A stretch of 33,796 nt of DNA from Ruminococcus sp. (GTDB lineage Bacteria; Bacillota; Clostridia; Oscillospirales; Ruminococcaceae), in contig JAFWSI010000068.1 of the NCBI GenBank assembly GCA_017519415.1, forward strand, positions 1 to 33,796. Direction: 5' to 3'. Positions within the stretch are counted from its first letter, which is position 1, and each line of letters begins with the position of its first letter. This document shows positions 1 to 33,796 of this stretch, in pieces. The translations under genes were made by a program, and so were the position numbers. The notes beneath the pieces were generated by a model, which did no database searches, was not told the origin of the DNA, and saw only the letters and a program-made list of their open reading frames with translations.

Positions 1-173
1 AACACCGCACAACCATTGTGCGTCAGACGCGCAGTCAGATTTTTCGTCAGATTGCCTAAATTCGACGCCGCCTTGCTGGCGCAAGGCAAGGAGAATTTGG
101 GTAATATGACGGAAAATATGCAAGCGGATGATGTACAAAGGGGTTAGCCGGTGGTTGTGCGGTGTTGCCTTAA
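1..173. repeat. Palindromic MITE-like repeat, copy 1
   Basis: A non-coding element whose visible ends are inverted repeats: AACACCGCACAACC at the left edge and GGTTGTGCGGTGTTGCC at about 153-169. Internal arms also pair: CGTCAGATTGCCTAAATTC (about 46-64) with GAATTTGGGTAATATGACG (about 91-109). The core GCCTTGCTGGCGCAAGGC is itself palindromic, so the whole unit can fold into one long hairpin. It has no ORF of its own. A second, diverged copy in opposite orientation starts at 33661. The right end is followed by TTAA, the same tetranucleotide that precedes copy 2, so TTAA may be a target duplication or part of the element. The left end is cut by the window edge. The MITE label is inference from the structure; no transposase is present. 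Confidence 0.75.
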
Positions 174-191
174 ACAACATAATACTACACA

Positions 192-230
192 CATACCGAT
201 CCTTGCAAAGAAATTGCAAAGGTCGGTATG
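192..230. other. 17-bp imperfect inverted repeat overlapping a promoter
   Basis: CATACCGATCCTTGCAA (192-208) and TTGCAAAGGTCGGTATG (214-230) form a long hairpin arm pair with two mismatches. It is followed by a T/A-rich stretch but no clean T-run, so it is a weak terminator candidate. It overlaps the -35 box of the promoter at 214-242, so it could equally be an operator. Confidence 0.45.
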
Positions 231-242
231 TTATTATATATA
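214..242 (+). promoter_or_regulatory. Candidate sigma-A promoter for two tiny ORFs
   Basis: A -35 box TTGCAA (214-219), a 17-nt spacer and a -10 box TATATA (237-242). It precedes the two short ORFs at 294 and 394, each of which has a good ribosome binding site. Predicted from sequence only. Confidence 0.45.
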
Positions 243-293
243 CAGAAAAGGAGAAAACAGCAAAACCAATACCAACGAAAGGGAGGGAATGAA

Positions 294-362
294 ATGCTCG
301 TATGCTGCTCAACGGTAGTCCTGCCCGGGATCGGAGCAGTCACCGTTTGTATCTGCAGCTAA
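294..362 (+). CDS. Tiny Cys-rich ORF (22 aa), unrecognised
   Basis: A 22-codon ORF starting ATG at 294 and ending TAA at 360-362. It is preceded by the purine-rich ribosome site AAAGGGAGGGAATGAA. The peptide begins MLVCCS and ends VCICS, so four of 22 residues are cysteine, with an apolar middle. The density of Cys codons could suit a cysteine-responsive leader peptide, but the only gene immediately downstream on this strand is another tiny ORF. An out-of-frame ATG at 289 gives only nine codons. I do not recognise a family; it is supported by the ribosome site and promoter only. Confidence 0.35.
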   Translation: MLVCCSTVVLPGIGAVTVCICS

Positions 363-393
363 ACAGTATCAACAGACCGAAAGGGGAAATAGA

Positions 394-462
394 ATGGTAA
401 CAGGGCTTTTGATAGCAACAGGCATTGTTATCATCGTTTCGATGATCTATATATTCGGATGA
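394..462 (+). CDS. Tiny single-span membrane peptide (22 aa), unrecognised
   Basis: A 22-codon ORF with start ATG at 394 and stop TGA at 460-462. It follows the ribosome site AAAGGGGAAATAG by a normal distance. The peptide (begins MVTGLLIATG, ends MIYIFG) is almost entirely hydrophobic and would form one membrane span. It lies 31 nt after the Cys-rich ORF and probably shares its transcript. Short hydrophobic peptides of this kind include type I toxins and small subunits of membrane complexes; nothing here decides between these. No antisense RNA was identified. Confidence 0.4.
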   Translation: MVTGLLIATGIVIIVSMIYIFG

Positions 463-561
463 TCGGCGTAAAACAATAAAAGCCAATGGTTAACTCGTCA
501 GCCGCACCGTTCACTAACCCGATACGTCAGTACCAAAGCATATTAAACCGCGAAAACACGT

Positions 562-603
562 AAAAAACAGGCAGACGCACAAGCTGTACCTTGCGCATCT
601 GCC
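562..603 (-). terminator. Hairpin with T-run, minus strand
   Basis: Arms GGCAGACGCACAAG (570-583) and CTTGCGCATCTGCC (590-603) pair with two mismatches. Read on the minus strand the hairpin is followed by TTTTTT (562-567). It would act as a backup terminator for transcripts leaving tcdA. Between 463 and 720 nothing else but this and the next hairpin is evident. Confidence 0.5.
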
Positions 604-645
604 TCAACTGTTTATATGGATGAAAAATAATAGAGCAAAAGAAGG

Positions 646-710
646 GGCTGTTGCACGAGATGAAAATTCGGTAAAAAAAGCATATGAGGCTGCTGCAGTG
701 TGCAACAGCC
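646..710. terminator. Inverted repeat GGCTGTTGCAC, probable bidirectional terminator
   Basis: GGCTGTTGCAC (646-656) and GTGCAACAGCC (700-710) are a perfect 11-bp inverted repeat with a 43-nt loop. On the plus strand it is followed by TTTTGATCTTTT. On the minus strand a smaller hairpin (688-710) is followed by a seven-T run (673-679). It sits directly after the tcdA stop codon and most likely ends the nitrilase-tcdA transcript. A short palindromic repeat unit is the alternative. Confidence 0.55.
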
Positions 711-720
711 TTTTGATCTT

Positions 721-1482
721 TTATCTGCTCCGCCCTGTCAGATCCCTGACCACCTCTCCGGCGATAAGCAGCCCCGCCACTGCGGGGACAAATGCAGTGC
801 TGCCGGGGATATCTCTGCGCTCGGTGCATTTGTGTTTGGCATCAGGGGGGCAGATACAGTGCGTTCGGCAGCTTATGGTCATATCCTCTATGGGACGGGT
901 GGGGACCTCGTCTGAATACACCACCTTCAGCTTTTTCACGCCCTTTTTTCTCAGCTCGTACCGCATAACTCTCGCAAGAGGACAGACCTTTGTTTCGTAT
1001 ATATCCGCGACGCGGAGCCTGCCCGCATCCAGCTTGTTGCCTGCACCCATAGCGCTTATCACGGGGACGCCCTTCGCCTTCGCCCGGAGTATTATCTCCA
1101 GCTTTGCGGTAACTGTATCTACTGCGTCAACTATGTAGTTGTATTTCTCGAAAGGAAAATCATCGGCGTTTTCGGGCAGGAAAAAGCACTTGTGTATATT
1201 GATCTCGACGTTCGGATTTATTTCTTTCATTCGCTCTGCCATGACCTCGGCTTTGTATCTGCCCACGGTCTTTCTTGTGGCAAGTATCTGTCTGTTGAGG
1301 TTGGTGAGACATACCCTGTCATCGTCTATAAGGTCGAAAGCACCCACTCCGCTGCGCACAAGCGCCTCGCAGACATACCCTCCTACTCCGCCTATACCGA
1401 ACACTGCGACCCTCGATCCCGAAAGCCTTTCGATGCCCTCCTTGCCGAGAAGCAGCTGTGTTCTTGAAAACTGATCGAGCAT
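721..1482 (-). CDS. tcdA: tRNA threonylcarbamoyladenosine dehydratase (TcdA/CsdL, ThiF-E1 fold)
   Basis: A 253-aa E1-like enzyme. The family cyclises N6-threonylcarbamoyladenosine at position 37 of ANN-decoding tRNAs, using ATP. Seen in the sequence: the nucleotide-binding motif GIGGVGG at residues 29-35, an acidic strand followed by NLNRQIL, then the VDAVDT segment and PTRPIEDMTISC. A late Cys cluster (CRTHCIC) follows. The chosen ATG at 1480-1482 sits behind GGAGGAACAAAA; the longer ORF start at 1512 has no comparable site. It lies 13 nt after the carbon-nitrogen hydrolase and is probably co-transcribed with it, ending at the hairpins at 646-710. Other ThiF-type adenylating enzymes (MoeB, ThiF) are less likely, because their usual partners are absent and the C-terminal motifs fit TcdA. 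Confidence 0.85.
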   Translation of the reverse strand: MLDQFSRTQLLLGKEGIERLSGSRVAVFGIGGVGGYVCEALVRSGVGAFDLIDDDRVCLTNLNRQILATRKTVGRYKAEVMAERMKEINPNVEINIHKCFFLPENADDFPFEKYNYIVDAVDTVTAKLEIILRAKAKGVPVISAMGAGNKLDAGRLRVADIYETKVCPLARVMRYELRKKGVKKLKVVYSDEVPTRPIEDMTISCRTHCICPPDAKHKCTERRDIPGSTAFVPAVAGLLIAGEVVRDLTGRSR

Positions 1483-1495
1483 TTTTGTTCCTCCT

Positions 1496-2287
1496 TTATC
1501 TGTACATATCATTCCGCCGAGTCTCGATATACGGACGGTTACGGCGCGATTTGATTGCCGCAGACAGATCTATCTCAGCCGTGCACAGCTGCTCGGTACC
1601 GTCAGCCCTGAAGATCACATCGCCGTCGGGAGATATGATAAGTGACCCGCCGCAGAAATCCATTTTATCTTCATGTCCGACACGGTTGCACATCGCTGTA
1701 AAAACGTTGTTCTGAAAAGACTGCACACGAAGCTCCCACTCAAACATTTCTGTAGGCTCGGAGCTTGTATTGGCGGTCGGAATAATTATGAGCTGTGCGC
1801 CGTTCAAAGCGCAGGTGCGAATGCTTTCGGGAAGATGCCTGTCAAAGCAGATAACGATCCCGACCTTACCGAATGGCGTATCAAACAACTTGAAGCCGTC
1901 ATCCGAGGGAGTGTAGTAATCCTTCTCGTAAAACTTCTCCGCTTGCATTATATGCACCATTTTTGAGATGCCCGCAAGCTCACCGCCCGGAGTTATCCAC
2001 AGCGAGGCATCATAAGGCATTCCTTCAGACATCAGGTAAATATTCGGAGAAACATACAGCGCTGCCTTTTTTGCCGCCGCTTTTAATGATGCTATATACG
2101 GACTGTCAACGCCGAGCAGGTAAGCCGCAGCGTCACGGTTTTTATACTGCGGGAAGAACGGCGAAAGCTGAATCTCGGGAAAGAATATCAGATCACAGCC
2201 TTCGGCTTTTTCTATGTATTTCAGAGCCTTTTTCAGGTTATCTTCCATGTCCTCTGACATTGACATCTGTGCCATAGCGAGCTTCAA
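1496..2287 (-). CDS. Carbon-nitrogen hydrolase (nitrilase superfamily)
   Basis: A 263-aa cytosolic amidase-type enzyme with the nitrilase-superfamily triad visible as E38 (in FFPEIQ), K109 (in ISKMVH) and C147 (in VICFDRH). The family hydrolyses non-peptide C-N bonds, and motifs around the triad resemble N-carbamoylputrescine amidase or omega-amidase types. The substrate cannot be set from sequence. I place the start at TTG 2285-2287, reading MKLAMAQMS, because GGGAGGAA stands just upstream. The longer ATG start at 2356 would translate across a consensus promoter (-35 at 2351-2356, -10 at 2328-2333). It is the first gene of an operon with tcdA, and its promoter is divergent from that of the rhodanese operon and overlaps the shared sulfur-gene motif. 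Confidence 0.8.
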   Translation of the reverse strand: MKLAMAQMSMSEDMEDNLKKALKYIEKAEGCDLIFFPEIQLSPFFPQYKNRDAAAYLLGVDSPYIASLKAAAKKAALYVSPNIYLMSEGMPYDASLWITPGGELAGISKMVHIMQAEKFYEKDYYTPSDDGFKLFDTPFGKVGIVICFDRHLPESIRTCALNGAQLIIIPTANTSSEPTEMFEWELRVQSFQNNVFTAMCNRVGHEDKMDFCGGSLIISPDGDVIFRADGTEQLCTAEIDLSAAIKSRRNRPYIETRRNDMYR

Positions 2288-2327
2288 AACGGACCCTTCC
2301 TCCCGTACTTTACATATCAGTACGACT

Positions 2328-2356
2328 ATTATATCACCTATATCATAGTTAGTCAA
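2328..2356 (-). promoter_or_regulatory. Promoter of the nitrilase-tcdA operon
   Basis: On the minus strand a -35 box TTGACT (2351-2356), a 17-nt spacer and a -10 box TATAAT (2328-2333). Its quality argues against the upstream ATG start of the nitrilase ORF. The -35 box falls inside the candidate LysR-type site at 2342-2362, so binding there could repress this promoter. Confidence 0.75.
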
Positions 2357-2362
2357 TAGATT
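2342..2362. promoter_or_regulatory. Candidate sulfur-regulon operator, copy 1
   Basis: The 21-bp sequence beginning ATCATAGTTAGTC matches 20211-20231, upstream of the LysR gene, with a single mismatch. Read on the minus strand it is a direct repeat CTATTG...CTATGA with an 11-bp period. Its centre is about 70 bp upstream of the predicted start site of the rhodanese operon, the usual place for a LysR-family recognition site. Which regulator binds is inferred. Confidence 0.6.
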
Positions 2363-2386
2363 TAATAGGTTATTAACATCATCGAA

Positions 2387-2415
2387 TTGAAATGCGGCAT
2401 TTTTACGGGTATAAT
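2387..2415 (+). promoter_or_regulatory. Promoter of the rhodanese-TusA-DsrE operon
   Basis: A -35 box TTGAAA (2387-2392), a 17-nt spacer and a -10 box TATAAT (2410-2415). It lies 24 nt upstream of the ATG at 2440, leaving a very short leader with GGAGG. Confidence 0.75.
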
Positions 2416-2439
2416 TGTTAAAAACGGAGGTATCATACC

Positions 2440-3465
2440 ATGGAGGAAACTATCATCAAAAGAATATCTGCCGGGGATTTTCTCGCGCTTGACAGGGAAA
2501 ACGTGACTGTGCTTGATCTGCGGGAAAGCGATGAGGTACTGGTGAAAAAACTGGGCGTCGGGGTCAATATACCCTTTTCAAAATTCACATCAAGGATCGA
2601 CGAGCTCGACAAAAGCAAGCCCGTATATGTCCTTTGCAGGACGGGAGACCTGAGCGAAGAAGTCACCGAGATACTTACCGACAGAGGCTATGACGCCTGC
2701 AACATCGAGGGCGGATACGACGCTCTGACCGAGCAGATAAAGAACGCTCCCGCAAAGGAGATAGATCTCCGGGGTATGCGCTGCCCGGGGCCTGTGGTGA
2801 AGACTGCCGACGAGCTGAACAGGATGTTCTACGGTCAGCGCCTGCATATCAGAGCCGATGAGGATGCCTTTTCCTCGGATATCGCTGTATGGTGCGAAAG
2901 GACAGGCAACAGGCTCGTGAAGCTGGAACGCTTCGCAAATGAATTCAGCATACTTGTGGAGAAGCAGTACTCAGAAAAGGCAGAGGTCAAGCGCCCCGAC
3001 GGAAAGACCTTCGTGCTGTTCAGCGGTGATCTGGACAAGACAATCGCAGCATTCATAATGGCAAACGCCGCAGCCGCAATGGGCAGGCGCGTGACGCTGT
3101 TCTTTACCTTCTGGGGACTGAATATATTGAGAAATCCCAAGAAGGTGAAGGTCAAGAAATCTTTCGTGGAGAAGATGTTCGGCTTTATGATGCCGAGAGG
3201 CACCAAAAAGCTGGGGCTTTCAAGGATGAATATGGGCGGTATGGGTGCTAAGATGATCCGCTCGGTGATGAAAAGCAAGAACGTAAACTCCCTCGAAGAA
3301 CTTATCGACTCGGCAAGAGCCCACGGAGTACGCATCGTTGCCTGCCAGATGTCCATGGATATTATGGGCATCAGGCAGGAGGAGCTTATCGAGGGCGTTG
3401 AGCTCGGCGGCGCGGCGACTTTCATCGGCTCCGGCGAGCAGAGCGATATGAGCTTGTTTATCTGA
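2440..3465 (+). CDS. Rhodanese-TusA-DsrE/F-like trimodular sulfur-carrier protein
   Basis: A 341-aa fusion of three sulfur-handling modules. Residues 1-100 are rhodanese-like with the persulfide Cys at C66 (LCRTGD). Residues about 105-175 are TusA-like with the CPxP motif at C115 (RCPGP). Residues about 185-341 are DsrE/F-like with conserved C302 (VACQMSMD). Known families with this set pass sulfane sulfur between cysteines; the same modules occur at the C-terminus of some CoA-disulfide reductase-type flavoproteins, but the flavin domain is absent here. Start ATG follows GGAGG by nine bases. It is first in an operon with an HD-domain protein and a Cys-rich small protein. It carries an upstream sequence almost identical to that of the sulfate-operon regulator, so a role in sulfide or persulfide handling is inferred. 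All three catalytic cysteines are present. Confidence 0.88.
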   Translation: MEETIIKRISAGDFLALDRENVTVLDLRESDEVLVKKLGVGVNIPFSKFTSRIDELDKSKPVYVLCRTGDLSEEVTEILTDRGYDACNIEGGYDALTEQIKNAPAKEIDLRGMRCPGPVVKTADELNRMFYGQRLHIRADEDAFSSDIAVWCERTGNRLVKLERFANEFSILVEKQYSEKAEVKRPDGKTFVLFSGDLDKTIAAFIMANAAAAMGRRVTLFFTFWGLNILRNPKKVKVKKSFVEKMFGFMMPRGTKKLGLSRMNMGGMGAKMIRSVMKSKNVNSLEELIDSARAHGVRIVACQMSMDIMGIRQEELIEGVELGGAATFIGSGEQSDMSLFI

Positions 3466-3479
3466 CAGGAGGAATAACT

Positions 3480-4073
3480 ATGGTCACAAGGGATGAAGCC
3501 TTTGAGCTTCTGAAAAAATACAACAAGGATCACTTTCATCTGCGTCACGCCCTGACAGTCGAGGCGGTGATGAAATGGTATGCTGAAGAGCTGGGCTACG
3601 GCGCTGATGCTGAATACTGGGGCATTGTCGGGCTGCTGCACGATATTGACTTTGAGCTTTATCCCGAGGAGCATTGTCTTAAAGCCCCTGAACTTCTCAG
3701 AGAGGGCGGTGTCGGCGAGGATATCATACACGCGGTCTGCTCACACGGCTACGGTATAACCGTCGGATGCGGGGCAACAATAGATGTGGAGCCCGTACAC
3801 GAAATGGAAAAGGTGCTTTTTGCCGCCGACGAGCTTACTGGGCTTATCTATGCTGCGGCTCTTATGCGGCCCTCCAAAAGCACAAAGGATATGGAGCTGA
3901 AATCCCTGAAAAAGAAATACAAGAGCAAGGGCTTCGCGGCAGGCTGTTCGAGGGAAGTCATCGAGCGCGGTGCGAAGCAGCTCGGCTGGGAGCTTGATAA
4001 GCTCCTTGAGCAGACACTTAAAGCCATGGCGGAGACCGAAGACCTTATCGAAAAAGAAACAGGAGAGCTTTAA
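3480..4073 (+). CDS. HD-domain phosphohydrolase-like protein
   Basis: A 197-aa soluble protein with an HD metal-binding fold: H23, the H54-D55 pair (LLHDID), H84/H89 in HAVCSHG and D117 in AADELTG. The superfamily contains phosphohydrolases acting on nucleotides and related phosphoesters. The exact substrate is unknown, and small stand-alone HD proteins like this are common in Clostridia. Start ATG follows AGGAGGAATAACT, 14 nt after the rhodanese fusion stop, so the two are co-transcribed. Nothing in the sequence ties it directly to sulfur beyond this position and several cysteines (C66, C87, C97). Confidence 0.75.
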   Translation: MVTRDEAFELLKKYNKDHFHLRHALTVEAVMKWYAEELGYGADAEYWGIVGLLHDIDFELYPEEHCLKAPELLREGGVGEDIIHAVCSHGYGITVGCGATIDVEPVHEMEKVLFAADELTGLIYAAALMRPSKSTKDMELKSLKKKYKSKGFAAGCSREVIERGAKQLGWELDKLLEQTLKAMAETEDLIEKETGEL

Positions 4074-4074
4074 A

Positions 4075-4284
4075 ATGGATTCTATACTGATAAAGGACAC
4101 CACCCGCGAACAGCGCGAGGAGATCATCCGCAAGTCGATGGACTGCGGAGGCGGATGTGAGAACTGTTCTTCCTGTTGGCTTGGAGGCGGTTCGCCGTGG
4201 GATATGTACAAGGACTATATCGAAGGAAAGAAAGAGATCGCAGAGATCAATATGGAATACAATGCAAGATATCTGCACGGATAA
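4075..4284 (+). CDS. Small Cys-rich protein (69 aa), function unknown
   Basis: A 69-aa protein starting at ATG 4075, two bases after the stop of the HD-domain gene, with GGAGA upstream. It carries one tight cluster C24-x3-C28-x2-C31-x2-C34 set in glycines (CGGGCENCSSC), then a charged helical tail. The cluster could hold zinc or an iron-sulfur centre, or act as a sulfur acceptor; this cannot be told from sequence. Being third gene in the operon behind a rhodanese-TusA-DsrE carrier favours a thiol or metal role, but that is inference. I do not recognise a named family. Confidence 0.75.
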   Translation: MDSILIKDTTREQREEIIRKSMDCGGGCENCSSCWLGGGSPWDMYKDYIEGKKEIAEINMEYNARYLHG

Positions 4285-4300
4285 GACACAATAACAGAAA

Positions 4301-4337
4301 GGCCGCAGGGGTCATGAGCCGCTGCGGTCGTTTTATT
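4301..4337. terminator. Bidirectional terminator between convergent operons
   Basis: GGCCGCAG (4301-4308) pairs with CTGCGGTC (4322-4329). It is followed on the plus strand by GTTTTATTT. On the minus strand the stem is followed by TTTCTGTTATT. It separates the rhodanese operon from the end of cysN. Confidence 0.75.
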
Positions 4338-4342
4338 TAGTA

Positions 4343-6055
4343 TCAGATAAATGTGCCGGAAATGTATATCTTCCTGTAAGTTACAAAGCTGAGCCACTTG
4401 CCGAACAAGTCGGGGAGCGAGTCCTTGTCGGAGGCTTCATACTCGGCTATGAACTGCTTGACCTCTGCGTCGTTCCTGGCAAGCACTCCGAAGCCTCTTC
4501 CGTTTACCAGAGGGACCGTGCCGTCGTATTCGTAGCTGTCAAAGCTCAAAAGTGCAGCTACCTTTCTGTTGCGTATCTTCACCGCGACTTTGTCACGAAG
4601 AACGATCACATCAAGATCATCGGGATAGGTATAGCTTTTTCCGTGCGAAGGTATCTCATCACCGATGCCGAAGGTGTGAGTGACAGTCTGTGCGTGGAAA
4701 ACATTATAGCTGTTCACATCATAATAGAACTCCTCAAAAAGATCGCCGCTTGCTTTCAGAACACCGTCTGTAAAGGCGGCTTTGTCCTCGCCGGATACGC
4801 TCTTTTCATACAGCTCCTCGACAACTCCGCAGGCTGCGGTCATATTGCTCACTCTGTCAATAAGGATGAATTCTCCGAGTGTCTTGTGAACAGAAAATCT
4901 GTCCGCAGTCACGGGCTCTGAGAGCTTCACCGTGCATCTTGCTATACCGTTTTTGGATAGCCTGTCCGCAGGGGTATGTTCACCGCTGTTCACATCTACG
5001 GCATACTTTATCTGTGTTACGACTGCCGGTATCAGCTTTGTGCCGAGCTTCACAAGGAAGTCTCTGCCGGGCTCAAGAGGAACGTCATCCGTCCAGAGCA
5101 GCGAAGCATCAAGCGTGCCGTAGGCTGCTATCCCGTCGTCCTTTGTGATAACACAGCCTCTGGACACATCCACCTCGCGGTCAAGAGTGACCGTTACAGG
5201 CTGACCCTTGACGGCAGAATCTGTCTGCCTGTCTCCGACGAAAATACTCTTTACGTTTGCCGTTTCTCCGCTCGGAAGCGTTCTGACGGTATCGCCGGCA
5301 TTAAGGCTCCCCGCCTCGATCTGTCCCTGAAAGCCTCTGAACGTGCGGTCGGGGCGGCATACTCGCTGAACGGGCATATAGAACTTTTCGTCACTGCTGT
5401 CGGCTGCCACATCCACGGTCTCAAGGTATTCAAGCAAGGGCTCGCCCGTGTACCAGGGCATATTGGACGAGCGTTTTGTAACATTGTCTCCGGCTGTTGC
5501 AGAGAGAGGGATGATCTTCACGCTGTCAAGTGAAAGCTCGGAAGCAAGCGCTTCTATCTGTGCGGTGATCTCGGCAAAACGGTTCTCACTGTACTGCACG
5601 AGATCCATTTTATTTACGGCAAACACATAATGCCTTATGCCCATGAGCTTACAGATCCGTGCGTGACGGCGGGTCTGGACAAGCACTCCCTGCGAAGCAT
5701 CCACAAGTATCACGGAAAGATCTGCAAAGGAGGCTCCAACCGCCATATTTCGTGTGTATTCCTCGTGGCCGGGAGTATCTGCAACTATAAAGCTGCGGGC
5801 ATCAGTCGTGAAATATCTGTATGCCACATCTATCGTTATGCCCTGCTCGCGTTCAGCCATAAGGCCGTCAAGCAGCAGCGAATAATCTATCGTACCGCCT
5901 GTGCTGCCCACCTTGCTGTCGAGTTCAAGGGCTTTTTCCTGATCCGTGTAGATCAGCTTTGCGTCATACAGGATATGTCCGATCAGCGTGGATTTGCCGT
6001 CGTCAACACTTCCGCAGGTAATAAATTTCAATAGACCGATCTTTGATTTCTGCAT
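4343..6055 (-). CDS. cysN: Sulfate adenylyltransferase subunit 1 (CysN) with C-terminal extension
   Basis: A 570-aa GTPase subunit of ATP sulfurylase. With CysD it makes APS from sulfate and ATP, driven by GTP hydrolysis. The translation-factor-type G domain is clear: GSVDDGKST (15-23), DTPGHEEY (about 93-100) and NKMD (about 148), followed by two beta-barrel domains up to roughly residue 425. The remaining ~140 residues are an extension not found in the enterobacterial 475-aa protein. It has no P-loop, so it is not a fused APS kinase (CysC). The start codon overlaps the cysD stop by one base. It is the last gene of the sulfate operon and ends just before the terminator at 4301-4337. Confidence 0.93.
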   Translation of the reverse strand: MQKSKIGLLKFITCGSVDDGKSTLIGHILYDAKLIYTDQEKALELDSKVGSTGGTIDYSLLLDGLMAEREQGITIDVAYRYFTTDARSFIVADTPGHEEYTRNMAVGASFADLSVILVDASQGVLVQTRRHARICKLMGIRHYVFAVNKMDLVQYSENRFAEITAQIEALASELSLDSVKIIPLSATAGDNVTKRSSNMPWYTGEPLLEYLETVDVAADSSDEKFYMPVQRVCRPDRTFRGFQGQIEAGSLNAGDTVRTLPSGETANVKSIFVGDRQTDSAVKGQPVTVTLDREVDVSRGCVITKDDGIAAYGTLDASLLWTDDVPLEPGRDFLVKLGTKLIPAVVTQIKYAVDVNSGEHTPADRLSKNGIARCTVKLSEPVTADRFSVHKTLGEFILIDRVSNMTAACGVVEELYEKSVSGEDKAAFTDGVLKASGDLFEEFYYDVNSYNVFHAQTVTHTFGIGDEIPSHGKSYTYPDDLDVIVLRDKVAVKIRNRKVAALLSFDSYEYDGTVPLVNGRGFGVLARNDAEVKQFIAEYEASDKDSLPDLFGKWLSFVTYRKIYISGTFI

Positions 6056-6954
6056 CAGAAATATCCCTCTCTCTTTCTGCGTTCCATACTTCCCGCAGCT
6101 TCGTTGTCGATAACACGCGAGGTGCGTTCGGATTCAACGCTTGCAAGCGTTTCCTCGATTATCTCGTCGATCGTGGAGGCGGTGGACTCTATGCCGCCCG
6201 TCAGCGGATAGCACCCGAGCGTCCTGAATCTGACTGACTTTATCTGCGGCACTTCTCCCTCTCTGAGAGGGAAACGTTCGTCATCCACCATTATGATATT
6301 TCCGTCTCTTTCAACGACAGGACGCTTTGCGGCAAAATACAGCGGAACGATATCTATTTTCTCGCGGCGGATATATTGCCAGATGTCCTTCTCGGTCCAG
6401 TTGGATATGGGAAAGACACGGATGCTCTCGCCCTTGTTTATCTTAGTGTTATAGAGCGTCCACATTTCGGGACGCTGATTTTTCGGGTCCCAGGCATGGG
6501 AAGCGTTGCGGAAGGAGAATATCCTTTCCTTGGCGCGGGATTTTTCCTCGTCGCGCCTTCCTCCGCCGAATGCCGCAGTAAAACCGTACTTGTCAAGCGC
6601 CTGTTTGAGCGCCTGCGTTTTCATTATATCGGTATATGCGGCACCGTGATCGAAGGGATTTATCCCGCGTCTGACGCCGTCCTCGTTGATGTATTCAAGC
6701 ATTTCGATGCCGAGCTTTTTTGCAGTCTCGTCCCGGAACTTTATCATTTCCTTGAACTTCCAGGTCGTATTTACGTGCAGGAACGGAAACGGAGGCTTCT
6801 CGGGATAAAAGGCTTTGAGTGCCAGATGCAGCATGACAGAGCTGTCCTTGCCGATAGAGTAAAGCATTACAGGCTTTTCACATTCAGCCGCTACCTCTCT
6901 GATAATGTATATCGCCTCGGCTTCAAGCTCGTCAAGGTGTGACAATACAGGCAT
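6055..6954 (-). CDS. cysD: Sulfate adenylyltransferase subunit 2 (CysD)
   Basis: The 299-aa catalytic subunit of the CysDN ATP sulfurylase. It belongs to the PP-loop ATP pyrophosphatase fold, with SIGKDSS at residues 33-39. The family-typical [19 protein letters not shown] block (residues about 130-148) and [11 protein letters not shown] follow. Length is normal for CysD (about 300). It lies 11 nt after aprB and overlaps cysN by one base, so the two subunits are translated from adjacent sites. The family also contains PAPS reductase-like PP-loop proteins, but length, motifs and cysN pairing exclude that. Confidence 0.95.
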
Positions 6955-6965
6955 AGTTTCATCTC

Positions 6966-7280
6966 CTAATATTTATTTGATTCGCGGGTATCGACCTCTG
7001 TAACGGTGACGCTCCCGTCGGGCCTTTCGATCATCCATTTCAGAATATCGCCTTCTTTTTCTGTGTGGAGCCTTCCGCCCATACCTCCGATATCTGCTCC
7101 GAGGAAAAAGCTGATCGCATAAACGGGACATTCTTTAAGACAGCTCGTGCAGCCCCAGCAGTCGCGGGGGTATCTGATGAACGCTTTTCCGTCCCTGCCG
7201 AGAGCGATAAGCGTGCCGGGGCATACATCGCGGCATTTTCCGCAGCCGACACATTTCTGACTGTTTATCTCGATGCTCAC
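6966..7280 (-). CDS. aprB: Adenylylsulfate reductase beta-type ferredoxin subunit (AprB-like)
   Basis: A 104-aa protein with two 4Fe-4S clusters. The first set is C10-x2-C13-x2-C16-x3-C20-P; the second is C41-x2-C44-x2-C47-x3-C51-P. The Trp next to the second cluster (DCWGCTSC) is the arrangement seen in AprB, which passes electrons to the flavin of AprA. Dissimilatory AprB proteins are about 150 or more residues with a long tail that wraps around AprA; here only about 50 residues follow the clusters. Start overlaps the aprA stop by four bases, so the pair is coupled. The product is cytoplasmic, and the electron donor is not encoded here. Confidence 0.88.
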
Positions 7281-8932
7281 CCCTTGCTCACGCTCCTTAA
7301 AATGATCTCTGTCCTGCCGTTTTCAAAACGGGAATTCACAAACACATTCCAATGCTCGTCGTCGCGTTCGGGATGATCAGTATTCCCGGCAAAGCCCGCC
7401 CAGCGGGTCTCCTTTCTCGCCCTCAGATGAGCGATCACCGTTTTGCAGACGGTAAGGCGCTCCCGCAGCTCATAGATATACATAAGCTCCTGCGGATCTT
7501 TTGCGCGAAGGCTGTCTGAAAGGCCTTCAAGCTGTATGATGCGTTTTTCGGCTATGCCGAGACTTTTTTCGGAAAAGCGGTAGTTCGTTTTTATGCCGCC
7601 CGCATAGCTGTCCATAACTGTCTGCATAGCTTCTTCAAGCTGTTCTGCCGAATACGGACTGTCGGAGCCGTCAAGGAAACGCTCGGCTTCGCTCAGGTGT
7701 CGTACTGCGCTTTCTTCGCTGATGCCCGCAGGCTTGTTTCCGTCAAGATAACGCAGCATTGCCTGTGCCGCTATCTCACCCTCTGCGAGAGCTCCCGTGA
7801 CATACTTCTGCGGGGCTCCGCCAGCGACATCCCCAGCGGCGTACAGCCCTTGAATAGTGGTGGCGCGGTCGGTATCCACCCAGAAGCCGCTTGCCGTATG
7901 TCCTCCGACGATATAAGGCTCTGTTCCCTCGATCTCAACATTGCTTTTTCCCGGAAGCTCTCCGCTTTCAAGCCATTTGAGGGTCTGCGAGGGAGCCATG
8001 TTCAGGTATGCTTTGAGAAGCGACTGCTCCTGCTGTTCCGATATCCCCTCGGTACGCAGGAAGCAGGGGCCTCTGCCCGCAGAATTTTCGGCAGTCGTGC
8101 CGTACACACGCTCCGAAGTCGTAAGACCGTATTTATGCTCATAGACCTCTCCAAGTGCGTTTATCTGCTTTGCACCGACGCCCTGTGCGAGAGTTCCCGT
8201 GGGCGCTATCGTGTCCTTGCAGCGCAGTGCGATAAAGCGCATCTCGAATGTTGTCATCTCGGCGCCGTGACGTATGCCCATAGCATATCCTGCCCCGGTG
8301 TTGAACGGACAGTACCACATCTTATGCCGTGAAAATCCGGGATTGTTGGGCTTATAAAGTCCTGCCGCGCCACCCGTTGCGATAAGTACGGCAGATGCCT
8401 CGATGATGTAGAACGTTCCGTCATCGATGCCTATCCCGAATGCACCGTTGATCCTATTTCCGGTGACGTCGATGTCCGTGATGTTCACCCGATTGAGTAC
8501 CCTCACATTCGGGTGACGCTGTGCCATTCCCGCAAGCAGAGGCTTGATGTTCTCGCCGTTTATCTTGATGTTTCGGTTTCCTCGTGCGACGTATTTCCCC
8601 TGCTCATCCTTGAGGATGACGAGGCCCTCACGGTCAAGCCTTTCAGTAACTGCGTTCAGACGCTGCGACATTGTCAGCAGAAGATCCTCGCGTGCGATAC
8701 CGTGAGCATCCTTTACGCAGTAATCGACGTAATCCTGCGGCGTCCTTCCCTCTGTGATATACGCATTGAGCGCATTGACTCCTGCGGCAAGACAGCCGCT
8801 CCGCTTTATGTGTGCTTTTTCACAGATAAGTATCTGCTTATCCGAGTTTTCGGCGGCGGTGACAGCCGTATAACAGCCCGCCGTTCCGCCTCCTATGATA
8901 AGGATATCCGTTTTTATTCTTTCAGACTTCAT
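7277..8932 (-). CDS. aprA: Adenylylsulfate reductase alpha-type flavoprotein (AprA-like)
   Basis: A 551-aa FAD protein of the succinate dehydrogenase/fumarate reductase/AprA superfamily. The dinucleotide motif GGGTAGC is at 14-20. A second FAD contact region (LIATGGAAGLYKPN) lies near 190, and GLYAAGDVAGGAPQKYVTGAL near 390. Within this operon the expected reaction is APS reduction to sulfite and AMP, taking electrons from the adjacent ferredoxin subunit. It is clearly shorter than dissimilatory AprA (roughly 620-660 residues). An alternative identity as a fumarate-reductase-like flavoprotein cannot be excluded from motifs alone, but the AprB-type partner and the cysDN and sulfite reductase neighbours make APS reductase far more likely. 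Start and stop both overlap their neighbours by four bases. Confidence 0.88.
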   Translation of the reverse strand: MKSERIKTDILIIGGGTAGCYTAVTAAENSDKQILICEKAHIKRSGCLAAGVNALNAYITEGRTPQDYVDYCVKDAHGIAREDLLLTMSQRLNAVTERLDREGLVILKDEQGKYVARGNRNIKINGENIKPLLAGMAQRHPNVRVLNRVNITDIDVTGNRINGAFGIGIDDGTFYIIEASAVLIATGGAAGLYKPNNPGFSRHKMWYCPFNTGAGYAMGIRHGAEMTTFEMRFIALRCKDTIAPTGTLAQGVGAKQINALGEVYEHKYGLTTSERVYGTTAENSAGRGPCFLRTEGISEQQEQSLLKAYLNMAPSQTLKWLESGELPGKSNVEIEGTEPYIVGGHTASGFWVDTDRATTIQGLYAAGDVAGGAPQKYVTGALAEGEIAAQAMLRYLDGNKPAGISEESAVRHLSEAERFLDGSDSPYSAEQLEEAMQTVMDSYAGGIKTNYRFSEKSLGIAEKRIIQLEGLSDSLRAKDPQELMYIYELRERLTVCKTVIAHLRARKETRWAGFAGNTDHPERDDEHWNVFVNSRFENGRTEIILRSVSKG

Positions 8933-9789
8933 TTGTTGATCGCCTCAAGTATAACCTTATCGAACTCCTCGCGCCCTACTCTGTCAAGAGTAAAGCGGAA
9001 GCGTTCACTCGGCTTGGCATTTGCCTCAAAGAAACCGATAGCTGCATCGCAGACACGCAGCAGAGCATCGTGATCCTCGATAAAAGGCACGGTCGGCTCA
9101 CCCTTGGCGATACTGTTGCCGAAAAGCCCTCCGAAAGACACGATATATCCGCTGACCGTATCCCATGCATCGGTCGGGCAGACCTTGACGCATCTGCCGC
9201 AGTAATTGCATTTTTTGTTATCTACTGTGATCCTGCCGTTTTCTCTGCTTATCGCTTTGCTCCGGCAGATCTTCTCGCAGAGCCCGCAGTTTATGCAGTC
9301 GCTTTCTTTCCAGCTGACTTTCAGTCCGCCCTTTATGCCGAGGTCGTTTTCCTCTGCTTTGAGGCAGTTGTTCTGACATCCCGTGATGCCGAACTTGAAC
9401 TTGTGCGGCAGCTCTCTTGCAAAGTAGCGCTCGTCAAGCTCCTTAGCCAGCGCGTAAGTATCAATGCATCCGCTGGGACAGATCGCATTTCCCTGGCAGG
9501 CGGTAATGGTCCTTACCCTCGGTCCGCAGACACCGGGCTCGACGCCGCCTTCTGCAAGCGCATCCTTTACCTCGTCGATCTTATCGAGCTTGATGAACGG
9601 TATCTCGATGCTCTGCCGGGAGGTCAGATGCACATGACCGTCACCGTATTTCTCGGACACCTCCGCGATCTTTGCGAGCTGTCCCGCCGTGACATTTCCC
9701 CCGACGATACGAAGTCTGAGAGAGAAATTGTTTTTCTGCTTCTGCTGCATGAAGCCGCCTTTTTTTAAAGTCGAGTAATCCGCTGCCAT
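8929..9789 (-). CDS. Compact siroheme/4Fe-4S sulfite reductase (AsrC-like)
   Basis: A 286-aa redox enzyme expected to reduce sulfite to sulfide with six electrons. The N-terminal half (residues about 22-90) has the nitrite/sulfite reductase ferredoxin-like fold with HLTSRQSIEIP. The siroheme-cluster motif is complete: C98-x5-C104 and C138-x3-C142. Two ferredoxin-type clusters follow: C165/C168/C171/C175 and C194/C197/C200/C204. This order matches AsrC of anaerobic sulfite reductase, but no asrA or asrB is present. I start at ATG 9789 (MAADYSTL) behind AAGGAGAATTGAA; the longer ORF runs into hemL. It begins one base after the hemL stop, linking siroheme supply to the enzyme that uses it. Confidence 0.9.
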   Translation of the reverse strand: MAADYSTLKKGGFMQQKQKNNFSLRLRIVGGNVTAGQLAKIAEVSEKYGDGHVHLTSRQSIEIPFIKLDKIDEVKDALAEGGVEPGVCGPRVRTITACQGNAICPSGCIDTYALAKELDERYFARELPHKFKFGITGCQNNCLKAEENDLGIKGGLKVSWKESDCINCGLCEKICRSKAISRENGRITVDNKKCNYCGRCVKVCPTDAWDTVSGYIVSFGGLFGNSIAKGEPTVPFIEDHDALLRVCDAAIGFFEANAKPSERFRFTLDRVGREEFDKVILEAINK

Positions 9790-9790
9790 T

Positions 9791-11062
9791 TCAATTCTCC
9801 TTCGGTTTATAGTTTTCAATGATCTGCGCCGTGAGTGCGATATCCTGGTCGCTGTGAGCATAGGATATGAACATCGCCTCGAACTGTGAGGGTGCTGTGT
9901 AGATGCCGTTTTTCAGCAGATAACGGAAATAATCTGCATAAGCCCCTCTGTCAGCAGTCTGTGCCGACTCGTAGTCTGTGACCTTGTTATCGGTGAAAAA
10001 CACCGTCATCAGCGAGCCGCACCTGTTCACGTTCAGCCCCGCTTTCTTGGCGGCATTTTCCAGCACAGCCGCCTTTCGGTCAAGGGCTTCATAGAGGTCT
10101 GGGGTCTGCTCGAGCTGAGTTATCTGAGCTATGCCCGCAGCCGTCGCTATGGGGTTGCCCGAGAGCGTTCCTGCCTGATAAACTGCCCCCAGGGGAGCGA
10201 TCTGCTCCATTATCTCACGCCACCCGCCGTAGGCTGCAAGAGGCATACCGCCTCCTACTATCTTCCCGAGAACCGTCAGGTCGGGGGTGATGCCGTAATA
10301 CTGCTGTGCGCCGCCTATTGAAAGCCTGAACCCTGTTATGACCTCGTCGAAGATCAGCAGCGCACCGTACTGCGAGGTTATCTCCCGAAGCTCTCCGAGA
10401 AAGCCGTCCCCTGGAGTGACTACTCCCATGTTCGCGGCGCAGGGCTCGACTATAACAGCGGCGATGCTGTCGGGGGATCTCTCAAACAGCTCCCGCACCG
10501 AGTCGGCATTGTTGTACCTTGCGGAGAGTGTGTTGTCGGTGAAGCCCGAGGGCACTCCCGCGCTGTCGGGTATGGAATCCGTCAGCAGTCCCGAGCCGCT
10601 CTTGACCAGCAGTCCGTCGGAATGGCCGTGATAGCAGCCGTCGAATTTGATGATCCTGCTGCGCTTTGTAAAGCCCCTTGCGGCGCGGACTGCGCTCATG
10701 ACCGCCTCGGTGCCGGAGCTGACAAGGCGGATAAGCTCCATAGAGGGGAAGTGCGCCTTGATTTTCTCAGCAAGGATGATCTCCCCCTCGTGACAGGCTC
10801 CGAAGGTAAGACCCCGCTCACAGGCTTTTGTGACCGCTCCGATAACAGCGGGATGTGCGTGCCCGAGAATATCGGGTCCCCAGGAGCAGACGTAGTCGAT
10901 GTATTCATTTCCGTCGGCGTCGGTTATCCTGTCGCCCTGCGCCTTCGAGATAAAAAGCGGCTCTGCGCCCACGCTCCCGAAAGCCCTGACAGGGCTGTTC
11001 ACGCCTCCCGGCATCAGCCCCAGGGCTTTTTTGAACAGCGCCGATGATCTTTGTGTGTTCAT
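9791..11062 (-). CDS. hemL: Glutamate-1-semialdehyde 2,1-aminomutase
   Basis: A 423-aa PLP enzyme of aminotransferase class III that converts glutamate-1-semialdehyde to 5-aminolevulinate, the second step of the C5 tetrapyrrole pathway. Family blocks are intact: [12 protein letters not shown] at the N-terminus, [45 protein letters not shown], and the PLP-lysine region [17 protein letters not shown] at about residue 260. Length is normal. The start overlaps the hemB stop by four bases, and its stop is one base before the sulfite reductase start. Its position in the sulfate operon indicates dedication to siroheme. Confidence 0.96.
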
Positions 11063-12030
11063 GTTTCCTCCAGCCAGCGTACTGCATCAAGGGCGTGGTA
11101 GGTTATGATGATATCCGCTCCTGCACGCTTTATCGCAGTAAGATTTTCAAGTACTATCCGCCTCTCGTCTATCCAGCCCTTTGCCGCCGCAGCCTTGACC
11201 ATGCTGTATTCCCCGCTGACATTGTAGGCGGCGAGGGGCAGATCAAAACGCTGCTTTGCGCGGCTGATAATATCAAGATAGGCAAGGGCGGGCTTTACCA
11301 TAACGATATCCGCGCCCTCATCAATGTCGTCCGCCACCTCACGGAGAGCCTCATTCCCGTTTGAAGGCTCCATCTGATAGGTGCGTCTGTCCCCGAAGGA
11401 GGGCGCTGAATGTGCGGCGTCCCGGAAGGGCGAATAGTATCCCGAGGCGAACTTGGCGCTGTATGACATTATGGGCGTGTTGATATGCCCCGCCCCGTCA
11501 AGAGCCTCCCTTATGGCTGCGACCCGCCCGTCCATCATATCCGAGGGGGCGATGATATCCGCACCCGCACTGGCAAGGCTGACGGACATTTTCGCAAGCA
11601 GGGGCAGCGTTTCGTCGTTTTGTATCTCGCCCTCATGCACCAGTCCGCAATGCCCGTGAGAGGTGTACTCGCAGAGACAAACATCTGCGATAACAAGTAT
11701 TTTGGGATAGTTCTCCTTGATGAAACGAACCGCCCGCTGAGTTATCCCTTCGTCATTGTATGCCTCGCTGCCGACCTCGTCCTTGTGCTTTGGTATGCCG
11801 AACAACAGCACACCCCCTATCCCGCTTTCACGCACACGGTCAAGCTCCTCGTCCAGCCTGTCGAGAGACCACTGATATATCCCCGGCATAGACTCCACCG
11901 GGTTCTTGATATTCTCCCCCTCGGCAATGAATATGGGGTATATCAGAGAGCTTTTGTCCACTCTCGTTTCACGCACCAGCGATCTCAGATTTTCAGTCGA
12001 TCTGAGCCGTCTGAATCTTTTCATTTTCAA
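11059..12030 (-). CDS. hemB: Porphobilinogen synthase
   Basis: A 323-aa 5-aminolevulinate dehydratase that condenses two ALA molecules into porphobilinogen. The zinc-site cysteines are seen in [14 protein letters not shown]. The two active-site lysines are in [16 protein letters not shown] and in [10 protein letters not shown]. Length fits the family. It overlaps cobA-hemD upstream and hemL downstream by four bases each, in the middle of the tetrapyrrole block. The zinc-type Cys triad distinguishes it from the Mg-dependent form. Confidence 0.96.
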
Positions 12031-13466
12031 TTTCTCCTGTCATTTATTATCGAATCAAGTATGCCCTGTGCTGTCTGCTGTCCGGCGGTGAGGATCCTGC
12101 TGCCGAAATGCTTTGATGCCGTATCTGCGGTCTTTGAGCCGATGCAGACCACGGCTGTGTTTTCAGATATGCTGCTGCCGTTTTCAAAGAAACTGCGCAC
12201 TCCGAAAGAGCTGCCGAAAACCACATAGTCAGTATCGAAATGTATAGGCGGCAGCCCGCGGCTCACGGTGTCGTATATCTTCACGTCATCGTAAGCAACG
12301 CCCTTTCTTTCAAGTATCTCCCCAAGCTCGTCGGAGCCCAGGGCAGCCCGGAGTATCAGCACTCTGCCGACCCCCTCCGAGGCGAGCTTTTCAGCCAGGT
12401 CTTTGACATAAAAGCTCTCCGGGATGATATCTGGTATCAGACCGAAGGAGGAAAGAGCCTCGGCTGTCCCGCTGCCGACTGCGGCGATCTTCACTCCCGC
12501 AAGGGAGCGCAGGTCTATACGGTTTTCCCTGCAATGGTCGATGAACATTTCCGCACCGTAAGAGCTTGTAAAGGCGATACAGTCATAGCCTTCAAGTGCC
12601 GGGATAACGCCCTTTCTCACCGTCTGAACATGGGGGTATCTCTGCACCCCCGCTCCGTTTTTTTCGAGCAGCGAAGAAGTCTTCCCAACAAATTTTCCGC
12701 TGCCCGTCACGGTGACTGAAACGCCGTCCAAAGCGCCTTTTGAGATGCCGCACGAAAAGTCAAAGGCCGCTGCCTCCCCGACGACTATCACCGCAGGAGC
12801 GGTAAGCCCGGCTTTTTCGGCAGCGTCCGCAATATCTGCCAGGGCAGCCCGGACAGTCCGCTGCTTGGCGGTGCCGCCCTCGGAAATGACCGCCGCAGGG
12901 GTGAAGTTTCTTCTTTCTCCCCGGATGAGCCCCTCCGCGATCTCCCGAAGCGCCGCATATCCCATGAGGAACACGAGAGTTCCGTCAAGAGCTGCATACT
13001 TGGTAAAATCCCGGGAGCCCTCCGCCGTGTGCGCGGTTATAACGTGGAATGCGCGGCTCACGTTCCTGTGGGTCACTGGTATGCCCGCTAGTTCGGGAAC
13101 AGCCACCGAGGATGAGATCCCCGGCACGACCTCAAAAGCTATGCCCTGTTTTTTCAGCTCTGCGATCTCCTCGCCGCCCCGCCCGAATACAAAGGGGTCT
13201 CCGCCCTTGAGCCTTGCGACTGTGCGGCCTTCAAGGGCTTTTCGGGCGATCAGAGAATTGATATCCTCCTGCGAAGCGCTGTGTTTTCCCGAGCGTTTCC
13301 CGACGCAGATCAGTTCCGCATTTTCATCTGCATATCCGAGCAGAGCGGGGTCGATAAGCGCGTCGTAGATCACCGCATCGCATTTTTTCAGCGCATTCAG
13401 TCCGCGAACGGTCATAAGGTCATAGGCTCCGCAGCCCGCACCGATGATGTAAACATACCCGCTCAT
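12027..13466 (-). CDS. cobA-hemD: Uroporphyrinogen-III C-methyltransferase / uroporphyrinogen-III synthase fusion
   Basis: A 479-aa bifunctional protein. Residues 1 to about 245 are SAM-dependent uroporphyrinogen-III methyltransferase (SUMT): [18 protein letters not shown] at the N-terminus, then [17 protein letters not shown] and [22 protein letters not shown]. Residues about 246-479 are the two-lobed HemD fold, with TSSYGAEMF and VLILRA and a late [12 protein letters not shown]. Together the two domains make precorrin-2 from hydroxymethylbilane. CobA-HemD fusions are known in Clostridia. It overlaps hemC and hemB by four bases each. SUMT directs flux to siroheme or corrinoids; no later cobalamin genes are in the window. 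Confidence 0.95.
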
Positions 13467-14314
13467 AGCTCTGAGACCAGCCTTTTCACAAGCTCAAAAC
13501 GCTCCTCTGCGGGGGCGCTGTCGGTCAGAATGGCGTGCTGATCCTTTGTGACGGTAAGGGTCATGATGCCGTCCTTTATCTCTGCCAGCGCCCCCACAGG
13601 GGATGAACAGCCAGCGTTCAGCAGCTCCAGCACAGCCCGCTCGGTCTCGAAGCATTTATAGGTGTCGCTGTCATTTACGCCCGACAGCAGTTCTGCGATA
13701 TCGTCCCTGCCCGACTGGATCGCGATTATCCCCTGACAGGGCGCAGGAACGAGAGACTTCGTGGAAATAAACGTGTAATCGAACCGCTTGTCCCCCAGCG
13801 CACCGAGCCTTGAAAGCCCCGCCGCCGCAAGGATGATACCGTCATACTGTCCCTCCGCCAGCTTGTTCAGGCGGGTATCGACGTTTCCTCTGATATCGAC
13901 TGTCTTTGTGTAGGGGAACAGCTTTTTTACTCCGTCGGCGCGGCGTGTGCTGCTCGTTCCGATGACGCTGCCTTTAAGCACTTCGTTTCGCCTTGTGACC
14001 AGCACATCGTTGGGGAAGGAGCGCCTGAGCACCGCACTTATCCGAGTACCCTCCGCAAGCTCCAGAGGCAGGTCTTTTGCGCTGTGAACTGCAATATCTA
14101 TCTCACCGCTTTGGAGCGCCTGCTCTATCTCGGAGATGAACACGCCCTTGCCCCCCAGCTTTTCCAGAGGCTTGTCAAGTATCACATCGCCCTTTGTGGT
14201 ATAGTATATCAGCTCGGTCTCCGCATCGGGATAAGCCTGTTTTATCGCATCAGCCGCAAGCTCCGACTGTATCAGCGCCAGCTTGCTTTTGCGCGTCCCT
14301 ATCCTGACTTTCAT
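13463..14314 (-). CDS. hemC: Hydroxymethylbilane synthase (porphobilinogen deaminase)
   Basis: A 283-aa enzyme that polymerises four porphobilinogens. Family marks: the RIGTRKSKLALIQSE N-terminus, GGKGVFISEIEQAL, HSAKDLP with the catalytic Asp, STRRADGVKK, and the dipyrromethane-cofactor cysteine in NAGCSSPVGA. It is somewhat shorter than the usual ~310 residues, mainly in the C-terminal domain. The start at 14314 is fixed by the conserved N-terminus, so the gene overlaps sirC by 65 nt in another frame, an unusually long overlap for this operon. The ribosome site, AAAGGATAAGAGATAACT, lies inside the end of sirC. Confidence 0.94.
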   Translation of the reverse strand: MKVRIGTRKSKLALIQSELAADAIKQAYPDAETELIYYTTKGDVILDKPLEKLGGKGVFISEIEQALQSGEIDIAVHSAKDLPLELAEGTRISAVLRRSFPNDVLVTRRNEVLKGSVIGTSSTRRADGVKKLFPYTKTVDIRGNVDTRLNKLAEGQYDGIILAAAGLSRLGALGDKRFDYTFISTKSLVPAPCQGIIAIQSGRDDIAELLSGVNDSDTYKCFETERAVLELLNAGCSSPVGALAEIKDGIMTLTVTKDQHAILTDSAPAEERFELVKRLVSEL

Positions 14315-14930
14315 AGTTATCTCTTATCCTTTCAAGACTTGAAGTTGTATCAAAATCACCGGCGTCATCACATTCGTAAAACAGCCTTATCAGCTCCGCT
14401 GCTGCCTGCGCACGCCGACTGTCCGTTTTGAACAGCCGGTGTATTTCCGGCCTTGCGGATGCGAGAGCCTCAAAGAGCCGCATCTCTTTTTCATCGAGAA
14501 GCTCCTCTATCTGTTTGCGCAGATGCTTTGCATAAGCGGGAGCGTTCCCGCCGGTGTTTATGCTGACGGTGACGCCGTCCTTATTCACAAGTGCGGGAAA
14601 GATGAACCCGCAGTTTTCGGGATCGTCCACCGTGTTCACGAGTAACTTGTTCTGCTCCTTGCACAGGCGGTAGATACGGGAGTTGAGCTCCCTGTCGTCC
14701 GTGGCTGCGATAACCGCAAATGCGCCTTCAAGATCGCTGTCCTCGAATCTCCGGTGTATCAGCGTTATGCCGAAAAGCTTATCAAATTCGCTGTCTGTCT
14801 CAGGTGCTACGACTTTGAGCTTCGCTCCGAATGGCATGAGCTTTTCGGCTTTCCTGAGTGCGACCTTCCCGCCGCCCGCTATCAGGACAGTCCTGCCTGC
14901 AAGGTCGATGCAGAAGGGAAAATATGCCAC
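14250..14930 (-). CDS. sirC: Precorrin-2 dehydrogenase (SirC/Met8p-type)
   Basis: A 226-aa NAD-dependent enzyme that oxidises precorrin-2 to sirohydrochlorin. The Rossmann motif AGGGKVALRKAEKL is at residues 18-31. The conserved VNTVDDPENCGF block with candidate catalytic Asp is near 95, and SINTGGNAPAYAKHLR follows. No separate sirohydrochlorin ferrochelatase (SirB) is in the operon, so this protein may also insert iron, as yeast Met8p does; that is inference. The start lies two bases after the hemA stop. The C-terminal ~25 residues overlap hemC and may be dispensable. Confidence 0.9.
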   Translation of the reverse strand: MAYFPFCIDLAGRTVLIAGGGKVALRKAEKLMPFGAKLKVVAPETDSEFDKLFGITLIHRRFEDSDLEGAFAVIAATDDRELNSRIYRLCKEQNKLLVNTVDDPENCGFIFPALVNKDGVTVSINTGGNAPAYAKHLRKQIEELLDEKEMRLFEALASARPEIHRLFKTDSRRAQAAAELIRLFYECDDAGDFDTTSSLERIRDNYESQDRDAQKQAGADTVGACG

Positions 14931-14932
14931 CT

Positions 14933-16030
14933 TTATTCCTCCAGTTTTCCGATGATGTCAAGCACAGCCGAGAACTGCTCGCTGTTGAGCCCGTCCCGGA
15001 GCTTGTAAAGCAGCTTTTCAAAGGTGAGCTTTCCTGCGGCGCGTTTGGCCTCTGCCAGCCCCGGCAGGAACCGGCTGAAGGTGAGCTTTTTCAGCAGCTC
15101 GTCAAGCTCCTCCTCGATAATGGATTCCGCCTGCTCCGCTGCCGACATTTTCAGCTCGCAGCCCCGCTGTGCAGCTGCACCGATGTCGTCGATATCAATG
15201 AGCCTTACCCCGTCAAGCTCAGATACACCCCGCTCTATATCGTGGGGAACGGCAAGGTCTATCAGCAGCCGGGGCTTGCGGGTGTGCAGGGCTTCTCTCA
15301 GCCGCTTTGCAGTGAGAGTAAAATGGGGGCTGGAGGTGGAGCTTATTATGCAGTCCGCTTCGTCGGCGTATTTGTATCTGTCATCGTAAGCCACCGTCCT
15401 GACGTTCTTCCGGTCAAGGGCTACCCCCGAATGGGAGCGGGATGTACGGGTTATATGCACATTCGGATGGCAGAGCAGATTTTTCAGCGTGGATGAGCCT
15501 ATCTTCCCCGATGAACCTATCATCAGGATGTTCACGGCTTCGCCCGAGCCTGTGGCTTCATTGGCTGCAACTGTGGCTGCCGAAGCGGGAGTTTTTGAAA
15601 GTGCAGTCTCGGTCTTGACCCTCTTTGCCGCCGTGACAGCCGCCTGAAATACGGTGTTGAGCTCGGTGCTTGTAGTGCCGTCCTCTGCGGCTTCGGAGTA
15701 TGCCTCCTTGACCTGCCGCAGTATCTCGTCCTCGCCGATTATCATTGAGTCCAGCCCGCTTGCCACCCGGAACAGATGCCTCACAGCACCGTTTCCCTCG
15801 TAGGAATAAACCAGCTCTGCAGTATCCTCAACTCCCGACAGCTTAGACAGCAGAGCTGCCGCCCTGTCGGGGTCGCTGTCCGAAAAGAACAGCTCCGTCC
15901 GGTTGCAGGTGCAAAGCACGACTGAGCTTCCCAGAGCATGACGCAGCTTTGAACGCTTCTCCTTATCGAAGGCAAACCGCTCACGCACCGAGGCGTCGGC
16001 TTTTCGGTAATTTATACTCAGGCACAGCAT
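14933..16030 (-). CDS. hemA: Glutamyl-tRNA reductase
   Basis: A 365-aa first enzyme of the C5 pathway; it reduces glutamyl-tRNA(Glu) to glutamate-1-semialdehyde. The catalytic cysteine C42 is in LCTCNRTE. The substrate block SGLDSMIIGEDEILRQVK follows, and the NADPH-binding MIGSSGKIGSSTLKNL is near 170. The C-terminal dimerisation helix region is present but short, so the protein is about 50 residues below the usual ~415. The start is three bases after the cysA stop, so tetrapyrrole synthesis is joined directly to sulfate import. Confidence 0.94.
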   Translation of the reverse strand: MLCLSINYRKADASVRERFAFDKEKRSKLRHALGSSVVLCTCNRTELFFSDSDPDRAAALLSKLSGVEDTAELVYSYEGNGAVRHLFRVASGLDSMIIGEDEILRQVKEAYSEAAEDGTTSTELNTVFQAAVTAAKRVKTETALSKTPASAATVAANEATGSGEAVNILMIGSSGKIGSSTLKNLLCHPNVHITRTSRSHSGVALDRKNVRTVAYDDRYKYADEADCIISSTSSPHFTLTAKRLREALHTRKPRLLIDLAVPHDIERGVSELDGVRLIDIDDIGAAAQRGCELKMSAAEQAESIIEEELDELLKKLTFSRFLPGLAEAKRAAGKLTFEKLLYKLRDGLNSEQFSAVLDIIGKLEE

Positions 16031-16033
16031 GAT

Positions 16034-17092
16034 TCAGATGACCACGGTCTCTTCGCGGACAGCGTTGTTTTTCAGAAGTGTGACGGTATTGCCCTGAGTT
16101 ATGAAGATGCGGAAGATAAATACATCCACTTTCTCGCCGATCTCGACAGCGGGCTCATCGAGGCCGCGTCTTGCGCTGAACCTGCTGTTGTTGCAGTCCA
16201 CAGTGAGCTCAAAGCTGTTGCCTCTGAACTGCAGGTCTGTGACCGTACCTTCCACCGCAGATCTCTTGTATTTCTGCTGCTCGTTCTTCTTTGTGATCTT
16301 TACGAACTCCGGCCTGATGATCGCCTTGTCATATTCGCCAATGTCGTCAAAGTTCTCAAAAGCCTTGTAGTCGGTCAGCTCCGAGGTCGCCCCGAAGAAG
16401 GACGAGGTGAATGCAGTCGTAGGATTGATATAGATCTCCGCCGGAGTGCCTGTCTGCTCGATGCGGCCCTGATTGGTAACGATTATCTCGTCGGAGACCT
16501 CTATCGCTTCGTCCTGGTCGTGAGTTACGAAAATACCCGTCACTCCCAGCTGATGTATCATATCTCTCAGCCACTTGCGAAGCTCGGAACGCACCTTGGC
16601 GTCTATCGCCGCAAAGGGCTCATCGAGGAGAAGCACCTGCGGATTGGGCGCAAGGGCCCTTGCAAATGCCACTCTCTGGCGCTGACCTCCCGAAAGCTGA
16701 GAGGGGTAACGCTTCTCGAAGCCCTCGAGCCCGATGAGCTTTATCAGCTCGGTGACACGCTCTTTGATCTCTTTTTTGTTCTGCTTGCGGACGGTCAGTC
16801 CGAAGGCTATGTTGTCATACACCGTCATATAACGAAACAGCGCATAGCTCTGGAAAACGAAGCCGATCCCGCGTTCGCTTGCGGGAACATTGTTGACGAC
16901 TTTTCCGTCAATGATTATCTCGCCGCTGTCGGGTCTTTCAAGCCCTGCTATCATACGCAGGATAGTCGTCTTTCCGCTTCCGGAAGGACCCAGCAGAGCC
17001 ACCAGCTTGCCCTTTTCTATCCCGAATCCCACATTGTCCGAGGCTTTGAAGCTGCCGTAGGATTTATTTATGTTTTTCAGTTCGATATACAT
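16034..17092 (-). CDS. cysA: Sulfate/thiosulfate ABC transporter ATPase
   Basis: The 352-aa ATPase of the sulfate importer. Walker A is GPSGSGKT (35-42), the signature LSGGQRQRVAFARAL is near 135, Walker B is LLLDEPFAAID near 158, and the switch His is in VTHDQDEA. Residues about 235-352 are the C-terminal regulatory/TOBE-like region, which contains FRGNSFELTV. It overlaps the cysW stop by one base. A role in molybdate import was considered, but two distinct permease genes and the APS pathway downstream indicate sulfate. Confidence 0.94.
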   Translation of the reverse strand: MYIELKNINKSYGSFKASDNVGFGIEKGKLVALLGPSGSGKTTILRMIAGLERPDSGEIIIDGKVVNNVPASERGIGFVFQSYALFRYMTVYDNIAFGLTVRKQNKKEIKERVTELIKLIGLEGFEKRYPSQLSGGQRQRVAFARALAPNPQVLLLDEPFAAIDAKVRSELRKWLRDMIHQLGVTGIFVTHDQDEAIEVSDEIIVTNQGRIEQTGTPAEIYINPTTAFTSSFFGATSELTDYKAFENFDDIGEYDKAIIRPEFVKITKKNEQQKYKRSAVEGTVTDLQFRGNSFELTVDCNNSRFSARRGLDEPAVEIGEKVDVFIFRIFITQGNTVTLLKNNAVREETVVI

Positions 17093-17970
17093 TATTCTTC
17101 ACCTTTTCGTCTGCCGATAAATTCGACAATGCTTCTGACTATCAGTATCACGACAGCCATTATCATAAGAATAGAGGACACTGCAAATGCAGGCATATAC
17201 TTGTTATCGCCGAACAGTATCTCTACCTGGAGCGGGAGTGTTACGGTCTGACCTCTCAGATGTCCGGAAAGTACCGAGACCGCTCCGAATTCACCCATTG
17301 CACGGGCAGCGCAGAGTACGATGCCGTAGATCAGAGCCCACTTGATATGAGGAAGTGTGATCTTTCTGAATATCGTGAAGCTGCGTGCTCCCATAAGCGC
17401 AGCAGCCTCTTCTTCATCGGTACCCTGTGCCTCAAGGACGGGTAGTATCTCTCTCGAAATGAACGGGAACGTCACGAACACCGTAGCAAGGATGATACCC
17501 GGCACCGCATAAACTATCATAAAATCTATCTCTTCGAGATAGGAATAGAGAAAGCTTTGTCTTCCGAAAGTGAGAACAAAGATAAGTCCGGCGATTATCG
17601 GAGATACGGTTACGGGAAGGTCGATAAGCGTAACAAGGAACTTTTTGCCCCTGAATCTGAACTTGGAGATCGCCCACGCCGCAAACAATCCGAACACGGT
17701 GTTTATGATCACAGCGATGACCGTTGCTTCAAGTGTCAGAAGCAAGGCACCGACAGTCTCATCATCAGTGACAGCTTTCAGATATTCACCGAAGCCCTTT
17801 CGGAAAGACTCATATATAACGGTGATAAGGGGCATAACAAGCATAATGAACAGGAACAGCACGCTCAGCGTAATAAGAATGATCCTGACCGCCTTTGAGC
17901 CTTTGGTATCGGCATGGATCTCCGTGCTGCCCTCGCGAGGCATTACACGTTCGGTCTTTTCGGCTGCCAT
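17092..17970 (-). CDS. cysW: Sulfate ABC transporter permease CysW
   Basis: A 292-aa inner-membrane permease with six predicted spans, beginning after a charged ~28-residue N-terminus. The binding-protein-dependent transport motif reads EEEAAALMGARSFTIFRKITLPHIKWALIYG at about 195-225; this EAA loop contacts CysA. The ending GEFGAVSVLSGHLRGQTVTLPL is typical of CysW. It starts one base after the cysT stop and overlaps cysA by one base. Confidence 0.93.
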   Translation of the reverse strand: MAAEKTERVMPREGSTEIHADTKGSKAVRIILITLSVLFLFIMLVMPLITVIYESFRKGFGEYLKAVTDDETVGALLLTLEATVIAVIINTVFGLFAAWAISKFRFRGKKFLVTLIDLPVTVSPIIAGLIFVLTFGRQSFLYSYLEEIDFMIVYAVPGIILATVFVTFPFISREILPVLEAQGTDEEEAAALMGARSFTIFRKITLPHIKWALIYGIVLCAARAMGEFGAVSVLSGHLRGQTVTLPLQVEILFGDNKYMPAFAVSSILMIMAVVILIVRSIVEFIGRRKGEE

Positions 17971-17971
17971 T

Positions 17972-18802
17972 TCAGTTTCCCCCTTTCAGTATCTTTGTGT
18001 TGCGTATCTGTATCAGGTTCACAAGAAACAGGATGATAAACGCAGCCAGCAGCATAACAAGAGCTATCGCGGTCGCGCTGGAATAATCGTATTCCTGAAG
18101 CTCCGACATTATTATCAGAGGAGTGATCTCGGTCTCGTAGGGCTGATTTCCTGCGATGAACACAACGCTGCCGTATTCACCGAGACATCTTCCGAAGGCA
18201 AGCCCGAAGCCCGTGAATATCGCCGGATAAAGCTCGGGAAGTATCACCTTGCGAAATGTTCTGGCTCTGCTTGCACCGAGTATGCCTGCGGCTTCTTCGT
18301 ACAATGGGTCTATCTTCTCAAGCACGGGCTGAACGGCGCGTACAACGAACGGTATGCCTATGAATATCAGGGCTATCGTGATCCCGACGCGAGTATAAGC
18401 GATCTTTATTCCGAATTTTGCGAAAATGCTCCCTATCCAGCCCGAATCGGAATAGAGAGATGTGAGTGCTATTCCAGCGACTGCCGTGGGCAGAGCAAAC
18501 GGAAGCTCTATCATGCCGTCAAGGATGCGCTTGCCGGGGAATTTGTACCTCACCAGCACCCAGGCAAGTATCACGCCCATAACGGCGTTTATAAGCGATG
18601 CTATCAGCGCAGTTATCAGGCTGACGCGAAAACTCGCCAGAACACGGGGGCGTGTAATGACGTTCCATATCTCCGAAAAGCTCATTTTTGAAGTGAATAC
18701 CACCAGAGACGCAAGAGGAATGAGCACCATCAGACTCAGAAGTGTAAGCGTAACTCCCATAGATATGCCGAATCCCGGGATGATCCTTTTCTTTCTTTTC
18801 AT
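17972..18802 (-). CDS. cysT: Sulfate ABC transporter permease CysT
   Basis: A 276-aa inner-membrane permease, partner of CysW. About six spans are visible. The EAA loop is EEAAGILGASRARTFRKVILPEL (about 185-207), followed by GRCLGEYGSVVFIAGNQPYETEITPLI, a sequence typical of CysT. The short N-terminus (MKRKKRIIPGFG) is positively charged. A 77-nt gap with a stem-loop separates it from sbp, the largest gap in the operon. Confidence 0.93.
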   Translation of the reverse strand: MKRKKRIIPGFGISMGVTLTLLSLMVLIPLASLVVFTSKMSFSEIWNVITRPRVLASFRVSLITALIASLINAVMGVILAWVLVRYKFPGKRILDGMIELPFALPTAVAGIALTSLYSDSGWIGSIFAKFGIKIAYTRVGITIALIFIGIPFVVRAVQPVLEKIDPLYEEAAGILGASRARTFRKVILPELYPAIFTGFGLAFGRCLGEYGSVVFIAGNQPYETEITPLIIMSELQEYDYSSATAIALVMLLAAFIILFLVNLIQIRNTKILKGGN

Positions 18803-18824
18803 ACAAACACCTTTTTATAGTATT

Positions 18825-18850
18825 TATCCCCGCCGGGAGGGACGGGGATA
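18825..18850 (-). other. Intercistronic stem-loop between sbp and cysT
   Basis: TATCCCCG (18825-18832) and CGGGGATA (18843-18850) form an 8-bp GC-rich stem with a 10-nt loop. No T-run follows on the minus strand, so it is not a clear terminator. A partial attenuator, or a 3' end that protects the sbp message so that binding protein is made in excess, is the usual meaning of such a hairpin. This is inference. Confidence 0.5.
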
Positions 18851-18879
18851 TACTTTTTCAGCGAGATATATTTCCTGTA

Positions 18880-19911
18880 TCAATCCTGTTTATAGATCTG
18901 GTCGAAGAGACCGCCGTCTGCAAAATGTTTCTTGAAGGCTTCGTCCCAGCCGCCGAAATCGTTGATGGTAACAAGGTTGATCTTAAGATCAAAGGTGTCG
19001 GCGAACTCGGCAAGGATCTTCTCGTTTGAAGGACGGTAGAAGTTCTTTCCTGCGATCCTCTGAGCTTCCTCGGAGTAGAGATAGTTGAGATACTCGGTAG
19101 CTACCTCGCGGGTGCCGTTCTTGTCTACCACCTTATCTACAACTGCAACGGAGGGCTGTGCAAGGATGCTTATGCTCGGTGTAACGATCTCATAATCGTT
19201 GGGGTATTCCTTGAGGGAGAGGAATGCTTCGTTCTCCCAAGCAAGAAGGACATCGCCCTGCTTGTTCTCAACGAAGGAGTTGGTAGCTCCTCTTGCGCCG
19301 GAATCAAGCACCAGCACATTTCCGTAGAGCTTCTTGATGTAGTCGATTATCTTGCTCTCGTCGTTATTGTATTCCCTCTGCGCCCATGCCCAGGCAGCGA
19401 GATGGTTCCAACGCGCACCGCCCGAGGTCTTGGGATTGGGAGTGATAACGCCCACGCCGTCTCTTGCAAGGTCGCCCCAGTCCTTGATGTTCTTGGGATT
19501 TCCCTTGCGTACAAGGAATACGATAGTCGAAGTGTAGGGCGAGGAGTCCAGCTGGAACTCGTTTACCCAGCCTTCATCTATAAGTCCGGCGTCCTGAACA
19601 GCCTTTACATCGTATTCAAGTGCGAGAGTTACTACGTCTGCGGGGTTGCCGTTGGCGACCTCAAGTGCCTGCTTGCCCGAACCGCCGTGAGACTGGTTTA
19701 TCTCCACCTTGGAATCGTGTTCAGCTTCCCAGTGCTTCTTGAATGCCTCGTTGTACTCGGCGTAAAGCTCTCTTGTGGGGTCATAAGAAACATTGACTAT
19801 GGAATAGCTCTTTGTATCGGCGCCCTCTGCCTTTGCGCAGGAGGCCGCAGTTACCATAGCTGTTACAAGTGCGAGTGAAAGTGCCGTTAATCTTAAAAAT
19901 CTGCTTTTCAT
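18880..19911 (-). CDS. sbp: Sulfate-binding lipoprotein of ABC transporter
   Basis: A 343-aa extracellular binding protein. The signal peptide ends in a lipobox, with the lipid-bearing cysteine at C25 (VTAASCAK). The mature part carries Sbp/CysP family blocks: VSYDPTRELYAEYNEAF, NQSHGGSGKQALEVANG and NPKTSGGARWNHLAAWAWA. These motifs line the sulfate site in the known family. The start follows TGAGGTATTCAAT. It is the first full-length gene of the sulfate operon and is preceded by a 14-codon leader ORF. Gram-positive anchoring by lipid replaces the free periplasmic form of enterics. Confidence 0.95.
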   Translation of the reverse strand: MKSRFLRLTALSLALVTAMVTAASCAKAEGADTKSYSIVNVSYDPTRELYAEYNEAFKKHWEAEHDSKVEINQSHGGSGKQALEVANGNPADVVTLALEYDVKAVQDAGLIDEGWVNEFQLDSSPYTSTIVFLVRKGNPKNIKDWGDLARDGVGVITPNPKTSGGARWNHLAAWAWAQREYNNDESKIIDYIKKLYGNVLVLDSGARGATNSFVENKQGDVLLAWENEAFLSLKEYPNDYEIVTPSISILAQPSVAVVDKVVDKNGTREVATEYLNYLYSEEAQRIAGKNFYRPSNEKILAEFADTFDLKINLVTINDFGGWDEAFKKHFADGGLFDQIYKQD

Positions 19912-19965
19912 ATTGAATACCTCATTTCAGTTTCTTTGATTATTTGCTTTTTTCGGAATGCGTAT

Positions 19966-20010
19966 TCAACAGCGTATTACTCCTCCTGCGGCATTGAAAT
20001 TCTTTTTCAT
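19966..20010 (-). CDS. Leader peptide ORF upstream of sbp (14 aa)
   Basis: A 14-codon ORF reading MKKNFNAAGGVIRC, with a very good ribosome site (AAGGTGATCTT) directly before the ATG. It lies 54 nt upstream of sbp and within the predicted transcript. The last sense codon is Cys, before TGA. Its ribosome site can be masked by the upstream ATCACC (see 20014-20051). A regulatory leader sensing cysteine or translation is a reasonable guess. It has only one Cys codon, so classic attenuation by a Cys run is not shown. Confidence 0.5.
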   Translation of the reverse strand: MKKNFNAAGGVIRC

Positions 20011-20013
20011 AAG

Positions 20014-20051
20014 ATCACCTTTCCTTACCGGAGCTGTCTGCTGCCGGTGAT
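20014..20051 (-). promoter_or_regulatory. Candidate switch-like RNA masking the leader ribosome site
   Basis: On the minus strand ATCACCGG...GCTCCGGT...GGTGAT allows two mutually exclusive stems that share the bases ACC. In one, ACCGG pairs with CCGGT (plus positions 20044-20048 with 20027-20031), leaving the ribosome site free. In the other, ATCACC (20046-20051) pairs with GGTGAT (20014-20019), which is the ribosome site of the leader peptide. No match to a riboswitch class I know. Confidence 0.35.
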
Positions 20052-20077
20052 AATCTTTCTTTGGTTGGTATGCTGAT

Positions 20078-20106
20078 ATTATAGCCCATAATACTTTCGC
20101 TGTCCA
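20078..20106 (-). promoter_or_regulatory. Promoter of the sulfate assimilation operon
   Basis: On the minus strand a -35 box TGGACA (20101-20106), a 17-nt spacer and a -10 box TATAAT (20078-20083). The predicted start near 20071 leaves about 160 nt of leader before sbp. A further ATAG-type repeat lies at 20127-20147, about 66 bp upstream of the start, where a LysR-family activator would sit. Confidence 0.7.
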
Positions 20107-20202
20107 ATACGCTTTTTTGAGAGCAGGCTATAAAAAATGTCTATATCCCGAGAAAATTTACAATTACATCTCAAAATAATATAGAAACATTTGGATAAAA
20201 TA

Positions 20203-20236
20203 ATATATAATCATAGTTAGTCCATAGATTATATAT
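20203..20236. promoter_or_regulatory. Inverted repeat with sulfur-regulon operator, copy 2
   Basis: ATATATAATC (20203-20212) and GATTATATAT (20227-20236) are a perfect 10-bp inverted repeat around a 14-nt core that carries the CATAG...CATAG repeat shared with 2342-2362. It lies 55 bp before the LysR start codon and about 130-160 bp upstream of the sulfate operon start. A possible -10 box for lysR (TATAAT, 20206-20211) falls inside the left arm, which would allow self-repression. Confidence 0.6.
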
Positions 20237-20291
20237 GAAATTCATACGGTATAGGGCTAAAATAATAACAATTATTTTTCAAGGTGATACA

Positions 20292-21209
20292 ATGACATTA
20301 CAGCAAATGAACTATTTACTGACCATCGCAGAGTCCGGCTCCATGAACAAGGCTGCCGAAAAGCTGTTTATCGCGCAGCCCACTCTGACGGGCGTAGTCA
20401 GAGACGTGGAAAGCGAGATAGGCATATCGCTATTCCACAGAACGCCGAAGGGCGTTATCCCCACCTCCGAGGGCGAGGATTTTCTCGTCCGTATAAGAAA
20501 GGTCTATCAGCAGTACGAGGAGGTGCTGAAGACCTACGAAAAGGGCGGTAAGATCAGGAGGAAATTCGCAGTCTCCATGCAGCACTATTCTTTTGCCGTA
20601 AAAGCCTTTATCGAAATGGCAAAGCATTACGACTCGAGCCAGTTCGACCTCGTGCTCAGAGAAACAAAAACTGCCGACGTCATAAAGGACGTCAGCAGTC
20701 TGAAAAGCGAGATAGGCATTATTTTTATCTGTGAGATCAATCAGAAAATGATAGGGAAGATACTCCGAGACAACGATCTTGAATTTACTCCTCTTATAAA
20801 ATGTCCTGCAAAGGTCTATCTATCAAAGGATCATCCGCTTGCTTCGGAAAAGGAGCTGACCTTTGAGCAGCTGGAGCCGTACCCTTGTATGTCCTTTGAA
20901 CAGGGGAACGAGACCGAGATATATTATGCCGAGGAAATGCACATAGAACACGCCTATCAGAAAACCGTGAAAGCCACCGACCGCGCAACGATAATGAACC
21001 TTATGGCAGGACTGAACGGCTATACGCTGTGCTCGAGCATTTTTTCTGACGACCTCAGCGGAGGCCAGTTCATCATGATCCCCTATAAGACCGAAAACAA
21101 CGCAGAGAACACAATGACCATAGGCTGCATCACCAAGAAGAACTGGGAGCTCAGCAGTATGGGACAGCAGTTCCTTGATGAGATCCACAATGAGCTCAGG
21201 TCGGTGTGA
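20292..21209 (+). CDS. LysR-type transcriptional regulator (divergent from sulfate operon)
   Basis: A 305-aa regulator. The N-terminal winged helix-turn-helix spans residues 1-60 (LTIAESGSMNKAAEKLFIAQPTL, then VVRDVESEIGISLFHRTPKGV), and a ligand-binding domain runs from about 90. I use ATG 20292 behind AAGGTGATACA; the longer ORF has no ribosome site and would cross the operator. Its divergent position, and the operator-like repeat between it and sbp, make it the best candidate regulator of sulfate assimilation, functionally like CysB/CmbR. It is a clear paralogue of the LysR at 24476-25387 (shared QHY-F-V-AF-E block near residue 97-107). The effector (for example APS or O-acetylserine) is not known. 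Confidence 0.9.
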   Translation: MTLQQMNYLLTIAESGSMNKAAEKLFIAQPTLTGVVRDVESEIGISLFHRTPKGVIPTSEGEDFLVRIRKVYQQYEEVLKTYEKGGKIRRKFAVSMQHYSFAVKAFIEMAKHYDSSQFDLVLRETKTADVIKDVSSLKSEIGIIFICEINQKMIGKILRDNDLEFTPLIKCPAKVYLSKDHPLASEKELTFEQLEPYPCMSFEQGNETEIYYAEEMHIEHAYQKTVKATDRATIMNLMAGLNGYTLCSSIFSDDLSGGQFIMIPYKTENNAENTMTIGCITKKNWELSSMGQQFLDEIHNELRSV

Positions 21210-21239
21210 TACTGAATAAAACCGACTGTTCGGCGCAGC

Positions 21240-22112
21240 TCAGCGGCAGACCGAACACAGCAGGCTCTGTACCGCCTCATAGATCCGGTGAGCCACATAC
21301 GGATCGTTCATAGTGTAAAGATGTATCCCGTCAGCACCTTCGGCAGTAAGATCGGTTATCTGATCCACGGCATAAGCTATGCCTGCGTCACGAAGGGCGA
21401 CGGGGTCGTTTTCGTAACGGTCAAGTATATGCCTGAATTTTGAGGGGAGCTCGACTCCGCAGAGCTTGACCATGCGCTCTATCTGTTTCTTGTTGGTGAC
21501 AGGCATTATCCCTGCCTCTATCGGCACATCTATCCGGGCAAGCCGCGTTCTGTCGCGGAATTCGTAGAAATGCCTGTTATCGAGAAACAGCTGCGTTATC
21601 AGATGATCCACCCCGCACTCCACCTTGTGCTTCAGGTGCAGGATATCAGCGACGGCATTTGGGCTCTCGGGGTGGACTTCCGGATAGCAGGCGCCCAGGA
21701 TGTTGAAGTCGTAGTTCTCGCGGATGAAGGTCACCAGCTCGTCGGCATGACGGAAATCGCCGTGATGCTCCCGGCCTTCGGGAAGATCACCCCGCAGAGC
21801 CAGCACATTTTCAATTCCGTGCTGCTCCATGCTGTCAAGTATCTCCCGCGCCTGTTCCTTTGTCAGATCGATGCAGGGCAGATGCGCCACGCCTGTGGTG
21901 CCGTATTTCGAGATTATATCCGAGGCGATGCTTATGGTCTTGCTGCCGTTCTTTCCGCCCCCTGCACCGTAGGTCACGCTGATGAAATCGGGGCGGATAT
22001 CAGTCAGGTGATCGAGGGTATCGTAGATAACACTTTCGTCAGCACTCGGCTTGGGAGGAAATATCTCCAGCGAGAAGACGGTCTTTTCCTTGAATATATC
22101 AGCTGTTCTCAT
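21240..22112 (-). CDS. metF: Methylenetetrahydrofolate reductase
   Basis: A 290-aa FAD-dependent TIM-barrel enzyme that makes 5-methyl-THF for methionine synthesis. Seen: [15 protein letters not shown] at the start, [41 protein letters not shown] and [11 protein letters not shown], all standard for MetF. The start overlaps the end of metE by 14 nt, so methyl donor and methyl transferase are co-translated. It ends 30 nt from the convergent LysR stop; a GTTCGG/CCGAAC hairpin there is too weak to call a terminator. Confidence 0.95.
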
Positions 22113-24372
22113 TTCGCACCTCTTTCGCCGCGCCTACAAGATTTTTCAGGCTCGGCACAGTCTCTTCGATGCCCCTCGTTTTAAGTCCGCAGTCCGGATT
22201 GACCCAGAGCTTGTTTTTTTCGATGCGTCCCAGCATTCTGGAGAGCGCAGTTTTTATTTCCTCCCTGGAGGGTACTCTCGGCGAGTGGATGTCGTAAACG
22301 CCGGGACCCACCTCGGTGCGGAAGTTGTTCTCTTTGAGTACATCGAGTATGGTCAGATCGGAGCGTGAAGCCTCAAAGGTGATAACGTCGGCATCCATAG
22401 CGTCGATATCCCTGATGATGTCGGCAAACTCGCTGTAACACATATGAGTGTGTATCTGCGTCTCGGGGCGCACTCCGCTGTGAACGTATCTGAATGCGGG
22501 GATAGCCCAGTCAAGATAATCCTCTCTCCAGTCAGACTTTCTGAGGGGCAGCTTTTCACGCAGGGCGGCCTCGTCCACCTGGATGATCTTTATGCCGTTG
22601 GCCTCCAGGTCAAGGACTTCCTCACGGATAGCCAGCGCGATCTGGAAGGCGCTTTCTTTAAGGGAGATATCCTCTCTCGGGAAGGACCAGTTAAGTATGG
22701 TAACAGGTCCCGTCAGCATACCCTTCACAGGCTTGTCGGTGAGGCTCTGAGCATAACTCGACCACCTTACGGTCATGGGCTTCGCCCTCGAGATATCTCC
22801 CCATATTACCGGAGGCTTTACGCAGCGTGTCCCGTAGGACTGCACCCAGGCCTTCTCGGTAAAGATGAATCCGTCAAGGCACTCACCGAAGTATTCCACC
22901 ATGTCGTTGCGCTCGAACTCGCCGTGAACCAGCACGTCGAGACCAATCTCCTCCTGCAATGCGATACACTCAGCGATCTTCTGCTCCGTGAACCTCTCAT
23001 ACTCCGCCTCGGAGAGCTCGCCCTTGCGGAATGCGGAACGGTTGGCCTTGACCTCTGCGGTCTGGGGGAAGGAGCCGATGGTCGTGGTCGGGAACAGCGG
23101 CAGCTTGAAGCGCTCTTTCTGTATCCTCTCCCGCTCCGCAAATGCCGGCAGACGGACAAAGTCCTTCTCGGTGAGGGAGGCCACCTTTGTCTGTACGGCG
23201 GCGTTGCGCTCTGTTCTCCTGCCGCTGTGAAGCTCTGCGTTACGCTTGAATCCCTCGGTGGAGGCGGGGTCGTCAGCCTCGAATATCTTTCTCAGCTCTG
23301 CAAGCTCGGAGAGCTTTTCCTCGGCGTATGCGAAGTGCTTTCTCACGCTCTCCGGCAGCTTGGTCTCGTTTGAAAGTGTGCAGGGAACGTGCAGCAGAGA
23401 GCAGGAGGTGTTGAGCACGATGTCATCGGCATTGTTTTTCAGCTCGTTTATGATATCGGCTGTGAGCCGGTAGTTGTTGCGCCAGATGTTCTTGCCGTTG
23501 ACAACGCCTGCGAAGAGCACCTTGCCCTTGGGGAAGTCGTTAGCCTTAACGAGTTCAAGGGACTTCTTGCCATCGATGAAATCAAGGCCGATGCCGTCGA
23601 AGTCAAGGGAGCAAAGCTCCTTATAGCAGTCCCGGACGTCCCCGAAGTAGGTCTGTGCGATGACCTTAACGCCGTGCTTGTCCGTGAGGATCTTCTTGTA
23701 AAGCGAAACGAACAGGCTGATATCCTCATCGGTCAGATCCTTGACAAGAGAGGGCTCGTCGAACTGCACCCACTCTGCACCGAGCTGTGCCAGCTTTTTC
23801 AGAAGATCGATGTATGCCCCTGCAGCAGCGTCGATGAAGTCCTCGGCTGTGCGCTTTCCCGTGTATCTTGCCAGCTTTAAGAACGTGTATGCGCCGATGA
23901 TGACGGGCTTGGTCCTGACGCCCTCGGCAAGCGCCTCGCTGAAAAGCTCAAAGGGCTTCGTGCCCACGAGTTTCAGCTCTGTGCTGTCGTCTATCTCCGG
24001 CACCATATAGTGATAGTTGGTGTTGTACCATTTCTTCATTGCCAGCGCCTTGACGTCGCCCTTCTCGCCCTGATAGCCTCTTGCAGCGGCAAAGTAGGTG
24101 TCGAGCTCCGACAGTCCGAGAGCCGTGTATCTCTCCGGTACTGCGCCCAGCAGGAACGCGGTGTCCAGCACGCCGTCATAGAACGAGAAATCGTTAGAGG
24201 GGATGAAGTCGAGCCCTGCCTTGACTTGCAGCTCAAGGTTCCTGCTCCTGATAGCCTTGGCAGTCTTTTCAAGGTCTTCCGCTCCTATCTCGCCTCTGAA
24301 ATATTTTTCGCTGGCGAATTTCAGTTCACGGAGCTCCCCTATCCTGGGGTAGCCGATAATAGATGTTTTCAT
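22099..24372 (-). CDS. metE: Cobalamin-independent methionine synthase
   Basis: A 757-aa enzyme that transfers the methyl group of 5-methyltetrahydrofolate-triglutamate to homocysteine. It consists of two TIM-barrel halves. The N-terminal half opens [20 protein letters not shown]. The catalytic half has [12 protein letters not shown] and [15 protein letters not shown], and the zinc ligands in HTHMCYSEF and NPDCGLKTR. Length is normal. The ATG follows GGAGGAATAGGAA. It has its own promoter (24408-24437) and a MET-box-like upstream site. Although it sits beside a sulfate operon that makes SUMT, it does not need cobalamin. Confidence 0.97.
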
Positions 24373-24407
24373 TTCCTATTCCTCCGATATGTTTAGTCGA
24401 TGCTCTA

Positions 24408-24437
24408 ATTATACCACAGGCTTCGGAAATGTGTTAA
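24408..24437 (-). promoter_or_regulatory. metE promoter
   Basis: On the minus strand a -35 box TTAACA (24432-24437), an 18-nt spacer and a -10 box TATAAT (24408-24413). The predicted start near 24401 leaves only about 29 nt before the ATG, too short for a SAM riboswitch or T-box. Confidence 0.7.
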
Positions 24438-24448
24438 TACTTATATTT

Positions 24449-24474
24449 CATAGACTGCCATAGCTAAAAGCTAT
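24449..24474. promoter_or_regulatory. LysR/MET-box-like site upstream of metE
   Basis: ATAGCT-AAA-AGCTAT (24460-24474) is a perfect 6-bp inverted repeat centred about 66 bp upstream of the predicted metE start. It overlaps a direct repeat CATAG-N5-CATAG (24449-24463), the 10-bp-period relative of the repeats at 2342-2362 and 20211-20231. The palindrome resembles the streptococcal MET-box (ATAGTTT...AAACTAT). The LysR at 24476-25387 ends two bases away. Confidence 0.6.
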
Positions 24475-24475
24475 A

Positions 24476-25387
24476 TCAGGAATTGTATCTTTCGATGTAA
24501 GCAGTCAAGTGTTCAAGATATCTGCGGGTCATAAAGCTAAGAGGTCTGTCCGTCACGGTGATGTAACCTATGTCCATCCGCTCGTCGCTTTCGAGGGGTA
24601 TCGACACGATGTTGCTGCCGTTGAGGTCGGAGCTCAGTATGCCCGAGGAAATGGTATATCCGTCAAGCCCGATCAGCAGATTGAACAGCGTCGCTCTGTC
24701 GGACACGATGATGTTTTTGGGGCTGTCCTCGGTGATGTGCAGCTCCTCCGCAAAGTAGAAAGAATTCTTAACCCCCTGATCGTAGGTCAGGCGGGGGAAC
24801 TCCCGCAGGTCATTCAGGGTCACGCTCTTTCTCCCGACGAGGGGGTTATCCTTGCTGACGAAAACGTGCGGACTGGCAGTAAACAGCTTCTCAAAACGGA
24901 TATCCTCACTTTGCAGGATGTGCCTCATCACCTCACGGTTGAAATTGCTGAGAAACAGTATCCCGATGTCGCTGCGGTGAGTGCGGACGTCCTCTATTAT
25001 CTCCGCGGTTTTCAGCTCGCGCAGGGTGAATTCGTATTTGCTCTTTCCGTACTCCTTCACCAGCTCCACAAAGGCGTTCACCACAAATGCGTAATGCTGA
25101 GCCGACACAGCAAAGACCCGTCTCGGCGGCGGTGCGGACTTGTATTCGTTCTCGAGAAGCTCCGTCTGCTCCACTATCTGTCTTGCATAGGAGAGGAACT
25201 TCGTGCCGTCCTCCGAAAGATAAACCCCCCGGTTGCTGCGGTTGAAGATAGTGATCCCCATTTCCTTTTCAAGCTCCGCTACCGACTTTGAAAGGCTGGG
25301 CTGTGCGATGAAAAGCCTTTCCGCTGCCATAGTTATAGAGCCCGTCTCGGCTATCTCGATGATGTATTTTAATTGCTGTAAGGTCAT
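24476..25387 (-). CDS. LysR-type transcriptional regulator (met locus)
   Basis: A 303-aa LysR protein with the helix-turn-helix in IEIAETGSITMAAERLFIAQPSLSKSVAELEKEMGI (residues 10-45) and an effector domain beyond about 90. The start ATG has GGGAGA upstream. It lies between the aminotransferase (28 nt upstream) and metE (103 nt downstream). A MET-box-like palindrome lies next to its stop codon and ahead of the metE promoter, so it probably controls metE-metF in the manner of MetR/MtaR. It is paralogous to the LysR at 20292. Which of the two binds which site is not shown. Confidence 0.9.
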   Translation of the reverse strand: MTLQQLKYIIEIAETGSITMAAERLFIAQPSLSKSVAELEKEMGITIFNRSNRGVYLSEDGTKFLSYARQIVEQTELLENEYKSAPPPRRVFAVSAQHYAFVVNAFVELVKEYGKSKYEFTLRELKTAEIIEDVRTHRSDIGILFLSNFNREVMRHILQSEDIRFEKLFTASPHVFVSKDNPLVGRKSVTLNDLREFPRLTYDQGVKNSFYFAEELHITEDSPKNIIVSDRATLFNLLIGLDGYTISSGILSSDLNGSNIVSIPLESDERMDIGYITVTDRPLSFMTRRYLEHLTAYIERYNS

Positions 25388-25415
25388 ATAAAAATCTCCC
25401 TTGTTTTTGGACAGC

Positions 25416-26597
25416 TTATCTGTCCGTCAGCTCCCTCAGCTTTGCCAGCCTGTTAAGCGCCTCGTCAAGGACATCCTTGCCCCTGGCAAAATGCAGCCTT
25501 ATCAGGTTGTTTACCGGCTCCCGGAAGAAGCTCGATCCCGGCACCGCTGCAACGCCGATCTCCCTTATCATCCACTCGCAGAATTCAAGATCGGTGAAGT
25601 TTCTGAACTGATCTAATTCAAGGAAATCACTAATGTCGATCATCACGAAATACGTTCCTTGTGGGACATTGTGTTTTAAGCCTATCCTGTCAAGCCCTGC
25701 GATGAAATGATCCCGCTTTTCTGTGTACAGCCTGTTGAGATCAGCGTAGTAATCGTCGCCGAAATTCAGTCCTGCCACCGCCGCCTCCTGTAAGGGTGCA
25801 GGCGCTCCCACCGTCAGAAAATCGTGTACCTTCTTTGCCGCCTCGATGACCTCGGTGCTGCTGATAAGATAACCGAGCCTCCAGCCGGTAATTGAAAAAG
25901 TCTTGGAAAGACTGCTGCAGGTGATCGTCCTTTCCGACATTCCGGGGAGGCTTGCCATTACCGTGTGGACATTTGGCGCATAGACCATGTGCTCATAGAC
26001 CTCATCAGTCACCACATAAGCGTCGTATTTTACGGCAAGCTCAGCTATCGAAGTCAGCTCGGCGCGGGTAAAGACCTTCCCGCAGGGATTGGAGGGATTG
26101 CAGATTATGATAGCCTTCGCACCGTCAATAAAGCCCTTTTCTATGGCGGAGAGATCGAAGTCATACTCCGGCGGGACCAAAGGAACATATATCGGCTCGG
26201 CTCCCGAGAGGATCGCGTCGGCGCCGTAGTTCTCATAAAACGGCGAGAACACCATGACCTTGTCCCCGGGATTGCAGACCGTCATCATGGCGCACATCAT
26301 AGCCTCGGTCCCGCCGCAGGTGACGATTACCTGAGTATTCGGATCAACATTAAGCCCCGAGGTCTTGTTGAACTTCGCAGCCAGAACCTCCCGCAGATTC
26401 TGCGCCCCGAAGGTTATGGAATACTGATGCGGCCCCTCATAAGCCGCCTTGGCAAGCGCATCGAGCATAGGCTTAGGCGGGTCAAAATCGGGAAACCCCT
26501 GTGAAAGATTGATAGCACCGTATTTATTGCTGATCCGAGTCATCCGTCTGATAACAGAATCCGTGAAAGTACCGACCCTGTCTGAAAGTGGTCTCAT
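25416..26597 (-). CDS. Class I/II aminotransferase, probably methionine aminotransferase-like (YbdL type)
   Basis: A 393-aa PLP enzyme. Seen: INLSQGFPDFDPP, the HQYSITFG segment, VTCGGTEAMMCAMM, ICNPSNPCGKVFT, VVTDEVYEHMVY and the PLP-lysine motif SSLSKTFSITGWRLGY (about 230-245). The N-terminal LSQGFPDFDPP and late RLHFARG fit the kynurenine/methionine aminotransferase (YbdL) subgroup. That family transfers the amino group of methionine, aromatic amino acids or kynurenine. Location beside lysR-metE-metF supports a sulfur amino acid substrate, by inference. It has its own strong promoter and the ribosome site AAGGAGAATGACCT, and may be co-transcribed with the LysR 28 nt downstream. Confidence 0.85.
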   Translation of the reverse strand: MRPLSDRVGTFTDSVIRRMTRISNKYGAINLSQGFPDFDPPKPMLDALAKAAYEGPHQYSITFGAQNLREVLAAKFNKTSGLNVDPNTQVIVTCGGTEAMMCAMMTVCNPGDKVMVFSPFYENYGADAILSGAEPIYVPLVPPEYDFDLSAIEKGFIDGAKAIIICNPSNPCGKVFTRAELTSIAELAVKYDAYVVTDEVYEHMVYAPNVHTVMASLPGMSERTITCSSLSKTFSITGWRLGYLISSTEVIEAAKKVHDFLTVGAPAPLQEAAVAGLNFGDDYYADLNRLYTEKRDHFIAGLDRIGLKHNVPQGTYFVMIDISDFLELDQFRNFTDLEFCEWMIREIGVAAVPGSSFFREPVNNLIRLHFARGKDVLDEALNRLAKLRELTDR

Positions 26598-26630
26598 AGG
26601 TCATTCTCCTTTGAAAAAGCGTTCAAATTG

Positions 26631-26659
26631 ATTTTACCTTTTTTTAGGGGAAATGTCAA
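26631..26659 (-). promoter_or_regulatory. Promoter of the aminotransferase-lysR unit
   Basis: On the minus strand a consensus -35 box TTGACA (26654-26659), a 17-nt spacer and a -10 box TAAAAT (26631-26636). It lies 34 nt before the aminotransferase ATG. Confidence 0.8.
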
Positions 26660-26727
26660 GGCTCAGTGATCGCTGACGTTCATCCATTTTTATTTCAAGT
26701 TGAGTTCTGTCATAGTCGTTTTGCAGT

Positions 26728-27363
26728 TTAGAATAAGAATGTGAATAATGAGTATCTATGCCTAATCCCAAATCTTTCTGAATTCTCCGAATACCAAAGG
26801 ACTGGCTGAAAAAGAAGCCGATTCCCCTGTTCCTTGTAACCAAGCAAGTATTCACGCATCTCCGCAACGCCCTCCTTGTCAAGCCCATTGAACGGCTCGT
26901 CAAGTATGAGTATCTTCGGGTTTTCCATTATCGCCTGCGCAAGTCCGAGCCGCTGACGCATACCGAGGGAATACTTTCTAACGTGCCGTCTGAGGTCGGG
27001 GTCAAGCCCGACTTGTTTCATGCTGTTACGGACTTTCTCCTTGCCGATCTTGTTGTTGAGCCCCGCAAGTAATTTGAGATTTTTGTACCCCGAATAATAG
27101 GGTATGAACCCCGGCGTCTCGATGATGATACCCATATCTTTGGGGAAGTCAACGTCCTTGCCCACACGCTTGCCGTCAACAGTTATCTCACCGCGGGTGG
27201 GCTTGATGAACCCGCAGATGCATTTCATCAGCATAGTCTTGCCGGAGCCATTGCGCCCGATAAGACCGTGTATTTTTCCAGCCTCGAAACTCACGTTTAT
27301 ATGCTTCAGGATATCTGTCTTTCCGAGGGTGAGGCCGAGGTCTTTTACTTCAATTATGTTCAT
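26728..27363 (-). pseudogene. ABC transporter ATPase, 3' end lost (probably non-functional)
   Basis: A 211-aa ORF. Residues 1-181 are a good ABC-2 exporter ATPase: Walker A GRNGSGKT (36-43), signature YSLGMRQRLGLAQA (about 131) and Walker B ILILDEPFNGLD (about 154-165). At about 26820, right after YLLGYKEQGN, the sequence leaves the family. The expected strand and switch histidine (…SSH) are replaced by an unrelated ~30-residue tail (RLLFQPVLWYS… to SLFTFLF). Without the H-loop, ATP hydrolysis should fail. The genomic change looks like a recombination junction, not one frameshift, because no frame downstream restores an ABC C-terminus. The start is ATG 27363, or a GTG one codon earlier. It overlaps the permease stop, so it was the ATPase of the two permeases upstream. 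Confidence 0.75.
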
Positions 27364-28229
27364 CACTCAGTACCTCCCGTTATGTGGAACGAGCAGCGTT
27401 TTGTTATCCTCCAGAGCAGCAGGAGCATTACCCCGATGACCGCCCCGAAATAGATGTACGAAGCCGTTATCGGCATATTCGTTTCGTTGAAGGTGCCGTC
27501 ATAGTGCCAGCCGAAAACGGCGTTTGAGATCGGAAACAGCCACTTGACTTTGATATCCACGATCAGCAGGATAAGCCCCGCCGCCACTGCCGAGAGGTTA
27601 ACGAATACGCTGATTATCTTCTTCTGCAAGAGGGCAAATAATAGCTGTACGCACCCCACCGCAACGATGAAAAGCAGTATCAGCAGGATGCCGTGAAGCA
27701 CTGCCTCAAATGGTCTCGCCTGACGCAGGACGGAGTTGTCCATCCGAGCAAAGGGGTACAGCCCCGTGAGCGTTCGCGCCTGTTCGGTGCCGAGATTGAG
27801 AGTTTTCTGTACCAAACTCCACGCATTAAGAAAATAAGCATTGTTCATCACGAACAGCATTGACGAGCCGAGGATAAAGCCGATATAGGTCACACCCGCC
27901 ATAAGCAGGAACATTGCCTGCCCCATTAGCCACGCCGTCCGCCCCGTTCGGAAAAGCGAGAAGGTTGCAAAATCATTGAGCCGCGGAAAGTCGGAGATCA
28001 GCACCATAAATCCGAGGACGATCAGCGGCAGAGCGTAGCGGTCATTTGCCATAGCAGAAAAAGGCTCAAAGATGTTTATGGGTGTGTTCAGACGTTGGGT
28101 GAGGTCGTTCATCGGCTTGATGAAGTAGGTGAACTCGAACATGAACACGAACCCGAATATCAGCAGGCGAGGGCTTATAAGCCAATCGGTGTAGGTGGTG
28201 CGGGCAGAGAAAAAAGCCCTGCGCATCAT
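27363..28229 (-). CDS. ABC-2 type membrane permease (second of pair)
   Basis: A 288-aa hydrophobic protein with about six predicted spans, including one near the N-terminus (SPRLLIFGFVFMFEFTYF) and a C-terminal ITASYIYFGAVIGVMLLLLW. I start at ATG 28229 (MMRRAFFSARTTYTDW), which has GGAGGG upstream and overlaps the previous gene's stop codon; the longer ORF runs inside that gene. No substrate can be named. With the paired permease and the damaged ATPase it forms an ABC exporter-like operon ending at the 26728 gene. Confidence 0.75.
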   Translation of the reverse strand: MMRRAFFSARTTYTDWLISPRLLIFGFVFMFEFTYFIKPMNDLTQRLNTPINIFEPFSAMANDRYALPLIVLGFMVLISDFPRLNDFATFSLFRTGRTAWLMGQAMFLLMAGVTYIGFILGSSMLFVMNNAYFLNAWSLVQKTLNLGTEQARTLTGLYPFARMDNSVLRQARPFEAVLHGILLILLFIVAVGCVQLLFALLQKKIISVFVNLSAVAAGLILLIVDIKVKWLFPISNAVFGWHYDGTFNETNMPITASYIYFGAVIGVMLLLLWRITKRCSFHITGGTE

Positions 28230-29146
28230 ACGTTCACCCTCCTTTTCATCAGCCGATAAAACAGCACTCCGAGCAGAAGCAGTACGGCTATCGGATAGAC
28301 ATAGAACCACGCTGTCGTCAGGTGCATTATCTCCTCAAACTGTGTCTCGCCGTACATAAAACGCTCTCTGACCTCAAAGAACCACAGCTTCGGGAGATCA
28401 CGCATCTCCTCGTAGGCGCTCTGCACCGCAGACACCGCAAGCTGTCTTACTGCAAAATAAAGCATTACAGGCACCGACAGCGACACGAACTTGTTGAGCG
28501 TAAGCGCACCCATAATCATAGCAAGCATACAGGGCACCGCCGAGTAGAGCGATAGAGTTATCAGCCGGGAGAGGACAACGAGCGCTCTGCTCCGTGAGCC
28601 AAACAGCGCGTTCAGCGGATACTCCGAGAATGACAGGCTGTTCCTCACAGCTTCAAGCTGCTTGCCCTCAAGCCCCGAGAGATATTCCCGGGGAGAAGGA
28701 AAAGTGATAAGGCAGAACAGCCCGAAGATCAGCGCCGCCGTGACGATCATCAGCACCGCAGTTATAAGCGAAGCGGTCAGCTTTGAGAGGATATACCTGC
28801 GCCGTCCCGAACGTGTCACGCAGAGGCGGAAGTTGTTTGAGTTGACCTCATCGCAGATCATCGGCACACAGGCAAGCCCGGTGAGCATCGGCAGGAACAC
28901 CGCTGTCCACTCGCCGCCGAAGCCTCGGATGAACATATGGATATCACTGTAAAGATAGGTACTCATCATCTCGTCACGATCGGCGTAGATAAGGAACTGT
29001 ATGTAGTTGTAATTAGGCTGGTCGGCATTGCCGTTAAATACGGTGCAGGAGGTCATAAGCATAAGCAGGAACAGCGCCCCCGTGCCGAGCAGAAAGGGCG
29101 CTGAAAGGATATTCTTTTTCAGGTCGAAGCAAAGTGCAGCACCCAT
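28226..29146 (-). CDS. ABC-2 type membrane permease (first of pair)
   Basis: A 306-aa membrane protein with about six spans. It begins MGAALCFDLKKNILSAPFLLGTGALFLLMLM, and later segments include YILSKLTASLITAVLMIVTAALIFGLFCLI near residues 115-145. A large loop between the first two spans contains FNGNADQPNYNYIQF and looks extracellular. Such loops are common in permeases of ABC-2 exporters for peptides or antibiotics; the substrate is unknown. It starts nine bases after the lipoprotein stop and overlaps the next permease by four bases. Confidence 0.75.
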   Translation of the reverse strand: MGAALCFDLKKNILSAPFLLGTGALFLLMLMTSCTVFNGNADQPNYNYIQFLIYADRDEMMSTYLYSDIHMFIRGFGGEWTAVFLPMLTGLACVPMICDEVNSNNFRLCVTRSGRRRYILSKLTASLITAVLMIVTAALIFGLFCLITFPSPREYLSGLEGKQLEAVRNSLSFSEYPLNALFGSRSRALVVLSRLITLSLYSAVPCMLAMIMGALTLNKFVSLSVPVMLYFAVRQLAVSAVQSAYEEMRDLPKLWFFEVRERFMYGETQFEEIMHLTTAWFYVYPIAVLLLLGVLFYRLMKRRVNV

Positions 29147-29155
29147 TTCATTACC

Positions 29156-30394
29156 TCAGAAAATGTATAATTCTCCGGTCAGCGCATCTACACAGAAAAG
29201 ACCGCCCCAAACAGAGTATTCAGGGTTGCTTTTGCTGCTGTCCCGGAATATCCAAAACGGACGAAGCTCCATTTTAGCTTCGGAGTTCATATAATAATGC
29301 AGATAATCAAATATCGTTTTTTCTCCAAGCTCATCTTCTTCAACAAGGCCGTCGGCAGGCGGTATAACGGCAATATATGCAAGAGCCGCATCAAGCTCAT
29401 AGGCTGCGGAGGCAGCAAGTCTGCCGCTGAGTATATCCATAGCGCCTTTAAGAGATATCAGCTTATCGCCGGGCTCCTTTATTTCCCCTTCGGATGGGGT
29501 GATATTCGTATACGCATAAGGGTGAAGCTGTGAATCTAAAAAGAATCCGTATGCTACTCTCTGAAACGGATAGAACGTTTCCTTTCTGTCAAAAGCTTTG
29601 ACATCTATCACCGGGTTAAGATTGCCGATAAGAATGTTGCCGTCCTTATCATAAGTATCCATATAATATAAAAAGCCGTGCTTTCCATCTGGATATTTAT
29701 AAACATCAAGCCTGTTTATCTTATATGAAATACCATCATCTTCACCAAGAATGAAATATGCGTTGAATAATCTTTCGGCTTCCTTGGCTGCATCTCCGAC
29801 CGAAAGCTCTTTGTCATCGGTCATAATATAGGTATCGCCCAGTGCCTGCTCGTCCTCTGTGAACAGATATGTCTTTACAAGATTACTTTCTGTCCCGTAA
29901 GCAGATGGATTTCCGTACTGCTCAAAAAACTCATAGGTGATACCCATTGATCCTTTCCGAGATACTGAGACTCCGTTATCTATACTCTTTCCCTCAGGTG
30001 CATAGAATATCATTCCGAAATCTTCGTCTGTTGTTATACTGCCCTTCATTTCGGACGAAAGGTCATCTCCGAATATTTCGCTGACAGCTTTCCCGATCCT
30101 TTCTTTATAATCAGGGTAATCCCGAACCGTATCATAAACAGGCATCGTGTTACCATCGCCGATGCGCACATTTTTAATAACGATATTCGTATTGCTGCTG
30201 CTGATATCGCCCTTTGCTCTCGAACGTATCTCGTCAAGAGTAAGATATTCGAGATCGGGGCGTTGCTCCGTTTGGGAAATCGTCTGAACATTATCGAGAA
30301 TACTGTTCTCGCGCTTGATTTCTTCGGGTGCTTCGGCGCAGGAGCTCACCGACAGCATCAATATTGTGATTACAGCTATAAAGTGTTTTCGCAT
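29156..30394 (-). CDS. Lipoprotein, paralogue of the upstream gene; function unknown
   Basis: A 412-aa predicted lipoprotein. I start at ATG 30394, where AGGAGG lies eight bases upstream; the longer ORF start at 30415 is weaker. A 14-residue hydrophobic stretch is followed by lipid cysteine C19 (SVSSCAEAPEE). The next segment, RENSILDN, is shared with the lipoprotein at 30460-31794, as are LDEIRS and the terminal GGLFCVDALTGELYIF. The two are tandem duplicates. No catalytic motif was seen. The C-terminal pattern (a mature domain ending VDALTGE-Y) suggests an extracytoplasmic beta-rich domain. Being upstream of the ABC permeases suggests a sensor or accessory role. Confidence 0.7.
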   Translation of the reverse strand: MRKHFIAVITILMLSVSSCAEAPEEIKRENSILDNVQTISQTEQRPDLEYLTLDEIRSRAKGDISSSNTNIVIKNVRIGDGNTMPVYDTVRDYPDYKERIGKAVSEIFGDDLSSEMKGSITTDEDFGMIFYAPEGKSIDNGVSVSRKGSMGITYEFFEQYGNPSAYGTESNLVKTYLFTEDEQALGDTYIMTDDKELSVGDAAKEAERLFNAYFILGEDDGISYKINRLDVYKYPDGKHGFLYYMDTYDKDGNILIGNLNPVIDVKAFDRKETFYPFQRVAYGFFLDSQLHPYAYTNITPSEGEIKEPGDKLISLKGAMDILSGRLAASAAYELDAALAYIAVIPPADGLVEEDELGEKTIFDYLHYYMNSEAKMELRPFWIFRDSSKSNPEYSVWGGLFCVDALTGELYIF

Positions 30395-30459
30395 CAACAA
30401 GACCTCCTTATTCATATATTAGCAGTATATTCAAAACAGATGCTGCCTCTTTATAAAAG

Positions 30460-31794
30460 CTACCTAACGTATATCTCACCCGTAAGAGCATCCACTAGAT
30501 ACACCCCGCCCCACACGCTTTCACCGAGGTTTTCGGGATTCTTCTCAAAGTCACGGAACACCCAATACGGGCGGGCTTCATAGTGTGTTTCGGGGATGTG
30601 AGTGTAAAGCTCCTTGAAGAACTGCTTTGACACATCTCCGTTCTCATCAGTCATATATTCGATGTATTTCTCCGAGTAGGGTGCTGTAATTACATATTCA
30701 AGCGAAGCACATCCGAACTCATACGCTGACGATGCCGCAAGACGTTTTGAGAGAGCGTTTACCGCACCGCCGAAGCTCAGCAGCTTATCTCCGCTTTCAG
30801 TCACTTCACCGACAGCAGGCACGGCATTGGCTGTTATCATCGGAGGCTTGCCGCTCTCGTTAACGCAGAGCATCAGGTTCACTGTCGGAATAAGCGGAGC
30901 GTTCTTGTTTAAGAAAGCGTCTGTATCCATAACTACTCTGTCGTTGGTAAGAAACAGATTTCCTTCCGAGTCGCGGTATTCCGCCAGCATAGCATATCCG
31001 CAGCCTCCAAGCTCTCTTTTATATACTTCTACACGATAGACCTTTACCGTCGTTTTGTCGGTATAGAGCAGAGAGATATATTTGTTTGCATATTCTTCCG
31101 CTTGTTTTACGCCATCGGAAACGGAGAGGGGCCTGCCGTCGGTCATAGTATAGCTTTCAATGGGGAAGCTCTCACCGTGACGCAGATCGTAAGCCGCAAT
31201 AAGCTCGCCCGAATAGGGCTCCACAAGGCTTGCACCCGTGTTTGCGGCGGTGAAATATCCGCAGCCGCTCGACGAGATGCGGTTGGTCGGATTTGCGGGA
31301 TCGGTATAGGACAGGCTGCCCTTGCAGCCGTCAAGATCCAGTGTCAGATCCTCTGTCAGCTCAAAGACCGAATGGAAACGTGTGAGCAGCGAGAGCCTGT
31401 CCCTGTGAGCGGAAAGCTCCGTGCCGAAATAGTCACGCACGATATCATCTATCTTATCAAAATTATCAAAGCTCTTTTGCAGCTTGAACACGGGCATAGC
31501 GCTGCTTTCCGGCACACGGACGGTCTTTGCCGAAACATTAGTCTTATTCCCTTTGATATCGCTTTCAAGAGATGCACGTATCTCGTCGAGAGTGCAAAGC
31601 GCAAGTCCGTTCTCACTGCCGGAGGTGCCCGTTTCGGAGCTGTCACCCCCCAGACTGTCTGCGGGGGTGTTATCAGACCTTGAAGCGATTTCTGCATTAT
31701 CGAGGATGCTGTTCTCACGCTGCACTTCTTCTGGTGCCTCGGCACAGGCTGTGAGGATAAGCAGCGACAGCAGCGTTATCAGATGTTTTTTCAT
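30460..31794 (-). CDS. Lipoprotein, first of tandem pair; function unknown
   Basis: A 444-aa predicted lipoprotein with a short signal and lipobox LTAC (C17), followed by AEAPEEVQRENSILDN, nearly the same as in the next gene. A low-complexity Ser/Gly/Thr linker (residues about 38-65) separates the anchor from the mature domain. The ending SVWGGVYLVDALTGEIYVR matches its paralogue. It is preceded by an overlapping hairpin whose 3' arm carries the ribosome site GAAGGGAG. Family not recognised. It follows the sigma/anti-sigma pair in the same direction and may belong to its regulon. Confidence 0.7.
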   Translation of the reverse strand: MKKHLITLLSLLILTACAEAPEEVQRENSILDNAEIASRSDNTPADSLGGDSSETGTSGSENGLALCTLDEIRASLESDIKGNKTNVSAKTVRVPESSAMPVFKLQKSFDNFDKIDDIVRDYFGTELSAHRDRLSLLTRFHSVFELTEDLTLDLDGCKGSLSYTDPANPTNRISSSGCGYFTAANTGASLVEPYSGELIAAYDLRHGESFPIESYTMTDGRPLSVSDGVKQAEEYANKYISLLYTDKTTVKVYRVEVYKRELGGCGYAMLAEYRDSEGNLFLTNDRVVMDTDAFLNKNAPLIPTVNLMLCVNESGKPPMITANAVPAVGEVTESGDKLLSFGGAVNALSKRLAASSAYEFGCASLEYVITAPYSEKYIEYMTDENGDVSKQFFKELYTHIPETHYEARPYWVFRDFEKNPENLGESVWGGVYLVDALTGEIYVR

Positions 31795-31802
31795 ACAAAA
31801 AA

Positions 31803-31847
31803 CTCCCTTCGCACTTTATCCTGTATGTGCAAAAAGGGAGCTTTTTT
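31803..31847. terminator. Terminator hairpin that includes the next gene's ribosome site
   Basis: On the minus strand CTCCC…GCAC (31827-31840) pairs with GTGCGAAGGGAG (31803-31814) and is followed by TTTTTT, a good intrinsic terminator for the sigma/anti-sigma unit. The 3' arm GAAGGGAG is also the only ribosome site of the lipoprotein that starts at 31794. On the plus strand the hairpin is followed by CTTTTTTG, so it works in both directions. Confidence 0.65.
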
Positions 31848-31869
31848 GTTGTTAAGAAATTATTAACTT

Positions 31870-33009
31870 TCAGAGATTGAAGCTGACTGCTATCCGATAT
31901 GGATAGGCTGTATCGGACTGACCGCTGCGGCCGCCGGTGTTAAAGTCTATGACCGCTCTGACGGATAAAATGTCATCACCGCTGCCGGCGCTGCTGTCAA
32001 GGGTCAGCAGCTTATCCTGCAAAGTATATTCGCCGGAGCGGTAACGGGGGTGATCTGCATCGTCAGCTGCGGCTGTCTTCGCAGTCAGATACACGCTGCT
32101 GCCGGTGATGCTGACACCCTCGGGCAGCTCGATGCCGTCGATGCTCACCTGCGGCAGCTGCTCTCCTTGGCTTAGGGTCATAGTTATCCTTATCCTGTCC
32201 TCGGCGTCGCTGACGGTGACTGTCCTGCTTTTTTCCGAGAGCGGCGTTCCGTGTCCCTCGCGGATGCGGTAGTCGGAATAATTCTGCGACCATTCCCCCT
32301 CTGTGTATTGCAGGATGCCGTTTTTATACAGCGGCGGGTCTCCGGCTCTCACCTTGAAATAGCAGCTTGCTGCACCCACCGGCTTATCCTTATCGGGCAG
32401 CACAAATTCCGCCCAGACCTCGCCCTCGCTGCAAAAATAGACAAGGCTTCCGAAAAACTCTGCGCTGCGTGACCCGCTGACGCTGATGCTGTCAAGTCCC
32501 TGCCGGAAAAACAGCGGATCGGCCTCGTACTCACTTACGGGTTCAAGCTCCGCTGACCTGAAATAGCGGGCTATCTCTGCCACATCAGCGGGAATGTTCT
32601 CACGGTATTTATTTACCTCGCTGTCGTTTTCGCCTGTGTCCGAACAGGTACACAGTGTCGCAGTGTAGGCGCCTGTCCGCTCCATATCCTCCAGCAGGGA
32701 ATCTATTTTCTGCTTGATATCGGGGGAGACAGCGGGCGCTGTTTTGTCCGGCGCTGACTGCGCGGTATCAGTCCTTGAAGCTGCGGGAGAGGATATCTCA
32801 TCGGCTGTTTCTATCCCTCTGTGCTTCACAGCAAACACCAGTCCGACGGCCACAGCTGCGGCGATAAAGGCGGCGGCGATATATCTCACCGCGCTGCTTC
32901 TGACATATCCCTTGCTCCGGCTGCGCTCCAGCACCTGAAATGAAGTCTGCTCTGTAGGCAGAGAGGTGTTGTGCTTCATCATCTGTGTAAAGAGTTCTCT
33001 GTTTGTCAT
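31870..33009 (-). CDS. Membrane-anchored anti-sigma-like regulator
   Basis: A 379-aa protein with a ~38-residue cytoplasmic N-terminus, one membrane span (residues about 43-62, YIAAAFIAAAVAVGLVFAV) and a long extracytoplasmic domain. This topology, and the four-base overlap with an ECF sigma gene, fit an anti-sigma factor that holds the sigma factor at the membrane. The zinc anti-sigma motif (HxxxCxxC) is absent. The outer domain shows Cys residues in TATLCTCSDTG and no other recognisable motif. Function is inferred from position and topology. Confidence 0.65.
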   Translation of the reverse strand: MTNRELFTQMMKHNTSLPTEQTSFQVLERSRSKGYVRSSAVRYIAAAFIAAAVAVGLVFAVKHRGIETADEISSPAASRTDTAQSAPDKTAPAVSPDIKQKIDSLLEDMERTGAYTATLCTCSDTGENDSEVNKYRENIPADVAEIARYFRSAELEPVSEYEADPLFFRQGLDSISVSGSRSAEFFGSLVYFCSEGEVWAEFVLPDKDKPVGAASCYFKVRAGDPPLYKNGILQYTEGEWSQNYSDYRIREGHGTPLSEKSRTVTVSDAEDRIRITMTLSQGEQLPQVSIDGIELPEGVSITGSSVYLTAKTAAADDADHPRYRSGEYTLQDKLLTLDSSAGSGDDILSVRAVIDFNTGGRSGQSDTAYPYRIAVSFNL

Positions 33010-33536
33010 TCTCCGCTGCTCCTTCCGTATTTCCGTTTCAGCATCCTCACCGTTTTGTATAACAGCTGCTTGACCCTGCTCTCGGTGATGCCCAGTGCCT
33101 CGGCAGTTTCGGTCAGCGAAAGCTCCATAAGATAGTGCAGATAAAATATCTTCTGAACCTCGGGAGAACAGCGGCAGACATCGTCAAAGAGTCTGCGGCA
33201 AAGCTCCCTGTCGGCAACGAGATCCTCCACATTATCATGATCCGAGAACTCCCTTTCGTCTCCAACGAAACCGGAGCGAAAACGCATTTTAAGCTTTTGC
33301 AGCAGGGAGTAATAATGCGAAACACAGTGCTTGGCGATGCCCATCACAAATGCCTCCGGATCGTCGGGACGCTTTTCCTGATGCAGAGCCTCATAGACCC
33401 GCAGATACACTTCCTGATAGATGTCCTCGATGTCCGTTATGCAGGCGCATCTCGGCGCTATATATTTCAGCACGCTGTGCTTGGTAGCTTCATAAAGCCT
33501 GTCAAAATCCTCGTTAATACTGTCCGTCGCACTCAC
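33006..33536 (-). CDS. RNA polymerase ECF sigma factor
   Basis: A 176-aa sigma-70 factor of the ECF type. Region 2 is residues about 15-85 (SVLKYIAPRC…DIYQEVYLRVYEAL, then PEAFVMGIAKHCVSHY). Region 4 is about 120-170 (CSPEVQKIFYLHYLMELSLTETAEALGITESRVKQLLYKTVRMLKRKYG). No region 3 or extra C-terminal domain is present. The start shown is GTG 33536; GGGGG lies directly against it, so the true start is less certain than for neighbours. It overlaps the putative anti-sigma gene by four bases. Regulated genes probably include its own operon and the lipoprotein/ABC genes downstream. Confidence 0.9.
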   Translation of the reverse strand: MSATDSINEDFDRLYEATKHSVLKYIAPRCACITDIEDIYQEVYLRVYEALHQEKRPDDPEAFVMGIAKHCVSHYYSLLQKLKMRFRSGFVGDEREFSDHDNVEDLVADRELCRRLFDDVCRCSPEVQKIFYLHYLMELSLTETAEALGITESRVKQLLYKTVRMLKRKYGRSSGE

Positions 33537-33660
33537 CCCCGTTCAATACTATTGTGCATTGATGTGCGCAGCGAGTTGTTTCACACGGGTGAATATTATG
33601 TTAACATTTCGGGATACAGAGCGTGAAATAAACACTGGTCTCATCAGCTTTTTTATTTAA
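33537..33660. other. Upstream region of the sigma operon
   Basis: 124 bp between the sigma gene and the end repeat. No clear TTGACA/TATAAT pair was seen in the minus direction. A segment TGTGAAACAACTCGCTGCG read on the minus strand has the GAAAC -35 type used by many ECF sigma factors, which would fit self-regulation; this is weak evidence. No ORF of note. Confidence 0.3.
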
Positions 33661-33796
33661 GGCAACACCGCACGACCCGCGGCTAACGCCTCTGCACATC
33701 ATCTGCCGTGTCAAGCCTGCTTGACGACCGGCTTATCCGTCATATTACCCAAATTCTCCTTGACGTTGCGTAAAGCGAAGTGAACTTCGCTTGCAA
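33657..33796. repeat. Palindromic MITE-like repeat, copy 2 (cut by window end)
   Basis: Starts TTAAGGCAACACCGCAC and continues with CGGCTAAC, a shared ATCATC block, then TCCGTCATATTACCCAAATTC and TCCTTG. This is the reverse complement of positions of copy 1 (1-173) with scattered changes and internal substitutions. The orientation is opposite to copy 1. It is non-coding, and its other end lies beyond the window. Confidence 0.75.

Follow-up and report, generated by a model that had tools for sequence, protein, structure and literature searches.

A likely assimilatory sulfate-to-sulfide operon of Ruminococcus sp. predicted to make its own siroheme

Introduction

What do genes for tetrapyrrole synthesis do in the middle of a sulfate-assimilation gene run, and which product do they serve? 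In the window, that is the whole 33,796-nucleotide stretch of Ruminococcus sp. DNA analysed here, a minus-strand run (4343-19911) holds 15 genes in the order sbp-cysT-cysW-cysA-hemA-sirC-hemC-cobA/hemD-hemB-hemL-sulfite reductase-aprA-aprB-cysD-cysN. We consider it likely that the run is a single assimilatory sulfate-to-sulfide operon making its own siroheme. SbpCysTWA would import sulfate, CysDN would form APS, an AprAB-like enzyme would convert APS (or PAPS) to sulfite and a small siroheme sulfite reductase would reduce sulfite to sulfide. HemA, HemL, HemB, HemC, CobA/HemD and SirC would lead from glutamyl-tRNA to sirohydrochlorin, thereby supplying the reductase's cofactor in a cell whose assembly yielded no second HemB or HemC. 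Iron would be inserted by SirC, and siroheme would be the main product of the hem genes.

Results and discussion

Organization of the gene run

A preliminary description had listed fifteen same-strand genes from sulfate import to CysDN, and profile cut-offs confirmed both their positions and identities. The curated NCBIfam cut-off for the named function is passed by 13 of the 15 genes; the other two, the sulfite reductase gene and aprB, are above Pfam domain cut-offs. The importer comprises the sulfate-binding protein gene sbp (18880..19911; TIGR00971, 408 bits, cut-off 156), the sulfate permease genes cysT (17972..18802; TIGR02139, 390 bits, cut-off 246) and cysW (17092..17970; TIGR02140, 336 bits, cut-off 329) and the transporter ATPase gene cysA (16034..17092; TIGR00968, 357 bits, cut-off 343). 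At the opposite end, cysD (6055..6954; TIGR02039, 490 bits, cut-off 397) and cysN (4343..6055; TIGR02034, 531 bits, cut-off 336, matched to residue 412) encode the small and the GTPase subunit of sulfate adenylyltransferase, respectively. CysN ends in an extension of ~150 aa (4343-4819), whose only PDB match has an E value of 0.65. The look of the corresponding Anaerobutyricum extension had suggested a degenerate APS kinase, an idea left unsupported, as no Pfam family matches at E<=1.

Nearly all junctions had been described as overlapping or lying within 12 nt, which is true for 13 of 14: only the 77-nt gap between sbp and cysT falls outside the class of overlaps or gaps of at most 11 nt. At the importer end, cysT and cysW are 1 nt apart, cysW and cysA overlap by 1 nt and cysA and hemA are 3 nt apart. 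In the hem part, a 2-nt gap (hemA-sirC) and a 65-nt overlap (sirC-hemC) are followed by overlaps of 4 nt each at hemC-cobA/hemD, cobA/hemD-hemB and hemB-hemL. At the reductase end, asr-aprA and aprA-aprB overlap by 4 nt each, aprB-cysD shows a gap of 11 nt and cysD-cysN an overlap of 1 nt. The remaining junction depends on the start of the sulfite reductase gene (asr), whose ORF opens at 9861, as listed, and then overlaps hemL by 71 nt. The true start is probably 9789, because alignments to close relatives in the genus begin at residue 12-22 or further on, and AAGGAG stands in front of this ATG; hemL and asr would then be separated by 1 nt. From this spacing and the conservation described below, we infer that the 15 genes are co-transcribed.

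The intergenic region upstream of sbp (19912..20234) contains the best promoter-like site, an 11/12 consensus match on the minus strand (20106-20078). Promoter-like sites on both strands number 24, as compared to 11.1 in shuffled sequences (sd 3.5), a count that is interpretable only for the 11/12 site; since it exceeds the shuffle level, internal promoters in the run are possible. Terminator-like sites between 3900 and 20600 gave no signal (18 versus 15.5 in shuffles). No Rfam family reached its gathering score in the window, so that the scan revealed neither a known riboswitch nor a T-box; a tRNA scan of the window was likewise negative. A divergent LysR-type gene (20235..21209, plus strand; Pfam HTH_1 and LysR_substrate over cut-off) is, by its position, a candidate regulator of the run.

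Reduction of sulfate to sulfide

The run holds the complete gene set of an assimilatory operon, namely sulfate importer, ATP sulfurylase, P/APS reductase and sulfite reductase. The sulfite reductase (8929..9789) is of the small siroheme/4Fe-4S type with an inserted ferredoxin domain (Pfam NIR_SIR and NIR_SIR_ferr over cut-off). Its closest PDB match is the C-terminal half of the F420-dependent sulfite reductase Fsr (126 bits; PDB 7np8, 7npa), the nearest solved relative by sequence, whose other half is absent from the window's enzyme. The AsrC profile TIGR02912 scores 158 bits, below its cut-off of 324, and no asrA or asrB was named in the run.

The preceding step had been labelled 'AprAB', a name to be used with care: by sequence, the pair is nearer to the PAPS reductase of a methanogen than it is to dissimilatory APS reductase. 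AprA (7277..8932), matched by the profile for the FAD-type alpha subunit of assimilatory APS/PAPS reductase (NF005331, 902 bits, cut-off 557), scores 592 bits to 8a8o_A, the PAPS reductase of M. thermolithotrophicus (MtPAPSR), versus 290 bits to A. fulgidus AprA. AprB (6966..7280), a ferredoxin beta subunit of 104 aa, has 8a8o_C, of identical length, as its best PDB match (93 bits). MtPAPSR (PMC10322725; PDB 8a8o) is thus the closest solved relative of both subunits by sequence.

These similarities raise the question of whether the enzyme is a PAPS reductase, with an APS kinase encoded elsewhere completing the pathway. This version, which is compatible with an assimilatory operon making its own siroheme, is conceivable, although we would not favour it. 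Lys120, Arg121 and Ser122 are proposed as the 3'-phosphate site of MtPAPSR (PMC10322725), and the corresponding residues in the window are N, R and N, so that the proposed site is partly kept. Arg121 corresponds to R120 in the window, and where A. fulgidus has the clashing Gln145 the window has Asn, whereas Lys120 and Ser122 are N119 and N121. Across 45 AprA stretches, a set that includes duplicates, the motif reads RGNRN in 35, RGDRN and RGKRN in four each, and RGSRN and RGKWN in one each. The sulfur operon of Clostridium acetobutylicum includes an APS kinase gene (PMC4845359), but a motif search of 78 loci detected no APS-kinase-like ORF.

An AprAB-type reductase in place of CysH and a sulfite reductase with domains common with Dsr could also be taken to indicate dissimilatory, i.e. 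respiratory, sulfate reduction. We regard this as extremely improbable. The dissimilatory profiles fall far below their cut-offs (TIGR02061 AprA, 327 bits versus 642; TIGR02060 AprB, 53 versus 136; TIGR02064 DsrA, 74 versus 393; TIGR02066 DsrB, 81 versus 342), none of the window ORFs scanned was identified as a Qmo, Dsr membrane or Sat protein, and the run contains a sulfate ABC importer and is adjoined by metE/metF.

Conservation and related operons

Gene neighbourhoods were compared in 67 loci retrieved with the window's own sulfite reductase, a non-random sample in which many loci are cut by contig ends and some duplicate stretches of the genus genomes. Nine of them have all 15 genes in the same order as the window, and the arrangement is therefore not due to chance; in 25 of the 67, hemL adjoins asr either directly or with metY between them. 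The compact form corresponds to one AprA clade (12 rows, including the window and a locus identical to it; support 100/99). In its sister group (93/85), metY, tusA and trx are added to the fused order, and so are thiF and JAB genes on contigs long enough to include them. The metY, tusA, thiF and JAB genes of this extended form, absent from the window's run, resemble the Wolinella-type protein-thiocarboxylate methionine pathway.

The arrangement is real, common to relatives and mostly ordinary, similar clostridial operons being known. In B. subtilis, the cysH operon carries sirA, sirB and sirC within a sulfate-assimilation operon; unlike the window's run, it covers only the steps after uroporphyrinogen III and uses CysH, Sat and CysC. 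A hemA-sirC-hemC-hemD-hemB-hemL block occurs in clostridia, and in the window such a block lies inside the sulfate run; in C. acetobutylicum the hem genes are, we assume, next door to the sulfur operon. The genes of that operon (CA_C0102-CA_C0110) change expression together, and APS reductase A, ferredoxin, sulfate ABC transporter, CysD and CysN are grouped as in the window, whereas APS kinase, O-acetylhomoserine sulfhydrylase and a predicted CymR site set it apart (PMC3828012, PMC4845359). In Clostridium saccharobutylicum, HemA, HemC, HemB and HemL have near-consecutive accessions (AGX44136, 44134, 44132, 44131; that of HemD is misprinted), which suggests the same block order (PMC6461909). 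A literature search on clostridial and Ruminococcus sulfate assimilation with siroheme returned no title naming the arrangement.

A complete route to sirohydrochlorin

All steps from glutamyl-tRNA to sirohydrochlorin had been reported for the run, and each profile is over its cut-off: hemA, glutamyl-tRNA reductase (14933..16030, 365 aa; TIGR01035, 228 bits, cut-off 210); hemL, glutamate-1-semialdehyde aminomutase (9791..11062; TIGR00713, 568 bits, cut-off 527); hemB, porphobilinogen synthase, with a TTG start (11059..12030; NF006762, 510 bits, cut-off 297); hemC, hydroxymethylbilane synthase (13463..14314; TIGR00212, 275 bits, cut-off 164); the cobA-hemD fusion, uroporphyrinogen-III methyltransferase/synthase (12027..13466; TIGR01469, 278 bits, cut-off 185; Pfam HEM4, 139 bits, cut-off 27.5); and sirC, precorrin-2 dehydrogenase of the CysG N-terminal/Met8 type (14250..14930; TIGR01470, 148 bits, cut-off 62). 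The methyltransferase and the dehydrogenase represent the siroheme steps. In HemA, Pfam shows GlutR_N and Shikimate_DH only; the C-terminal dimerisation domain was not found. SirC matches CysG (77 bits), SirC 3dfz (68 bits) and Met8 (54 bits), and its D102 aligns with CysG D104, to which we ascribe a catalytic role. A separate ferrochelatase gene (SirB) is absent among the run genes, and SirC is possibly also the ferrochelatase. A search of the window's own assembly, which is 74.9% complete, found one HemB and one HemC, both inside the run, and no further copies.

Siroheme, heme or cobalamin

The run had also been described as free of hemE, hemH and later heme genes; the scan of window ORFs named none. 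Late heme genes may have escaped an incomplete assembly, as may cbiL or a second hemB, and the hem genes could then feed protoheme synthesis encoded elsewhere in the genome. However, this is very improbable: HemE gave no match over cut-off in the genome, where PF01208 matched the MetE gene only, below cut-off; PF17805 (siroheme-decarboxylase type), which we take to be AhbA/B, occurs in 0 of 125 genus genomes; and 115 of the 125 have no HemB match.

The absence of hemE alone does not show dedication to siroheme, because sirohydrochlorin is also a corrin precursor and a corrin cluster lies on a further contig of this assembly (CbiD, F, G, H, J, ET, C, K and later B12-type genes). The hem genes might hence feed both siroheme and cobalamin, their position in the sulfate run being merely where they ended up. 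CbiD in seven of the ten HemB genomes accords with such a shared supply. So does CbiL, which acts on cobalt-sirohydrochlorin and is over cut-off in four of the ten (G029, G016, G132, G137) and present in G005 as a fragment at a contig edge; in these genomes the same hem genes could feed B12. Nevertheless, we judge a shared supply improbable. CbiL is missing over cut-off from the window's own assembly (G000; PF00590, TIGR01467) and from G012 (96% complete) and G028 (100%), all with the fused run. No CbiD was found in the HemB genomes G095 and G030, nor in G005 with its CbiL fragment, and CbiK carries a lipoprotein-type signal, as read by eye.

Moreover, HemB tracks sulfur reduction rather than corrin synthesis. 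Each of the ten HemB genomes has an Asr- or AprA-type match, as compared to two of the 115 HemB-less ones (Fisher p 4e-13, with related genomes treated as independent), whereas CbiD occurs in seven of the ten and in 70 of the 115 (p 0.74). The test was run both with and without G105, whose AprA and Asr lie on a single 3,979-base contig. This contig is probably misbinned, because it is 99.95% identical to the window while the corrin clusters of the two genomes align at 73% over about 3.3 kb. Individual genomes vary: G016 has AprA and no Asr was found, G030 and G137 have only an Asr-like protein at 36-37% identity, and G098 has sulfate genes and no HemB was found. Within the genus, no genome was found to have the cofactor genes without having sulfate- or sulfite-reduction genes as well. 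Dedication to siroheme, as proposed in the preliminary description, is accordingly favoured by the missing CbiL and the genus-wide pattern, and qualified by the corrin cluster and by CbiL in some HemB relatives.

A complete cofactor pathway is tied here to the sole enzyme family seeming to need siroheme, in a genus where most genomes are HemB-less. One tentative and rather doubtful scenario is that the Ruminococcus lineage lost tetrapyrrole synthesis except for a siroheme module kept or gained with sulfate reduction, and that its B12 ring pathway draws not on this module but on scavenged external tetrapyrroles. A NEAT-like protein and a lipoprotein CbiK would capture these at the cell surface and insert cobalt there, and a FecCD-type ABC transporter would bring them into the cell. 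It can now be tested whether siroheme is the only reason for which gut bacteria retain tetrapyrrole synthesis, and how relatives with B12 ring genes but without HemB obtain their precursor.

Some further observations, which may matter more, concern the corrin genes, of which eight stretches were read. CbiD is present without HemB in 70 genus genomes. In four of the corrin clusters, CbiK resembles a surface lipoprotein. Of the two genes that follow cbiK, one matches NEAT weakly and the other encodes a periplasmic binding protein.

Organization and conservation of the gene run

All 15 genes that the preliminary description placed at 4343-19911 on the minus strand were found, and profile matches named their functions (sbp-cysT-cysW-cysA-hemA-sirC-hemC-cobA/hemD-hemB-hemL, sulfite reductase, aprA-aprB and cysD-cysN). 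The tight spacing was likewise confirmed, as 13 of the 14 junctions overlap or measure at most 11 nt, the exception being sbp-cysT with 77 nt. For the sulfite reductase, 9789 is the better-fitting start, since this ATG is preceded by AAGGAG and the alignment with close relatives begins nearby. A divergent LysR gene, recognized by profile match, runs from 20235, with metF, metE and another LysR gene beyond it. Next to the run's 3' end, the plus strand encodes a Rhodanese-TusA-DsrE2 fusion protein (2440-3465), also present near the run in locus L114. Elsewhere on the contig, a minus-strand unit (26728-33536) encodes an ECF sigma factor and an ABC ATPase, a protein whose weak ABC-2 permease match lies below the cut-off, and several others matching no family over the cut-off.

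The sulfite reductase served as query to retrieve 67 loci from a collection with one genome per species. Mostly from MAGs, they derive from Ruminococcus, other Oscillospiraceae, unnamed Clostridia, some Lachnospiraceae and two Spirochaetaceae; all counts over them are lower bounds, as contig ends cut many loci. The exact 15-gene order was complete in at least nine loci and is thus more than chance. At least two hem genes occurred in 32 or more of the 67 loci, hemL adjoined the reductase, either immediately or with metY in between, in at least 25, and metY was present in at least 46. In the AprA tree, rooted by midpoint only, the compact form constitutes a single clade (12 rows, support 100/99), whose neighbours (93/85) are fused relatives also carrying metY, tusA and thioredoxin, as well as thiF and a JAB-type gene where the contig extends that far. 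We infer that the window's run is a pared-down form of the larger cluster of these relatives. R. bicirculans 80/3 showed no hem gene in the ~8 kb that flank its reductase cluster on each side, nor did R. callidus and A. hallii in the shorter stretches examined; L143, a locus adjoining A. hallii in the AprA tree, has some hem genes. In the extended clusters, the reductase is surrounded by metY, tusA, thioredoxin, thiF and a JAB-type gene (L036:12439-17204), a set resembling a pathway to homocysteine or cysteine through a protein thiocarboxylate.

HemB accompanies sulfate and sulfite reduction genes across the genus

HemB was found in 10 of 125 genus genomes. All ten had an Asr- or AprA-type match, as compared to 2 of the 115 genomes without HemB (G098 and G105). 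The G105 contig concerned (C23; L090, same as L113) has 3,979 bases, is 99.95% identical to the window despite its different species bin and is probably misbinned. No such link was seen for CbiD (7/10 with HemB versus 70/115 without) or CbiL (4/10 versus 31/115). Among the ten, the link is weaker in G016, which has AprA with Asr not found, and in G030 and G137, whose reductase-like proteins are only 36-37% identical, that of G030 lying below the cut-off with AsrC and DsrB models scoring about equally. The fused run occurs in G012, G028 and G095, and on two contigs of G005. Hem genes and reductase or aprA lie on separate contigs in G029, G030 and G132, and the hem genes of G016 and G137 sit on small contigs.

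Siroheme or vitamin B12 as destination

Sirohydrochlorin is the precursor common to siroheme and corrin, and CbiL brings cobalt-sirohydrochlorin into the corrin pathway. The window's own assembly (G000; 2.48 Mb, 75 contigs, 74.9% complete, the window being contig C74) contains one HemB and one HemC, both inside the run. A HemE search (PF01208) of this genome returned only the MetE gene, below cut-off, and PF17805, a family that includes siroheme decarboxylases, was present in none of the 125 genomes. These results support the proposed dedication of the heme genes to siroheme. Against it, contig C19 of the same assembly carries a corrin cluster, comprising CbiD, CbiF, CbiG, CbiH, CbiJ, CbiET, CbiC and CbiK along with, as assigned by domain and position, CbiP, CobT, CobU, CobS, CobC, CbiB, CobD and CbiA. 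Three facts nevertheless favour the heme genes as siroheme rather than B12 supply. First, the own genome, G012 (96% complete) and G028 (100%) have the fused run and no CbiL over the cut-off. Second, in the four genomes where it was read, CbiK carries a lipoprotein-type signal, as judged by eye. Third, HemB is tied to Asr/AprA-type matches, not to CbiD or CbiL. In G029, G016, G132 and G137, which have CbiL over the cut-off, and in G005, with a contig-edge CbiL fragment, the hem genes may feed B12 as well.

Corrin clusters without HemB

CbiD was found in 77 of the 125 genomes, and 70 of these 77 gave no HemB match. CbiL over the cut-off was not found in 42 of the 77, and some of these assemblies, for example that of G035, are near-complete. 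In other Gram-positive bacteria, heme is bound by NEAT domains. The corrin stretch was fetched from eight genomes and stops before CbiK in G071, G010, G012 and G028. In the four genomes where CbiK was read (G000, G029, G035, G105), it combines the lipoprotein-type signal, as judged by eye, with a linker rich in Ser, Thr and Glu. The CbiK region lies on the minus strand at L058:383-3791 and L065:12241-13998 (G000 C19), further stretches being L100, L198 and L091. In G000, the genes after CbiK encode a protein that matches NEAT weakly (21.6 bits; cut-off 32.8) and three that pass Pfam cut-offs, namely a periplasmic binding protein, a FecCD permease and an ABC ATPase; the best NCBIfam model for the ATPase, below its cut-off, is a corrinoid transporter. 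This gene set would suit uptake of outside tetrapyrroles, and the sequences suggest tetrapyrrole capture and cobalt insertion outside the cell. No direct account of such uptake was among the papers listed by one literature search; tetrapyrrole-precursor salvagers are a described category, for the most part Firmicutes (PMC6461909).

Relation to known systems and enzymes of the run

Siroheme genes lie within a sulfate operon in B. subtilis. The C. acetobutylicum sulfur operon CA_C0102-0110, as described in PMC3828012 and PMC4845359, resembles the window's in its AprA-type reductase, transporter, CysD and CysN. Clostridial hem gene accessions (PMC6461909) suggest that the window's hem genes follow the clostridial order. 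Added here are the route from glutamyl-tRNA onward within a single compact run and, across the genus, the link of HemB to sulfate/sulfite reduction genes.

AprA scored 592 bits against the M. thermolithotrophicus PAPS reductase versus 290 against the A. fulgidus APS reductase, and AprB, with 104 residues, equals its methanogen counterpart in length. From the M. thermolithotrophicus structure, Lys120, Arg121 and Ser122 are proposed as PAPS determinants, and A. fulgidus Gln145, according to the same authors, would clash (PMC10322725). The window's AprA has Asn, Arg and Asn at the three positions; of 45 AprA stretches scored, 44 retain the Arg. The substrate may be APS or PAPS, with a lean towards APS given that no APS-kinase-like ORF was present in the loci scanned.

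For the reductase, the nearest match is F420-dependent sulfite reductase, in its C-terminal half (126 bits). SirC is alignable with CysG, SirC and Met8, and may thus insert iron. No C-terminal dimerisation domain was recognized in HemA (14933-16030), and profile matches covered the C-terminal domain of HemC (13463-14314) only in part. The C-terminal extension of CysN (4343-4819; ~150 residues), without a match to any family, Pfam included, is kept in relatives (24-row alignment), and the Lachnospiraceae relatives L143 and L156 carry a CysN extension of a different kind.
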